Source: Hydractinia symbiolongicarpus
Taxonomy: Eukaryota; Cnidaria; Hydrozoa; Anthoathecata; Hydractiniidae
Direction: 5' to 3'
Length of the DNA stretch: 64,000 nucleotides
Assembly (NCBI RefSeq): GCF_029227915.1
Contig: NC_079876.1
Span: forward strand, 32,285,828 to 32,349,827
Made by a program: the position numbers and the translations under genes. The stretch's first letter is position 1; each line of letters opens with the position of its first letter. Shown one piece after another: positions 1 to 64,000 of this stretch. A model generated the notes under the pieces. It had not been told where the DNA came from, made no database searches, and saw only the letters and a program-made list of their open reading frames with translations.

Positions 1-150
1 GCGCCACTTTTTTTTCAAACCCTCTGGTAATTTACCGGAGCGTGTTGTGTTTGTTTGCTGGGACTTTATTGACATTGGAACATACATTGGATAAGTATTA
101 TTTGATAACTTTGTCTGTGTCTTTTGCTAGCAACCAAACAAACATTTAAG

Positions 151-250
151 TGCAAACTGCAGCTAGTGCATCTTTTAGTATATTTACTTACTGTTTATAT
201 CTTATTTACGTGCAAACTGTAGCTGGTGCATCTTTTAGTAAATTTACTTA
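151..250 (+). repeat. Two 40-bp direct repeats, 60 bp apart
   Basis: Positions 151-190 and 211-250 are nearly the same 40-bp sequence (start tgcaaactg, end atttactta) at a spacing of exactly 60 bp. They lie in the leader upstream of the first Helitron ORF and may be part of its promoter or 5' terminal structure. Confidence 0.75.
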
Positions 251-355
251 ATTTTTTGTCTGATTTTTAGACCCCTGCTGTGTCCTGCATTTTGGCATAG
301 ATATAGTAAAAGGGTTTGTGTACCTGATCAACCATTTAGTGCAGACAAATTCATC

Positions 356-952
356 ATGATATCAGTCCAAGCATATCGTGCCACCATCGGTTCTTTTTAT
401 AATGTAGCCGCTAGTCACTCCAATAACATTAAGAATGGTAGAAATTTTCACACACAATCAGGAATGTTTTTTGACAATCTTGATAATAACAACAACTTTA
501 TTTATTTTTTGAAACTTTTCATTTCGATAATTCTCATGTGTTGTCTGAGCTGTAACATTAATCTTGCATGTTTAAAGTTACTGTTATTGTTATCCGGGGA
601 TATTGAAAGCAATCCTGGACCCTTCAATAACAATGATATTGACTTCCAAATAACACTACAAGAATCTTATGCTGCCCATCTTCTAAATCAGTCAAATTCT
701 GCAGACCATATAGTTGCTTATGCTAGAAGTATTGGTCTGTCGAATATAACATATCGAGAAAATACAATAGGGGATGGCAACTGCTTTTATAGAGCAATAG
801 TACAGCAATTTAATCGCCCTGAGATCAGACAAATTGTACCCCCTGAACTACATTTTCAGGATCATCTCCAACGGCGAGAAGCTGTGGTCAAATTTGTTCG
901 CAAAAATAGTGATATGGAAATTTTTAAAAATAACAGAGATACCAATCGCTGA
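356..952 (+). pseudogene. Helitron first ORF: hydrophobic leader, 2A motif, truncated OTU protease
   Basis: 198 codons from an ATG at 356. Residues 48-80 are strongly hydrophobic and run straight into a canonical 2A motif GDIESNPGP (residues 81-89). Ribosome skipping would be expected between G88 and P89, releasing an 88-residue leader that resembles a signal or membrane segment. Downstream, residues 139-146 (GDGNCFYR) are the cysteine box of the OTU deubiquitinase family, with C143 as predicted nucleophile. The ORF ends at TGA 950-952 about 50 residues later, so the OTU histidine region is missing and the domain is incomplete. OTU domains are known in some Helitrons of animals; a 2A site in front of one is the unusual part. 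Confidence 0.85.
596..622 (+). other. 2A ribosome-skipping motif
   Basis: The codons read G-D-I-E-S-N-P-G-P, matching the 2A consensus D(V/I)ExNPGP, preceded by a run of five leucines and a serine, as is common upstream of active 2A sites. The predicted separation is between the glycine at 617-619 and the proline at 620-622. Confidence 0.9.
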
Positions 953-966
953 TCTTTGATGACAAT

Positions 967-1968
967 GTGAGCATTCCTCCTGTTACATCACTCAGTCCAC
1001 CTAAGAAAGTTCCTTGTTTGTCATCAAAAAGTACAATCCAGCCTGAAAATATAACCAATCAGGCTGGTGAAAAGGAAGTGACTACTTTGAAGGAAAGTCA
1101 AGATCTTTCAGTAGAGAAAATACTGGAATCTCTTATGTCTTCTTATAAAACAACAAAAAAGAAAAATGATAGAGAATATGCTGTAAAGCAAAAGTGTCTT
1201 CAGTTGAATATTAAATATGAAGAACCTGAAGTCAATGAAACAATTATCGAAACAAAAAGAAGGCGCTCTCGAATATATTATAGATGCAGAAAAGCCGTTT
1301 GTAAAACAGCTGTGGGTAAACAGAAAAATTCAAATTTAAAAAACCGACTAGTTACACTGCCAATCACTACACACAATCAGAAAAATATTTTGTCAACAAA
1401 TTTACCAACCACACAACAGTCCATACTAACAAATTTATCAACCCTACAGTCAATCTCAACAGTTGTCACAGGCAACCAGTTCAGTGATCAAGACAACATT
1501 TTTGGAAGTGAAACTGCCACCATTCATCAAAATCCCGATGTAGTGGCTGCTGTAATACAGTTTGAAGAAGGTGAGAAATTACATAGTTTATCAACCTGTA
1601 AAACTTGTCTTGAAACTCGACCAGTATTTCATGCAACACCTCCAATAAGACCTACTGCAAAAAATGAAACAAAACCAATTACCGTTAAGCCATGGAAAAT
1701 ATTCAGCGATGGTAGGTGTGATAGGTGTCACAGGGAGAGTCTTAGCGTGAAGACGCCTGCTAGATTTTCAGGTATACTGTCAGCTGATAATGACGACTTG
1801 GGTCCGTTACAGGATAACATCCGTCATAATGATATGCATTTTTCACCAGTACCACCATATCTCCAAAATTTGACCATACTGGAAGTAGCGTTGATTCGTT
1901 GTATCACATGGCATGCTTGCATCAAAAGGACATTGTATCAGTTTCCCTCAAAGAATGCAAATTGCTAA
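967..1968 (+). pseudogene. Helitron middle part: basic region, CxxC zinc finger, start of DUF6570-like domain
   Basis: An open stretch of 333 codons in a different frame from the OTU part, with no ATG at its start, so it is read as a broken continuation. It has a basic segment (TKRRRSRIYYRCRK, near residues 96-109), then two CxxC pairs (CKTC and CDRC) about 40 residues apart typical of the N-terminal zinc finger of Helitron transposases, then VPPYLQNLT...E..LI, which resembles the start of the DUF6570 domain in Helitron ORFs. The useful frame shifts at about 1930-1960 and continues in the frame of the next entry. Confidence 0.7.
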
Positions 1969-2041
1969 AGAATTGCCATCGTTACCATCGGATGTTGGAA
2001 TAGTGGTTATTAGAAAGAAGGGAAGTCAAAATTCGGTTTAA

Positions 2042-4582
2042 CAATATACCGTGCAAAGGGTTAAAGTTGAAAATGCATTACGAGGGCTGTGTTTTGGATA
2101 CCCAGAAGGGGGTGTTGAATGTCAAGATACTAAAAATAAACATCAATACAATGGCTCTGATCACATTGACAAACCTCTAAAAGGACGCTACTTCCAGTTC
2201 CTGCCAAATGAATACTATAAGGATGTCTCAATAAAATATGACCGCATTCAAAATTTACCAGAGATACGTTCTGAACTACCTGATTTGCCAGTTGTGGAAT
2301 TGCCAAATATCATACCAGAAGGAGATGAGGGTCCTGCTGAAAATCAATTTCAACAAAACCTACCTGAAGATGATGAGAGTATAACCCGTTCTGGTTTAGT
2401 GTGCCCCGTTGAACCTAAAGATGCTGACAAAGAGTTACGAACAATACTCGAAAAGCTCTTGGGTTCTGAAGATGCGGTTAATCAAGCTCTTTAACATGGC
2501 ACTGTTGCAAATGCAAATTTGGAATATACAAGAGAACAGCCTATTCGGGAATTAAAAACTCCGGGTATTTTTACTATGGCATACCCAACTGTTTTTATTA
2601 ATGGAAATTGTGACTTAACTGTTCCAAGATTAAATAAAATTAACTTTGAAGAATACATCGAACATATATATTATTGTTCTGATAATCGTGTAGCACGTCA
2701 TCCGTACTTGAATTTTTTCTTATTGAGCATGCGTTTGCGAATGCAAGCATTGCAGCAGGGTAGCTTTCTTGTTTTACAACAATTAAATGATGCTCACCTC
2801 ACAATCGCTGAACTTCGAGATAATTTACAAAATGATGATGATTCAGTTCCACGTAAAATTATTAGTATTGGAAAAAACCTGGTAAATACCGATCCATACT
2901 GAAGAGACCAAAAAAAAAAATTGGATGCCATGCTGTTTTTTAGACGAAATGAATTTGGCGATTTACCAGCATATTTTGATACCAACAGTTGTGCCGAATT
3001 TCATTGGAAACCATTGCATGAACTACTTATTAAGTATTATGCGTTGATAAACAATGTAAACGAAGATGCTGTACGCCAGCAAATGGAAAGTGATAATAAA
3101 TTCAAGCAGGAAATGATTCTACAAAATCTTCATATTGTGACACAGTATTTCGATGCAAGGACTATAAATTACTTCGCCACAGTTAGTAAGGAAGTATTTC
3201 AATATGATGACTATTGGTTGCGATATGAATTTGTTAAAAGTCGAGGTGAGATACATGGACACGCAATAATATCGTCATCTAAACATGCCCGGAAAGTCAA
3301 AACTATAATGGATAGCTTGTCTGATGATGTTGCAGACTCACAAGCATTAAAACCTGCAGCGCAAGAACTTCAAAATTGGTTACAAACAACAAATGAAGAC
3401 AGTAATGCCTTTTTTTTACCAATGTTTATTTCACTGCATCCTACTGGTGGAAATGAAATTATAGATACTTCTGGAATTAAAACTTGGGCTCCAAACAAAG
3501 ATCAATGGGCCAGACCAGAGGGGACTCAAGCTCCACCGGACCATAACCCATTGGCACAAGAACTTTCGGATGTTGCTAGTCATGAAGGTGGTATAAAAGA
3601 GCAACATACCTATCTTGTGAACAGGATTGGCCTCCATAATTGTAATTCCAATTGTTTGCGTTATCGCCGTAAGAATAAAAAAGATACTGCTCCACAGAAG
3701 TACTGTCGCTTTCATTTTGGCGATATTGATCCACAAACCAAAAAAACAAGTGGTAAAGAGATTCATCCTTTTAATGCTGTCATAACAGAAGGGGAACATC
3801 CTAGATATGAGGGACCACGGGATCATCCTCGCTTGATGATGCATGTAAAAACACGCCTACTTAGTTGGCTAGCAAATTGTGATAGTCAACCCATTATCGA
3901 TCAGAACTTTCTCGCTCTACAAAAATACATTGCTAGTTATGCTTGCAAAGGTGCTGCTTCAACGGAAGATTTAGTACATGTTTATCGCCATCTCATTGAA
4001 AACACTGATGATGGAAGCACTGTTAAAAATTTGGCTCAACGACTACTTTAAAAAATTGCGGGTTTAGTAGATGTTCCAGGTGCTGCGGCGGATTTCATTA
4101 ATAGTGGTGGTCGTCTGACTAGATGTACCAGAAATTTTCGATACATTGGTATCAGTGGTTTCCGAGCCTTGGATACGTCTGGTGAAGATGGAACTGTTAC
4201 AAAAAGTAGCGCATTAGACAAATACTTAAGTGATAAGCGGAGAGAAACTGAGCCAGAAATATCATTATGGAACTGGAGCAAAAAGTGTAATTGTACCTGC
4301 AAAGTAGATCACGTCCCAGTTTTTACAGGAATATCTACAAAACCTGTCTGGCCTGTTACTGAGGACTATGCAAAAGCTATGCTCATTACATTTTCTGTTG
4401 GAACGTGGCACAATACCGAAGATTTGAAGGGACAACATGAGTCATTTGCTGCTGCTTTGGCTTCCCTTGTTCAAACTGAAGAATGCCCATCAATATTAAT
4501 TGATTCATTGAAAAAGGCTAAACAATCATTCGATAAAAAAAGCGAGAGAACACAAAGTCACACCTGTGCAATCAATATTTAA
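2042..4582 (+). pseudogene. Helitron replication initiator (Rep, HUH type), broken by in-frame stops
   Basis: One reading frame runs the whole length, interrupted only by stops at 2039-2041 (TAA, just upstream), 2492-2494 (TAA), 2900-2902 (TGA) and 4049-4051 (TAA), and ending with TAA at 4580-4582. It holds the Helitron N-terminal region and the Rep nuclease: the HUH-type motif HGH in YEFVKSRGEIHGHAII (about 3223-3270) and the tyrosine pair in QKYIASYACKG (about 3922-3954), which form the metal site and the nucleophile that nick single strands in rolling-circle transposition. A cysteine-rich insert (CNSNCLRYRR, CRFHFG) lies between them. The pattern of stops without frameshifts suggests slow point decay. 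Confidence 0.85.
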
Positions 4583-4595
4583 ACCATAATTTAAA

Positions 4596-4888
4596 TACAA
4601 TATTTAAATACTCAGTGTTCGGATCAATCATCACAATATACAGATGCAAGTTCCCAATGTTCCCAAAATTCTGCCATTGCACAAGCGAACATAGGTAGAG
4701 CAATAATGAGAGATATTGCTAGGCACCATGTTGCTGATATCAATGAGCCGAATGTACAACAGGTTCTTCCTGATGGTGGGCCTACATTTGATTGGAATAA
4801 TTATGCAATTCAAAGTTTTGGTAGTCAATGGCCAATTAATGCTGACATATGGTTACAATCTATATCTGAAGAAGCAAAAAAAAAATGA
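4596..4888 (+). pseudogene. Helitron Rep-helicase linker
   Basis: The Rep frame reopens after a second stop at 4592-4594 and runs to 4888. The sequence (for example RDIARHHVADINEPNVQQVL) is Helitron-like linker with no motif of its own. It ends in a run of ten A (4876-4885), where the frame changes into that of the helicase, so a homopolymer indel is the likely lesion. Confidence 0.6.
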
Positions 4889-6466
4889 ATTGCAGCATGC
4901 TGAAGATTGTACTTTACCCCAAATAAACATCTTAAATGCTAATGAATTACAAAGAACAGTCATTGGTATAAATCTTCAGCATTTATTACAAGTCGCAAAA
5001 GGAACTTTGCCAACAGGTACCCAGCCAATACGTTTATTAATACAAGGAACAGCCGGTGTCGGGAAAACATTCATCATTACCGCGCTTAACTAGAATCGTT
5101 CGTCGTATTTTTAAGCGAAATTCTAAACTTGGCCCCAACTGGGGCAGCATCAGTCCTCATACCTAATGGTCGCACTATACACTCAATGACTCCACCACCA
5201 CACAAACTTAAAAAAGATAAGAATTTAAATTCTGTCCAGCTTTCTGACTATCTGTTGGGTGATGTAGCTCTAAGAAAGCTAAGAAAATATACAGGCATGC
5301 ATGAAAACAATGAACTGAAATTGATTCAACTTAATATTGATGAACGTAGCATGCAGTCGAAGCTTCTAGTGGCTTGGTGCAGCCAAAGATTATGTGAGGC
5401 AACAGGAGACTTTGATAATTATTATGGAGGTGTACCAACTGTCAATTTCTTTAGGGGCCTTGGTCAACTTGGACCAATTCGTGCTTTGGATTTACATCAG
5501 CCGCCGAAACATGATGATTCCACAATCAACTTTGCTGGTTATGCAATCTATCGCTCATTTCACGATGTTATTGTTCTTACAGAAACAATGCGCCAAGGAC
5601 CCGATCAGTTGGCGCTTCTACAGCGGCTACTTAGAATACGCAATGGATCGATTACTCAACAAGACTGGCAAGATATAAATAGTCGTTATGAAAATGCTTT
5701 GCCCCATTTAAAAAAATGTAACTTTTTGCATGGTCGCGTCCTTACATTAATGGAAACATGGAATGAAGTTAATGAAGAAAACCATAATAAATTAGCTAAC
5801 CTCGGTGTGCCAGTTGCTGTTATTCCATCAAGAGGGCGTGGAACACATCACTCTTTAACTGATAAGCAACTGGGTCAAATACCACTAAGATCTTTAATGG
5901 CAGTTGGTGCAACTGTAATCCTTACCAAGAACCAAAAGGGTCTTACAGGCCTTGGCCTAAATAATGGTGCCATGGAAAAAGTAATTGCAATCCTTTATTC
6001 ACCAAATATGTCACCACCTGAATTTCCAATAGCTGTTGTAGTCGATTTCCTAAATTATAAAGGCCCGTCATGGATTCAAGAACATCCGAAATGGATACCA
6101 ATTACTGCTGTTGAAGGTCGATGTGAGTCTGATTGTTGCAGCAGAAATGGCCTGCCGTTAATGCCAGGATATGCAATAACAATTGCCAAAAGTCAGGGTA
6201 TGTCAATTGGAGATGGTAAAACTGCCACCCACATGCGTATCAAGTTACAACAATCAATTCAGATGGAAAAAAATAACCTTGGTACAGCTTACACTGCATT
6301 CTCCAGATGCGAAAAAGAAAGAAATTGGGCACTTGTCGAACCAATTACTCAAGAACGACTCTTGTACATTAATACACATCCCCGTATGAAAGCCAGACAA
6401 GAGGAAGAGAAACGCCTGAAGGCATTATCGAATAAAACCGTCAAAAAATACAATATCACTATGTAA
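4886..6466 (+). pseudogene. Helitron helicase (Pif1/RecD-like SF1), frameshifted
   Basis: The C-terminal helicase that unwinds the strand during Helitron transposition. Walker A GTAGVGKT is at about 5047-5070; then TAG at 5091-5093 and two frame changes before 5129, after which 445 codons are open. Visible motifs: APTGAA (Ia), VGATVILTKN, GYAITIAKSQG and TAFSRCEKERNW (motifs V-VI). Walker B reads DERSM instead of the usual DE(I/Y)SM and the GDxxQLPP block reads RGLGQLGP, so even apart from the frameshifts the ATPase would be impaired. Stop TAA at 6464-6466. Confidence 0.85.
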
Positions 6467-6574
6467 ATTGCACATGTATAATATGCCTATCTCATTCATA
6501 ATGATAATTACAATCTGAATTCACCTATTTTGTAGACAATCACAATCTTGGCCCCTAAAAACAATTCTAATCTG

Positions 6575-7190
6575 AACAAGGTGCAAATGCAACCTGAACA
6601 AGGTGCATTGACATTACAGCATTATACTGATTATTAATGGTGTTGTTGGAGGTGGAGGTGGAGGGTCATAACACAGCCTAACAAAGGTCTGTGATTGTTA
6701 CATTAACCACTGATGCATTTAATATCCAGTTGCATATCTATTTTATCCGTATCACATCGATCGTCATACCACAATTACCGTACCATTTTGACTTATCGCA
6801 ATCAACATATCGTCTGTACCCTACCGATTATCATACCACAATTACCATGCCGCATGACCGAATGCAACCTGAACCAAGTGCATCTCTAATACAGCTTTGT
6901 GCTGATTATTAATGGCGTTGTAAGCCAATTGCAACCTGAACAAGGTGCATTAATATTGCAGCTCTGTGCTGATTATTAATGGCGTTGTAAGCCAATTGCA
7001 ACCTAAACGAGGTGCATTAACATTACAGCTTTGTGCTGATTATTAATGGCGTTGTAAGCCAATTGCAACCTAAACGAGGTGCATTAACATTACAGCTTTG
7101 TGCTGATTATTAATGGCGTTGTAAGCCAATTGCAACCTGAACAAGGTGCACATGCAACCTAAACAAGGTGTGCATTACAGCATTGAGCTG
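6575..7190 (+). repeat. Approximately 67-bp tandem repeats downstream of the Helitron coding part
   Basis: About five to six copies of a 67-bp unit containing cctgaacaaggtgcatt, acagctttgtgctgatt and ggcgttgtaagccaatt. Adjacent copies at 6930-7140 are almost the same. A stretch of the second repeat type (see 7560-8065) interrupts at 6740-6862. Confidence 0.85.
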
Positions 7191-7570
7191 ATTGCACAAA
7201 TTTTTTTATAAGCAACTTAGGATTGTAGTCAGATCTTAAGTTATTTTTTACCCAATACCCAGGTCTGAAGGTTCTTAATGGTTGTTTAATTTTATTTAAC
7301 TAATTTTTGTAATATATCTAAACGGGGGAAATGAAAAGAAGTCATATTGCTGTTAAAAAAAAAATTCTTGAAAAAAAACTGAGAAGTTTTTTAGTTTTCT
7401 TTTCTTCTTTTGTTCAAAAAGTGTGTCTTTTTTCTATTTTCTCAAAAAAAAAAAATTTTTGCTGATGCTTTTATTTGTACAAAACTAAATTTTTTTAAAA
7501 TTCAGTTCAGTTACTTATAAAAAGAATGTGTATTAACATAAAGGTTTAAATTCAAAACCTTACCATACAT
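7190..7570 (+). repeat. Non-tandem spacer, duplicated at 8280-8769 plus 10210-10240
   Basis: An AT-rich spacer with markers agctgattgcacaa, aacggggga and ttcagttcagtt. The same markers recur in the same order from 8290 to 8769, and the last marker, tgtgtattaacata, appears at 7527 and again only after the LINE, at about 10217. The two copies are diverged, so the duplication is old. Confidence 0.7.
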
Positions 7571-8065
7571 ACGGCCTTATCGCAATCAACATATTGTCTG
7601 TACCGTCCCTGTCATACCACGATTACCATGCTGTTTTGACTTATCGCAATCAACATCTCGTCTTTACCTTATTGGTCATCATAACACAATTACCATACCA
7701 TTTCGACTTTTTGCAATCAACATATTGCCTTACCGTACCGATCATCATACCACAATTACCATTTCGACCTAAAGGATTCAACATAAATCGGCAGTACCCA
7801 TCATACCACAATTACCATACCGTTTTCACTTATCGCAATCAACGTATCGTCTGTACCTTACCGATCATCATAACAGACTTACAATACCCTTTCGATTTAC
7901 CAGATTCAACATATCGCCTGCACCCATTATACCACAATTACCATACCGTTTCGACTTATCCCAATCAACATATCGTTTTACCATACCGATCATTGTACCA
8001 CAATTACCATACCCTTTCTACTTACCAGATTCAACATATTGTCTGTACCCATTATATCACAATTA
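7560..8065 (+). repeat. Tandem array of two alternating unit lengths (about 66 and 57 bp)
   Basis: Units begin with taccacaattaccatacc and contain ttatcgcaatcaacatatcg (long unit) or ttaccagattcaacatatcg (short unit). In the second half the long and short forms alternate. The array has no conserved reading frame; an open stretch of 158 codons across it is a by-product of the repeat. Confidence 0.8.
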
Positions 8066-8300
8066 CTTAAACAAGGTACACTAATACTACAGCTTTATGC
8101 TGATTATTCATGGCGTTGTAGGCCAATTGCAACCTGAACAAGGTGCATTAACATTACAGCTTTGTGCTGATTGTTAAAGGCGTTGTAAGCCAATTGCAGC
8201 CTGAACAAGGTGCATTAACATTACAGCTTTGTGCTGATTATTAATGGCGTTGTAGGCCAATTGCAGCCTGAACAAGGTGCATTACAGCATTGAGCTGATT
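8066..8300 (+). repeat. Second block of the 67-bp repeats
   Basis: Three copies of the same unit as at 6575-7190, again followed by agctgattgcacaa. Block plus spacer therefore form a larger duplicated module, one copy beginning near 6.9 kb and one near 8.07 kb. Confidence 0.8.
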
Positions 8301-8793
8301 GCACAATTTTTTTATAAGCAAATTGGATTTTGGTCAGATCTCATGTTATTTTTGTAAATTAGTTTTTCACCAATAAAACGCATGATACTTGTAGTTTTCA
8401 AAAATGTCTTCATTTTTTGATAAGAGGCTTAATAAAAGAAGTTTAATCGCCGGCAAACGAAAACCCTCGATTTCCCCTAAGTCCCGGACACGACCCTTAT
8501 AGTCAAACGTAGACAAAGAAAGTACCCAGGGAGTAAACTCATTTCCCGAACGATATTTATTTATTTTTTTAAGTCTAATTTTTGTTAAACATATATATAA
8601 TAAACGGGAAAAAGAAACTAAGTCATATTTTTGGTAAAAAAGATATTTCTTAAAAATAAACTGAAGTGTGCAAAAAAAATTATTCTTGCTTGTGCTTATA
8701 TTTGTCCAGAACTAAAATTGCTTAAAACATTTCAAATCCAGTTCAGTTGCTTAAAAAATGAGTTGCTTCATCATCATCATCATCATTCTCGGC

Positions 8794-9423
8794 TTAACGT
8801 CCGTTTTCCATGCTAGCATGGGTTGGACGGGGTATATTAATGACCCTCTTCCAATCTGATCTAGACTGTGTTAGATCTAAACTCAACTTCCTCTCTATCA
8901 AGGCTGTCCTTATAACCTCCTGCCAAGTCTTTCTCGGTCTGCCTCTGGGCTTTGCCCCAGGAACTATCAAGTCTCTACACTTTCTTACCCAATTATCCTC
9001 CTCCATTCTTTCCAAGTGCCCCAGCCAATTCAATCTTCTTATCTGGATAACATCTTTAATTCTACAGAGACTTAGCCTGCTTCTTAGCTCATCTGAACTC
9101 TTTCTGTCTCTCAGACTGGCATTACACATCCACCTAACCATTCTCACATCATTCCTTTCTAAACGGTCAAGATCTTCCTGCTTCACTGCCCATGTCTCAC
9201 TACCGTACAACATAACACTTCTTACACAGGCCTCATACAACCTACCTTTTACCTCAATTGACAGGACTCTGCTAGTCAATAAAGGAAGTAACTCTCTAAA
9301 CTTTTTCCAAGCAGAACCTATCCTGCAAGTAACACTTCTTCCAACACCCCCTTCACTGCCCAACATATCACCTAAGTAACAGAAGTTCTTAACTATCTCT
9401 AACGAGCCACTGTTGTACATCAT
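8794..9423 (-). pseudogene. LINE C-terminal domain
   Basis: 209 residues with the widespread LINE C-terminal block CYLGDML, YGSETWAVKQEDLDRLE, MVRWMC, LNWLGHLERM and GRPRKTW. This follows the RT in many non-LTR elements (often annotated as endonuclease-reverse transcriptase C-terminus). The stop lies inside the conserved 3' end, which pairs catgctagcatg with the microsatellite tail. Confidence 0.85.
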
Positions 9424-9444
9424 TAAAGCTGGAAATACTTCATT

Positions 9445-9645
9445 CTATATAATCTCACCTTTGCAACGCTTGCATACAAACTGTATGCCAGCTCTTAACC
9501 TTCCACTAATACTACTGCACTTCTTATGTACCCAATTCTTGCAAGTCTGACAAAAAATTGAGTTACTACCAACCCCTTTCCTGCAAACTCCACAAGGCCA
9601 CTTTCCAACTACAAGGTCACACTTGGCTGCAATGCTACTTATCAT
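9445..9645 (-). pseudogene. LINE PHD-like zinc finger segment
   Basis: Contains CGVCRKGV...CQTCKNWVHKKC...CKRC, a C4-H-C3-like arrangement similar to PHD fingers, lying between RT and C-terminal domain of the same LINE. Chromatin or RNA binding is the general role of such fingers; the role in this LINE is not known to me. The frame is interrupted on both sides. Confidence 0.65.
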
Positions 9646-9714
9646 GACTTTAGACTTTGCTGTGTTTACCTTCAGCCCTTTCTCTTCTAGTCCTTTCTTC
9701 CACTTCTCAAACTT

Positions 9715-10205
9715 TTAAACTAATTCTTCCATCGACTCTACTATGAGAACCAAATCATCTGCATACAATAACTCCCATGGGCAACCTGTTCTGAACTCCA
9801 TCGACAGCGCTTCTAAGACTAGAACAAACAACAAAGGACTAAGTACAGAACCCTGATGTACACCAACATTTACACTAAATTCATCACTAAGTGAATCGTT
9901 AATCCTGACACGACTTTTAGCATTGCTGTACATAGACTGAACCATCGTAACTAGCCACTCATCCACACCTAATTTTCTCATAGCCCACCAAATAACTTTA
10001 CGTGGCACTCTATCAAAAGCTTTCTCTAAATCTACAAAGGCAAAATAGAGATTCTTTCTCTTTCCTAAATACTTTTCCTGAAGCTGTCTGAGTAAAAATA
10101 TTGCATCTGTAGTGCCACGCCCTGGAACAAAACCAAATTGCATCTTATCTATATCAATTCTTTCTCTAAGTAACTTATCAATCACTCTTTCAATAACTTT
10201 GCTTA
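9715..10205 (-). pseudogene. LINE reverse transcriptase fragment (YADD)
   Basis: Reverse transcriptase palm and fingers: QFGFVPGRGTTDAIFLLRQL, FVDLEKAFDRVPR, VHQGSVLSPLLF and the catalytic YADDLVL near the downstream end. The N-terminal endonuclease is absent, so this is a 5'-truncated, dead copy. A TAA at 9715-9717 ends the frame. Confidence 0.9.
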
Positions 10206-10209
10206 TTGA

Positions 10210-10510
10210 AAAAAATTGTGTATTAACATAATCCAATTTCAAAACCTGAACAAGGTGCATTACTATTACAACATTATGCTGCTTATTAACATATCGCACC
10301 ATATGCAACCTAAACAAGGTGCTTTAACATTACAGCATTATTCAGTCTCATCTGTACCCTACCGATCATCACAGCCCAATCACCCTACCATAACGACTTA
10401 CAACAATCAACCTACCAGCCATCACACCTCAGTTACTGTAAGTTATGCAACATCAAGTAAACAATTACATCACCAAAATGGGGTAACTCTTTCTTACTTA
10501 AAATGTTAAT
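10210..10510 (+). repeat. Remnants of both Helitron repeat families
   Basis: After the LINE the spacer resumes (tgtgtattaacata), then two units with cctgaacaaggtgcatta and a degenerate piece of the accacaattacc family. The repeats fade out by about 10.5 kb, where the Helitron 3' end may lie. Confidence 0.6.
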
Positions 10511-11109
10511 TGCAACATAAATCTGTCCTTTATTTTAGGTATGACCTGCTTAGTCCCATTGGCTACCTTCTCGTGGTGCAGGTTGTCAAGAAGAGCTTGT
10601 AGACATATGACATTTTTACTTAGGATATTAAAATTTAATAAATACATGTTGTTTTGAAGTAGAGTAGAAATGTGTCCACACGCTCTTCAACCAACAGCCA
10701 GGGCAATAAAACTCTCTTTGCATGAAATGTTTGCAAACATTCTTTTTCTTTCAGTGCTTTTAACTCCCATTAAAAGGTGTTGTATTAGAAATTTACCTAA
10801 TTGCTTAATATTAGTTTTAAATTTATATTTAGTGACATAATAATAATTATGGATAACGAAATTTTTGATGTACGTATTTTCATAGTTTGCTTTTTACCTT
10901 TTCAATACTGAAATTGCATTTCTTTGATGCAAAATTTTGCATTCATATAAAGCTTTTTGTATTAAAATTTAATACTGAGGAAGGTTTGAGACACATTTGT
11001 GTCCTATGTTTCTGTGTTATATCTTTACAGCAATTGCTAAAAAATTTGCCACATAACGGCGATGTTACATAGACTAGCTGTTTCTATTTGGTTGGTCTCC
11101 TGACTGCCA
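10511..11109. other. No recognised feature
   Basis: AT-rich sequence without a convincing exon, repeat or terminal structure. Open stretches are short and low in complexity. Confidence 0.6.
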
Positions 11110-11111
11110 TA

Positions 11112-11475
11112 CCCAGCCGGCACAAGACGTCTTTTAGACGTCTTAAGATGTCTTTTTTTAATCTTCTGTTAGAAAACGCTATTAAGATGTCTTTAATGCA
11201 TCTTCTTAAGAACGTCTTTCAAAAGACATCTTTTATACGTCTTTTGAAAGTAAATAAATGCGAATCCTGTAGTATACGCATTTTAGATGTCTTTTAGAAG
11301 ATCTTTAAAAGACGTCTTTTAAAAGACATCTAAAAGTTATCTAAAACATATCTTTTAAAAGACGTCTTTCTCTTTTTGCTATAATGCATCTAAAACGCGT
11401 CTTTTAAAAGACGTCTTTTCCTACTTCTAAAAGTGGTCTAAAATGCGTCTTTTAAAAGACGTTCGATTTTTTATA
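11112..11475 (+). repeat. Left arm of the foldback element
   Basis: Dense runs of aaaagacgtcttt, agatgtctttt and related half-sites about 10-25 bp apart. Most are self-complementary, so the arm can pair with itself as well as with the right arm. Confidence 0.85.
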
Positions 11476-12542
11476 TGGAAAATTCGATTTAAAATAACGG
11501 GGGTGTTCGCAAACTTAGTTAGCATGTTTATTTTGTAGGAAATCAATTTTTCACGAAATTGAAAGTGGTAATTGTCACTTTTAATTATTTTTAAATACTA
11601 ATGTATTTTGGCGACCCTTCATAATACGTTTTTATTTCATTACGTCGTAATTTTGTTTTCCTGCACCCCCTGACGGATATTCTTTGACACTTGACCATTG
11701 GAACACTCAATAAAAATTGGCGGTAGTTTCATGAAAGCATCTGCGGGATACCGGTCGTTTAAAAAGTAAGTATTTTTGTTTTGTGATTCTCGGAATAGAG
11801 TACAGCGGTTTTTAGTACTAAGTCTAAAGGTCAAATTCGTGTTCGGTTTCCCTGGACACAAAAAGTCGGTCCCGGCCATCTTTTACAGAAAGATGGCGAT
11901 ATGTAAACAAGCAAACCCAGCTAGCCAGCCAGTAGTCAAAAAAAAGGACAAAGACTGGAAAGAAAATATTAAAGAAATCAAATTTGTTTTCTGGTTTTGG
12001 TGTTTAATGAAGGAACCGTTATTTTTATTCTATATGCTTTTATTTTTAGACAAAAACTATTTCTTTTAACCTTGAAAGAAATTGAGAAAATGTATATATT
12101 TTGTTTTTGTTATACACTGCTGAAGCTAGCTAATTAGTTATTAGGTAGCACCTAGCTATATAGGACGCTAGCTAACTTCAAGCTAAATGGAAAATACTGT
12201 CTAATTTTATCTTTATCTAACTCTAATCCTAACTCTGTCTTATTGCTCTTCGGTACAAACTGTCAATGGAAGCTCTGCCCTCCGCCTTTCTTCCTTTACC
12301 AGTCAATCAACAAAGTCAATTTTTCATATTTACCATTCATGACACTGTCCAGGTGTTTCAGAGTGATTTTAATCTGCAGAAAGTTCAGTTATGCCATGTT
12401 TACATAATATCAACATACATAAAGAGACCACATAACTAAAAACTAATTATATTTTGGTGTCATTAATGAAAACATGTTTTGGTAAAATAAAATTTATATA
12501 TATATACATTTTGTTTTTTAAATTTGAAACAAACCTTCAACT

Positions 12543-12910
12543 AAATTTTCAGATACTGTCACTTTGGGCAATGAATGATTCCCGTCTCCGCAAAGAAAGG
12601 AGATTGGTTAATCAAAAAGTTGACGAGATTTTAAAGAATGTTCTACTGTGCTACAGTCATTTACAAAAATAATGAGTAAATCGTTTTGCTATTACATAGT
12701 ATGCAAATGATCGCGTTAGGTTCATTGGTCTATTTCTCAAACATTTACTGACTACGTTTCTATAAAAATCTATTATTTATCTGGAAATAAGCTATTTCTT
12801 TCTCTCTAGAATCTGTCAACGAGCGTTTTAAAGATGCGAACGAACAAGAGATGAGACGCATAATTGGAACCAAACTTCGAAACGCTCCCAGTCAAAGGAT
12901 CAGGGACATA
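12543..12910 (+). other. Two exon-like blocks inside the foldback element
   Basis: At about 12552 a pyrimidine tract plus AG precedes an open stretch rich in charged residues (NDSRLRKERRLVNQKVDEIL), and at about 12810 ctctctag precedes SVNERFKDANEQEMRRIIGT and KLRNAPSQRIRDI with a stop soon after. Both read like the 3' exons of a captured or resident gene. I do not recognise the family. The phases have not been tied to a full gene, so this is tentative. Confidence 0.35.
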
Positions 12911-13479
12911 AGGGGTACCTTAAATGTATAAATTTCCAAAAAACAAATAAAAAGCCCTTTCGACTTACCTCATTTATGAATGTCATTTATACATTTAATA
13001 TATCTCTTTTTGTTTCTTCTGAACAGACTTCCTTATTATTTCCAATATTTATTTTGTTTATTTCGGCCTTGCAAGCGTTACGACGAATTTCAACTACTAG
13101 CAACTTTCACAAAATTTTTAAGGTGACTCTTTCATATGGCCTAAGCTCAATATGCTTAAGATTTTTTCGACTAGAGTTCCAATTTATGCTTTAAATAGCA
13201 TGGATAAGTTCACAAGTAGAATTCGTATTACAGATTATTGTAATGATCACAATTTGTAAATATGAATATATAAATGAATTGTATAGTGTTGATTATTAAT
13301 AATATTTTATTTATTTATTTCCGGTTATATTTAAATTATATTTATGTAATTATAAAATATATTTATTGTACGAGTTTGATATAAAAAGTTCAAAATATTT
13401 TTATCGCAAAATATTTGTCGTCTTTCATGTCGTTATTTCTGCAATTTATTAAAAATGTACGTTTTAAAACGTTAACGTA

Positions 13480-14007
13480 AACGTCTTAAATTTATTTTAT
13501 CAAATGCCTACAAAAACAACAAAAACAAAGGAAGACGTCTTATAGATAGATAAAAGAAGTCTTTGTCAAGATGCATTTAAGAAGTTGCATTTAAGATGCA
13601 TTTTAGTCGCTTCTACATCTGTAAAAGGTCTAAAAGGGGTCTTTAAAAAGACGCGTCGTAATAGTTTTTCTTAAAAACGTCTAAAAGAAGTCTTTGGGAA
13701 GATGCATTTAAAAAGTTGCATTTAAGATGCATTTTAGTCGCTCCTACATCTGTAAAAGGTCTAAAAGACGTCTTTAAAAAGACGCGTCGTAAAAAAATTT
13801 CTTTAAAACGTCTAAAAGACGTCTTTGGAAAGACGTCTTTTAAAAGATGTCTAAAAGAGATCTTTTGGAATGCATCTTTGAAAAGACCTCTTTTAGTCGC
13901 TTAAAAAGATTCATTATAGACGGACAAATCAGCGCTAAAAAAGACGTCTTTTAGAAATGCGGAAGATGTCTAAAAGACGTCTTTTAGACATCTTTGTGCC
14001 GGCTGGG
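13480..14007 (-). repeat. Right arm of the foldback element
   Basis: Same palindromic vocabulary as the left arm. It also contains a tandem duplication of about 120 bp: the block with gatgcatttaagaagttgcatttaagatgcattttagtcgc near 13570 is repeated near 13700. Confidence 0.8.
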
Positions 14008-14184
14008 TAGATTGTCATCTCATTATACGTAATAGATAAAATTGTAATTAAAACAGCAAATATATACTACCACTACTACTTTTAGCGGCCAAATGAGATA
14101 ATATAAAACTTAGTTAGATTAGCATACGAGAATTAGCATATGAAAGTACAGTATTAAATTAATTTGAGAGGAATCTCTATGTAG

Positions 14185-14616
14185 GAGTTAAAACAGCGAG
14201 TTGAAAGGCTTGAGGAGACAGTTGGAAGATTGGAAAAGAAGGTGAAAGTAAGTTATACACTAGAAATAATTGCTTTGAAGTGTAGAATGTGGTAAAACAG
14301 TAAATATAACTTAATGAATGATTAGAAAAGTCGATCAACTTTGCATGTTTTTGGAAGTTTAGAATGTAGCACAATTGGATCGTGTTTTTAGGAATTATCA
14401 GCTGAGAAAAAAGATTTATCTTGGGACGCCTTCCGGGACTTTTGTTCCCTAAATAAATCTTTGGGAGCTTATATAAGCTCCCAAAATTACAAGTCGTGGA
14501 AGGCGTCTAGTGGCTTCCGCACCTTCACCGAGGAGGACGATGTGCGGGAGCGGATGAAGCTGAAGAGGAGCAGTGGAAGTGGAAGAGGAAGAGGAAGAGG
14601 AGGGTATCAGTGGTGA
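14185..14616 (+). CDS. Last two exons of an unidentified gene: coiled coil and RG-rich C-terminus
   Basis: Exon 14185-14247 (after atgtag, before GTAAGT) encodes 21 residues with heptad leucines (LKQRVERLEETVGRLEKKV), a short coiled coil. Exon 14392-14616 (after tgtttttag) continues in phase 0 with DLSWDAFRDFCSLN, several Trp and Phe, an acidic TEEDD patch and a GRGRGRGGYQW tail, then TGA. The arginine-glycine tail resembles RNA-binding proteins, but I do not recognise the protein. GC content of the last exon is well above its surroundings, which supports real coding. Upstream exons were not identified; the 2.9-kb foldback element lies directly upstream. Confidence 0.6.
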
Positions 14617-14865
14617 AAAAAAATAAAAAAATGCTAAAACTTGCTGTTCTTAATTCATTCCTCTCAACCCATCCCCAGACTTTTCTTCTTATAAATTTTT
14701 TCTTTTGCACAACAGCATGCGGTTTTTATATTTAACGTAGTGTATAGTTATATAGTCAGTTAGCAAGCTTAACTTTAGGTTATAAAATTCTTGACTCGTT
14801 AATTTCATGGAATAACGTAGTTTGTTTTGATAATAGTCGTTTCTTTACATGTTGGGAAAATTTTT

Positions 14866-14871
14866 AATAAA
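14866..14871 (+). terminator. Candidate poly(A) signal AATAAA
   Basis: The first clear AATAAA on the plus strand more than 200 bp downstream of the TGA at 14614-14616. A likely but unproven 3' end signal for the coiled-coil/RG gene. Confidence 0.4.
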
Positions 14872-15041
14872 CATACTTAGTTTTACCTCAAGTTTTGGGA
14901 TTAAGCCTGAAATACACGATCCTTTAAAACGAAAGGTCAAAACCTGATGGATAATAACCAATATTTTTTAAAAGCTTAGTTAATTAGACACAAGTGTAAA
15001 CATTTAAGTATATGTAATTAACAAAATTACATAATTATTAC
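14872..15041. other. Short spacer, nothing recognised
   Basis: AT-rich spacer between the gene end and the tRNA-like sequence. Confidence 0.5.
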
Positions 15042-15110
15042 GCCCTGTTGGTCTAATGGCTATGACACTCTTGCAAACGAGAGATCCAGGTTCGAATCCT
15101 GGACAGGGCA
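15042..15110 (+). tRNA. tRNA-like gene with irregular anticodon arm (possible pseudogene)
   Basis: A perfect 7-bp acceptor stem (gccctgt/acaggggc-type pairing to acagggc), a T arm of 5 bp ccagg/cctgg with loop ttcgaat, a D arm starting ggtctaatgg (A box) and ggttcgaatcc (B box). The length is only 69 bases. The anticodon arm ctcttgcaaacgag pairs as CTC/GAG with an 8-base loop or CTCTT/GAGAG with 6, so it appears to have lost 3-4 bases and the anticodon cannot be assigned with confidence. It could be a decayed tRNA or the head of a SINE. Confidence 0.6.
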
Positions 15111-15269
15111 TGAAAAACAATTATCTTGCACCTACAACAACCAGGTTGTATTATATTGGCACATAATTCTGCTAATATGATTCACTGTATATTGACCTTA
15201 TATAAATGTAATACCTTACATTGAGTAGATCTTTGAGTTGTAGGGGGAGAGAGTTTCTATTAAGGTGCC

Positions 15270-15515
15270 TGCCCTACCTTGCCGTCCCCTTGCCATTGCC
15301 TACCCTTCCTATGCCTTTTCTGTTGCCTGCCTTCTATAGTCTTGTCTTTGCCTACCATGCCTTGCCTACCCCTGCCTTGCTGATTCCTCTTCCTGTTTCC
15401 TTGTTCCTCCTCCTGTTTCCTTGCCTGCTTTGCCGTGCCTTGCCGTGCCCTTTCCTTGCCGTGCTTAATGCCTTTGCCTTGGCAACCTCTCCGCAACACT
15501 TTCTATACTGGTTTC
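15270..15515 (+). repeat. CTTGCC-rich repeat, first copy
   Basis: Low-complexity pyrimidine-rich stretch built from ccttgcc, ctgcctt and cctatgcc words, ending caacctct..gcaacactttcta. An inverted copy lies at 17820-17900 plus 19604-19690, where a LINE has split it. The 145-codon open stretch across it has a Leu/Pro-rich, low-complexity product and is not taken as a gene. Confidence 0.8.
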
Positions 15516-15519
15516 CTTT

Positions 15520-16536
15520 TTTCTTTTTTGAATGGGATAATAAGTGTTGTCACTCTCCAAATATAGGACCTGGTACAGTCAAACCCCCTTGCTGGCGATA
15601 TTTTTTTGTTTTTCGCTTAGAAGAAATTAGTGGAGAGCGGAATCGTGTCAGAAAGTAAATTGGCTGTTGCAACAAGTTAGACATATGCTGCTGTCGTAAT
15701 TGTGTTCCACACAAAGTGCAATCGGACTCAGTGCAAATGTTCCAATGCTTTAAATGCCCGTTGCCGGAGGTTTGAGACTACCAGGTCTTTCGAGTCTCGT
15801 AACCGTTAATGACCACTGATTTTAGAGTTTTTTTAGTAGTGATGTCAGACTTTTGATTGAGAGAGGAACAAGGCGAACTGTGAAGCAGGCTTTCGCTTTG
15901 CAGAATGATTAGGAAAATGATTAGGGAGGTATTAAGACTTGCTAAACGGACTTGTGAGGTATAAACAATTTTGAGGTTTGCATGTGATTTGTTGTGTAAG
16001 CCATAACATTTTGTAAATATCCTTCTGCCGTGAAAGTGTAAATGAAGAATTAACAAAGGTACAATACGTGGTTTGTTCACCCGAATTTATCTCTCTTCGT
16101 TGAAACGGTCGTTTTAAATAAGAATTTGCTACACGATTTTTCGTATTATATATATTTCCTCCTTGAAATTAACACCCATTCGGGTACATATTACAAATTG
16201 CTTGCTTAGTCGATTAAAGCCAGATTTCGAATTCTACGCCGTATTTATTCGCTTTAAAAAATTAATAATCGCTTTTAAGTGTTTTTATTCGTGCTAGCGG
16301 ATATTCGTTATGTCCTGCATTTAATAAGGTCATACAGCATTCTGGTAATTTTATTTTTTTTTACTTAAAAATTATCCGCGCTTTGGAGTTTTGACGCAAA
16401 AATAAAAATTAACTCAGCCTTATTCGCATTCTGTCATTCAAAGGATTAGAATAAATAATAAAGGGGATATCCTATAAACGTTATATACATCTTTTGGAAC
16501 TGACATTACTAAAGTACAGTCAATTTGTCAATCTCG
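15520..16536. other. No recognised feature
   Basis: AT-rich sequence with no supported exon, RNA or terminal repeats. A minus-strand open stretch at 15778-16080 shows no family resemblance. Confidence 0.5.
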
Positions 16537-16644
16537 AAATGAGCATAAGTACTCTCGACTCTCCATCTGAGCCATGGCCCTCCTGGAAATAATAGACAGG
16601 GTATATCCCTGGATATTTGTGAGGCTAGCCATGTAAAATATGCA
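16537..16644 (+). mobile_element. 5'-truncated SINE (same family as 54399-54752)
   Basis: From aatgagcata to atatgcacatct this matches the last approximately 110 bp of the SINE at 54625-54733, including cctggaaataatagacaggg and gaggctagccatgtaaaatat. The tRNA-related head is missing. The tail follows without a break as a giant (ATCT)n tract. Confidence 0.85.
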
Positions 16645-17567
<923 letters not shown>

Positions 17568-17819
17568 GTATTTCGATTGAATCATCACTGGCCCTTTTAC
17601 AGCCCAACCCAAATCCTACCTAGGGTTTGCGGGTCTGACATCCTGCTTTTAAGGATCTTAACAGAGTGGTATGTATTTTTCAATAATTCTGCAGTCTCCA
17701 CAGTAAAATTGATCCCTAATGGAAGGAAATAAAGTAATTTCTAATTAGGTAATGCAGAACAAATGTAATGCCTACTCAAAGAGGCTGTGGGAACTTGCCC
17801 AAAAAACAAACAAATCAAT
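17568..17819. other. No recognised feature
   Basis: Spacer between the microsatellite and the inverted CTTGCC repeat; contains tagggtttgcgggtctgac, which I could not match to anything else in the window. Confidence 0.4.
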
Positions 17820-17900
17820 ATAGAAAGTGTTGCTGAGAGGTTGGCAAGCAAAGGCCGTAAGCACAGCAAAGAAACGGGAAGAGGAATCAGCAAGGCAGGG
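17820..17900 (-). repeat. CTTGCC-rich repeat, inverted second copy, left part
   Basis: On the minus strand this reads cccctgccttgctgattcc through gcaacactttcta, matching 15373-15515. Its other half lies beyond the LINE at 19604-19690. Confidence 0.85.
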
Positions 17901-19603
17901 GTAAGTAAGTAAGTAAGTAAGTAAACATTTATTTACCTAAGAAATGACAATTTGCATTACTAAAAGAATAAATTAGCAATTAGGAAGGAGGCTTTCCTGA
18001 TAGCCAAGGCTAAACAAAGGAGAAAGCCACCAAGAAAAATGTGAAATATTTTCATATGTCAGTAAATACTGTAAGTTTACAAAGATTAAAATGAAAAAGC
18101 ATTATTGATTATAATTAGTATAAATGAAAATTCAGTACCATATAGTCAAATAGAAAAAAGTAATGAGACAAAATAATGAAGAGGAAAGCTAGTTGATGTA
18201 TTGACTCATGTAGAAACTTGTAGCTAGGGATTTGATTGTGCTTAATTTACAGTTTGTGAGGTTACTATCAGGATAATTTCTTTGCAGATTGTTCCACTGT
18301 AATGTGGAGATTCTAGAGAATGAAAAAGATCCAAACGTCGATGTGTTAACTGTTGGTTCAATAAGCAAACGAACTGTGTTACATCTAGTTTCATGAGAGT
18401 GTGAGATTCGATCAAATTTGAGTGAGGTAAGTGTGTCAGATGGGAGGTTAGAGTTTAGGAATTTGTGGATAAATTGAATGTTAACTAGGTCGAAGAATTT
18501 AAGAATTCCAAGTTCTGCAAATATAGGCAAAGATGGGGATCTTGGTTCACTAAAGGTGATCAGCCTAAGGGCAGCCTTTTGGAGGGTAAGTATTCTGTGG
18601 GCTACTGTGGTGTCTCAAGTGCCCCATACTTGGCAAGCATAGCTTAAGTGAGAACTAAAGATAGCATGGTAAATGTTTAGCAGGGATTTTAGGGGAACAT
18701 AGTGACGAATTTTAGATAACATCCCATTGGCTCTTTGAAGTTTAGTAGCCACAGATGAGACATGATACTTCCAGGAAAGATGTTCATCAACATGAACACC
18801 CAGGTATTTTACACTTTTGCTAGGATAAATGCGCTTACCGCATAGAATCAAAAAAGGTAAAAATTCAAGCCTACGAGATTGGGATCTAAATACAAGAAAC
18901 TCTGTTTTGCTGGAGTTCAGTGATATTTTGTTGGCGTTAAGCCAACACACAAGGCGTTTTAGATCAGCATTCATCCCTCTACAAAGGGATTCTAGTGATT
19001 TTGAGAATTTCAGCAGATGAGTGTCGTCAGCAAAATGATAGGTCTCTGACGATTTGATACAATTATGCAGATCATTAATATACAACAAGAACAGCAGCGG
19101 ACCAAGAACAGAGCCTTGAGGCACACTATGTAGAATGGCTTTAAGTTGAGATTTGAATTCACCGATTGAGACATACTGGAGACGACCAGTTAAATAAGAC
19201 CCGAACCAATCATTTGCTTTTCCCCGAATACCATAGTGATTTAGCTTGGATAGAAGGATTTTGTGGTCAACAGTATCAAAAGCTTTTTGTAAGTCGACAA
19301 ACACTCCACAGGCAAGCTCACCTTTGTCAAGGCAATGTCTAATGCGTTCAACTATAGTAAGCACAGCCTGTGATGTTGAATGCTGTTTTCTGAATCCAAA
19401 CTGTTTGGGATATAGGATATCATGGTTGTTGAGAAAGCCTATGATTCTGTTGTACATAACCTTTTCATAGATTTTCTCAATGTTTGACAATAATGAGATT
19501 GGTCTGTAATTTGACACATCTATAGAAGAACCTTTGTTTTTGTAAACAGGCACCACTCTGGATGTTTTTAAAGATCTAGGAAAGATACCAGATTCAAACG
19601 AAA
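17901..19603 (-). mobile_element. 5'-truncated CR1/Jockey-like LINE with (ACTT)n tail
   Basis: Inserted into the inverted CTTGCC repeat, whose two halves abut its ends. On the minus strand the element ends in six (ACTT) units at 17901-17924 in place of poly(A). The 5' end is cut inside the RT fingers, so the endonuclease is missing. Confidence 0.85.
18189..19600 (-). pseudogene. LINE reverse transcriptase and C-terminal region, one nonsense mutation
   Basis: RT with PVYKNKGSSIDVSNYRPISL, FGFRKQHSTSQAV, FVDLQKAFDTVDH, VPQGSVLGPLLF and the catalytic FADDT, followed by the LNSSKTEFLVF and KYLGVHVD thumb segment. The frame is open from about 19600 to a TGA at 18615-18617 and continues in the same frame to a stop at 18189-18191, so only one internal stop breaks it. 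The style matches the CR1/Jockey group; the exact clade is not decided. The N-terminal approximately 30 residues of the longest ORF come from the host repeat. Confidence 0.9.
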
Positions 19604-19690
19604 GGGTAGGCAAGGCATAGGAGGCATAGGCAAGTGCATAGTAGGCAGGCACCAGAAAAGGCATAGGAAGGGTAGGGAGAGGCATGGTCA
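19604..19690 (-). repeat. CTTGCC-rich repeat, inverted second copy, right part
   Basis: Minus-strand reading (cctacccttcctatgcc...ccttgcctaccc) matches 15290-15372 and joins directly to 17820-17900 if the LINE is removed. Confidence 0.85.
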
Positions 19691-20498
19691 GTGTTGGAGG
19701 GCTTTAGTACAAGTATGCAGTATATTAATAATTTTGTGTAGCACACACAGCATTAAGGTGTATCAGGTGTAATGTATATTTTTTAAAAAACAACTTTCCT
19801 GCAAAAATACAATTTACGTATGTTGTGCGCATCGTATCAAATTTTCTCAAATGTTCCTGGCCAAATTTAAATAAGGAATTTTAATCCAGGGTGAGCACTT
19901 ACAGGTAAACAATGCCATACATCCACATAATAGCGTTACAAAAATAATTGTAGTTCAACGCTGTCGACTTTTCTTTTTCCAAAGTTTAACAAAAGTTATT
20001 GGTTTTGGCGGACGGTGTCAATGAATGTGGCTGGTGTCTTGGAGGAGGCAGGGGATGCTTACTCAAGGGCCCGCACCAGATCCCAAGCATGAGTGAATTT
20101 CACCAATCCTCGTGTTTCCACATTCATAGGTGTTTGTTTCAGTACAGTCGAAATCCATTAACTTTCCGATTATCCCTGTAAAGGGGAGAATGCAGAAGTT
20201 CTCCAGCAGCTTCTTATTCTTTGGAGAGAAACCTCCTTTTTTAATTAAACTTTCCGTCATAAAAGACTAGTTTTATCTGCATTGCGATGTAGTTACTCCT
20301 ATTCTCTATAAAAACACAGGTACCAGTCTGACGTTAACATAAGTCCAATCGCTTAGTATATACAGGTATATTGTGTCGCCTATCTGTATAGGCATTTGCA
20401 GTAGGATATAAAGCTATATATAATAGCAATTAATTAGACTAGCTTGGAACGTAGCTAAGGCTGGAGTTAAGCATATATCCCACACTGGTGTAAAGATC
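19691..20498. other. No recognised feature
   Basis: Mixed AT-rich spacer without supported coding or repeat structure. Confidence 0.5.
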
Positions 20499-20868
20499 AT
20501 GTCAGGTTACAGAAGCAGAAATTATTATGACATTATTTCCATACATATCGGGAAATTAAATAAGAAATATACATTTGAAGGTTTTCAAGACATGTTGACA
20601 ATTGCATAAAAACAACTTGTCGGAATTTACAAAGCCTCTGTAACAGAAAATGTAGATCTTACTGCAAAAAACGTTTTTCGATATATAAATAGTTTCTATT
20701 TCTGCGACTTGACACAAACTGGTGCATGCAAAGTTGATTTTCTGACCTACAAAATGGCAATGTTTATTACCCTGGGTCTTTTGTTACATGCATCAAATAT
20801 GGTTACGATCGTCCACAGAAATATGACTTTCCAATCCGCCTCCATGTCATTCAATGTTAAGAAGTGAC
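20499..20868 (+). pseudogene. Unidentified coding-like stretch with one stop
   Basis: From an ATG at 20499 the frame reads about 120 codons with a single in-frame TAA near 20607 and balanced codon use (for example ENVDLTAKNVFRYINSFYF and CDLTQTGACKVDFLTYKMA), ending at TGA at about 20866-20868. I do not recognise it. It may be the 5' part of the retrotransposon that follows or a separate relic. Confidence 0.3.
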
Positions 20869-21139
20869 ATTTGTGGTTGAGCAACGTAAAGGATTATACG
20901 TGACCACATCAACCTTTATATTTAAACTGATCATGAGTGTGGATGAAACGTGATTTTGCAAAATATGTATAGTTAGCTAGCTATGTTCTTTTGCTGACTT
21001 TGCTAAACTTTTTGGCTCTTAGTTTTTGGTATAAAATTGCCCAAGTCAACAATGGACGATCGTAGCTAGCTAAGTGTTGGGGCATTCCAACAGCGTAGAA
21101 ATCATCCAAGGCACAAACAACTTCGACCACTAGCTTTAA

Positions 21140-22114
21140 GGACACGAATCCCCAGGGCGTAACAAAGAGCTCCACTACCTTGCCTGCACACTAAGCATCA
21201 ACAGCGGCTTGCTAAATTTGGGCAACACATGTTACATCAATTCCATCTTGCAATGTTTTTATGTGTTACCCGCAGTTGCCACAGCCATCTCTGCAAATGA
21301 CTCCATTATGCCGATAGGTAAAAGTTTTGTAAGTATTCTACGCAAACTATCCTCTTCCAAGGTTCCAGTAAACACTTCTTCGTTTCTAAATGCATTAAAA
21401 GGCCATGTTTCTAATGCAAGGGGTGCTGCTTTTAATCCGTTCTCTCAGCAAGATGCCCTAGAGATTCTTGAGTATCTCATACCAGAGTTGTCCTTAGCCT
21501 TTCCTTTCTTTGGTAGATTATTCAACACTTGTGTGAAAATCTGCACTACTTGCAGCGCTTGCAATAATATTAGCACCTCTGAGCAAGTAAGTCCATTTCT
21601 TCAACTGCCCTTGACATCGACTGTACAATCTTCAATAGATAACTTTTTGGAGAGCAAAGAATTGTCAGGTGTCAACTCGTACTTCTGTCACTACTGCAAT
21701 AGTTACCAAACTGCAACAGTTGAAAAAGAGGTCGCAGAGTGCAGTTCAATTTTGGTTTTGCAATTAAAGCGGTTTGCCTATAACAAAGGTCTTGTGTCTA
21801 AGGGTTGTTCCCCTGTCACATGTTACCCGGGCACCGTTTCTATACCTATCACTGTAGAAAGTGAAGTCTCTTGTCGCAAGCACTACAACTTAAGGGCTGT
21901 AATTAACCACTCCGGAAATTTGAACAATGGCCATTACACTACTGTTGCTTATAACCAAGTGCATGGTAAGTGGTTTCATTGCAACAACAGAGCAGTGGTC
22001 CCTTGCAAACAAAGCTTGCGTAATGGTGTACAACCTTGCATCCTTTTCCTAAGAGCTTTAGGTAAATTGCAGTCAGCACCACATCTTCCGTCTTATGTCA
22101 GCAAGGGGGTTTGA
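21140..22114 (+). pseudogene. USP-family (peptidase C19) ubiquitin protease domain in a retrotransposon
   Basis: Open from 21140, without a clear ATG. Numbered from the TTG at 21209, the Cys box is LGNTCYINSILQCF with C8 as nucleophile; QQDALEIL (80-87) matches the USP QQDAxE motif; CxxC pairs at 112/115 and 160/163 form the USP zinc site; LVLQLKRF (183-189) and the His box GNLNNGHYTTVAY with H242 follow; N260 sits at the third catalytic position. All key residues of a working deubiquitinase are present and the length (about 280) is near the smallest USP cores. It is followed at 50-640 bp by the RT parts, and GC content and codon use match them. A host USP gene next to an unrelated RT is possible but the spacing argues for one ORF. 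Confidence 0.85.
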
Positions 22115-22167
22115 CTATTCTTTTTTTTTTTTTTTTTGTTTGTTTTTTGTAGTCTTTTCTTTGGAGA

Positions 22168-22551
22168 GTGACGACTCCACTTATTACCCCAATCAAAATA
22201 AAAGCAAAAAAAGAAAAATTACGCCAGCAATGGGGGTTAGACTGTACCAGATCCTATCTTTGGAGAGTGACGACTTCTCAGCAACCAGCAGAAATTAAAA
22301 AGCTTAAAAAAATAGAGAGAAAACAACAAATTTCATGGCAAAAACCCGCTGACACAGAAGCTTGGAGTGCTCTCAACAATGCTGTTTTCCACAACCTGTT
22401 AGGATCTCACCCTCTGTCAGACAGAATGGAAATTCTGGAATCCACAATTTACCATCATGCTTCCCTTCTCTTTGGATTTAAGGCTCAACCCACACATGCC
22501 CCATCTGGTTTAAACAGACGTGCCTTGCAGTCCATCTCGTTGGTAAAATAG
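22168..22551 (+). pseudogene. Pre-RT region of the USP retrotransposon
   Basis: Reads LKKIERKQQISWQKPADTEAW, DRMEILESTIYHHASLLFG and NRRALQSISL, similar to the region before the RT in the NeSL-like family. It ends at a TAG at 22549-22551, with a frame change towards the RT. The 19-bp word tctttggagagtgacgact occurs twice (near 22158 and 22257), a small internal duplication. Confidence 0.6.
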
Positions 22552-22756
22552 AAAAATTCTCTTCTTTAACAACTGGAAACGTGTCGGACTTAATGCAGAG
22601 GGAACATTTACAAAATTCGCTAGGCAATGTTAAATTAAAGTTAACAACATTACGCCGGGGAGAACAGAACAGAAAAAAGCGATGAAAGATCTGCAATGCA
22701 AACCGTGCATTTGGTAAGAATCCTTATCAGGCTGGTAAAGATCTGCTGGATCCCAA

Positions 22757-24750
22757 ATGCTCTATAGGCTTAATGTTCCTAAAGAATCTCTAGATGCCCA
22801 CAAATCTTCCGTGTTCATTGATCCCTTATATGAGATTCTGCTTTCGACTCTTCCTGGTTTGCCTAATGCGTCTGCATTTGATTCTTCCAAGTTCAATTTC
22901 AAGGACTTTCAAACCATCCTTCATACCCGATGCAATGCATCGTCACCCGGATTGAACCAAATACCTTACACTGTTTACAAGAATTGTCCTCAAATTGCGT
23001 CCTTTCTTTTCAACCTTTTCCAATCTTGTTTAAAGAATTCCTACATTACTGTTCAGTGGAGGGTCGCTTCAGAAGTTTATATCCCTAAAAGCAAGCCTCC
23101 ATCTCCATCATCCATTAAGGACTTTCGGCCAATAGCTCTCCTCAATGTGGAAGGAAAACTTTTTTTCAGTCTCGTGTCAAAGCGCCTAGAAAACCACATT
23201 CAGAAAAACCACTTTATTAACAAATCCATTGAAAAATGATGTATGGAAAAAGTTTCTGGTCTCTTTCCTGGGCTGATCTGAGAAACGCCAAGTCTATAAA
23301 AAATGCCCTATCTGCAATATGGCTTGATGTGGCGAATGCGTATCCCACTATACCGCATAAACTCATTTTCATGGCCCTTCTTCACTATGGTGTTTCATAG
23401 TCTTGGATAAGGCTTATTAACGCCTACTATGGCAGCCTCTTGAGCAAGTCATTCTCTTTTACAGCCTCATCCAGAGTTATTTTTATTGGATGTTCATTAT
23501 CAATCATGCTATTTTTGGCAGCCATAAATGTAATCATCGAATATGTGTGCGCCGAAGAAGAGTTAAAAAGTTCTGTTCCGCCTGGCGATTCAGACCATCC
23601 TTCGGTTAAGGCCTTTATGGATGACATTTTTAATGTCTTCAAGTGTCCCTCAAACTCAAAACTTGTTGGATCGTTGTGTAACAGCCCTTCATTGGGCTGG
23701 AATGGGCTTTAGACCTTCAAAATTACGAAGCATTGTTATAGCTAATGGAAAAGTTTTAGATCAGTCTCCTTTTTGTGTCGTGCAAGAACCAATCCCATCT
23801 ATTCACGCAAACCCAGTTAAGTTTTTGGCCGGACGATGAATTTAACATTGTCAGATTCAGCTGTTGTCCAACAGGCTATTGTTAACGCTGTAGAGCAAGT
23901 CAAACTCATAGATAAGTCTTCCCATAGAGGCATTCACAAAGTGTGGTTTTTCCATCATCTTCTAATTCCCCGAATACGATGGCCTTTTTTAATTTACGAA
24001 GTTCCGATATCTCGTATTGTTTCACTAGAACAAAAGTTTTCTTTCTTCACAAGAAAGTGGCCGAGACTCCATCACTCTATTTCTAACATAAGTTTGTATT
24101 CTGCTTCATCGCCATGCCCGTTACCTTTAAAAAGTCTATCCTCTGTACTAAAATCTGCTAAGATCAGCGGTCATCTTCTCCTCCGAGATTAGGCTGATCC
24201 TCTAGTCTCAGACTATCCTCCAGACTTAAAGGCTGGACACTGGAAGGTAGATCAGACAAAAAAATCAGCAGAGAGTCAACTCGAGTTCAAGAAAATACTT
24301 GGTTTCCACCAGTTTGGTAGAGCAGGCTTGGGACTGGTAAGCCATAAGAGTGTCCAAGCAATTGGTACCCATTCTTACCGCAAACTTGTATCAGATGTTG
24401 TGCAGAACAAAGAGGAAGACATTATGCTCAAGCCGTTCAGCTTCATGTCCAAGGTAACTGGACTAAATGGTGCTCGTTTATTAAATACAATCTTTCTCGG
24501 AAGAACCTACTGTCTCTGCCGCAAAGTTTATCTTCGTTTTGCATTGGCGCAACCTATGATACGCTTCCTTCTCCTACAAATCTTGTCAAGTGGGGAATTC
24601 AAAATGACAAAAGTTGCACCCTATGTAAAAAACCCTCTTGTAACGTGTCCCACATTTTAGGCGCTTGTAAATTAGCCCTTTTACAAGGTAGATTCACGTA
24701 CCGCCACGATACTGTTCTACGTGTGTTAGTGACAGTTCTTATCCGATTAT
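22757..24750 (+). pseudogene. NeSL/R2-like reverse transcriptase and C-terminal zinc motif, multiply frameshifted
   Basis: RT fingers: SSPGLNQIPYTVYKNCP, WRVASEVYIPK and DFRPIALLNVEGKLFF (22930-23165). A frame change follows, then WLDVANAYPTIPH, a shift, GCSLSIMLFLAAINVIIEYV and catalytic FMDD (about 23614-23625) in another frame, then LGRxx-like and WFFHHLLIPRIRWP pieces. At 24615-24668 CTLCKKPSCNVSHILGAC gives CX2CX8HX4C, the C-terminal motif of RLE-bearing LINEs, followed by RFTYRHDTVLRVL. At least four frame changes. The family resembles the single-ORF R2/NeSL elements, which have an N-terminal or internal protease in some members. Confidence 0.8.
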
Positions 24751-24827
24751 GATCTAGCAAAACCATCTAGATGTCATAAAATATCCTTTGTTCCAGCTGG
24801 TAAACGTCTTCCCACCAAAAAGCGTTC

Positions 24828-25411
24828 AAAAACTTCCACTTTTTGACATCCTTATATCATTCTCCCACAGAGCCTTTTTTTCAGTCAGCTGGCTAGAAAT
24901 ATACATGGCTAGTTTGTTTAGTATGAAATAGTAATGTCGAAATTTTATCTCCCAACGTTGCAAAAGTTTTTTACCCAATGTCACTCTTCTCAGGAAAACA
25001 TTCGCTTCTTCATCTGCTTTTATATCTTCATCATTGGGCTGATAACCTTTTTCAAGAAAAAATTTTTTTTCCATGCCTGCAGTTGTTTTTTGCATTGTTC
25101 ATGTGCCTTCAATACTTTCATCTGAAGTTTTAGTAACAGCGAAAAGCATTGTTTTCGTGAATATTCATTTGCAGTGTTTTTAAATTTGATGTGATGCATG
25201 TCGAACTGTGTCAAAATTGGACTTTCACCTATCATTTTTTGGATCAAAATACCGATATTTGATTTAAAGGATGAAGGCTTTTTCTCAGACGTGCTGGGTA
25301 AAAGTTGTAATGATCCAGGCTCTGTAATTTCTCCCAACACATTAATATTCTGTTCTATGCTATCTTCATTCAAAACAATCAATTCCTCATTCTCTTCTTC
25401 CGCTTCCTCCT
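24828..25411 (-). pseudogene. Last exon of an unidentified minus-strand gene, one frameshift
   Basis: Begins after an acceptor (cttatag) with an acidic EEAEEENEEL stretch, continues with FKSNIGILIQKMIGESP and SLLLKLQMKVLKAHEQCKKQ, a predicted helical region. Near 25060-25070 an A/T homopolymer run shifts the frame; the next frame continues with YQPNDEDIKADEEANVF and ends at TGA 24826-24828. Probably the 3' end of the gene family member described at 26480-27500. Confidence 0.45.
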
Positions 25412-26479
25412 ATAAGTATAACAGTTTTTAAAAACTAGTTGAATAAGGAAATTTCGCAAATTAGATTCACCGTTATTGGAGCATGAAATTGTTTAGAAAA
25501 TTGATTTGATATTTTACTTAGCAGATCAACTTCGATGTTAGTTTTAGAATATTCATTCGAATTGGCTTCATCATTTTTTCTGCTCCTACGAAATGAAAGA
25601 ACCTTATAGCATATCTATATATATACTTTTAACAAAATTGCAAAACTTATTTGTGGCAAAAAATGTTTTTCGCAATTGTGTTGCTAAAAGAAACTTTTAA
25701 AATTTTATACGTGCAAAACTAAATATGTCCAAGGTAGTTGTAATGTGTTGCATCACTGTATATAAATTAAAACTCACTGACTCCATCTGTATAGGCTTTG
25801 CTAAACCCTATCAATGATTGTTATTGAAAATTCAACTTGGTCTCTCTCATTTTCATTTTTTTTGTACTTCCTATAAAAAATATGGTTATATCAAACTTCC
25901 TCAATATTTTTTAGGTAATTTTTTAATGCAAGAGTTTTCAGTTGTTTTGTGTGGATTTTTCTACCCTTTCATCATTCCTTTTTACTGCAGTTTGCTGAAT
26001 TTCGACTGAGTTTGGAAGTAGCAGGCCAGGAGTTTTCAAACATATTTTCCATAGTTCAGTTACTTCAGAAACAATATGTGGAGTGCTGTATTTCTTTCAA
26101 TGTTGGTCCTTGCGATCTGAAATCACGCTCTAATGTTCCATCAAAGAATGCAATATAATTTTTATTCTGTTGTGTGTCCACCACACATCCTTGCCACATA
26201 CCAAATAATCTGAAATTCTTTGCAAATGAGCTTCAAAGTCTTTTTGTAGTATTTCGTCCAGATTGAACGTTGTGTTTTCTTTGTCAGTCACTGAGTCACA
26301 GTCACTGTTTTTTGATGATACTTTGAAGGAAAAAATCTCGCAAAAATTTTTCTACACTTGCTAAAATACTGCAAAAATGTTTGCCTTTAAAGTATAATCA
26401 ATGAAAAAATAGGCAAATACGGATGCATGATGATAACTTTGAAATTTTTTGCTCTAGATTGGAACGTTATGACCCATTC
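25412..26479 (-). other. Intron and degraded exon pieces of the preceding gene
   Basis: AT-rich sequence with scattered coding-like fragments on the minus strand, including FFDGTLERDFRSQGPTLKEI near 26060-26150 in a frame shifted from its neighbour. No complete exon can be drawn. Confidence 0.35.
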
Positions 26480-27500
26480 TTTTCCTTAAAAATTTGTTCA
26501 ATTTGATGTCTGATGATGCTGTTATCCCGAATTGATTCACTTCTTCGTGATGAAGTTGCTCTGCTTATTTGATTCAGGCAGCTGAAATATCGTTCTTCAT
26601 CTTCTGTATGTAGTTGGCTTGGAGCATATTATCTGGCCATATGTGGAAGGTGAGTAGTTAGGGAGTGAAAGTAAATACCAAATAATTTACGATGAGTTAT
26701 AACTTTCTGATATTTCATCGAATTGATGCAAAGATAAGCGTGTGTGAAAGTTATATTGTGTAATCTCAATATTGATTTTGGTGTTCTCTCATCAGCTTTT
26801 GCATAGCAAAACAGAGATATCTCCACTAACGTGTGCAATATTTCTTTAATATCTTCTGTGCAGTGATCCTTCAAATTCTTGTATACCATTAGAAGAGAAT
26901 ATCTGTAATCAGCGCCTTAAAAAAAATCATGTTGATAACTTTTTGTTTCTTAATGTCCATTTTTTTAAATGCTTTAAATGGACATTTTGAGTAACATACC
27001 TCTTATATTATCTTTATTTCCGAAACATGTTTCAAATGTTAGTTTAAGTATTTCTTTTCCTTCATTGTTTAGAAAAGATGGCAGCACTTCTTGAATGTTT
27101 GATATATGACCTAAAAAATTAATAGGTATGTATAAACAAAATATATTATATCAATATAGTATAACATGTGGACACAAAAATGTCATGATATTCACTGATC
27201 TCCTTTTCACAAACATGCTGACCTACACAGCACATATAAAATAAATATACCTTTAATGTCATGCAGCCGTTCAAATAAAGATACTTCATAATTATCCAAG
27301 TTTAAATATGCCATTGTTCTATCTTCGTACCCCTATGATAATGCTGGACTCCTGATAAGTCCTTCCATATGTGTATTAAATAAATTTTGCAAATTTGTTT
27401 TGTTTGTTAATTCTTTCAATGGAATGTGTCTGTAAATGTCTTTCAAATTCACTTCTAATGCAATATCAGCAAATTACAAATTGTCCTTTTTCTTCTACCA
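26480..27500 (-). pseudogene. Multi-exon gene of an unnamed repeated family, broken
   Basis: Minus-strand exons: about 27251-27500 (LKDIYRHIPLKELTNKTNLQ, then an in-frame TAG, then DRTMAYLNLDNYEVSLFERL), about 27000-27112 (ISNIQEVLPSFLNNEGKEIL) and about 26480-26912 (KNLKDHCTEDIKEILHTLVE, SILRLHNITFTH, HRKLFGIYFHSLTTH, then after a stop TEDEERYFSCLNQISRATSS). Splice sites GT/AG are present and phases fit. I have the impression of a multi-copy family in cnidarian genomes but cannot name a domain; it may be transposon related. Two stops make this copy a pseudogene. A further degraded piece lies at 26130-26330 (LQKDFEAHLQRISDYLVCGK). Confidence 0.5.
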
Positions 27501-27574
27501 CCTACAATAACATGTAAAAGACAGATGAGAAGTAATAGTTTAGTGATTCAATGTAACAAGTGTTCCAGTTCCAT

Positions 27575-29886
<2,312 letters not shown>

Positions 29887-32070
29887 TTAACTAGTTAGTC
29901 CAATTTCTTTCAACCTTTTATTCTTTATGTCATCGAACTTTTTCCGCTCGTTGTTTATTTTTGTTCGCACAGCGAAGGCAAAATTGGCTGATCCAAAGTA
30001 ACTTTTTGCAAAATTTTCCATTTCCAGTCGACCTAAAATAATGCAAGAATGATTGAGTATACTCGCACAAAAGACACAAAATAGTTGCTTTAAGCAACTA
30101 TGCCTCATTTGCAAGTGATTGTTCAAACAATCTATTTACCTATACTTAAAAACCATCGAACAAAAGCTAAATTATTTGATACCTGGAAATGGTCGATCAT
30201 TGGTGCGACGCACGTAACAACCAAATTTTTCGAAGAACACTTTATTTAATTCCGGAGTCCACTTGACACTGGATTTGACAGCTAAGTATAAAAGCAACAA
30301 TAAGATAAGTTTTGTTAATATCAAACCTAAAAAAGTGGTTTAACTAAACCTATATATATGAAGAAGCGATAAAAGTGTTCAACTTACGTTTGCATTTCAA
30401 TCTCTCATTCTCTTCTTTATCTATTGGAATAAAATCTGGTTGTTTTTTAAACTAGAAAATTCCTGGAAATTATAACTCTTGGTTAGCAAGACGACCATTC
30501 AAACTATTATTGCTTTAACAGAAAAAATATTGTCCTTTATAACTTATATATAGCAGCGTTTTTATACTATGGCAACTCAAAAATCAGTAAAGTTAATGAC
30601 ACTTGAAAGATCTAAGCATTTTTCAACATATTTAATCTCCAGGATCATTGGAAAGTTGAATTTCTGAGAGAATTTAAGATTGGGGAAGACGCCAAATTCT
30701 TTAAAATCTAATTTGCACACGAAGCAACCTACAAAGGTTTCTTTAAACTTAATTTTTTACATCACTTACCTTCATAGGAAGTAGGATCACATGAATCATC
30801 TCTAATTTGGGCATCTAGATAGAAATGGATATTCATAAACATGAAATACATCTTTTGCAAAAGATACTTGTACATCCCATAAATTTTAAACAATCCAGGT
30901 TGATATTTCTCGGTATATAAATAATTTTCATAACTGTCTAAGTGTTATTGAGAAAACTAAAATAAATAATTAAAACAGAAAGACTCTTGAAAGGATACTC
31001 ACCAGTAATTTTAACGTACTTTTTTCTTTTTTTTGATCTGCCTATAATTCAAAGTCAAATGTACAATCAAATGGTCAACAAAAAATACATTTTTATTTCG
31101 GTGAACTCGCAATTACTTTTAAGTAAGTGAAAAAAAGTTAAGTACATGTAATTTGTAAAAATATTACGTTTAATATTAGTGATACTAGACAATTTTCCGC
31201 AAAAACGTTAAGTAATATATTTTGCATAGAGGACTATAAAAACAACTTATATTTCATATGATTTTTAATTGACCTATGTGAGATTTAAAACAAATAAGGT
31301 CTGGTTTTCAAATTCAATGTTCTATAAATAAACATTTCCCACAACGCAGAGTAGGACAGGTTGAATAAATATTGTTTGACAAAAAAATCAAAACTCAAAC
31401 CACTCACCACGCAAAGGATACTTCCTAGCTTCAACTGGTACTAAAAACAAAAACAAAACAAAAAAACCATCGTATATCTAAAACAAGGTCATGGTTGGTA
31501 TTATAAATCAGACGTTGTTTTAAATTAAATTTAAAACTAACCATTTTTTGATTCAATAGCTTCTTCATCCGATGAACTGCTCGACAGCATCATCACTCTT
31601 TTCCCCACTGATCTTTTTGTCTTTGTCGCTGAATAAAAAACCAAAAAAAACAAACACTTTGCAAGTCACTGAGGCCCAAAGGATTGAATCAATAAACTAC
31701 AGTGAAGTATTAACCTTCAGCTGATGTTCTTACGGGAGTACTTGTCACTGCATAGTTAGTTGCCAATTTCTTGTCTTCTAAAGAAAGAAAGTATTAGTCT
31801 GCTATGTAGTCCATTGAGCAGCTTTAAGGTAATTTTCCAAACAATATAAAACAATGATGGGGAAGATCTTTAGGTTTTGGATCACACATTGCTTTGAAAA
31901 AATTTCATCAAAAACAATGACTAATAAAAAGAACAAAATAACGAGTTTTGTAACTAACAGAAATTTTCTCTATTTGCACCAGACAACATTAGAAAAAGCA
32001 AACATACCTGTATGAGTTTTGTCTTTAAATGTTTTTAAACTTTTATCAGTTTCTTCAATATGACCGTTAT
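29887..32070 (-). CDS. C-terminal small exons and SANT-like end of the fusion gene
   Basis: Nine or ten exons of 33-146 bp joined in phase 1. They encode basic and serine/acidic segments (KTKRSVGKRVMMLSSSSDEE, a likely nuclear signal and CK2-type acidic patch) and finally VKWTPELNKVFFEKFGCYV... and RLEMENFAKSYFGS, a Trp-containing helical unit resembling the SANT/Myb-like tails found in related proteins. Stop TAA at 29887-29889. The exon 31041-31004 has an A8 run: with nine A it would keep phase and encode a lysine-rich RSKKKKKYVKIT segment. Confidence 0.7.
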
Positions 32071-35000
32071 CTATAAACAATCAAGTTATAAACACTGAAA
32101 GACTTGCTAATCATGAAAAGTCATTCTACATTTTGCTCATCTGCAATCTTTTAATAATTTTTTAATGAAATCAAATTTGGAACACGTATTATTTCGATCA
32201 TAATAATCGTGAAATAATATTAGCTGATTTGAACATTTGTTAATACATTATAAGAAAAAATTAAACAAATAAATGAAATACAGTGGTTAAAACGACAAAA
32301 ATTTATAAAAAAAGGTTTAATAAAACATAACCCGGCAAGTCTTCCATTATATCCTGGTTTCCTAAATCTCAATAAACAAGAAAAAAATTAAATTTACCAC
32401 TCATGATCTATGATAAAGTTGTTACCTAGAATGCGTGCCACTTCCACAATTTTATTCCATACAGAAAGGCTCCTCCCTAACAAATAAATACATACCGCTT
32501 GCATGGAGATTTATTAATTGTTTTCCAATCTTTGTGACTCCCATTAAAGCTAATGGGGCTTGATAAATATCTTTATTCATGCTTTCAGAATGACCCATAT
32601 GGGCGTAGAACAGTTGTCTTTCCTGTTGTGGCAGGTCCAACGCAGCATATAAAGTGCTGACGCGGTGTCTATTAGTGGTTGCATTTATAATTTCCACATT
32701 GGTAAGTTCTAGTTTCTTACAGACTTCTTTCAATGCATGCCAGCCAGACACATTTAAAGATGACAGCTGTGTGCTGGCAAACACAAAATCATTATTTTTA
32801 TCGATACCAGCCTTGATTCTAAATTTTGGATCAACTAACCTTTTCATAGCAGAAGTAGTGTCGTTTGGAAATAAAACAGACACCAAATGATGATTTCCTT
32901 TACCCGTCATGTAGGTTATTTTTAGTGAACTCACTAATAGTTTGTCAGCTTCATTCAAACTCTGAAGACGTTGTTGATCAATCCAATTATCGCTTTCTGC
33001 TTCTAACCAATCTTTTACTAGGAGGCGACTTGTTTCCCCACCACGGCGCCCATTCAATAATGTTAGTCGTGTGAGTACTAAGTTCCTCAGTTCAACAAAA
33101 GAGTGAGCAGTCCATAACTCAAAAACACACAGTAGTTCACCCATTCTCTTGAGAATATGTTGATGTATTTTCTCAATGTCGCTTTCCAAAGGCAACTGAC
33201 ATGGTTTTCTTATTTTAACTAGCCTTTTTTTTTCAAGCTCGTATCGTGCAGAGGAAACCATGCAATCCTCGTTGGCTTTATAGCATACCATAAATTTTTC
33301 GATTTCACTGGCCTCCTCTTCGTTAGCTAACATATATTGATGAGCATACAATATTTTTACACTTTTGTTGATGATGTAAAAAACATTCTGGCGTAGTCCT
33401 GGCTTAAGACTACGATCAACATTCAAAGTAACAGCGTCAATGGCATCAGTAAAACACGTAAAATTCTTTCGCACAAACATATCTAACAAATTACCATGAT
33501 CATGACAAACGCCATTCATCCTCTTAAAAGATTGGTACAGGCTACCTAACACTCGCATATGACCCCTAACAGATTTATTCACGGTGGCTGCTTTTTCTTT
33601 TTTGACTACAAGCTTTGCAAACAACTTCATTCCAATTCGTAATATCATTTCATCTTTGCGACATATATTTCCTATTATTAAACAAGGCAAATTAAATTTT
33701 CAAATATTTATTTTGTGTTTAAAGGTTTAGAAAATTAAAAAAAACATTATTTGCATCAATTTTAATGTACAGTGGAAGGTTGTACATTGAAATAGATGTT
33801 CTTAAACCTTTGGGGGCGTGAATACAAATTAAATAAACCTACATTTTTTTTCTGTCAAACATTTGTGAGTATTTATTTTAACGAAATAAACTTAAAACCT
33901 TTTGAAAACATAATTTTATGAATTAGGTCAATAATCTAAAAGATCAATTCATATATTTTTTTTAAATTAAACTACAACTTTAATTGAACACTTTTTTTAC
34001 TATTTCGCTCATAAAAAACAACAAAAAAATGTTACACTTGATCATATCCAGGATGTAACATGATTATGTTTATTAAATAATTATTTGAATGAATTAAGGA
34101 TTTCTATGAAATACATAAGGACTTTTAATGAATAGTACAAGTATTTTTTAACTCCTTAAATCCCAGAAGTTTCCTTTGCAATTTTTTATTATTTTTGATT
34201 ACTGTAGTTATTCGTAATAATTTAATAAAGAACAATGAAAATTTCATGAATTGGTAACAAATGTGAAGAACAGGGATGTTATCACCATAAAGCTGTCCTA
34301 CAAATCAATTGCTAAACTATGAACAAGTATGGAAAAAAGCTCGTAACGTAAATATAAAAATGATAACTTACCTACGGGATCATCTCTAAGCTTGGCCAAA
34401 ATGACTTCCTTGAATTGATCCGACATTTGGAGTGACATTGGAAGGAAGTCCAGTGACAATGGCAAGCCTGTTGGGACAGCATCTTGTCTTCTCATGCACG
34501 TTCTTTTGTGGCTGGCAAAGAAACGCTTAGAGATAAAAGCAGAGCATAAATTACAACGTTGCAATTCCAAGTATTTCTTTCTTTGACGTTCTCCTTGGAA
34601 AATAGGATTTTCTGTGGTAGCTTGCAACTTGTTGTACATTAAAATTCCTTCCCTTTTAATTTTTTTCCATTCCTCAATTTGCTTCACCTTAGTCATCTTT
34701 AGTGCATTTTTCACTCTTTCATTTTCCTTATGACATTTTTTAATGTGTCTGCTCAATTTTGAAGACATTATAGAACAATAAATGCACATTCTATACGGTT
34801 TTTTGTAAGGACTTTTTTTCTGAAATAAAAAGATAAGATGATTCTAGAATTGCTACATAACACAAAACATAAAGCCTTGCATCAATAATCCTAAATTTAA
34901 ATAAAATAGCATTGGAAAGTATTAATCAGTCAGTAGTATATAAGTTTACACAATCTTAAAATGCATCGATAATAGTACCTGCAGTTTTTTAGACTCGGCT

Positions 35001-38000
35001 TCAATTGTTTCCTGTTCACTATCAGTATTCACAATGTCTAAATCCTCATCAATCTCCAAACCAGAATCATTTTTCACTGAAACCTGTTTGTGTTAAATAA
35101 TACTATTGATAATTAAAAATAATAAATTAGGAAGCAACTTGTTGGTAGTTCAAAAGGGCTGAACAAATCATTGTAAATTAAATAAGCATCATCACAAAAC
35201 TCACTTGTTCACAACAGCTGACTTCCCTAATGGTCTGCGTATGTTCAGCAACTTGACACACCTGCAAAATTTCCAGATATAAAAAAAGCTATGCAAGGAT
35301 GTATGAAAAGTTATTACAAACATACAATACCTTTGTCGATGCTAGAGTTTCTATTTCTTCAAGATCAACTTTCATCTAACATTAATAAAGAGTAACTATT
35401 AGGTGTATTTAATTATTACTATTGACCGTAGGACCTAATGGAATTGATTTTGGACTTTGACCTTATAAATGCAGGAGATGAGAAAATTGGACTCCCAGAA
35501 TTAACATTCTTCTTACTTTGGCATGAATGCTGGAACTACACTACATATTGCTTAAATTAAGTAATCATTTGGTGGTGCATGCTTTATTACCAAGTCATAA
35601 ACATCAGACAACTGACAAAACAAGTACTTTTAAAATAAATTTTTAAAAAAAATAAAAACAAAAAAATTGAAATTACATGCCTTCAATGCACAAGGCAAAT
35701 TAAGCAAGTTTGGGTCAAATCCGAGAAATTAAATTCTAACAAAATGTCAATATTTCATGATTTTCAACAAAAGTTCTACAAAAATAAGTTTTCAACCAAT
35801 AAACCATTCAATTGGCGTTAAATGGAAAAGTTACTGAGCACAAAAAAAGATTTGGTTTTATAAAATCTAATCTTTTAAATTTAATGATTTTCTGAATAAA
35901 TGAAGAATTTCCTATAATTTTCTCTAATTATAACCAGTGCATCACAATGTAACCTTTGTAAACCAAAATTAACTGTCAGGTAATTTTACCATGAAGTTAA
36001 TTTTTCATTTTTTCACTTCAACAATTCATAATTTTCAACATTTAGGTAAATCGATGACAGTATATTTTAGCAGCAAAAAAAAACATGAAAATTTTATTAA
36101 CCTGAACTAACATTTGCTGAAAATATACCGGCATTTGTATTAAATTTAAATTAGAAATGCTGCAATGTAAAAAATATATGAGTAATGATGGAATACATAC
36201 GAACTTCTCCAATACTTTTGTCTAAAAATAAAATAGCATCAATTTATTACTATAATTATCATACCGTACAACTTTCTAGTGGACTCCAACTACACTGTAT
36301 TCCAATAAAAAAATTGTGCAATGTCTTTATAGCATAATTATAACGGTAATAGTCTAAGCATTTCTTATATTAAATCAGGTGCTATCTATATCTCCTCCTC
36401 ACAATTCAAAATCTTCAAAAATAAAAATGTACATAGGTAAATCTTTATTATATCGCAATAAAGATTCACCTATGTATATGCACCATCCCGATAAACTATC
36501 TAACATATTGCCGTAGTGTGGTGTAGTGGTTTTGTCTTTGGCTCCCAACTCTAGGGTCCGGAGTTCGAATCCCACTCGCTGCCTAGCAGTATGTTAGTGA
36601 TGAACAAAATAGTTCTTCTTCATTATAACAAAAATGTATATGGGAGAATTCTAACATACCAGTGTTTCAGTTTTGTCATTTCTAAAAAATAAACATAGAA
36701 ATATTACAACAAAATTATCTTTAAAGAACTAAATAAGTTACTTTAATTTCGACTAAAAAAGCATTGTTTACGTCGTTTACAGCAAATCTCATGTGAATGA
36801 CACCATAAAAACACCAATTTTTCATAGTTTCGTTTGTAATATTTTATCACTTTTTGTAATATTTGAAAACAATAATTACCTAAAATTAATTTTTAATGGA
36901 AAAGTTGTTTCTTCATTACTACCATTCAAAATGGAACACTAAAAAATGAATAGAAAGTTTAAAATTTTTAAGTATTATTAGTGGAATTACTGGACCTTCA
37001 ATACTTACTGTTTCGCTGTCAGAACTGCTGAAATCAGGGACAATTTCAATTTCCTGAAACATAAATATTTATCATCAATACAATTAAAAATTATACTTTA
37101 AACGGAATCATGAATTGCATACATACCGGATAAGTAATTTTTACATCATCGTCACTACAATCCAGCTTGGCAAAATCTATGTCCTTGTAGTAGTCTGCAA
37201 ATTTATCTCCACCAATGACATTCTTTTTATTTACACCACTGCCAATATTTTCCTGAATCTTTTTTTTTGATTGGTAAGTACTGTTCTTGTACGTATTTAC
37301 ACCTGATGCAACCACATCTGCACTCTTGTAATTTCGACCTTGGACACTGACAACATCTGCAATGATCTCAGCAACTTGTTCTTTATTTTCACAACCTATT
37401 TTCATATCCTGTATACCAGCAATATTCGTTTCCTCAACATTCTGTCCATGTAGAGGTTCATCACCACAATATCTGTCCCCTTCGTTTGATTCTACTTGTG
37501 TATAAACAGTAGGATTATCCACCTTATAACTCACACTACCAGCAACACGATTGACCAAAACTGCATCTTTGCCTTCACCTACACTTTGATTGTGTAAACT
37601 ATCAGAATTATTGCCCTTGGGTTCACATACATCAACAAAATCAAGAACCTTGTCATTAGTGACACTTCTATCTATAACACTGACAATATCTGTAATGATT
37701 TCAGCAGCAACTTGTTCTTTATTTTCACCAACTATTTCCATATCCTGTATGATAGATGTGTTTTCAACATTTTCTTTAAGTTGGAGTTTATGAACACAAT
37801 ATTTCTCCCCTCCCATATTTTCTAATTGCATGTAAACAGTAGCACCATTTGTCTGATAACCACCATTAAAACCTTTGCATTTAATATTTTCCTCTACTTC
37901 CTCCTCTAATTTTTCACACAAATCAACATTCTGACCATTGATAGCAACTGAATCTTTTCCATTGCCTACGTTTTTACTATATAAACGAACAGGATCGTTA

Positions 38001-41000
38001 TTCTTGGGTTCATATACATCAACAACATCAATAAACTTTGCATTCACATCATCTTTATCTTTTACACAGGTGTCAGATTTTAGTTCAATACTTCCGTCTT
38101 TTTTCCAAACAACTACTTGATCACATTTTTCTTCGTCATTTTCCCCATTATCTAAAACAAATAGATCAGGTAAGGAGTATTCAAAAGTAAATAACATGTG
38201 TATAATACATATATATTGCAGTTCAGGGTGTATGCTACTCAAATTATTCAGAAACTTATATTTTGTTCAGTTCATGTTTCTAAACTATTTAGTTACAAAT
38301 TTAATATTGCTTCTGGATTTTCCTTTCTTAACCAAGTTGTAATATCTTTGTTTAACCTTTTTCATAACATCCCAAAGAAGAATGAGATTAATTTTCCAGA
38401 TGGACCCTCCTAAATAAATTTATCATGCATAAGTTCTATTTGAATTAAATCAGTCAAAACAGTATCTACAGAACCCAGAACCTATAGTACAGCATAAAAT
38501 AGATAAGTGTAAGCAAATTAGGAAAATAATGTTATAATTACTGGAATTAGGCACTTAAAGTGAGACCATCCATAAAAATATGTCTGTTTTCTGTAACCGA
38601 CACATTAAAATATCTTAACAGCTAGGTAGGCGATAATATTTTTTACATAAAAAAAATCAGTATCATATTGTCATATTTTTGACATTCTGCGTAAAGCATG
38701 TGAAAATCTGCATGACACGTGAAAATAACAAACCTAATAAATCAACCTATAAACCTAATAACATAACAAACAAACCAAATCAGAATTTAATTAGATAAAG
38801 AGTGTGAATTAAAATATTTACACTGATTATTTCAAATTATATGGATTTGGCATACAATGTGTATTTATAATTCATAAACTTTTTGTACTTATAACACTTC
38901 ACCCAGCCATTTTACCCGAAACAAACACATTTTTAGAGATAGCATGGGAAAGGGTGTTACGTAATTGAGAAATTTTCACACATTACAAACCTATCACTTC
39001 TGTTTGAAGAATGCAATCATGAATCTAATAAAAATAATTCAATATTTTTAAGATACATGTAACGTTAAAAACAACATAATTAAAGTATATATCTTACCTT
39101 GTCCAGACATTCCTTGACATCTTCCTCTGTTGTTGCACTACCAGAAATGAATTCATCATCCTAAGTGCAATATTAGCAAAAAATTACTGTACAGTAGAAA
39201 TAATTTTGTTTTATTTATGGGAGTGATTCTCAAAAATTATCTTTGTGCATGTTTCGTCTATATGGAGGAGCAAAAGATTGCTTTATAAGCAACATATTTT
39301 TTGTTGTATGGTAAAAACATAAATATTGTGCTACAGTTTAACTCTTGTTATTAAATACAAAAAAATTGAAATCGATAACATATTGGTTAAACAAATCATT
39401 TTCAAAAATTGGATAAAATTAAGTCATTTTGACACATATCAGAATTCCAATCTTAAAAACTACACAACATAAAATATTTAAATGAAAAAGAGAAAATGAA
39501 AATTGTGGATATATAACTGATTATAACTTAAAATTATTTCAAAATGACTTGTACAGTAATTAGAGCTAATATCGTGAAAGCTTTTCTTCAAAATTAACTT
39601 TTTAGTATGGCTAATAACAGGAACCAAAACGTGGACATCATGAAAGATTACAATATTGATACAAAAACATTTTGCCTTAAAAATGTAGATGGCTTACATG
39701 TTCAGAATAAATCTGCTTTTTTTGGTTATTCTAAAATCACAAAAAAGGTTTTATTATAAACACAAGAATTTTTTGAACAAAAAGTTCAAAATCTATGATT
39801 GGATACTCACAATTACATTCCCAGGATTGCATAAAACAAACTGAAAAGAAAGAAAAGAAAAATAGCAGTTACTCTAGTGAAGAAAAAGAAAAATGTATAT
39901 ATTACAAAAAAACTTACTCCCTGCTTGGTAACAACATCAATATTTGCAAAATATGGTGAAGCAGTCTCCTTGTTCTAAACATAATAGAAGTAACAGTTGA
40001 AGTTCTCAAAAAAAATTTAGAATATTTTTTTGTATTTTTCAAAAAAGAATCAAAAATAATTATTGTTAAGGCGACTCCAATGTTCTACGGGAGAAATCGA
40101 TAGTAACTTACAGTCGGTTGGCAAAATAAAAATAATTTTATTGAGAATGTATGGTTGGAACAACAACAAAAATAAAGAAATACACACTAACAACAGCGGT
40201 TAAAAAATAAAAAAATTCAAAAAAATCGTTTGTAACCGTTTTAACTCGCTTGGTTGATTTGAAATTCATTTCGTAATCATTTCCAAATCATTTTGTATTC
40301 ATTTCCCATTAGTTTTTCACAAAAATAAGAATTAATTCGTTTCATCTACGTTAAATTCGTTTCGGTTCAAATTGTTTTAAAATCGCTTAAATTGTCACAC
40401 ATGTTTATAAGACATTGTCAATTTCTAAAGAAATTTAACTATCAAATTACGTAAATAACTGCATTCTTCTTGCAGAAATAATAAAATTCTTCGCTAAAAA
40501 CGAATATGTAACAGATTTTCTGTTAAAAAAAGTTTTAGCCGATATTATTTTTTTGTTTTCGTGAAAATTAGAGTCTGTCGAGCCTGTAGAACAACTAATG
40601 AAGTTGAAGTCGCCTAAAAGTTACAAAATGAGAAAAAATCTGTGTGTGCTCAAAGTTAAAATTCCTCAAATATATTTAATCTGTATGATAATTAAGGAGT
40701 TTTAAAATTCCTCTAATATATTTAACCTGTATGATAAGTAAGGGGTAACTAGGGTAATAACTAGGTTCTGCAAAAACACTTTACCTCTATGTTTAATAAA
40801 ATATTCATGACTTATTAATTATTCACAAACATAACATTCCTTTAGCATGATTTTTGCAGTGCAAAATTTTTGAATTGCATTTTCTCGAAATAAAATTTTC
40901 CAACATAACAGTACATAGTTTTGTTGAACACTCCCCTCCATTTTGTCGAAATTCTACGAAAATAAGTTTGTTGCGACAATTTATTTGGCTACAAAACTTT

Positions 41001-42413
41001 GCTTTTTTTAGCGCAAAAGTGAGAAAATATCGAGCTATTGATCCATCATATACTTAAAAATTGATCAGTCATAAAACAGCTGTTGTAAAACAAAATATGC
41101 TATATTTTTTGAACCACGTTTTGTTTTGAGTAAAAAAAGCAAAGTTATTTAGAGCTGAATAAGATCTTTGCAACCATATGTTTTTCAAGAAACAAAAATT
41201 TTACTGAAGGGAGTGTTTGGTAAAATATACTAGAAAGGTGAATTTTTGTAAATAATTTTTCCTTCTTGGATTTTTTTATGGAAATATTTTATCATCATTC
41301 TAGAGATAATTTATTTGGCTTTCAGAATATATATATATATATTTGTTACAGTTAATAAAGCAAGCAGAGAAGATATTTTAAATATACTGAGAATGTGTCT
41401 AAGGGGGTTACCGTATCCTTAATGGAAGTTGATGTCCTTTAAAAGGCATTCCAGGAATGCCTTTTTAGAGGACAATTGCATCGCGTAACTTGGTGAACTG
41501 GCGTATGTGATTGATCACATAAGCACCTATTTTTAAAATGAGAAGCCTGATTCATCACAACTATAAAATCTAACTAAAAAGAAATAACAAAAAAGTGACA
41601 AAGATACTCACTTTTCTCCAAAAAAGTTCTTTCATATCTCCATACGAATATCTCAACTCTTCTCCAATAGATATGACTTTGTCACACAAAACAAACAGGC
41701 AAAGATGCAAATGCCCATTATCATCATATATCGGTTTCATGCAACAGTTTTTGGCATTTTTGCTGTCATTAACGTATTTCCCAAACTGTGTGTTCTCAGT
41801 TGCATCGATGCTATTATAAATAATCTTAAAATTGCAGTATATTACCTAGAGTACTTTTCAAATTTCACAACTGACTTTTGTGACAATTTTCCTGAATATT
41901 TTATGAAAATCAAATTTTCCATTTTTCTCAAAAGAAAATATTTTTTGCCGGCATTTATTTGCAAAAAATTATCCTGTGCTCTTTACAAAATTCGTAAATA
42001 AAGTTTCTTTCCAACAATCTTTACGCAAGTAACTGCTGTGGATATTAAAATAATCACAACATATATGTACAATTTGCTTACCAACTGTTATTATAAAAAA
42101 ATAAAAAGGAACCAGCTTCATCAGGATATGTAGATTGCAATTTTTCACCCTCAACTTTACTAATACAATTTCCAGCATACTCAAGAAGAAATTCACCATG
42201 TTGAAATGTTTTTGTAGCAAACACTCCAAAACCTTATAAAAAAAGTTGTATCATAATAATGTAAAACAGTTCACACCCTATTTGGAAGCATAATAGACGT
42301 ATACCTATGTTGTCATTGATGAATAATTTCTGGAAACCACTTTGATCTGCTTTTTGTTTGCAATAATACTTTGCAATAGAACGTGGGTCTGTCTCACGCT
42401 TATTCTGTCGTCT
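29887..42413 (-). CDS. SET domain - zinc finger - tyrosine recombinase fusion gene, at least 22 exons
   Basis: Exons (minus strand, order of translation): 42413-42305, 42232-42082, 41810-41612, 39974-39918, 39840-39811, 39160-39098, 39024-38991, 38151-37127, 37053-37009, 36221-36201, 35375-35331, 35261-35205, 35083-34979, 34819-34372, 33671-32496, 32070-32008, 31777-31715, 31628-31542, 31440-31408, (31041-31004), 30814-30770, 30420-30388, 30281-30183, 30032-29887. All introns are GT-AG and the phases agree: phase 0 from the end of the SET domain to the zinc fingers except one phase-1 junction, then phase 1 to the end. The exon at 31041-31004 is 38 bp and breaks the frame unless skipped. Protein of about 1.5 thousand residues; stop TAA 29887-29889. 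The first exon was not found. Confidence 0.85.
32496..33671 (-). CDS. Tyrosine recombinase (Crypton-like) domain exon
   Basis: 392 codons. The landmarks of the tyrosine recombinase/integrase catalytic domain appear in order: box I arginine in LTLLNGRRGGETSRL, the beta-hairpin lysine in YMTGKGNHHLVSVLFP, box II in NATTNRHRVSTLY (Arg and following His kept, the first His of HxxRH replaced by Thr), and HMGHSESMNKDIY with the last His and the nucleophile Tyr. The N-terminal 190 residues are helical and would be the core-binding domain. Cryptons and host genes derived from them are the nearest group I know. No stops or frameshifts. Not an integron or phage integrase: it lies in a spliced gene. Confidence 0.85.
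34372..34819 (-). CDS. Zinc finger exon of the fusion gene
   Basis: 149 codons. First finger CIYC...H..CH (CX2CX9HX4H) in a context LSRHIKKCHKE, then the helix KQIEEWKKIKREGI, then CNLCSAFISKRFFASHKRTC (CX2CX11HX3C). The final LRDDPVG is joined to the recombinase exon through a split Gly codon. Such paired fingers would be expected to contact DNA or protein next to the recombinase fold. Confidence 0.8.
36431..36475. repeat. Hairpin, 19-bp arms with 7-bp loop
   Basis: acataggtaaatctttatt and aataaagattcacctatgt are complementary with one mismatch around atatcgc. It lies in an intron of the fusion gene, just before the tRNA-like repeat, and may be the end of a small mobile element. Confidence 0.7.
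36510..36590 (+). repeat. tRNA-derived SINE head or tRNA pseudogene in an intron
   Basis: An A box (tggtgtagtgg) and a B box (gttcgaatccc) at normal spacing, but poor acceptor and anticodon stems, so not a working tRNA. ctaacatattgc before and gcagtatgttag after form an imperfect inverted repeat around it. Confidence 0.5.
36660..36681 (-). other. Exon-like decoy excluded from the fusion gene
   Basis: AG before and GTATG after a 22-bp block, but including it in phase 0 gives an immediate TGA, whereas joining 37009 to 36221 directly stays open. It could be a poison exon. Confidence 0.3.
37127..38151 (-). CDS. Large acidic linker exon with internal duplication
   Basis: 342 codons, rich in Asp, Glu, Asn and Val, without a known domain. 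It contains two diverged copies of about 125 residues: DVVDVYEPKNND matches DFVDVCEPKGNN, VGNGKDSVAING matches VGEGKDAVLVNR, and VGENKEQVAAEIITDIVSV matches GCENKEQVAEIIADVVSV. Probably a disordered spacer between the SET and recombinase parts. It joins the preceding small exon by a split Asp codon and ends before GTATGT in phase 0. Confidence 0.75.
40070..40614. mobile_element. Short TIR element in an intron
   Basis: Ends aggcgactccaa and ttgaagtcgcct are inverted repeats with one mismatch, about 545 bp apart; tgttctac also occurs inside both ends. No coding capacity. Boundaries and target duplication are uncertain. Confidence 0.45.
41441..41465. repeat. Perfect 25-bp palindrome
   Basis: aaaaggcattcc-a-ggaatgcctttt forms 12-bp arms. 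It lies in an intron of the fusion gene, about 150 bp downstream (in transcript sense) of the last SET exon. Confidence 0.7.
41612..42413 (-). CDS. KMT5A-like SET domain (three exons)
   Basis: Pre-SET helix DPRSIAKYYCKQKADQSGFQ leads into GFGVFATKTFQHGEFLLEYAG, CIDATENTQFGKYVNDS and GEELRYSYGD. The CIDAT and ELRYSYGD blocks are specific matches to the KMT5A (SET8/PR-Set7) class, which monomethylates histone H4 K20 in the nucleus. The three exons join in phases 1, 2 and 0, restoring G-F-G-V and C-I-D-A-T across the junctions. The tyrosine block is conserved, but the cofactor/catalytic NHS motif reads NDS. The domain may therefore be inactive or altered. Total 153 residues; the N-terminus lies in an unidentified upstream exon. 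Confidence 0.85.
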
Positions 42414-42637
42414 CTAAAAATAAATACAAAAATGAACAAATAAAAATTGAAGTAAATGAAAAGTAGAATTTCACCCTTTGGCAGCCAGGTCACTTTTTTA
42501 TTTTTTTCAAGAAACGTAGATGTACTCTAAAGAATCACAAATAAAATTCCTTTCATATAGTAAAAAAATAATTTTACTAAATTAAATTTAAATTTTACAA
42601 AAATTTGAATAAATTTTATGTTACCTAAAATTATTTA

Positions 42638-43041
42638 AAGGTTACCTCCCGCGAAAAATAAAGGTAACGGCATATACAAGTACTTGAAAGGCTGTCTAGG
42701 AATTTGAATATTTTTTTAAAAATTCTTGATTGGTTCTTTAGAATTTGGACTAAGAAGATTTACTAATTATGCATGATGACAAGCCATAGAGAGTTAAAAA
42801 TGTTTCCTAGCCATTCACTTTGACGCGTTTTGAACATTTTTACATAAATTTTAACATTTAGTTATCATAATTATGCTCAATTCATACTCATGGCATCATA
42901 ATTTTGCATAATTAGCACAACTTTTAAGACAAATATCTCAGAAACGGATAAAGATTTTTCAAAAAAATAAAAGGATTTCTAGAGAACTTTCAAAGATCTT
43001 TCATATGAGCTTAACTTAATTTTTTGCGGGAGGTAACCTTT
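42638..43041. mobile_element. 404-bp TIR element
   Basis: aaaggttacctcccgc at the left and its exact reverse complement gcgggaggtaaccttt at the right, with 370 bp of non-coding AT-rich interior. A typical MITE by size and structure; family not assigned. Confidence 0.75.
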
Positions 43042-43042
43042 G

Positions 43043-43864
43043 AGGTGGCAGTAACCCTTTTTTAGCTGTCCAAATAGCTGAATTATTTACTCAGTGTTTT
43101 ATTTATACCATTTTATTTTACTATTTCCTAGAAATATAGGCCTTAATACATAAGAAAATGATTTTAACTTAACACTAAAATTGCTGAGTCAGCAGAAATT
43201 TCTTTTTAAAAATGTATCAAAAACAAGAAAAACTTTTTACAATCTCGTTATTTTTCATCAACTTCTGTTTTTAAATGAACCTTGGGTTAACCCTGTTAAA
43301 ACGGTGTGCGGATTTTTTTTGTTCATTCTTATTTTTTTAACAATAGCCTTTAATCTTTTTTCAAAAGATTTTTTGTTAGCATCCCCTGCTGCATCAAACG
43401 CTGTTAAAAGAAAAATATCGCGAATAAAAAGATTTCCGCACACCGTATCATGGCTGCATGATTCACCAAGCATGTCTGAAAATTTTAAAGTAAAACGAAC
43501 ATGCTATTGAAAGTTACAGCTTGTGCAATGTAGCATAATGAAGATCGTCTTAAATTTCTTCATAATGCGCCATCTTTGTTGTTATTAACGTTTCTCTTTA
43601 ATAATTACATCATTTCTTTCTGTACAATTTCACAACCACGTAGACTTAAACTATACTCGGCAAAACTAATTAATTATTCATGAATTTTATTTTAAAGAGG
43701 AATTTTTAAGGCTAAATATTTTTGTTGAAAGATAATAGTATTATAGCCATAAAATCGTGACAAGTGTGTTATAACAGAAAAAATTGGATTATAAAGTCTG
43801 AAAATAACCTTACGTAACCAATTATGTAAAAAAAATCCGATTTTTAAAAGGATTACTGCCACCT
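43043..43864. mobile_element. 822-bp TIR element directly adjoining the previous one
   Basis: Left end aggtggcagtaaccc and right end ggattactgccacct are inverted repeats with one mismatch. Inside, on the minus strand at 43258-43473, is an exon-like ORF (FDAAGDANKKSFEKRL, VKKIRMNKKNPHTV) after a pyrimidine tract and AG. It could be captured host sequence or a transposase relic; I do not recognise it. Confidence 0.6.
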
Positions 43865-45530
43865 TAAAATAATGTTTTATTATTGTAATAACATATACAG
43901 TACCGCTTAAATGTACACAAGTTTTAGGATCTCATGTCTCATTTCTACATAAATATCTTTTATTCATTACCTCTTTTGTAGACTGCGTAATTGAAGAATT
44001 AAAAACAGCGCTCCATTTTTTGCGTTTTTATTTCCATGTGATTTCTTTGAATAATATTACTCGCTACAGTTTTATTTAGGAGCTCGATTGTTCACGCACA
44101 TAAGGAATAAGTTCGTATTTTATGCGAGTTATTATTCACTTGTCTAACACATTTTAGGACCGTGCCAAGGTGCATGCGCGCGATCGCGCACCTAATATGA
44201 GGCAGTCTGCAAAATCATTTTTATACATCTTAAATAACGAAACGTTGTGGTAAAAAAAAATAGTTAGGTGTGATTCACACTGGCTAATATTCACATTGCA
44301 CTTGTAAATTTTGCTTACAAGTGCGATTTTTTGCACTCCATATAGCACTGGTAATTTTTTAGCGGGTGCTTTTTCTGGCTCTGGCCTGACATATTAGAAA
44401 AGTTAACTCATTGTGGGTATTAAATGTGTGTTTTTGTAAAATAAACTTCACACAAAAATCATTGCTACCTGTTTTGTTTTGTCTTAAAATGTTTGTATGT
44501 TTTTTTGTGTCATAAAACAAACGATACAAAGTACATTATATACTTCGTTATGCTAAACGAAAACAATATTAAGTGCTTTGTTTAAAGTAAAAAGTACAAA
44601 CGAAGTCCATACAAACTTTTTTATAACATGATACAAAATGTTTTCTTGTAACTTAAAAAAGGAATATGGCCACGTTAAAGCTTTGTAGAGACATTTTCTC
44701 ATCATTTTAAAAATAAATACAACTTTCAAGCTTCATAGAGACGTTTTCTCATCACTTTAAAAAGAAATATGGCCACGTTAAATATATAATATATATGTAA
44801 ATATATGGTAGTATAAAGACAAAGTGATTTTATGCCAAATACAAGTCAAAATATAGTACGTTTATATTAAGCCTGTTAAGTATTACTTATAATTTATTAA
44901 TTATAATCGAATAATTATTCTATTGAATTCTTCACCACCATCATTTGCATGGTGAAATTTAGCCCATAGTAGGATTAAGTACTTTTTTCTACAAGAAAAA
45001 AAACTTACTTTTGACATTGATGCAAACTTTTATTTATTGTCAATTTACCTAGTAACAAAGATTTAAATATGCTAAACATGGACCATAATATATTGTTCTG
45101 TTTCACATGAAAACCTATTACCATAATCAACTTTTTTTAACATATATATACATAGATATTTCAGGGTGTTTGTAGTTGCGGCAATCATGTCTCAGCTGAA
45201 TAGAACCAACCACAATAATTTACAAAATGATTAATTAAATGTGTGAGTGGGTCAGGAATACACAGCGGGGTGCAACTTACCGAAAGAGATTCAGGAGAGT
45301 TTACTGTATTTAAAGAAACTCCTAATTTTGCAAGGAAAAGACTATACATTTGTTTAAAAAATTAAGCAAAACATATACTTTTTTATTGTAGTAAAACATC
45401 GTTACTATATCTGAGCATCCCACAAACTACCAATTCAGAAAATCAAATAATTTATGACAACATTAATTTATCAATCAAAACAAGATTTGCTTAAATTTGA
45501 CGGAAAACATAATTCAGATATACTGTGATA
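43865..45530. other. Intergenic, one short tandem duplication
   Basis: At about 44661-44785 a block with tatggccacgttaaa and gagacgttttctcatcac is present twice about 62-100 bp apart. Otherwise AT-rich sequence without supported features; the first exon of the fusion gene could lie here but was not found. Confidence 0.4.
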
Positions 45531-45787
45531 GTATTGTTCTGCCCAATCTTAGGAGACTGCCCAATATTTGGACATAAAAATGCCCAGTTCGTCAAAAGAT
45601 TAGGCAGGAGACCATGGATGTGACACACAAGCTCTGTTGTTTGCAAGACCCTACAAACATTCTCAGGCACATAAAAATATATTTGGGGTATGTACATCAA
45701 AAACGAATTTGCCAGTACTGTTGAATTGACCAGGCCAGATTTGGCTAAGACGGGGGCCGTTTCAAGATTGGGCAGAACAGTATCATT
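45531..45787. mobile_element. Approximately 255-bp inverted-repeat element
   Basis: gtattgttctgcccaatctta at the left (45531-45551) and aagattgggcagaacagtat at the right (45763-45782) are inverted repeats. Short, non-coding; probably a small non-autonomous DNA transposon. Confidence 0.6.
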
Positions 45788-46849
45788 GGGAAATTAGCAA
45801 GATAGTTTGATGATATTGTTTTCGAAAACGCTGTATTTGATCCAATTTGATCAATAGACATATAGTTAAAATTGTAATACTATTCTCACTTCAAGGGAAG
45901 GTTATATTTTTTGTGGTGAGTCAATAAATGTAAGCTTGCTGTATCAAGCTGGTTTCTAATGTCTGACATCAAGCAATGACAGATGAGCATTAAGTGCACA
46001 AGAATATGTGCATGATTCTGTGCAAAAATGCAAATTTGGACCAGAAAACACACACACATTAAGGTTCCAGTATTTTGTGCAATTCAAACAACCATATTTC
46101 AACCATGACAATATACAGTAGTAAAAGCTGTTGATGTGTGCAAACTGAAATTGAAAGCTATGACCTTGACCAAAAGAATAATAAGGCGTCAAATAAGAAA
46201 AACTGTTTTTACACTCAGCTATGCTAGCTAGCTATCACAGTGAAGTTAGTTTTAGTCAAATTCACAAGAAAATAAAAGAAAACAAAGAAAGTAAGAAACA
46301 GAAAATAAAAACACAAGAAACTTTGGCGGCTCAAAGCGCGAAGAACTTTCCCGCATCCAATATATGACGTAATGTTGGTCAATACTGCTACGCTATTGGT
46401 CAACAGTTTTTGGTTGCCTTTATATATAAATGGCGAACATAGTTACGCTAAATTCAGCGGTGCCTGGAGAAATTATGAAAAGGTATATGGTTACAATAGA
46501 TTACACTTTGTTTTGCCCTCGAAAGGACATGGTCAGAGAATCTATATACTTTAAATTTTTAAGTTTTTAGTTCCTAGTTACGCCTGTGTATGTTAAGGGG
46601 TTTATAATCTTGGGTAATTAGATCATTTTAATTTGTTGTCTTACTTGTTCAGTTATTTTTGTTAATGTTTTTTAAATTTCTTATAGACTGAGCAAGTTGA
46701 ATTTTGTAAACAAACTTTATGTAGACAGTTGTTTCATAAAAATGGAGTGTAAAGGTTTTAGCCATATAGCTGTTCTGCCTGGATAATGAACATTATCCAG
46801 GCAGAACATATCCAGCCTGATTAAGTAGCTTGCCCTGGTTAAAAACAGG
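45788..46849. other. Intergenic; possible plus-strand first exon at 46432-46480
   Basis: tttatatataa followed by ATGGCGAACATAGTTACGC and a GT donor-like site (aaaaggtatatgg) could be a promoter and first exon, but no following exon was recognised. The rest shows nothing. Confidence 0.25.
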
Positions 46850-47570
46850 GCAGGAAATACATAATCAGGGCAACATAATCAGGACAGGCCGGCTTATTAC
46901 TCAAAAAATATTATTTGGCACTTATAAAAGGAACATAATCAGGTCAGGCCAGATTGTGTACGACAGTCTAATATTATTTCTCACTTATTATAGAATGAAC
47001 ATAATCGGGGCAAAGGTGCCGATAAGCCGCAAACGCCCGCATATATAAGGGCGAGTTCGGGCGACTTTTCGAATTAAATTGACGGTTGTCCGCCGAAACC
47101 GCCTGCACTTTCCTGAACTCGCTCGAAACATTCCCGAAATGCAACACCTTGTAACATAAACATGGCGGACGACAATTGAAAGAACACGCTTGAAGAGAAA
47201 GGAGGTAATAAAGTTTATATATAAGTTATTTATCAAGTAAATCTTATCAAAAACCATAAAAAACATTTCTTTTAAGAACTTAGCTTCCATATAGTTAGTT
47301 CATTTTAATTTTTATACTTTTTAAATAATTCTTCGAGAGTCATTTATGGTGAATCTTTTTTTTTTCTCGGGCATTGTTCGGGACTATGCGGGTTTTTTCG
47401 GGCAAAGACCTGAATTTTTTTTAAAACGCCGAACTCGCCCGAAAACGCCCGCACTTTTTACGGCGTATGCGGCTTATCGGCACCCTCGTGGGCAGGCCCA
47501 CTTATGTATGACAGGCAAATATTATTCTTTATTGAATTTCCGTGCCCGCAGGCGTAGGAAATTCTTTAAA
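46850..47570. repeat. Three tandem units of about 66-75 bp, the third split by a TIR element
   Basis: Units begin acataatcagg and contain aggcc...acgacagtctaatatt; they start near 46861, 46931 and 46996. The third resumes after 47484 with gggcaggcccac and gacaggcaaatattatt. Confidence 0.65.
47015..47484. mobile_element. 470-bp TIR element, GC-rich ends
   Basis: Both ends begin ggtgccgataagccgca in opposite orientation and continue with related aacgcccgc and gggcgagttcggg words. GC content is clearly above the surroundings. No coding. It interrupts a tandem-repeat unit. Target duplication not clear. Confidence 0.8.
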
Positions 47571-47684
47571 ACCGTCGTTTTTTTCTTTCGGAGCATTTTT
47601 TAAGAAAAAATCGACCCTGGAATTTCACGTTCCTCCGTCACAGATTCAAACTTCTTACCCAAGCTCCCTAACTACTTGGAAGTC

Positions 47685-47945
47685 ATCTAAATGACGTTTC
47701 AGGCCAAAATCGGTATTTGTTTTCGACAAAATTTGGCACAGTTAACAAAAAAGTGTGCTAAACATAATGGTGACATAATAATTTTGATTTTTGTCACCTA
47801 AATGTCATTTTAGGCCAAAATTGGTCCAAAAATTATAACTACTTTATTATAAACAAAATTTGGCACAGAAAAAAAGTATGCTGAAAATGATGGTCACATC
47901 AAAATTTTGATTTTTTGTCAACTAAATGCTGTTTAAGACCATAAA
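47685..47945 (+). repeat. Three diverged tandem units of about 115-120 bp
   Basis: Units start ctaaatgacgtttcaggccaa, ctaaatgtcattttaggccaa and ctaaatgctgtttaagacca, and share caaaatttggcacag and aatggtgacat-like words. Non-coding. Confidence 0.75.
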
Positions 47946-48210
47946 CGTTTCAAGCGCAAGACTTTTAACTATGAATGATAGGCTGTAATTTTGTTAGCAA
48001 TTTCTTTTAAAATGTGAGTTTATTATGACACGTTTCGTTTTGTTTGCGTTTGTTTAAGATATAATGTCACATGTGTGCTTTATCTTCAGAGCTTAATGCA
48101 CCAAACCTCTTCGAATGTCTGGCACGATAACACAACGAATTAGCAGGTTGTCATCAAATATTTTGGTAGCGAGCGGAAATTCTTAGAGCCCCCAGGGCTT
48201 CTTGTATTAT

Positions 48211-48480
48211 GCTTCAGAACAAGTCCATTGACGTCTTTGAAGGAATTCATATGATTGATGCCTTAAAAAGTGCTGCCATAGCTACCCGAAATCGGTTGAT
48301 GCTTACCATGACATTTGGTGTTAGAAAGCTATATTTTTAGCTCAAAAAGTGTGTTACTCCTGCAAAATCTGGGACTTGTGGCCGTCAAAGAAAGAGGTCC
48401 AACATTCCTGCTGATAACATTTCAGAATATTTCAAACGGACAACAACTATTCCAATGTTGGTGCTGGAGTTTATTTTTAA
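48211..48480 (+). pseudogene. hAT/ZMYM1-type transposase fragment
   Basis: In one frame from 48211: MLQNKSIDVFEGIHMIDALK, then a TAG near 48338, then CGRQRKRSNIPADNISEYFK and TTIPML. The CGRQ..RSN.PA....EYY...IPFLD block is characteristic of the TTF/zinc finger MYM-type (hAT-derived) transposase family. About 90 codons survive. Confidence 0.5.
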
Positions 48481-49419
48481 GTAAGATGCGCTCTCTCATC
48501 AAAATTTAAGTGAATTAATTCAATAGTAAGGTTATAATAAAATATTGGTAATAAATAGTAAAAAGTAATAGTAGTAGTGTCGTAAATAATTATATAATAA
48601 GAAATACTCTCCCCTTTTTTTTGGTGATGACAAACCTGCTTGATTTCAAAATGTTCCCCGGGCTCAGTAACTTCGCTGACAGTACCTGGGTCAAGGAGCA
48701 ACTAAGTTTTTTTCTTTTCTCCATTGATGATTGCGATTGTGATTGCTATAATGACATGATTAATCCATACCTTCCTTTTGTTAAATTTTTCACACATAAG
48801 TTATATACAAATTGTAACAAAACAGGGTAGCTGTAATGATAATATTTTTGCAAGGATTTTTTGTAAAACACTGACCATACACTGTTGTATGGTAGTAACA
48901 AAACAGGTAGCTGTAATGATAATAATATTTTTTAAGGATAAATACACTTATTCTTAGCGTTTAAGTCTTATCATTGAATTCCTGTGCGTGCAGATGACAG
49001 AGCCCCTCTCTTTGCTTCTCTATGTTTCTTTTCTTGCCTACCGGGCTCGGCATGACTCCGGCCGACAGTACCTGGTTTCTGGAGCGGCAGTATGACTGTC
49101 CATGTTGGACTTAACAAGCTATATTTTCAATATGTTTTTCGTTTGTCCTACAGGCATGCTGACGAGCCCTGACATTGGGGGAAACAGTCTTATTTATTGC
49201 GGTGCAGAAGCGATTGCGAAAATATTCCTATTCTGTCATACCTGAGGCCTTACAAATTAAAACACTTATATACGCATTGGTTGCGTAAAACACGCAAAGA
49301 CCCGAAGCAGTGTTTTTTTTGTTTTTTTTTTACGCTTTGACATAGTAAAAAAATTGCCTACATCCGTGCCTGGCGAGGTAGTACGACCTTTAAAAATGTA
49401 GGTTGTATAATTATAAATG
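48481..49419. other. Intergenic, one short duplication
   Basis: aaaacagg(g)tagctgtaatgataat occurs at about 48820 and 48897 (a 75-bp tandem duplication). Nothing else supported. Confidence 0.4.
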
Positions 49420-49678
49420 GACTGCATCAAATTTCTATTTTGCAGAAATAGGGCACACAATTTATTTGTAGTGTTGAAACGTTCCAGATTAATTTCAATG
49501 TGCAATTGGATTTAGAATAAGTATATATACACCATTTTTCTACTTTGTAGAAACAGGGCACACAATTTATTTTTTGACTTGAAACATTACAGGTTATTTT
49601 GATTTGTGCAACTGTGGGCTGTTATATTGATTTTTCTATTTTTGCAGAAATGGGGCACATATATTTTTTGACTTAAGG

Positions 49679-50081
49679 CCAAGATTCACACACGGAAAAC
49701 GTTCCGCGGACCGGACCGGATCAAACAAAAACAAAGCTTTGCCCATGCACATTGTTAGCTCATTACGCAATCGAAACGGAAAATTGTGCAGTCCGAGAAG
49801 CTAGAAGACAGTTGAAATGTTTTTAACTTTTTTTCTGGTCCGCGAAGCGACTAGCATTTTTGACCAATACCAAGCTACAAAATATAGCCAAGTGACATCA
49901 AGAAACGACCGGCAGAAGCAAGCACATGTTTTTTATCCATATTATGTTGTTATTATTGTCGTAGCAACGTAGAAATTAATATTCGGTCTTTAACGTACTG
50001 GAACAGAACGGAACGAAACAGAACAGATTTTTATCGTTATCCGGTTCGGTCCGTGGAACGTTTTGCGTGTGTGGATACTGG
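49679..50081. mobile_element. 403-bp TIR element inside the satellite
   Basis: Left ccaagattcacacac...aaaacgttcc..cggaccg and right end (reverse complement ccagtatccacacac...aaaacgttcc.cggaccg) form about 45 bp of imperfect TIR. The satellite words ttttttgactta and aaacgttac lie on either side; acttaa/actttaa could be an imperfect target duplication. GC-rich ends contrast with the host array. Confidence 0.75.
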
Positions 50082-50959
50082 ACTTTAAACGTTACTGGTT
50101 ATTTTGACTTTTGCAGATGCATTATAAATAAGGCCGTATCAATTTTTTTATTTTGCATTACTGAAGCATACGTATTCTATTTTTTGACTTAAAATGCTAG
50201 AGGTTGTTTTGATTTGATCAACTGTGTTACAAATCATATTGCATCGATGTTTCTATTTTGCAGAAATGGAGCACACATTGTATTTTTTAACTTAAACGTT
50301 ACAGGTTATTTTTATTTGAACAACGGTGTTATAAATAAGGCTGTATCGATTTTCCTATTTTGTAGAAATGGGCCACACAATTTATTTTTTGACTTAAAAC
50401 ATTACAGCTTGTTTTGATTTGTGCAACTGCAGCATAAATAAGAATATATTGTTTTTTTTTCTATTTTTGTAGAAACGGGGCACACAACATATTTTTTGAC
50501 TTGTAACATTACAGGTTATTTTGATTTGTGCAAATGTGTTATAAATAGGCAGTATCAATTTTTCTGTTTTTACAGAAATGGGGCACACATTCTATTTTTT
50601 GTGTTGAATCGTTATAGATTAATTTCAATGTGCAACTGGATGAAGAATAAGAATACAACATTTTTCTATTTTGTAGAAATGGGGCACACAACATATTTTT
50701 TGACTTAAACGTTACAGGTTATTTTGAGTTGTTCAACTGCGTTATAAAAGGCAGTATCAATTTTTCTGTTTTTACAGAAATGGGGCACACATTATATTTT
50801 TTTTTTACTTAAACGTTGCAGATTATTTTGACTTGTGTAGCTGCGTTATGAATAAAGGCTGTATCAATATTTCTATTTTTTCAGAAATTGGGCACACATT
50901 CTTTTTTGTGTTAAAACATACATCTTAATTTCAATGCGCACCTGGGTTTACAATAAGAA

Positions 50960-51470
50960 TTATACGAGTATAGAACCAACATTGACCAATTTAATTTTGT
51001 ATTGACAATATATTTCGATCTTCTAAAATCATCTTCAGGTTTAAAATATATAAAAACAAGATTAAAATCCGTTATATAAAAAAATGTAAATTGCGTATCA
51101 CTCCTTTCTACAGTAAAAAAAATTTATCAACAACCGAGTAAAAATTCAAATGTACAAGAGAAAAGAAAATTAAACAATTGACAAGTCTCCCATGAGACAC
51201 TATCCGTATAAATCAAAATAATTAAAATTTTATTACTAAAGTATGGCTTTTGTATTCATTCTTAGTGTTTAACTTAGGACGTATATCGTTAATAATCAAA
51301 GCTTCAAGAGTCTCTAGATGATGCATTGACTTCGTTGATGATGCTAAAATATCTAAAATTATATAAATAGAATGAAATAAAAAATATAAAAATAAAAGTA
51401 TAAAAATAGAATAAGTAATAACTAAGTAAGTAAGATAAGTAAATATTATATAAATAGGATAAAAATGCAC
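50960..51470 (-). mobile_element. Insert in the satellite resembling a Penelope-like element terminus
   Basis: Interrupts the array. It includes caatatatttcgatcttct and atcatcttcagg, wording often seen in terminal regions of Penelope-like elements, and PLE RT fragments are present at 58.5 and 59.5 kb. It has no coding part here. The assignment is tentative. Confidence 0.35.
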
Positions 51471-54398
51471 CATTTTTCTATTTTGCATAAATGGAGCATA
51501 CATTCTATTTTTTGACTTGAAACATCAGGTTATCTTGATTTGTTCCACTGCGTTAAATAAGACTGCATTGATTTTTCTATTTTTACAGAAATGTGTCACA
51601 CAGTTTATATTTTGACCTAAAACATTGCAGGCTATTTTGATTTGTGCAACTGCGCTATAAATAAGGTTGATTCAATTTTTCTATTTTGCAGAAATAGGGC
51701 ACACAACTTATTTTTTGACTTGAAACGTTACAGGGTATTTTGATTTGTGCAACCCTGTTGTGAATAAGCCTGCATCTATTTTTATATTTTGCACAAATGG
51801 TGCACACAATTTATTTTTTGACTTATAAAAACGTTGCTGGTTATTATTTCTGTGCAACTCTGTTATGAATAGTGCTGCATCTTTTTTTTTTTTATTCAAC
51901 AGAAATGGGGCACACAATTTATTTTTTGACCTTTATAACGTTGCTGGTTAATATCTCTGTGCAACTCTGTTGTTATGAATAGGGCTGCATTTTTTTTCCT
52001 ATTTAACAGAAATGGGGCACACAATTTATTTTTTGACTTATAAAACGTTGCTGGTTATTATCTCTACGCAACTCTGTTATGAATAGGGCTGCATCTTTTT
52101 TTCCTATTTAACAGAAATGGGGCACACAATTTATTTTTTGAATTATAAAACGTTGCTGGTTAATATCTCTGTGCAACTCTGTTATGAATAGGGCTGCATC
52201 TTTCTTTTTTATTTAACAGAAATGGGGCACACAATTGATTTTTTGACTTATAAAACGTTGCTGGTTATTATCTCTGCGCAACTCTGTTATGAATAGGGCT
52301 GCATCTTTTTTTCCTATTTAACAGAAATGGGGCACACAATTTATTTTTTGAATTATAAAACGTTGCTGGTTATTATCTCTACGCAACTCTGTTATGAATA
52401 GGGCTGCATCTTTTTTTCCTATTTAACAGAAATGGGGCACACAATTTATTTTTTGAATTATAAAACGTTGCTGGTTAATATCTCTGTGCAACTCTGTTAT
52501 GAATAGGGCTGCATCTTTCTTTTTTATTTAACAGAAATGGGGCACACAATTGATTTTTTGACTTATAAAACATTGCTGGTTATTATTTCTGTGCAACTCT
52601 GTTTGTGAATAGGGCTGCATCTTTTTTTCCTATTTAACAGAAATGGGGCACACAATTTATTCTTTGACTTATAAAACGTTGCTGGTTATTATTTCTGTGC
52701 AACTCTGTTATGAATAGGGCTGCACCTTTTTTTTTTCTATTTAACAGAAATGGGGCACACAATTTATTTTTTGACTTATAAAACGTTACTGGTTATTATT
52801 TCTGTGCAACTCTGTTATGAATAGGGCTGCATCTTTTTTTTCTATTTAACAGAAATGGGGCACACAATTTATTTTTTGACTTATAAAACGTTGCTGGTTA
52901 TTATCTCTGTGCAACTCTGTTATGAATAGGGCTGCATCTTTCTTTTCTATTTAACAGAAATGGGGCACATAATTTATTTTTTGACTTATAAAACGTTGCT
53001 GGTTATTATCTCTGCGCAACTCTGTTATGAATAGGGCTGCATCTTTCTTTTCTATTTAACAGAAATGGGGCACACAATTTATTTTTTGACTTATAAAACG
53101 TTGCTGGTTATTATCTCTGCGCAACTCTGTTATGAATAGGGCTGCATCTTTTTTTCCTATTTAACAGAAATGGGGCACACAATTTATTTTTTGACTTATA
53201 AAACGTTGCTGGTTATTATCTCTGCGCAACTCTGTTATGAATAGGGCTGCATCTTTTTTTCCTATTTAACAGAAATGGGGCACATAATTTATTTTTTGAC
53301 TTATAAAACGTTGCTGGTTATTATCTCTGCGCAACTCTGTTATGAATAGGGCTGCATCTTTTTTTCCTATTTAACAGAAATGGGGCACACAATTGATTTT
53401 TTGAATTATAAAACGTTGCTGGTTAATATCTCTGTGCAACTCTGTTATGAATAGGGCTGCATCTTTCTTTTGTATTTAACAGAAATGGGGCACACAATTT
53501 ATTTTTTGACTTATAAAACGTTGCTGGTTCTTATCTCTGTGCAACTGTGTTTGTGAATAGGGCTGCATCTTTTTTCCTATTTAACAGAAATGGGGCACAC
53601 AATTGATTTTTTGACTTATAAAACCTTGCTGGTTGTTATCTCTGCGCAGCTCTGTTTTGAATAGGGCTGCATCTTTTTTTCCTATTTAACAGAAATGGGG
53701 CACACAATTGATTTTTTGACTTATAAAACGTTGCTGGTTATTATCTCTGTGCAACTCTGTTTGTGAATAGGGCTGCATCTTTTTTTCCTATTTAACAGAA
53801 ATGGGGCACACAATTTATTCTTTGACTTATAAAACGTTGCTGGTTATTATCTCTGTGCAACTCTGTTTGTGAATAGGGCTGCATCTTTTTTTCCTATTTA
53901 ACAGAAATGGGGCACACAATTTATTCTTTGACTTATAAAACGTTGCTGGTTATTATTTCTGTGCAACTCTGTTATGAATAGGGCTGCACCTTTTTTTTTC
54001 TATATAACAGAAATGGGGCACACAATTTATTTTTTGACTTATAAAACGTTGCTGGTTAATATCTCTGTGCAACTCTGTTATGAATAGGGCTGCATCTTTT
54101 TTTCTTATTTAACAGAAATGGGGCACACAATTTATTTTTTGACTTATATAACGTTGCTGGTTAATATCTCTGTGCAACTCTGTTGTTATGAATAGGGCTG
54201 CATCTTTTTTTTCTATTTAACAGAAATGGGGCACACAATTTATTTTTTGACTTATAAAACGTTACTGGTTATTATTTCTGTGCAACTCTGTTATGAATAG
54301 GGCTGCATCTTTTTTTCCTATTTAACAGAAATGGGGCACACAATTTATTTTTTCACTCATAAAACGTTGCCGGTTATTATCACTGTGCAACTCTTTGT

Positions 54399-54752
54399 GG
54401 CGCCGTAGATTAGTGGTTTCAGCTCTCGTACTCTGTGCGGGAGACCGGGGTTTGATTCCTCTTGACAGCGATTCAACATGGGCGAGTGAATGTTACCATA
54501 GCCCCGGGTTAACCCAAGCCATGTGAGGGAAATTGGGAAGATGGCACACTGTGTGGGCCGTTGGATGTTGCTGGGATTGTCTATCAGAGCGCGGGCTCTA
54601 ATTGGTCTGCTTAGCTCAAAATGAGCATTAAATACTCTAGGACTCTCCATCTACGCCATGGCCCCTCCTGGAAATAATAGACAGGGTATATCCCTCGATA
54701 TTTGTGAGGCTAGCCATGTAAAATATGCACATCTATCTATCTATCTATCTAT
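54399..54752 (+). mobile_element. Full-length tRNA-derived SINE with (ATCT)n tail, inserted in the satellite
   Basis: tRNA-like head with A box (tagattagtgg) and B box (ggtttgattcc) at 54399-54475, a body of about 250 bp, and a tail of about five ATCT units. It sits between gtgcaactct and gttatgaatagggctg, which are contiguous in every other satellite unit. The pol III boxes imply internal transcription. An open stretch on the minus strand through it is not a gene. Confidence 0.85.
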
Positions 54753-55145
54753 CTGTTATGAATAGGGCTGACCTTTTTTTTTCTATTTAACAGAAATGGG
54801 GCACACAATTTATTTTTTGACTTATAAAACGTTGCTGGTTATTATCTCTGTGCAACTCTGTTTGTGAATAGGGCTGCATCTTTTTTTCCTATTTAACAGA
54901 AATGGGGCACACAATTTATTCTTTGACTTATAAAACGTTGCTGGTTATTATTTCTGTGCAACTCTGTTATGAATAGGGCTGCACTTTTTTTTTCTATTTA
55001 ATAGAAATGGGGCACACAATTTATTTTTTGACTTATCAAACGTTGCTGGTTATTATCTCTGTGCAACTCTGTTATGAATAGGGCTGCATCTTTTTTTCCT
55101 ATTTAACAGAAATGGGGCACACAATTTATTTTTTGACTTATTTCT

Positions 55146-56880
55146 ATTTTGCAGAATTAGTGCACACATTTTATTTTCAACGTTACTAGTTATTTTCATT
55201 ATAAAATTCTGTTATAAGTATATGATATAAATGATAAAGCTTGCGCTATATCATTTATGCAAAATCTTTTACATTTGTTTAGCAATAAAGGATGTTACCA
55301 TTTTAAATAAGCACAAAGCTCGGGTTTTTTTATTTTTCTATCCCATGCCTATTAAAAATAATTTTGCTTTAAGCTATCCTTACTGGTTTAAGTTTTATAA
55401 AAATGAAGCTTGTGGTTTTAAAACCAATACCATAGGAATCAACCGTGACTAAATTAACAAACAACTGTGCTTGTTTTGATCTCTGATTTTACACCTCTAT
55501 TAACAAAATTCTGCAACATTTGCCGTATATATTCAAGAAGGATTTTTATACTTTTTAGCTCCATTACAACGAAAAAAATTTGGATTTTATTATCTTCTAA
55601 AGACTACACTGAAGAAACCGACCGAAGTACTGGAGAAAGATTTTTTTACGATGAAGATGTATATATTATAAGAACTAAAATAAAACGTAAATTGAATTAT
55701 GATGTGATATATTTCCTGTCACTAGTTATATTCACGTGTTTTTTTAAGAAACTATCCCCAAAAACCTCAAAATCTTTATAAAATTTTGAGAAAACCGCCA
55801 GCCTCAGCGTTTTAAACTGCAATTTACAGTCATCATAATTGTAAAAAACAAAACAGAATCAAGTTTCTTTTTATCAGTAATTAAATACACATATACTAAA
55901 CAAAGTTTTATCTTAAAAATAACAAAATAAGTCTTTTTTCTTCTGTTAATAATGAAAATCTCAACAAAAAGTAAATAGAGTGATAAAATTTAAGAAATGA
56001 TTAAGAAAAATTCAGCCTATATTCAGGCATTTTGTTAAGAAAATTGAGACTCAGGTCAAGAACAATTATAAAATGGAAATGTGTACTGTCTGTGAAAAAA
56101 TAAATACTAAATGTTGAGAAAAAACAAATTTTATTGCTAATTCTTGGTTGTGCTTCCATGTACCAACTTAGCAGATTAGATATGACTTAATTTTAAGCTG
56201 TTTTGAGCATTTAAGGGGGATCGCGATCCAGCAGGACGTTTTACAGAGTTTACGACGACCCTGCTGAACACAGAATTTCTGTTATCGCTTGTACAGGTGA
56301 AAAAACCTTTTCTAATGTTTTTTATATCAATATGAGTATCTGAAGTTTGTTATATCCAGTTATGGTCGAGCGGCTATATGTTGCTAGATATTTAAAGAAT
56401 TAAAAGACACAGATAACAACAAGTATCAACTAGCTAAATGTGCCTCTTCATAAGACGAAGTCTCTCTATATACTGGGGTGTTTATGTACACTAAGGTCCG
56501 TGGTTATGTTAGTAGCTGACTATATACTATTGTGTAAATAGTGAGCGACCCATAACAACGTTGACAAATGACAGGTGGTTTCAGTAAAAACAGTCATTTT
56601 TGTTCGCACTTTGAAATCAACATCGCTAGCTACAAACACCATGCGCAATCCCGTGCAATAATCTGCATATTCTTTATGTTTAGAGTTGCTAAAACATCTA
56701 TTTAAAAAAAATTATATGCGGCTAGTGTAAAGAAAACTATTTAAATTTTGTTTCACATGCGCCGACATTTACCAGAAATCCCAACCTCGAATGTGACTGC
56801 ACATAGTCACGACGCATTTTTCTCTTTGCGACCTGTGTCCTTTATGGCTTCACGAATGTGTTTTTAACGTCAGGATTTGA
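55146..56880. other. Intergenic, no recognised gene
   Basis: AT-rich. Plus-strand open stretches at 55231-55452 and 55467-55781 have biased, Lys/Phe/Ile-rich composition and no family resemblance. Confidence 0.5.
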
Positions 56881-57000
56881 CGCTAAGTCCTTACCAACAT
56901 CTTTTTCCAGTATTTGAAATCTATGAATATGAGAAATTTACGCTAAGTCGTTACCAACATCTTTTACCAGTATTTGAAATCTATGAATAGGAGAATTTCA
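56881..57000 (+). repeat. 60-bp tandem duplication
   Basis: Two copies starting cgctaagtc at 56881 and 56941 with only a handful of differences across exactly 60 bp each; a recent local duplication. Confidence 0.95.
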
Positions 57001-57905
57001 CGTAACTAGTTAACTACCTGCAATCTTCGTCTAAAGTTTTTAAAACACCTACATTATGACCATACATCCAGTTGTTGTTCACTGATTCATATATGGCGCA
57101 ATTCTTGGTCCGTTGACTGGCTTAATTAGCACATTTGATTTGATGTTTACCATGTGTAGCTGCGTTTATAACACTTCTGTAGGGCTCTTTTGTATGTGTG
57201 AAGTTATTTTTTACCTTAATGGCACTATAAATAATCAATTTTCTGGCATTTCAATTTATGGATATATTTGCGTTTTATGAATGCTTTTCACAATTAAGGG
57301 ACACGATTTATATGTAAGATATGCATAAAAAGGGGACAAAAATTTTAAAAAATGATCTCAATGTCAGATCCTGTTTTTATTATTTATAACGATATATTAT
57401 AACGATATATCGGTAAATGACATAGTCCAAGTCAAATAATGAAGGAATTCTAGCTTTATCACCTTGAAAATTAATATATAAAATGTAAATTGATTTAAAT
57501 GAATACCAAGTTAAAGCAGGTATATCGATGTCACATCAAACACTGAACTTACATGAGGGCTTCATAGAATATATAAGACATTTTCAAAATTCATTGAAAT
57601 TTTCTATTTATTTAAAAAAATCAAATGTCACCTTAAACTTCATTTACCACGCTCAACAAATATATACTCCAAATTTTTGAAGGTCAATGATTCCGTTAGA
57701 AAAAAATATATCAATAAACTAACTGCAGGACTCTAAAGCATGCTAGATGGAGAATATTTTAGTCATATATAAACAGTTGAAAATAGTCCTTACTTTGTTC
57801 AAAATATGCCCGAAAATCAAAGGGGACACGAATATGTCCCCTTTAATTTCACGTCCCCCAAATGTGCGTGTTTAAGGTAAAGCATGTCACCCTAACCTAC
57901 TTATA

Positions 57906-57908
<3 letters not shown>
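57001..57908. other. Intergenic, GGGGAC words near the end
   Basis: aaggggacac and gtcccctttaattt, cacgtccccca at 57820-57865 resemble the flank of the first (AT)n tract. Nothing else supported. Confidence 0.4.

Positions 57909-57994
<86 letters not shown>
57909..57994. repeat. (AT)n microsatellite, about 86 bp
   Basis: Perfect AT dinucleotide run of about 43 units next to GGGGAC-containing sequence. Confidence 0.95.
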
Positions 57995-57997
<3 letters not shown>

Positions 57998-58477
57998 TTT
58001 GACGTGTGTGTAAAAGAATTGTTTGATACTTTTTATATAAAGTTAACTTGTGGCTGCTCAGTTTTGTGATTTGACGGAATGAGCGAAAAATGTAAAAAAC
58101 GTAATAAAGTAATTGACATGAAACCCCTAATGACACGATAAAGTAACTATTGACAATTAAACAATATTTAAAGCTAAGATGAAACATAATGATACAGATG
58201 GGACGTCAGAGACAATGAGACACGAAACTGGACAAGTCAGCAAAGAAATTGAATAAACAAGGCATAACAATAAACACTACATACCAGCGTCATTAGTGTT
58301 ATTTAAATTTGTAAGTGTTCTTTAATTTTGTATTTTGTCATTAAAAATATGTTTGGGGAATGCATTCCAAGAAACAAATAGGCGAATAATAAAAAGTTTG
58401 CTATTGAAAAAATCCATTTGGGGCCAGTCACAGGACTGCGAATCCAGGTAACTTTATGGTTTCAATTTGTGTAACTT
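57995..58477. other. Intergenic, no recognised feature
   Basis: AT-rich spacer; the minus-strand open stretch at 57897-58187 runs into the microsatellite and is not convincing. Confidence 0.45.
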
Positions 58478-58725
58478 TCACTGTTTGTATATTGTCCCGT
58501 GTAACTGTCGAAATATGGCTAGACCATTTAGTGCAATATCAGCATGCAAAATATGTGTCATCAACGTACCTGTTGTAAAGTTGATTGGACCATCGTTTAC
58601 TAAACTTTGAATTATAACCTCCTCTTGTTCAGTCTTAATTATGTTTGCAAGAAATGGTCCCACTGAACCACCCATACTAACCCCATCAGTTTGTTCATAC
58701 AACGGATTTTATCCCTTTTACTGCC
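58478..58725 (-). pseudogene. Penelope-like element RT fragment 1
   Basis: Minus strand YEQTDGVSMGGSVGPFLANI followed by TEQEEVIIQSL matches the Penelope-like RT block Y.Q.DGV.MGSPLGP..AN, with GSPL changed to GGSV. The following catalytic YVDD region is lost. Confidence 0.75.
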
Positions 58726-59339
58726 TTCTTAAGCGAGCCTTTGTAATAGATCTTTTGTTGCATAAAAAGGTGTATACGTTGATGTATGAAAATAGCTTTT
58801 GTTAAAACTTCATTTGATCTTGTTGCTTTTCAATATCGAGTGCAGTGATATTTTTGGATTAACTTTCTTACTCTATTGGTTAAAATTTATATTAGTTTTG
58901 TTATTGATGACATATATTAAAAGGAATCTCGAACGTTTTTACTATTAGAAAATTTAGTATGCGCACATAATTATTCAAGATAAAAACCCCTTTGAATGAG
59001 CTTGCTTTTATAATCACTTTCTTGTTTGCTACAGAAATTTAAAACACAATTTACCTAGTTGAAAATTAGTGCACGTGGAGCAAATTTAACAAGATCGTCA
59101 TCCTTGGTGGTATGCACTCAAGTCCAGATATAAAATTACTTTTAAGTACAGACAGTTGATTTTCTATAAATGTAGAACAATCAAAAATTAAAAGAACATT
59201 ATCTAATATGTATTAATACAAAGTTAAACAGTAACCATACAGATTAAATAACTAATCGTATAAATACAATAGAGCTGATCTGATGTTGTTTTCTTAAGTG
59301 GGAAATATCCCGCATTGTGAACAAACTCTCTTTAATTAT
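58726..59339. other. Spacer between the two Penelope-like fragments
   Basis: AT-rich, no recognisable coding. May be decayed element sequence. Confidence 0.4.
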
Positions 59340-59925
59340 TAACAAATACGGGTTGTTCCCTCAGACAGTATACTGAAGTCGTCAAGAGATGATGTGTTGT
59401 GACAGGCTTTCGGATGATCTTTAATGGTTGTAAAATGTCATTTGTTCAAATAATTCTGAATTTTTGACAAGTGATCCGGAGATGAAAACAACACAAAGAT
59501 ATTGTCAACGTACCTTTTAAAGTAGACTGGCTTGAATTCCGTTGGACAATTGTTCAGCAGGTTTTGCTCATGATAGCGAAAAACGCATTAGTAAGTGTGG
59601 GGCGTAGGGGTTAAGCCACAGCTACTCCATCAATTTGTTGGTAAAGTTTGTTATTGAAAATGAGATATGACTCCTTGGTAGCAAACACTAAAAAGATTTA
59701 AACTTACTTCTAGTTAGACCTTGACAGTTGTCACATTGATCAAAGATCAGGCTGGTACATATTTCGTTTATCGTTTGTCGTTTCATTGAACGGAATTTTG
59801 GTAAATAAAGAGTCAATGGCAAGGCTGGCCATATAGAGACTGTTATCTTGTTGAATGATGTCTTCAGAAAAGGAAAAAGAGTCGTGAAATGTATATTTTT
59901 TTTTGCTATTAAATAACACAAGAGC
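59340..59925 (-). pseudogene. Penelope-like element RT fragment 2, frameshifted
   Basis: Minus-strand pieces in order: SLYMASLAIDSLFTKIPFNE, LYQQIDGVAVA (then a stop), LRPTLTNAF, FKRYVDNIFVLFSSPDHLSK with the catalytic YVDD reading YVDN, and IKDHPKACHNTSSLDDFSIL. This is the fingers-palm part of a Penelope-like RT with several frame changes. It repeats the DGV block of fragment 1, so two insertions or a duplication are present. Confidence 0.8.
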
Positions 59926-60239
59926 AAAAAGCTTAGTTAACTTATAGACCGGTGTAGCGATGACAAATATAGGTCTAATACGCTTTTTATAGACCTTGTT
60001 ATGACCCTAAAGTATATTACAACACCAGGTATATAGGCGAGACGCCGCGTAATCTGAAGGTTCGGGCGTGCACCGCAGAAAGCCTGCCTTACAGATAAGA
60101 AATCAACAACGTTTAATTTTATAGCTAATAAGGAAGGCGAACAAAAATTATTTTGTGACAGCCACAAAATAAATATTAAGCGTGAGAATTTTTTTTAAAG
60201 ATTCATAAATCCTAAAATAACTGCACGGAGAAATCCCGG

Positions 60240-60605
60240 AGAGACTATATCGACTCTCTTACGAGAGTCATGAAGAGTCTGCGCCAGACTCATGTTTTGT
60301 GTCTCTTGAAAGACTCTTGCAAGCCATTCATTCTCTTAAGAGAGCCATCAAAGACTCTCTTCGCAGAGTCTCTCGCGCTAAAGAAACCGTTAGAAGAGTC
60401 ATTTTTAGTCGCAGAGAAGAGTCATAAAACTTTGACTGTTTTAAGAGAGTCTTTAAAAGACTTTCTTCGCAGAGTCTTTCCCGCTGAAAAACCCTTAGAA
60501 GAGTCAATTTGAGTAGCCGTGAAGAGTCATTGATATAAAGACTCTTCCACGAGAGTCATTGACACTCCTTTTGAAACCCTCTATTAAGACTCATTGTTGA
60601 CATAA
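60240..60605. mobile_element. GAGTC/GACTC palindromic foldback element
   Basis: About 360 bp built from agagtc, gactct and aagagtcat words in both orientations, with two diverged tandem units of about 106 bp (ttcgcagagtct near 60360 and 60466). No coding, although one frame is open for 80 codons. Its design parallels the GACGTC element at 11-14 kb. Confidence 0.7.
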
Positions 60606-61429
60606 AAGTGAAAATTAGATTTCGTGACTTTGATAATAATCATCATGGGGAGATATGGAAGACGAGAAATGAGCTCCGAATTTCTATCATAATAAATATC
60701 TTATATATTAATTCCCTTGCGTGAGTAAAACTGTGAGTCCACGACACGGAAATCACGGGTCACTTTCTTATGACGTGGCTGTACGCTAAAATTTAACTAA
60801 AAAGATTAGGGATGTACTTCATAGAAATCGCACATAAGGTGTAAATATATAACCCGCTGCTAATAACGATATAAATATATATACCCTTATGCCAAAAAAC
60901 TCTATGTTAGCATATATATATAGGTATCGCTACATATGAAACGGTATTAGATATTCACAAAGCATACGCACTGTTAAATGAAGTTCCTAGCATAAAACGG
61001 AAATTGTGTTTACGAAAAAGGTGGCTGTTCTTTTTGAGTATTCTCTACCCTTTCATTCAAAATAAATCTTTAAAAAAACATTTGAAGAAGAGCATCGTTT
61101 TATAAATTAATCATAGCAAGGTTCTGTAAGGTTTTTTCATGTTTTATTTTCAGTTTTTATTATATTATTGTTGCCAGACATGTTTTATAGCTAGCATCAT
61201 AAAAAGCCAACCACCACCAACAACTAGCTAGCTAGCTAGGAATATATATATATATATATGTAGCCATGTTCTTTATACCTAGCTAAGTCTCCAGTTTATA
61301 TTTAAGTGACTAGCTATTAGCTGCTGTAGCTAGCTAATGCTAGCTTTAAACTAAAGATTCCCAGTATATATATTCCCACAAAACCCATCAAACGTTATTA
61401 ACCCTGAAAATTTTAAACATTTTCCTGGT
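60606..61429. other. Intergenic, simple repeats only
   Basis: Contains short AT runs and several copies of gctagctag near 61220-61345. Nothing else supported. Confidence 0.45.
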
Positions 61430-63110
61430 TTTTTTTGGTTTGCGAAGTTCTTTTTCTCCAAATATTCTGAAAATAAAGTTCAGAAATTACTTATTTTTAA
61501 AATGTAAATTTAATTTGCTTCAAATTGTGGTTTTGACATTTTCATGTAAGAATTTGTGGGCAAAAACCTTAATCAGCATGCTAAAAGAACTGACTTTTCT
61601 TAATTTAGAATTACTAAACACAACCATTTTCTTACATTTAGTGTAAACTTTTGTGCGTATGGCTTATATTTAATACACCAAAAGAGCTATATACTTTGTT
61701 GATTTAAATTTTATACTCTTTGTAAGCTATTTTTTTCTTCTTTTTGACATTTTGAATTAACTTATTGTTGTAGAAGGCATATAATATACATGCATATAAA
61801 AAAATGGAATTTTGCAAATTTCTGTTTTACCACTCAATTTTTACATTTTATAAGTTATTTGGAACAGAATGGTATGAAATAGACCAAAATGCCTGATCTT
61901 AGTTGTTTTTAATTTACAGGCTGTGTCTGTAAAACTTTAAGGGGAACATTTGGTGGAAGACAATGGCATGACATATACTGATAGAACTGATTTTTGTTGT
62001 GTTAGATGTTATATCTGAACCTTTTTGACATTTTATGTTAATTTTGCGAGGAAGGACCATATATATATATATATACAGAAGAAGAATTCAATTTTACACC
62101 TTGCAAGCTTTGTTTTTCTATATTTTGTATAAATTCTTACTGGGGAGGACTCCGTGCAATATATCGAAATGACTGATCCTTCTCGATTTAAATTTGATGT
62201 GTTCTAAATCGTATATAGTTTTGGAAATTTTGTGTAAGATTTAATGGGTAAGGGCTAGATGCAATATGTCAAAAAAACTTTTTTTGTTGAATCAGAAGCA
62301 CTCCCTACAACCATTCTTTTTTTTACAGTTTGTGAAGCTTTTGTGAGGAAAGAGTGTATGCAATATTATCGAAATAACTGATTTTTGTTGCAAACTGTCT
62401 TTCTTAGGCATTTTGGATTAAAATATTGTTTTAGAGGGCATATGCAGTAGATATATGTACCGAAATAATTAAATTTTGCAAACTTTGATTTTGTCGTTAC
62501 CTCTCATTTTTTACATTTTGATTAAACTTTTGTGGGAGACCGTCGGTATGCGAAGGACCAAAATAAGAGATTTTAGTATTATTTAGAATTTGTATTTTGT
62601 GTTGCAAAATTGGTGCAAAAATTGACATAAAATAAACTTATATACAGATTGATTGCTGTTGTTTAACATGACTCATTATGACTTATATATATATTTTATG
62701 AAAATTTGTGACAGAATACTATGTGAGATTTGAAATTTTGTTTACTTTATTGATGGTAAAACAGCATGCAAATTGCTAAAAGGACTTTATTAATTTTAGA
62801 TTTAAACACCGTTATTTTGTTGGCATTTTGTCTAAAGTTTGGTGAGGAAGGACCGTATGCAATATATCAAATAATGTTTTATTGCATTATAATTTATCCT
62901 TGCAAATCCCTTTTTAACACCTTAGATAAAAATTTCTACTTAGGCAAAATTTATTGTTTATTTTTCACATTTTGTGTCAACCTTTGGCAGGGTTTGCAAT
63001 AAACTAACTGATTTTAACATATACAATGAGAGAGATTTGTGTTTGACATTGATCAGCTTTTTTGTATATATGTGGCGTTTTGAGTGATTTAAATTTTATG
63101 GGTGAGATGT
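61430..63110 (+). repeat. Old, strongly diverged tandem array of about 100-bp units
   Basis: Recurring words in the same order, aaa.ctgattttt, tttttgacatttt, ttttgtg.gga(a)ggac and atgcaatatatc.aaa, appear near 61740, 61860, 61950, 62040, 62160, 62270, 62350, 62530 and 62840. The spacing varies and similarity is low. No coding. Confidence 0.55.
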
Positions 63111-64000
63111 ATGTTGAAATGCTTTTAAAAACTTTTTTCCGAATAATTTTCGCATTTGTCAGATGGTCAGAGCAGTAATTTTAGTAGATTTAGATTTTAA
63201 ATGTCACATATACACTGCAGTTGTTGGACACCTTCAATTTTTTTGTCATTTATATAATAATGCAGATGTAAGATGCGCACTGCTGTATTGTTTGTTTTTT
63301 GATGGACATATATCTGCTACATAAATTAAATGGAATACAGTGGATTCTTCCACGGGAAACAGCTAGTATATATTAATATCTATATATAATTTGGGAAGGA
63401 ACAATAAAAAATTAATTAATATAACATGATTGATTCATAACTTACGGAACTGAGATATCATTTGGATTTATATAATAAAGCAATAATATGTGTTTAAGTA
63501 AAATCTTAGATCGATTAGTCCTGGAAGCACAGTCTCGCGAATTTTTCTTCTATTCACACCCACTAATATAAAAAATATTATAGGGACAAATTTATATACA
63601 ACATGAATCATAAATATTCTTACGTGAACAAAAAATCTATTTTTAAAGTTGCTTTTCCCAAGAGCCACCAAGAAGGAAAAACCGCGTATTTGATTTTGAT
63701 ATTTTCGGAATTCAAGATCCGTCGATTTTAACTTTTGTAAGTTTAACGAATTTGAATCATTGTATATGAGAATTGAAACGAAAAGGATGGTTTTAGGTGA
63801 GCTAATTATATATTTTTTGTGTGCTATGGAGAACCTTTTTTTTATTTGTTTACATTTTATTGTTATAATTTTCATAAAGGCTTCCCAAACCGGTTAATAG
63901 GGAATTTTTTTTCTTTCTATGTTTAATCTTGTTTTAGAAACATTTAGGCATTTTAATGCTTTTAAGTTTTGTTTAATTAAGATTTGTATTGTGAAGGTTT
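63111..64000. other. No recognised feature
   Basis: AT-rich to the window end. A minus-strand open stretch at 63468-63875 (135 codons, Phe/Ile/Lys-rich) shows no family resemblance and lacks splice or codon support. Confidence 0.45.

Follow-up and report, generated by a model that had tools for sequence, protein, structure and literature searches.

A predicted SET-zinc finger-tyrosine recombinase gene within a ~30-kb mobile element of Hydractinia symbiolongicarpus

Does a gene that appears to join a chromatin-modifying domain to a recombinase belong to its host or to a transposon? The question is raised by a stretch of 64,000 nucleotides of H. symbiolongicarpus contig NC_079876.1 (hereafter the window), where an earlier note, made from the letters alone, had read one intact minus-strand gene at 29887..42413, fusing a KMT5A-like SET domain to zinc fingers and a "Crypton-like" tyrosine recombinase, and had allowed for either a host gene or an unusual transposon.

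The proposed structure of at least 22 phase-compatible GT-AG exons was borne out and extended: 27 GT-AG-spliced minus-strand exons, from 42413 to 29887, form a single open frame of 1,428 codons whose sole stop is the terminal one, the other two frames containing 91 and 170 stops. From the N- to the C-terminus the spliced frame encodes a KMT5A-like SET domain, a linker, two zinc fingers, a tyrosine recombinase and a tail. The four junctions singled out earlier (42305/42232, 41612/39974, 34979/34819 and 34372/33671) are all present, at the sequence level, in the spliced model. A model with 26 exons was rejected, the frame being lost after exon 10; a 59-nt exon at 36938-36880, recovered from the sequence, is required, and its omission breaks the frame. 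As to the extent of the gene, the stop at 29887 stands, while the other limit does not: 42413 is not the gene start, since the TAG of the acceptor preceding this exon would stop the frame, and the real unit is the element at 27868-57908 described below. Among five candidate ATG exons found for the start, the one reading MSK (45009..45017, minus strand, donor AAA|GTAAGT) is tentatively favoured by phase and donor only.

Exons 1-3 (41612..42413, minus strand; 42413-42305, 42232-42082 and 41810-41612) encode the SET domain, which matched Pfam PF00856 (E=2.7e-12) and had KMT5A/SETD8, the H4K20 monomethyltransferase, as closest solved structure in a PDB sequence search (E=4e-17), in agreement with the earlier assignment. 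The NHS SAM-binding motif of KMT5A nevertheless reads NDS in the element, and both methylation and binding alone are therefore possible functions. We give a little less than an even chance to a catalytically dead domain that only binds nucleosomes or other proteins, a reading compatible with a transposon: NDS replaces NHS in all four aligned SET sequences, including one from a family without a linked recombinase, but the Asp is fixed rather than decayed, and the last SET Tyr (YSYG/YDYG/YDYC) is retained together with the other SET motifs.

Two zinc-finger-like motifs (CxxC...HxxxxH and CxxC...HxxxxC) were read by eye in exon 17 (34372..34819, minus strand), where no Pfam match was obtained; similar motifs precede the recombinase within one exon in four relatives (L020, L022, L026 and L028). 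Exon 18 (32496..33671, minus strand) holds the catalytic region of the putative tyrosine recombinase, an assignment based on the frame and on aligned catalytic motifs. The motifs reported earlier were recovered, with RRGGE, NRHR, GHS and Tyr invariant across five families and GKG in four of them; the first His of box II (HxxR), which aligns with the XerD His, is Thr in all five. Aligned to eight named tyrosine recombinases, exon 18 shows its motifs in the same linear order and in XerD register, so that the box I Arg, the beta-hairpin Lys, the box II Arg, the His/Trp and the nucleophile Tyr (position 369 of exon 18) occur in the order and spacing typical of the superfamily; the profile alignment to these eight had p=0.0016 but an hhalign probability of 15.7%, its score being matched by none of 300 column shuffles. 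Plain HMM searches between element and named recombinases were weak (best 4.0 bits), pairwise hhalign comparison of the recombinase with Cre or lambda Int alone was unsuccessful, searches of its profile against PDB and PHROGs returned weak unrelated matches only, and a single-sequence AlphaFold model of exon 18 had a pLDDT of 35. The Pfam check suggested by the earlier note thus recovered SET in the spliced protein and no recombinase model, and neither a recombinase nor a DUF3504 model was among the Pfam hits of the five aligned family members. The identification of exon 18 as a predicted tyrosine recombinase accordingly rests on the aligned catalytic motifs. The C-terminal tail (exons 19-27, nine short exons at 29887..32070, minus strand, ending at the stop) had no Pfam match above cut-off.

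The recombinase exon occurs in 10 copies of 99-100% identity, spread over seven large contigs. In six of these, the window and five others, the whole frame and all splice sites are intact, and three copies show 0, 0 and 1 codon differences, respectively, relative to the window; several element copies are broken. All three SET exons lie upstream of the recombinase in eight of the 10 near-identical copies, a ninth (C6) retains exon 1 together with a portion of exon 2, and the tenth (C1:27.67), which is truncated, has no SET exon upstream. The common ends of the copies and their unrelated flanks delimit a mobile element of 30,041 bp (27868..57908, minus strand); with the gene on the minus strand, 27868 is named the 3-prime end and 57908 the 5-prime end. 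All nine genome matches to the 200 bp of the 3' end are complete from base 1, and no mutual similarity was found among the flanks of the seven copies compared. That the copies are dispersed yet almost identical, end at exactly the same points and share a type of target points to a transposon rather than a host gene. A host chromatin gene with a domesticated recombinase would be consistent with the constraint on the domain exons (see below) and with the finding that Hydractinia expresses KMT5A-like genes when its genome is activated (PMC10368294), but is highly improbable in view of dispersed copies with exact ends and unrelated flanks, several of them broken; for the copy in the window it was rejected on the dispersed identical copies. 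Of the two origins allowed for earlier, only the transposon is retained, and these sequence comparisons make it likely that the locus is a recently active DNA transposon of ~30 kb, in which one gene was recognised, coding for a protein with SET, zinc fingers and a tyrosine recombinase.

Between the SET exons and the zinc fingers lies the linker, i.e., exons 4-16 (34979..39974, minus strand), an acidic region of low conservation defined by splice sites and phase. It comprises exons 4-8 (39974-39918, 39840-39811, 39730-39698, 39160-39098 and 39024-38991), 9-12 (38151-37127, 37053-37009, 36938-36880 and 36681-36660) and 13-16 (36221-36201, 35375-35331, 35261-35205 and 35083-34979); all except exon 9 were assigned by splice sites and phase alone. 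Two neighbouring genes in one transposon, SET and zinc finger-recombinase, never joined in one protein, would account for the 13 linker exons separating the domains, all short except exon 9, and for the finding that these exons, pooled, are not significantly more conserved than introns (10/1596 vs. 66/8230, p=0.29). The domain exons differ less than introns between copies (4/2691 vs. 66/8230, p=3e-5; four such comparisons, not mutually independent, gave p=1.9e-5 to 4.4e-3), the conservation of the SET exons alone being non-significant (1/459, p=0.12). Against two genes, the 27 exons form one open frame retained in five further copies, exon 9 (1,025 nt) is open across 341 codons and in phase, and Hydractinia and sea urchin gene models are reported to be similar at both the N-terminal SET and the C-terminal end (PMC10368294).

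Divergent relatives (28-56% identity) often have a SET on the same strand upstream: in a first count of SET-recombinase pairs within 20 kb this order was found in 28 of 29, and in a second in 34 of 38, crude random shifts giving a mean of 0.5. Many recombinase loci have none (51 of 85 within 20 kb, the SET lists being lower bounds), a point in favour of two separate genes; 21 of these 51 span >900 bp, and some of the 21 look intact, e.g., C7:29500396. Overall we consider two genes unlikely, and the fusion put forward earlier is supported, at the level of sequence, by the frame in six copies and by order and strand across divergent families; we infer that it also holds at the RNA level. Relatives were also sought in viral contigs and prokaryote genomes, where none of 95 and 85 pattern matches, respectively, was confirmed.

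The surroundings of the element suggest how it may move. An (AT)n microsatellite, the probable target tract, adjoins each end (27573..27867 at the 3' end and 57909..57995 at the 5' end), and these are the only two (AT)20+ tracts in the window. At the 3' terminus (AT)n was found in all eight copies read, with tracts of 52-295 bp (52-184 bp in the seven further copies, that of L045 lying only partly within the sequence compared), and at the 5' terminus in four of five (the window, L052, L053 and L054; not L051). The tracts could in principle be part of the element rather than its target, and since they flank both ends any short terminal direct repeat would be masked. When the outermost 45 bp at either end are compared, they have an 11-bp motif in common and no long inverted repeat: GTCACCCTAAC (57886..57896, plus strand) lies 12 bp inside the 5' end and its inverted counterpart GTCCCCCTAAC (27882..27892, minus strand) 14 bp in from the 3' end, a weak lead given that 162 of 5000 random interior pairs matched equally well. 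A 15-nt inverted repeat with a 6-nt spacer near the 5' end (57814..57849) resembles a recombinase core site. The element also contains a ~105-bp satellite array (49429..55285), apparently longer in the C1:23.48 copy, and an Rfam scan of 27000-60000 had no match.

We propose that the recombinase would bind short half-sites close to both element ends, and that the element would leave, or be copied, as a circle through recombination within the flanking AT repeats, with an expected junction ...CTTATAGAC-(AT)n-CTTCTTTATT...; the circle would then enter another long (AT)n microsatellite, where integration would leave no visible target duplication. The KMT5A-like SET would probably act on nucleosomes, placing or protecting the complex on chromatin by methylation or by binding alone. 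Alternatively, a DDE or rolling-circle element might carry the gene along passively, with no role for the recombinase in its spread; certain endogenous nimaviruses are reported to insert into (AT)n via a Ginger2-like DDE enzyme (PMC10871703). However, Pfam had no match to 10 ORFs from elsewhere in the element, a scan that short exons would escape, so that no other enzyme was recognised, and the ends lack a long inverted repeat; cargo is considered improbable.

SETMAR/Metnase, a primate host gene in which a SET domain is joined to a mariner DDE transposase, resembles the element in pairing SET with a transposon enzyme, and differs in that the enzyme is a DDE transposase in a host gene. From KMT5A/SETD8 the element protein differs in having an N-terminal rather than C-terminal SET, NDS instead of NHS, a fused recombinase and multiple mobile copies. 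The tyrosine recombinases associated with nimaviruses, most of which bear a zinc-binding domain, likewise accompany insertion into simple (telomeric) repeats, but they belong to endogenous viral genomes whose (AT)n insertion involves the Ginger2-like enzyme, and the text does not mention a "SET domain" (PMC10871703). Cryptons (CryptonA/I in animals), which are present in cnidarians and in animals have been described as lacking both a C-terminal domain and terminal repeats (PMC3212892), are similar in being tyrosine recombinase DNA transposons with no long terminal repeats and no reverse transcriptase found. The term "Crypton-like" is appropriate for the type of enzyme and not for membership, given the missing DUF3504 match (kinship being judged by Pfam models, not Crypton proteins), the box II Thr, the ~30-kb size, the 27 exons, the N-terminal SET and zinc fingers, and the (AT)n at both ends. 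Fungal Crypton groups have short direct repeats of 4-6 bp at their ends, which in the element the AT repeats on both sides would hide, and unlike DIRS and Ngaro retrotransposons its scanned ORFs contain no reverse transcriptase or RNase H.

As anticipated by the earlier note, no described SET-recombinase transposon was found in our literature search, although genes of this type have probably been published already under the label of predicted H4K20 methyltransferases, judging from matching architecture. In 2023, KMT5A-like genes were reported under that name from Hydractinia (65) and sea urchin (61), the Hydractinia ones dispersed and divergent with SET mostly N-terminal, and the longer genes with a C-terminal end common to both animals (PMC10368294). 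That paper treats the expansion as host genes, and the word "recombinase" is absent from its main text.

It is possible, rather than probable, that a hitherto unrecognised, animal-wide superfamily of giant tyrosine-recombinase transposons captured a KMT5A-type SET for use on chromatin while transposing, at the time when the embryonic genome is activated, and that such transposons make up most of the H4K20-methyltransferase expansions published for Hydractinia, Hydra and sea urchin. Many of the KMT5A-like genes active at embryonic genome activation in Hydractinia may be transposon genes and not a host chromatin programme, and (AT)n microsatellites would join the known targets of animal tyrosine recombinases. 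If true, this would be a mobile element whose integration enzyme bears a histone-modifying domain, offering a direct route to asking whether a jumping transposon marks or reads chromatin.

The gene is read on the minus strand from 42413 to 29887 as 27 exons, each flanked by an AG acceptor and a GT donor, and splicing yields a single frame of 4,287 nt (1,428 codons plus stop); the spliced gene of 22 or more exons claimed in the earlier note thus holds in its splice sites and frame, and the coordinates given there span the coding part of the element, a 30,041-bp mobile unit (27868-57908). Exon 36938-36880 is required beyond the obvious exons, the frame being broken without it. The protein runs from the SET domain (exons 1-3) through an acidic linker (exons 4-16), two zinc-finger-like motifs (exon 17) and the recombinase (exon 18) to a tail (exons 19-27). 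Exon 1 is preceded by an in-frame stop and an additional 5' exon is therefore required, for which 45017-45009 (minus strand; MSK, donor AAA/GTAAGT) is a candidate only.

In the eukaryotic genome that holds the window (480.9 Mb, 76 contigs, 13 of the large ones measuring 11.5-42.6 Mb), the recombinase exon has 10 matches at 99-100% identity, two each on C1, C2 and C7 and one each on C3, C4, C5 and C6. The ends of the element were defined by aligning fetched copies to the window and then reading their termini. The 3' terminus, CTTCTTTATTCC, is sharp and lies at 27868; in all eight copies with this terminus readable it adjoins (AT)n, over 295 bp in the window and 52-184 bp in other copies (in the fetched stretch L045 the tract extends to the edge), while the two copies lacking a readable 3' terminus are that on C6, which stops at the contig end, and C1:27.67, which is truncated. 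No similarity between flanks was found beyond the 3' end among seven copies compared, and the terminal 200 bp at this end matches the genome nine times, always in full from base 1 and never partially. The 5' terminus, CTTATAGAC, lies at 57908 and adjoins (AT)n in the window, L052, L053 and L054, with no (AT)n there in L051. Only two tracts of (AT)20 or longer occur in the window, namely the two flanks of the element. Copies measure ~29.5-32.2 kb by coordinates (five copies with both ends read), a spread probably due to an internal array of 105-bp repeats.

Recombinase core sites have the geometry of an inverted repeat with a short spacer, as is found close to the 5' end of the element, where a 15-nt inverted repeat encloses a 6-nt spacer. 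The motif GTC[AC]CC[CT]T[AT]A, a pattern derived from the element ends themselves, is present at six sites in the window, of which five lie no more than 300 bp from these ends. Its outermost copies are inverted relative to each other and face outward, a pair that is weak by itself, being equalled by 157 of 20,000 shuffles and by 162 of 5,000 random interior pairs. A circle closing via the AT tract would place both terminal motifs around an AT core. Just beyond the C7:12.86 copy, the flank L041 carries GGGGACA...TGTCCCC motifs resembling the 5' subterminal inverted repeat, perhaps belonging to another related element. The small contigs G000:C67:1466 and G000:C47:3373, carrying a SET exon and a 3' end of the family, are perhaps pieces of an eleventh copy.

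The gene is coding and recent. All splice sites and the frame are intact in the window and in five further copies, the C4 copy having a single altered acceptor, the C5 copy a frameshift and the partial C6 copy a stop within exon 17; two copies match the window in every codon and a third departs from it at 1 codon. Between the window and the C3 copy, which belongs to the other subfamily, the domain exons differ at 4 of 2691 sites and the introns at 66 of 8230 (p=3e-5), and across four mutually dependent comparisons p ranged from 1.9e-5 to 4.4e-3. Conservation of the linker exons (10/1596) does not exceed that of introns, and the SET exons by themselves (1/459) do not differ significantly from introns (p=0.12).

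The association of SET and recombinase extends beyond these copies. Eight of the 10 near-identical copies have all three SET exons upstream, C6 has part of them and the truncated C1:27.67 has none. SET is upstream on the same strand in 28 of 29 SET-recombinase pairs no more than 20 kb apart, the linked recombinases being 28 to 100% identical to that of the window. With a fuller SET list this applies to 34 of 85 recombinase loci, as compared to a mean of 0.5 under crude random shifts; counted by identity and distance there are at least 11 families, and copies within one family are not independent. Of four exceptional pairs, three lie in decayed-looking C1 regions and one involves the SET of a neighbouring element on C10. 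The other 51 loci have no same-strand SET upstream within 20 kb (21 of them span >900 bp), and since the lists are lower bounds, relatives devoid of SET are only a possibility.

In Pfam, the spliced protein, earlier read as SET joined to a recombinase, was matched in its SET part (E=2.7e-12) and left unmatched in exon 18, for which PHROGs and PDB gave no recombinase match either. Among PDB sequences, SET is matched best by KMT5A/SETD8 (E=4e-17), with EZH2 and KMT2A ranking lower. In the window, NDS stands where KMT5A has its SAM-binding NHS, as it does in three further SET families of the genome (L003, L006, L007), and the change is therefore fixed rather than a fault of this copy; the His at this position is reportedly important for SET8 activity. 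Fish proteins named KMT5A-A-like presumably carry a tail resembling that of the element's protein. A second multi-copy gene (L004, L005 and L006, at C1:30388925, C7:9286797 and C8:15973111) encodes a KMT5A-like SET followed by a DBF zinc finger in one open frame of 517-518 aa (in L006, PDB KMT5A E=4e-22 and PF07535 E=3.9e-12); it likewise reads NDS and has no recombinase match within 20 kb.

The recombinase was recognized by its motifs. RRGGE, NRHR, GHS and YQ are invariant across five recombinase families of the genome (41-49% identity to the window) and GKG is kept in four of the five, while Thr replaces the first His of box II. In four other families a single open exon encodes both the zinc-finger motifs and the recombinase. 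Searches with plain HMMs between the family set and named recombinases were weak (best 4.0 bits). In a profile-profile alignment against XerD, partial XerC, FimB, FimE, IntS, IntR, lambda Int and Cre, residues 193-371 of exon 18 align in register with the catalytic domain of XerD, and the box I Arg, hairpin GKG, box II Arg, GHS and Tyr claimed previously each land on their counterparts (score 32.9, p=0.0016, hhalign probability only 15.7%); none of 300 column shuffles scored as high (their best being 25.0), and reversing the profile gave 16.6.

No second gene was recognized among the ORFs of the element, where one of short exons would escape: 10 ORFs (at least 81 aa, 42.5-57.9 kb) among 14 listed matched nothing in Pfam at E 0.05, and Rfam gave no match in the element. 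Outside it, the window holds a nearly perfect (ATCT)231 tract (16646-17571), a ubiquitin carboxyl-terminal hydrolase frame (21140-22111, plus strand; PF00443, E=2.3e-32) and reverse transcriptase frames at 18618-19703 (minus; PF00078, E=1.4e-35) and 9718-10323 (minus; E=1.8e-23). A series of long frames at 242-6466 (plus) resembles by eye a rolling-circle element with helicase, the three of them that were scanned having no Pfam match at 0.001.

PMC10368294 reports up to 65 KMT5A-like genes in H. symbiolongicarpus, with counts of 24 for Hydra and 61 for sea urchin; in H. symbiolongicarpus most have an N-terminal SET, some are longer and 22 are switched on early, the longer ones being alike at both ends in Hydractinia and sea urchin. 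There the genes are interpreted as host H4K20 methyltransferases, and the word 'recombinase' is absent from the main text. By architecture and number, the published expansion probably corresponds to the element. Within the open-licence literature, judged by titles and abstract openings and for some papers by passages, no SET-recombinase mobile element was found, in line with the earlier statement that no such fusion has been described. Animal Cryptons are described as having neither a C-terminal domain nor terminal repeats (Kojima and Jurka, 2011; PMC3212892), and recombinases are associated with telomeric repeats, a DDE enzyme with (AT)n (PMC10871703). The element is a giant YR transposon, young and rich in introns, that has captured a SET domain, and is placed among YR DNA transposons as a new variant, a placing that stops short of Crypton.
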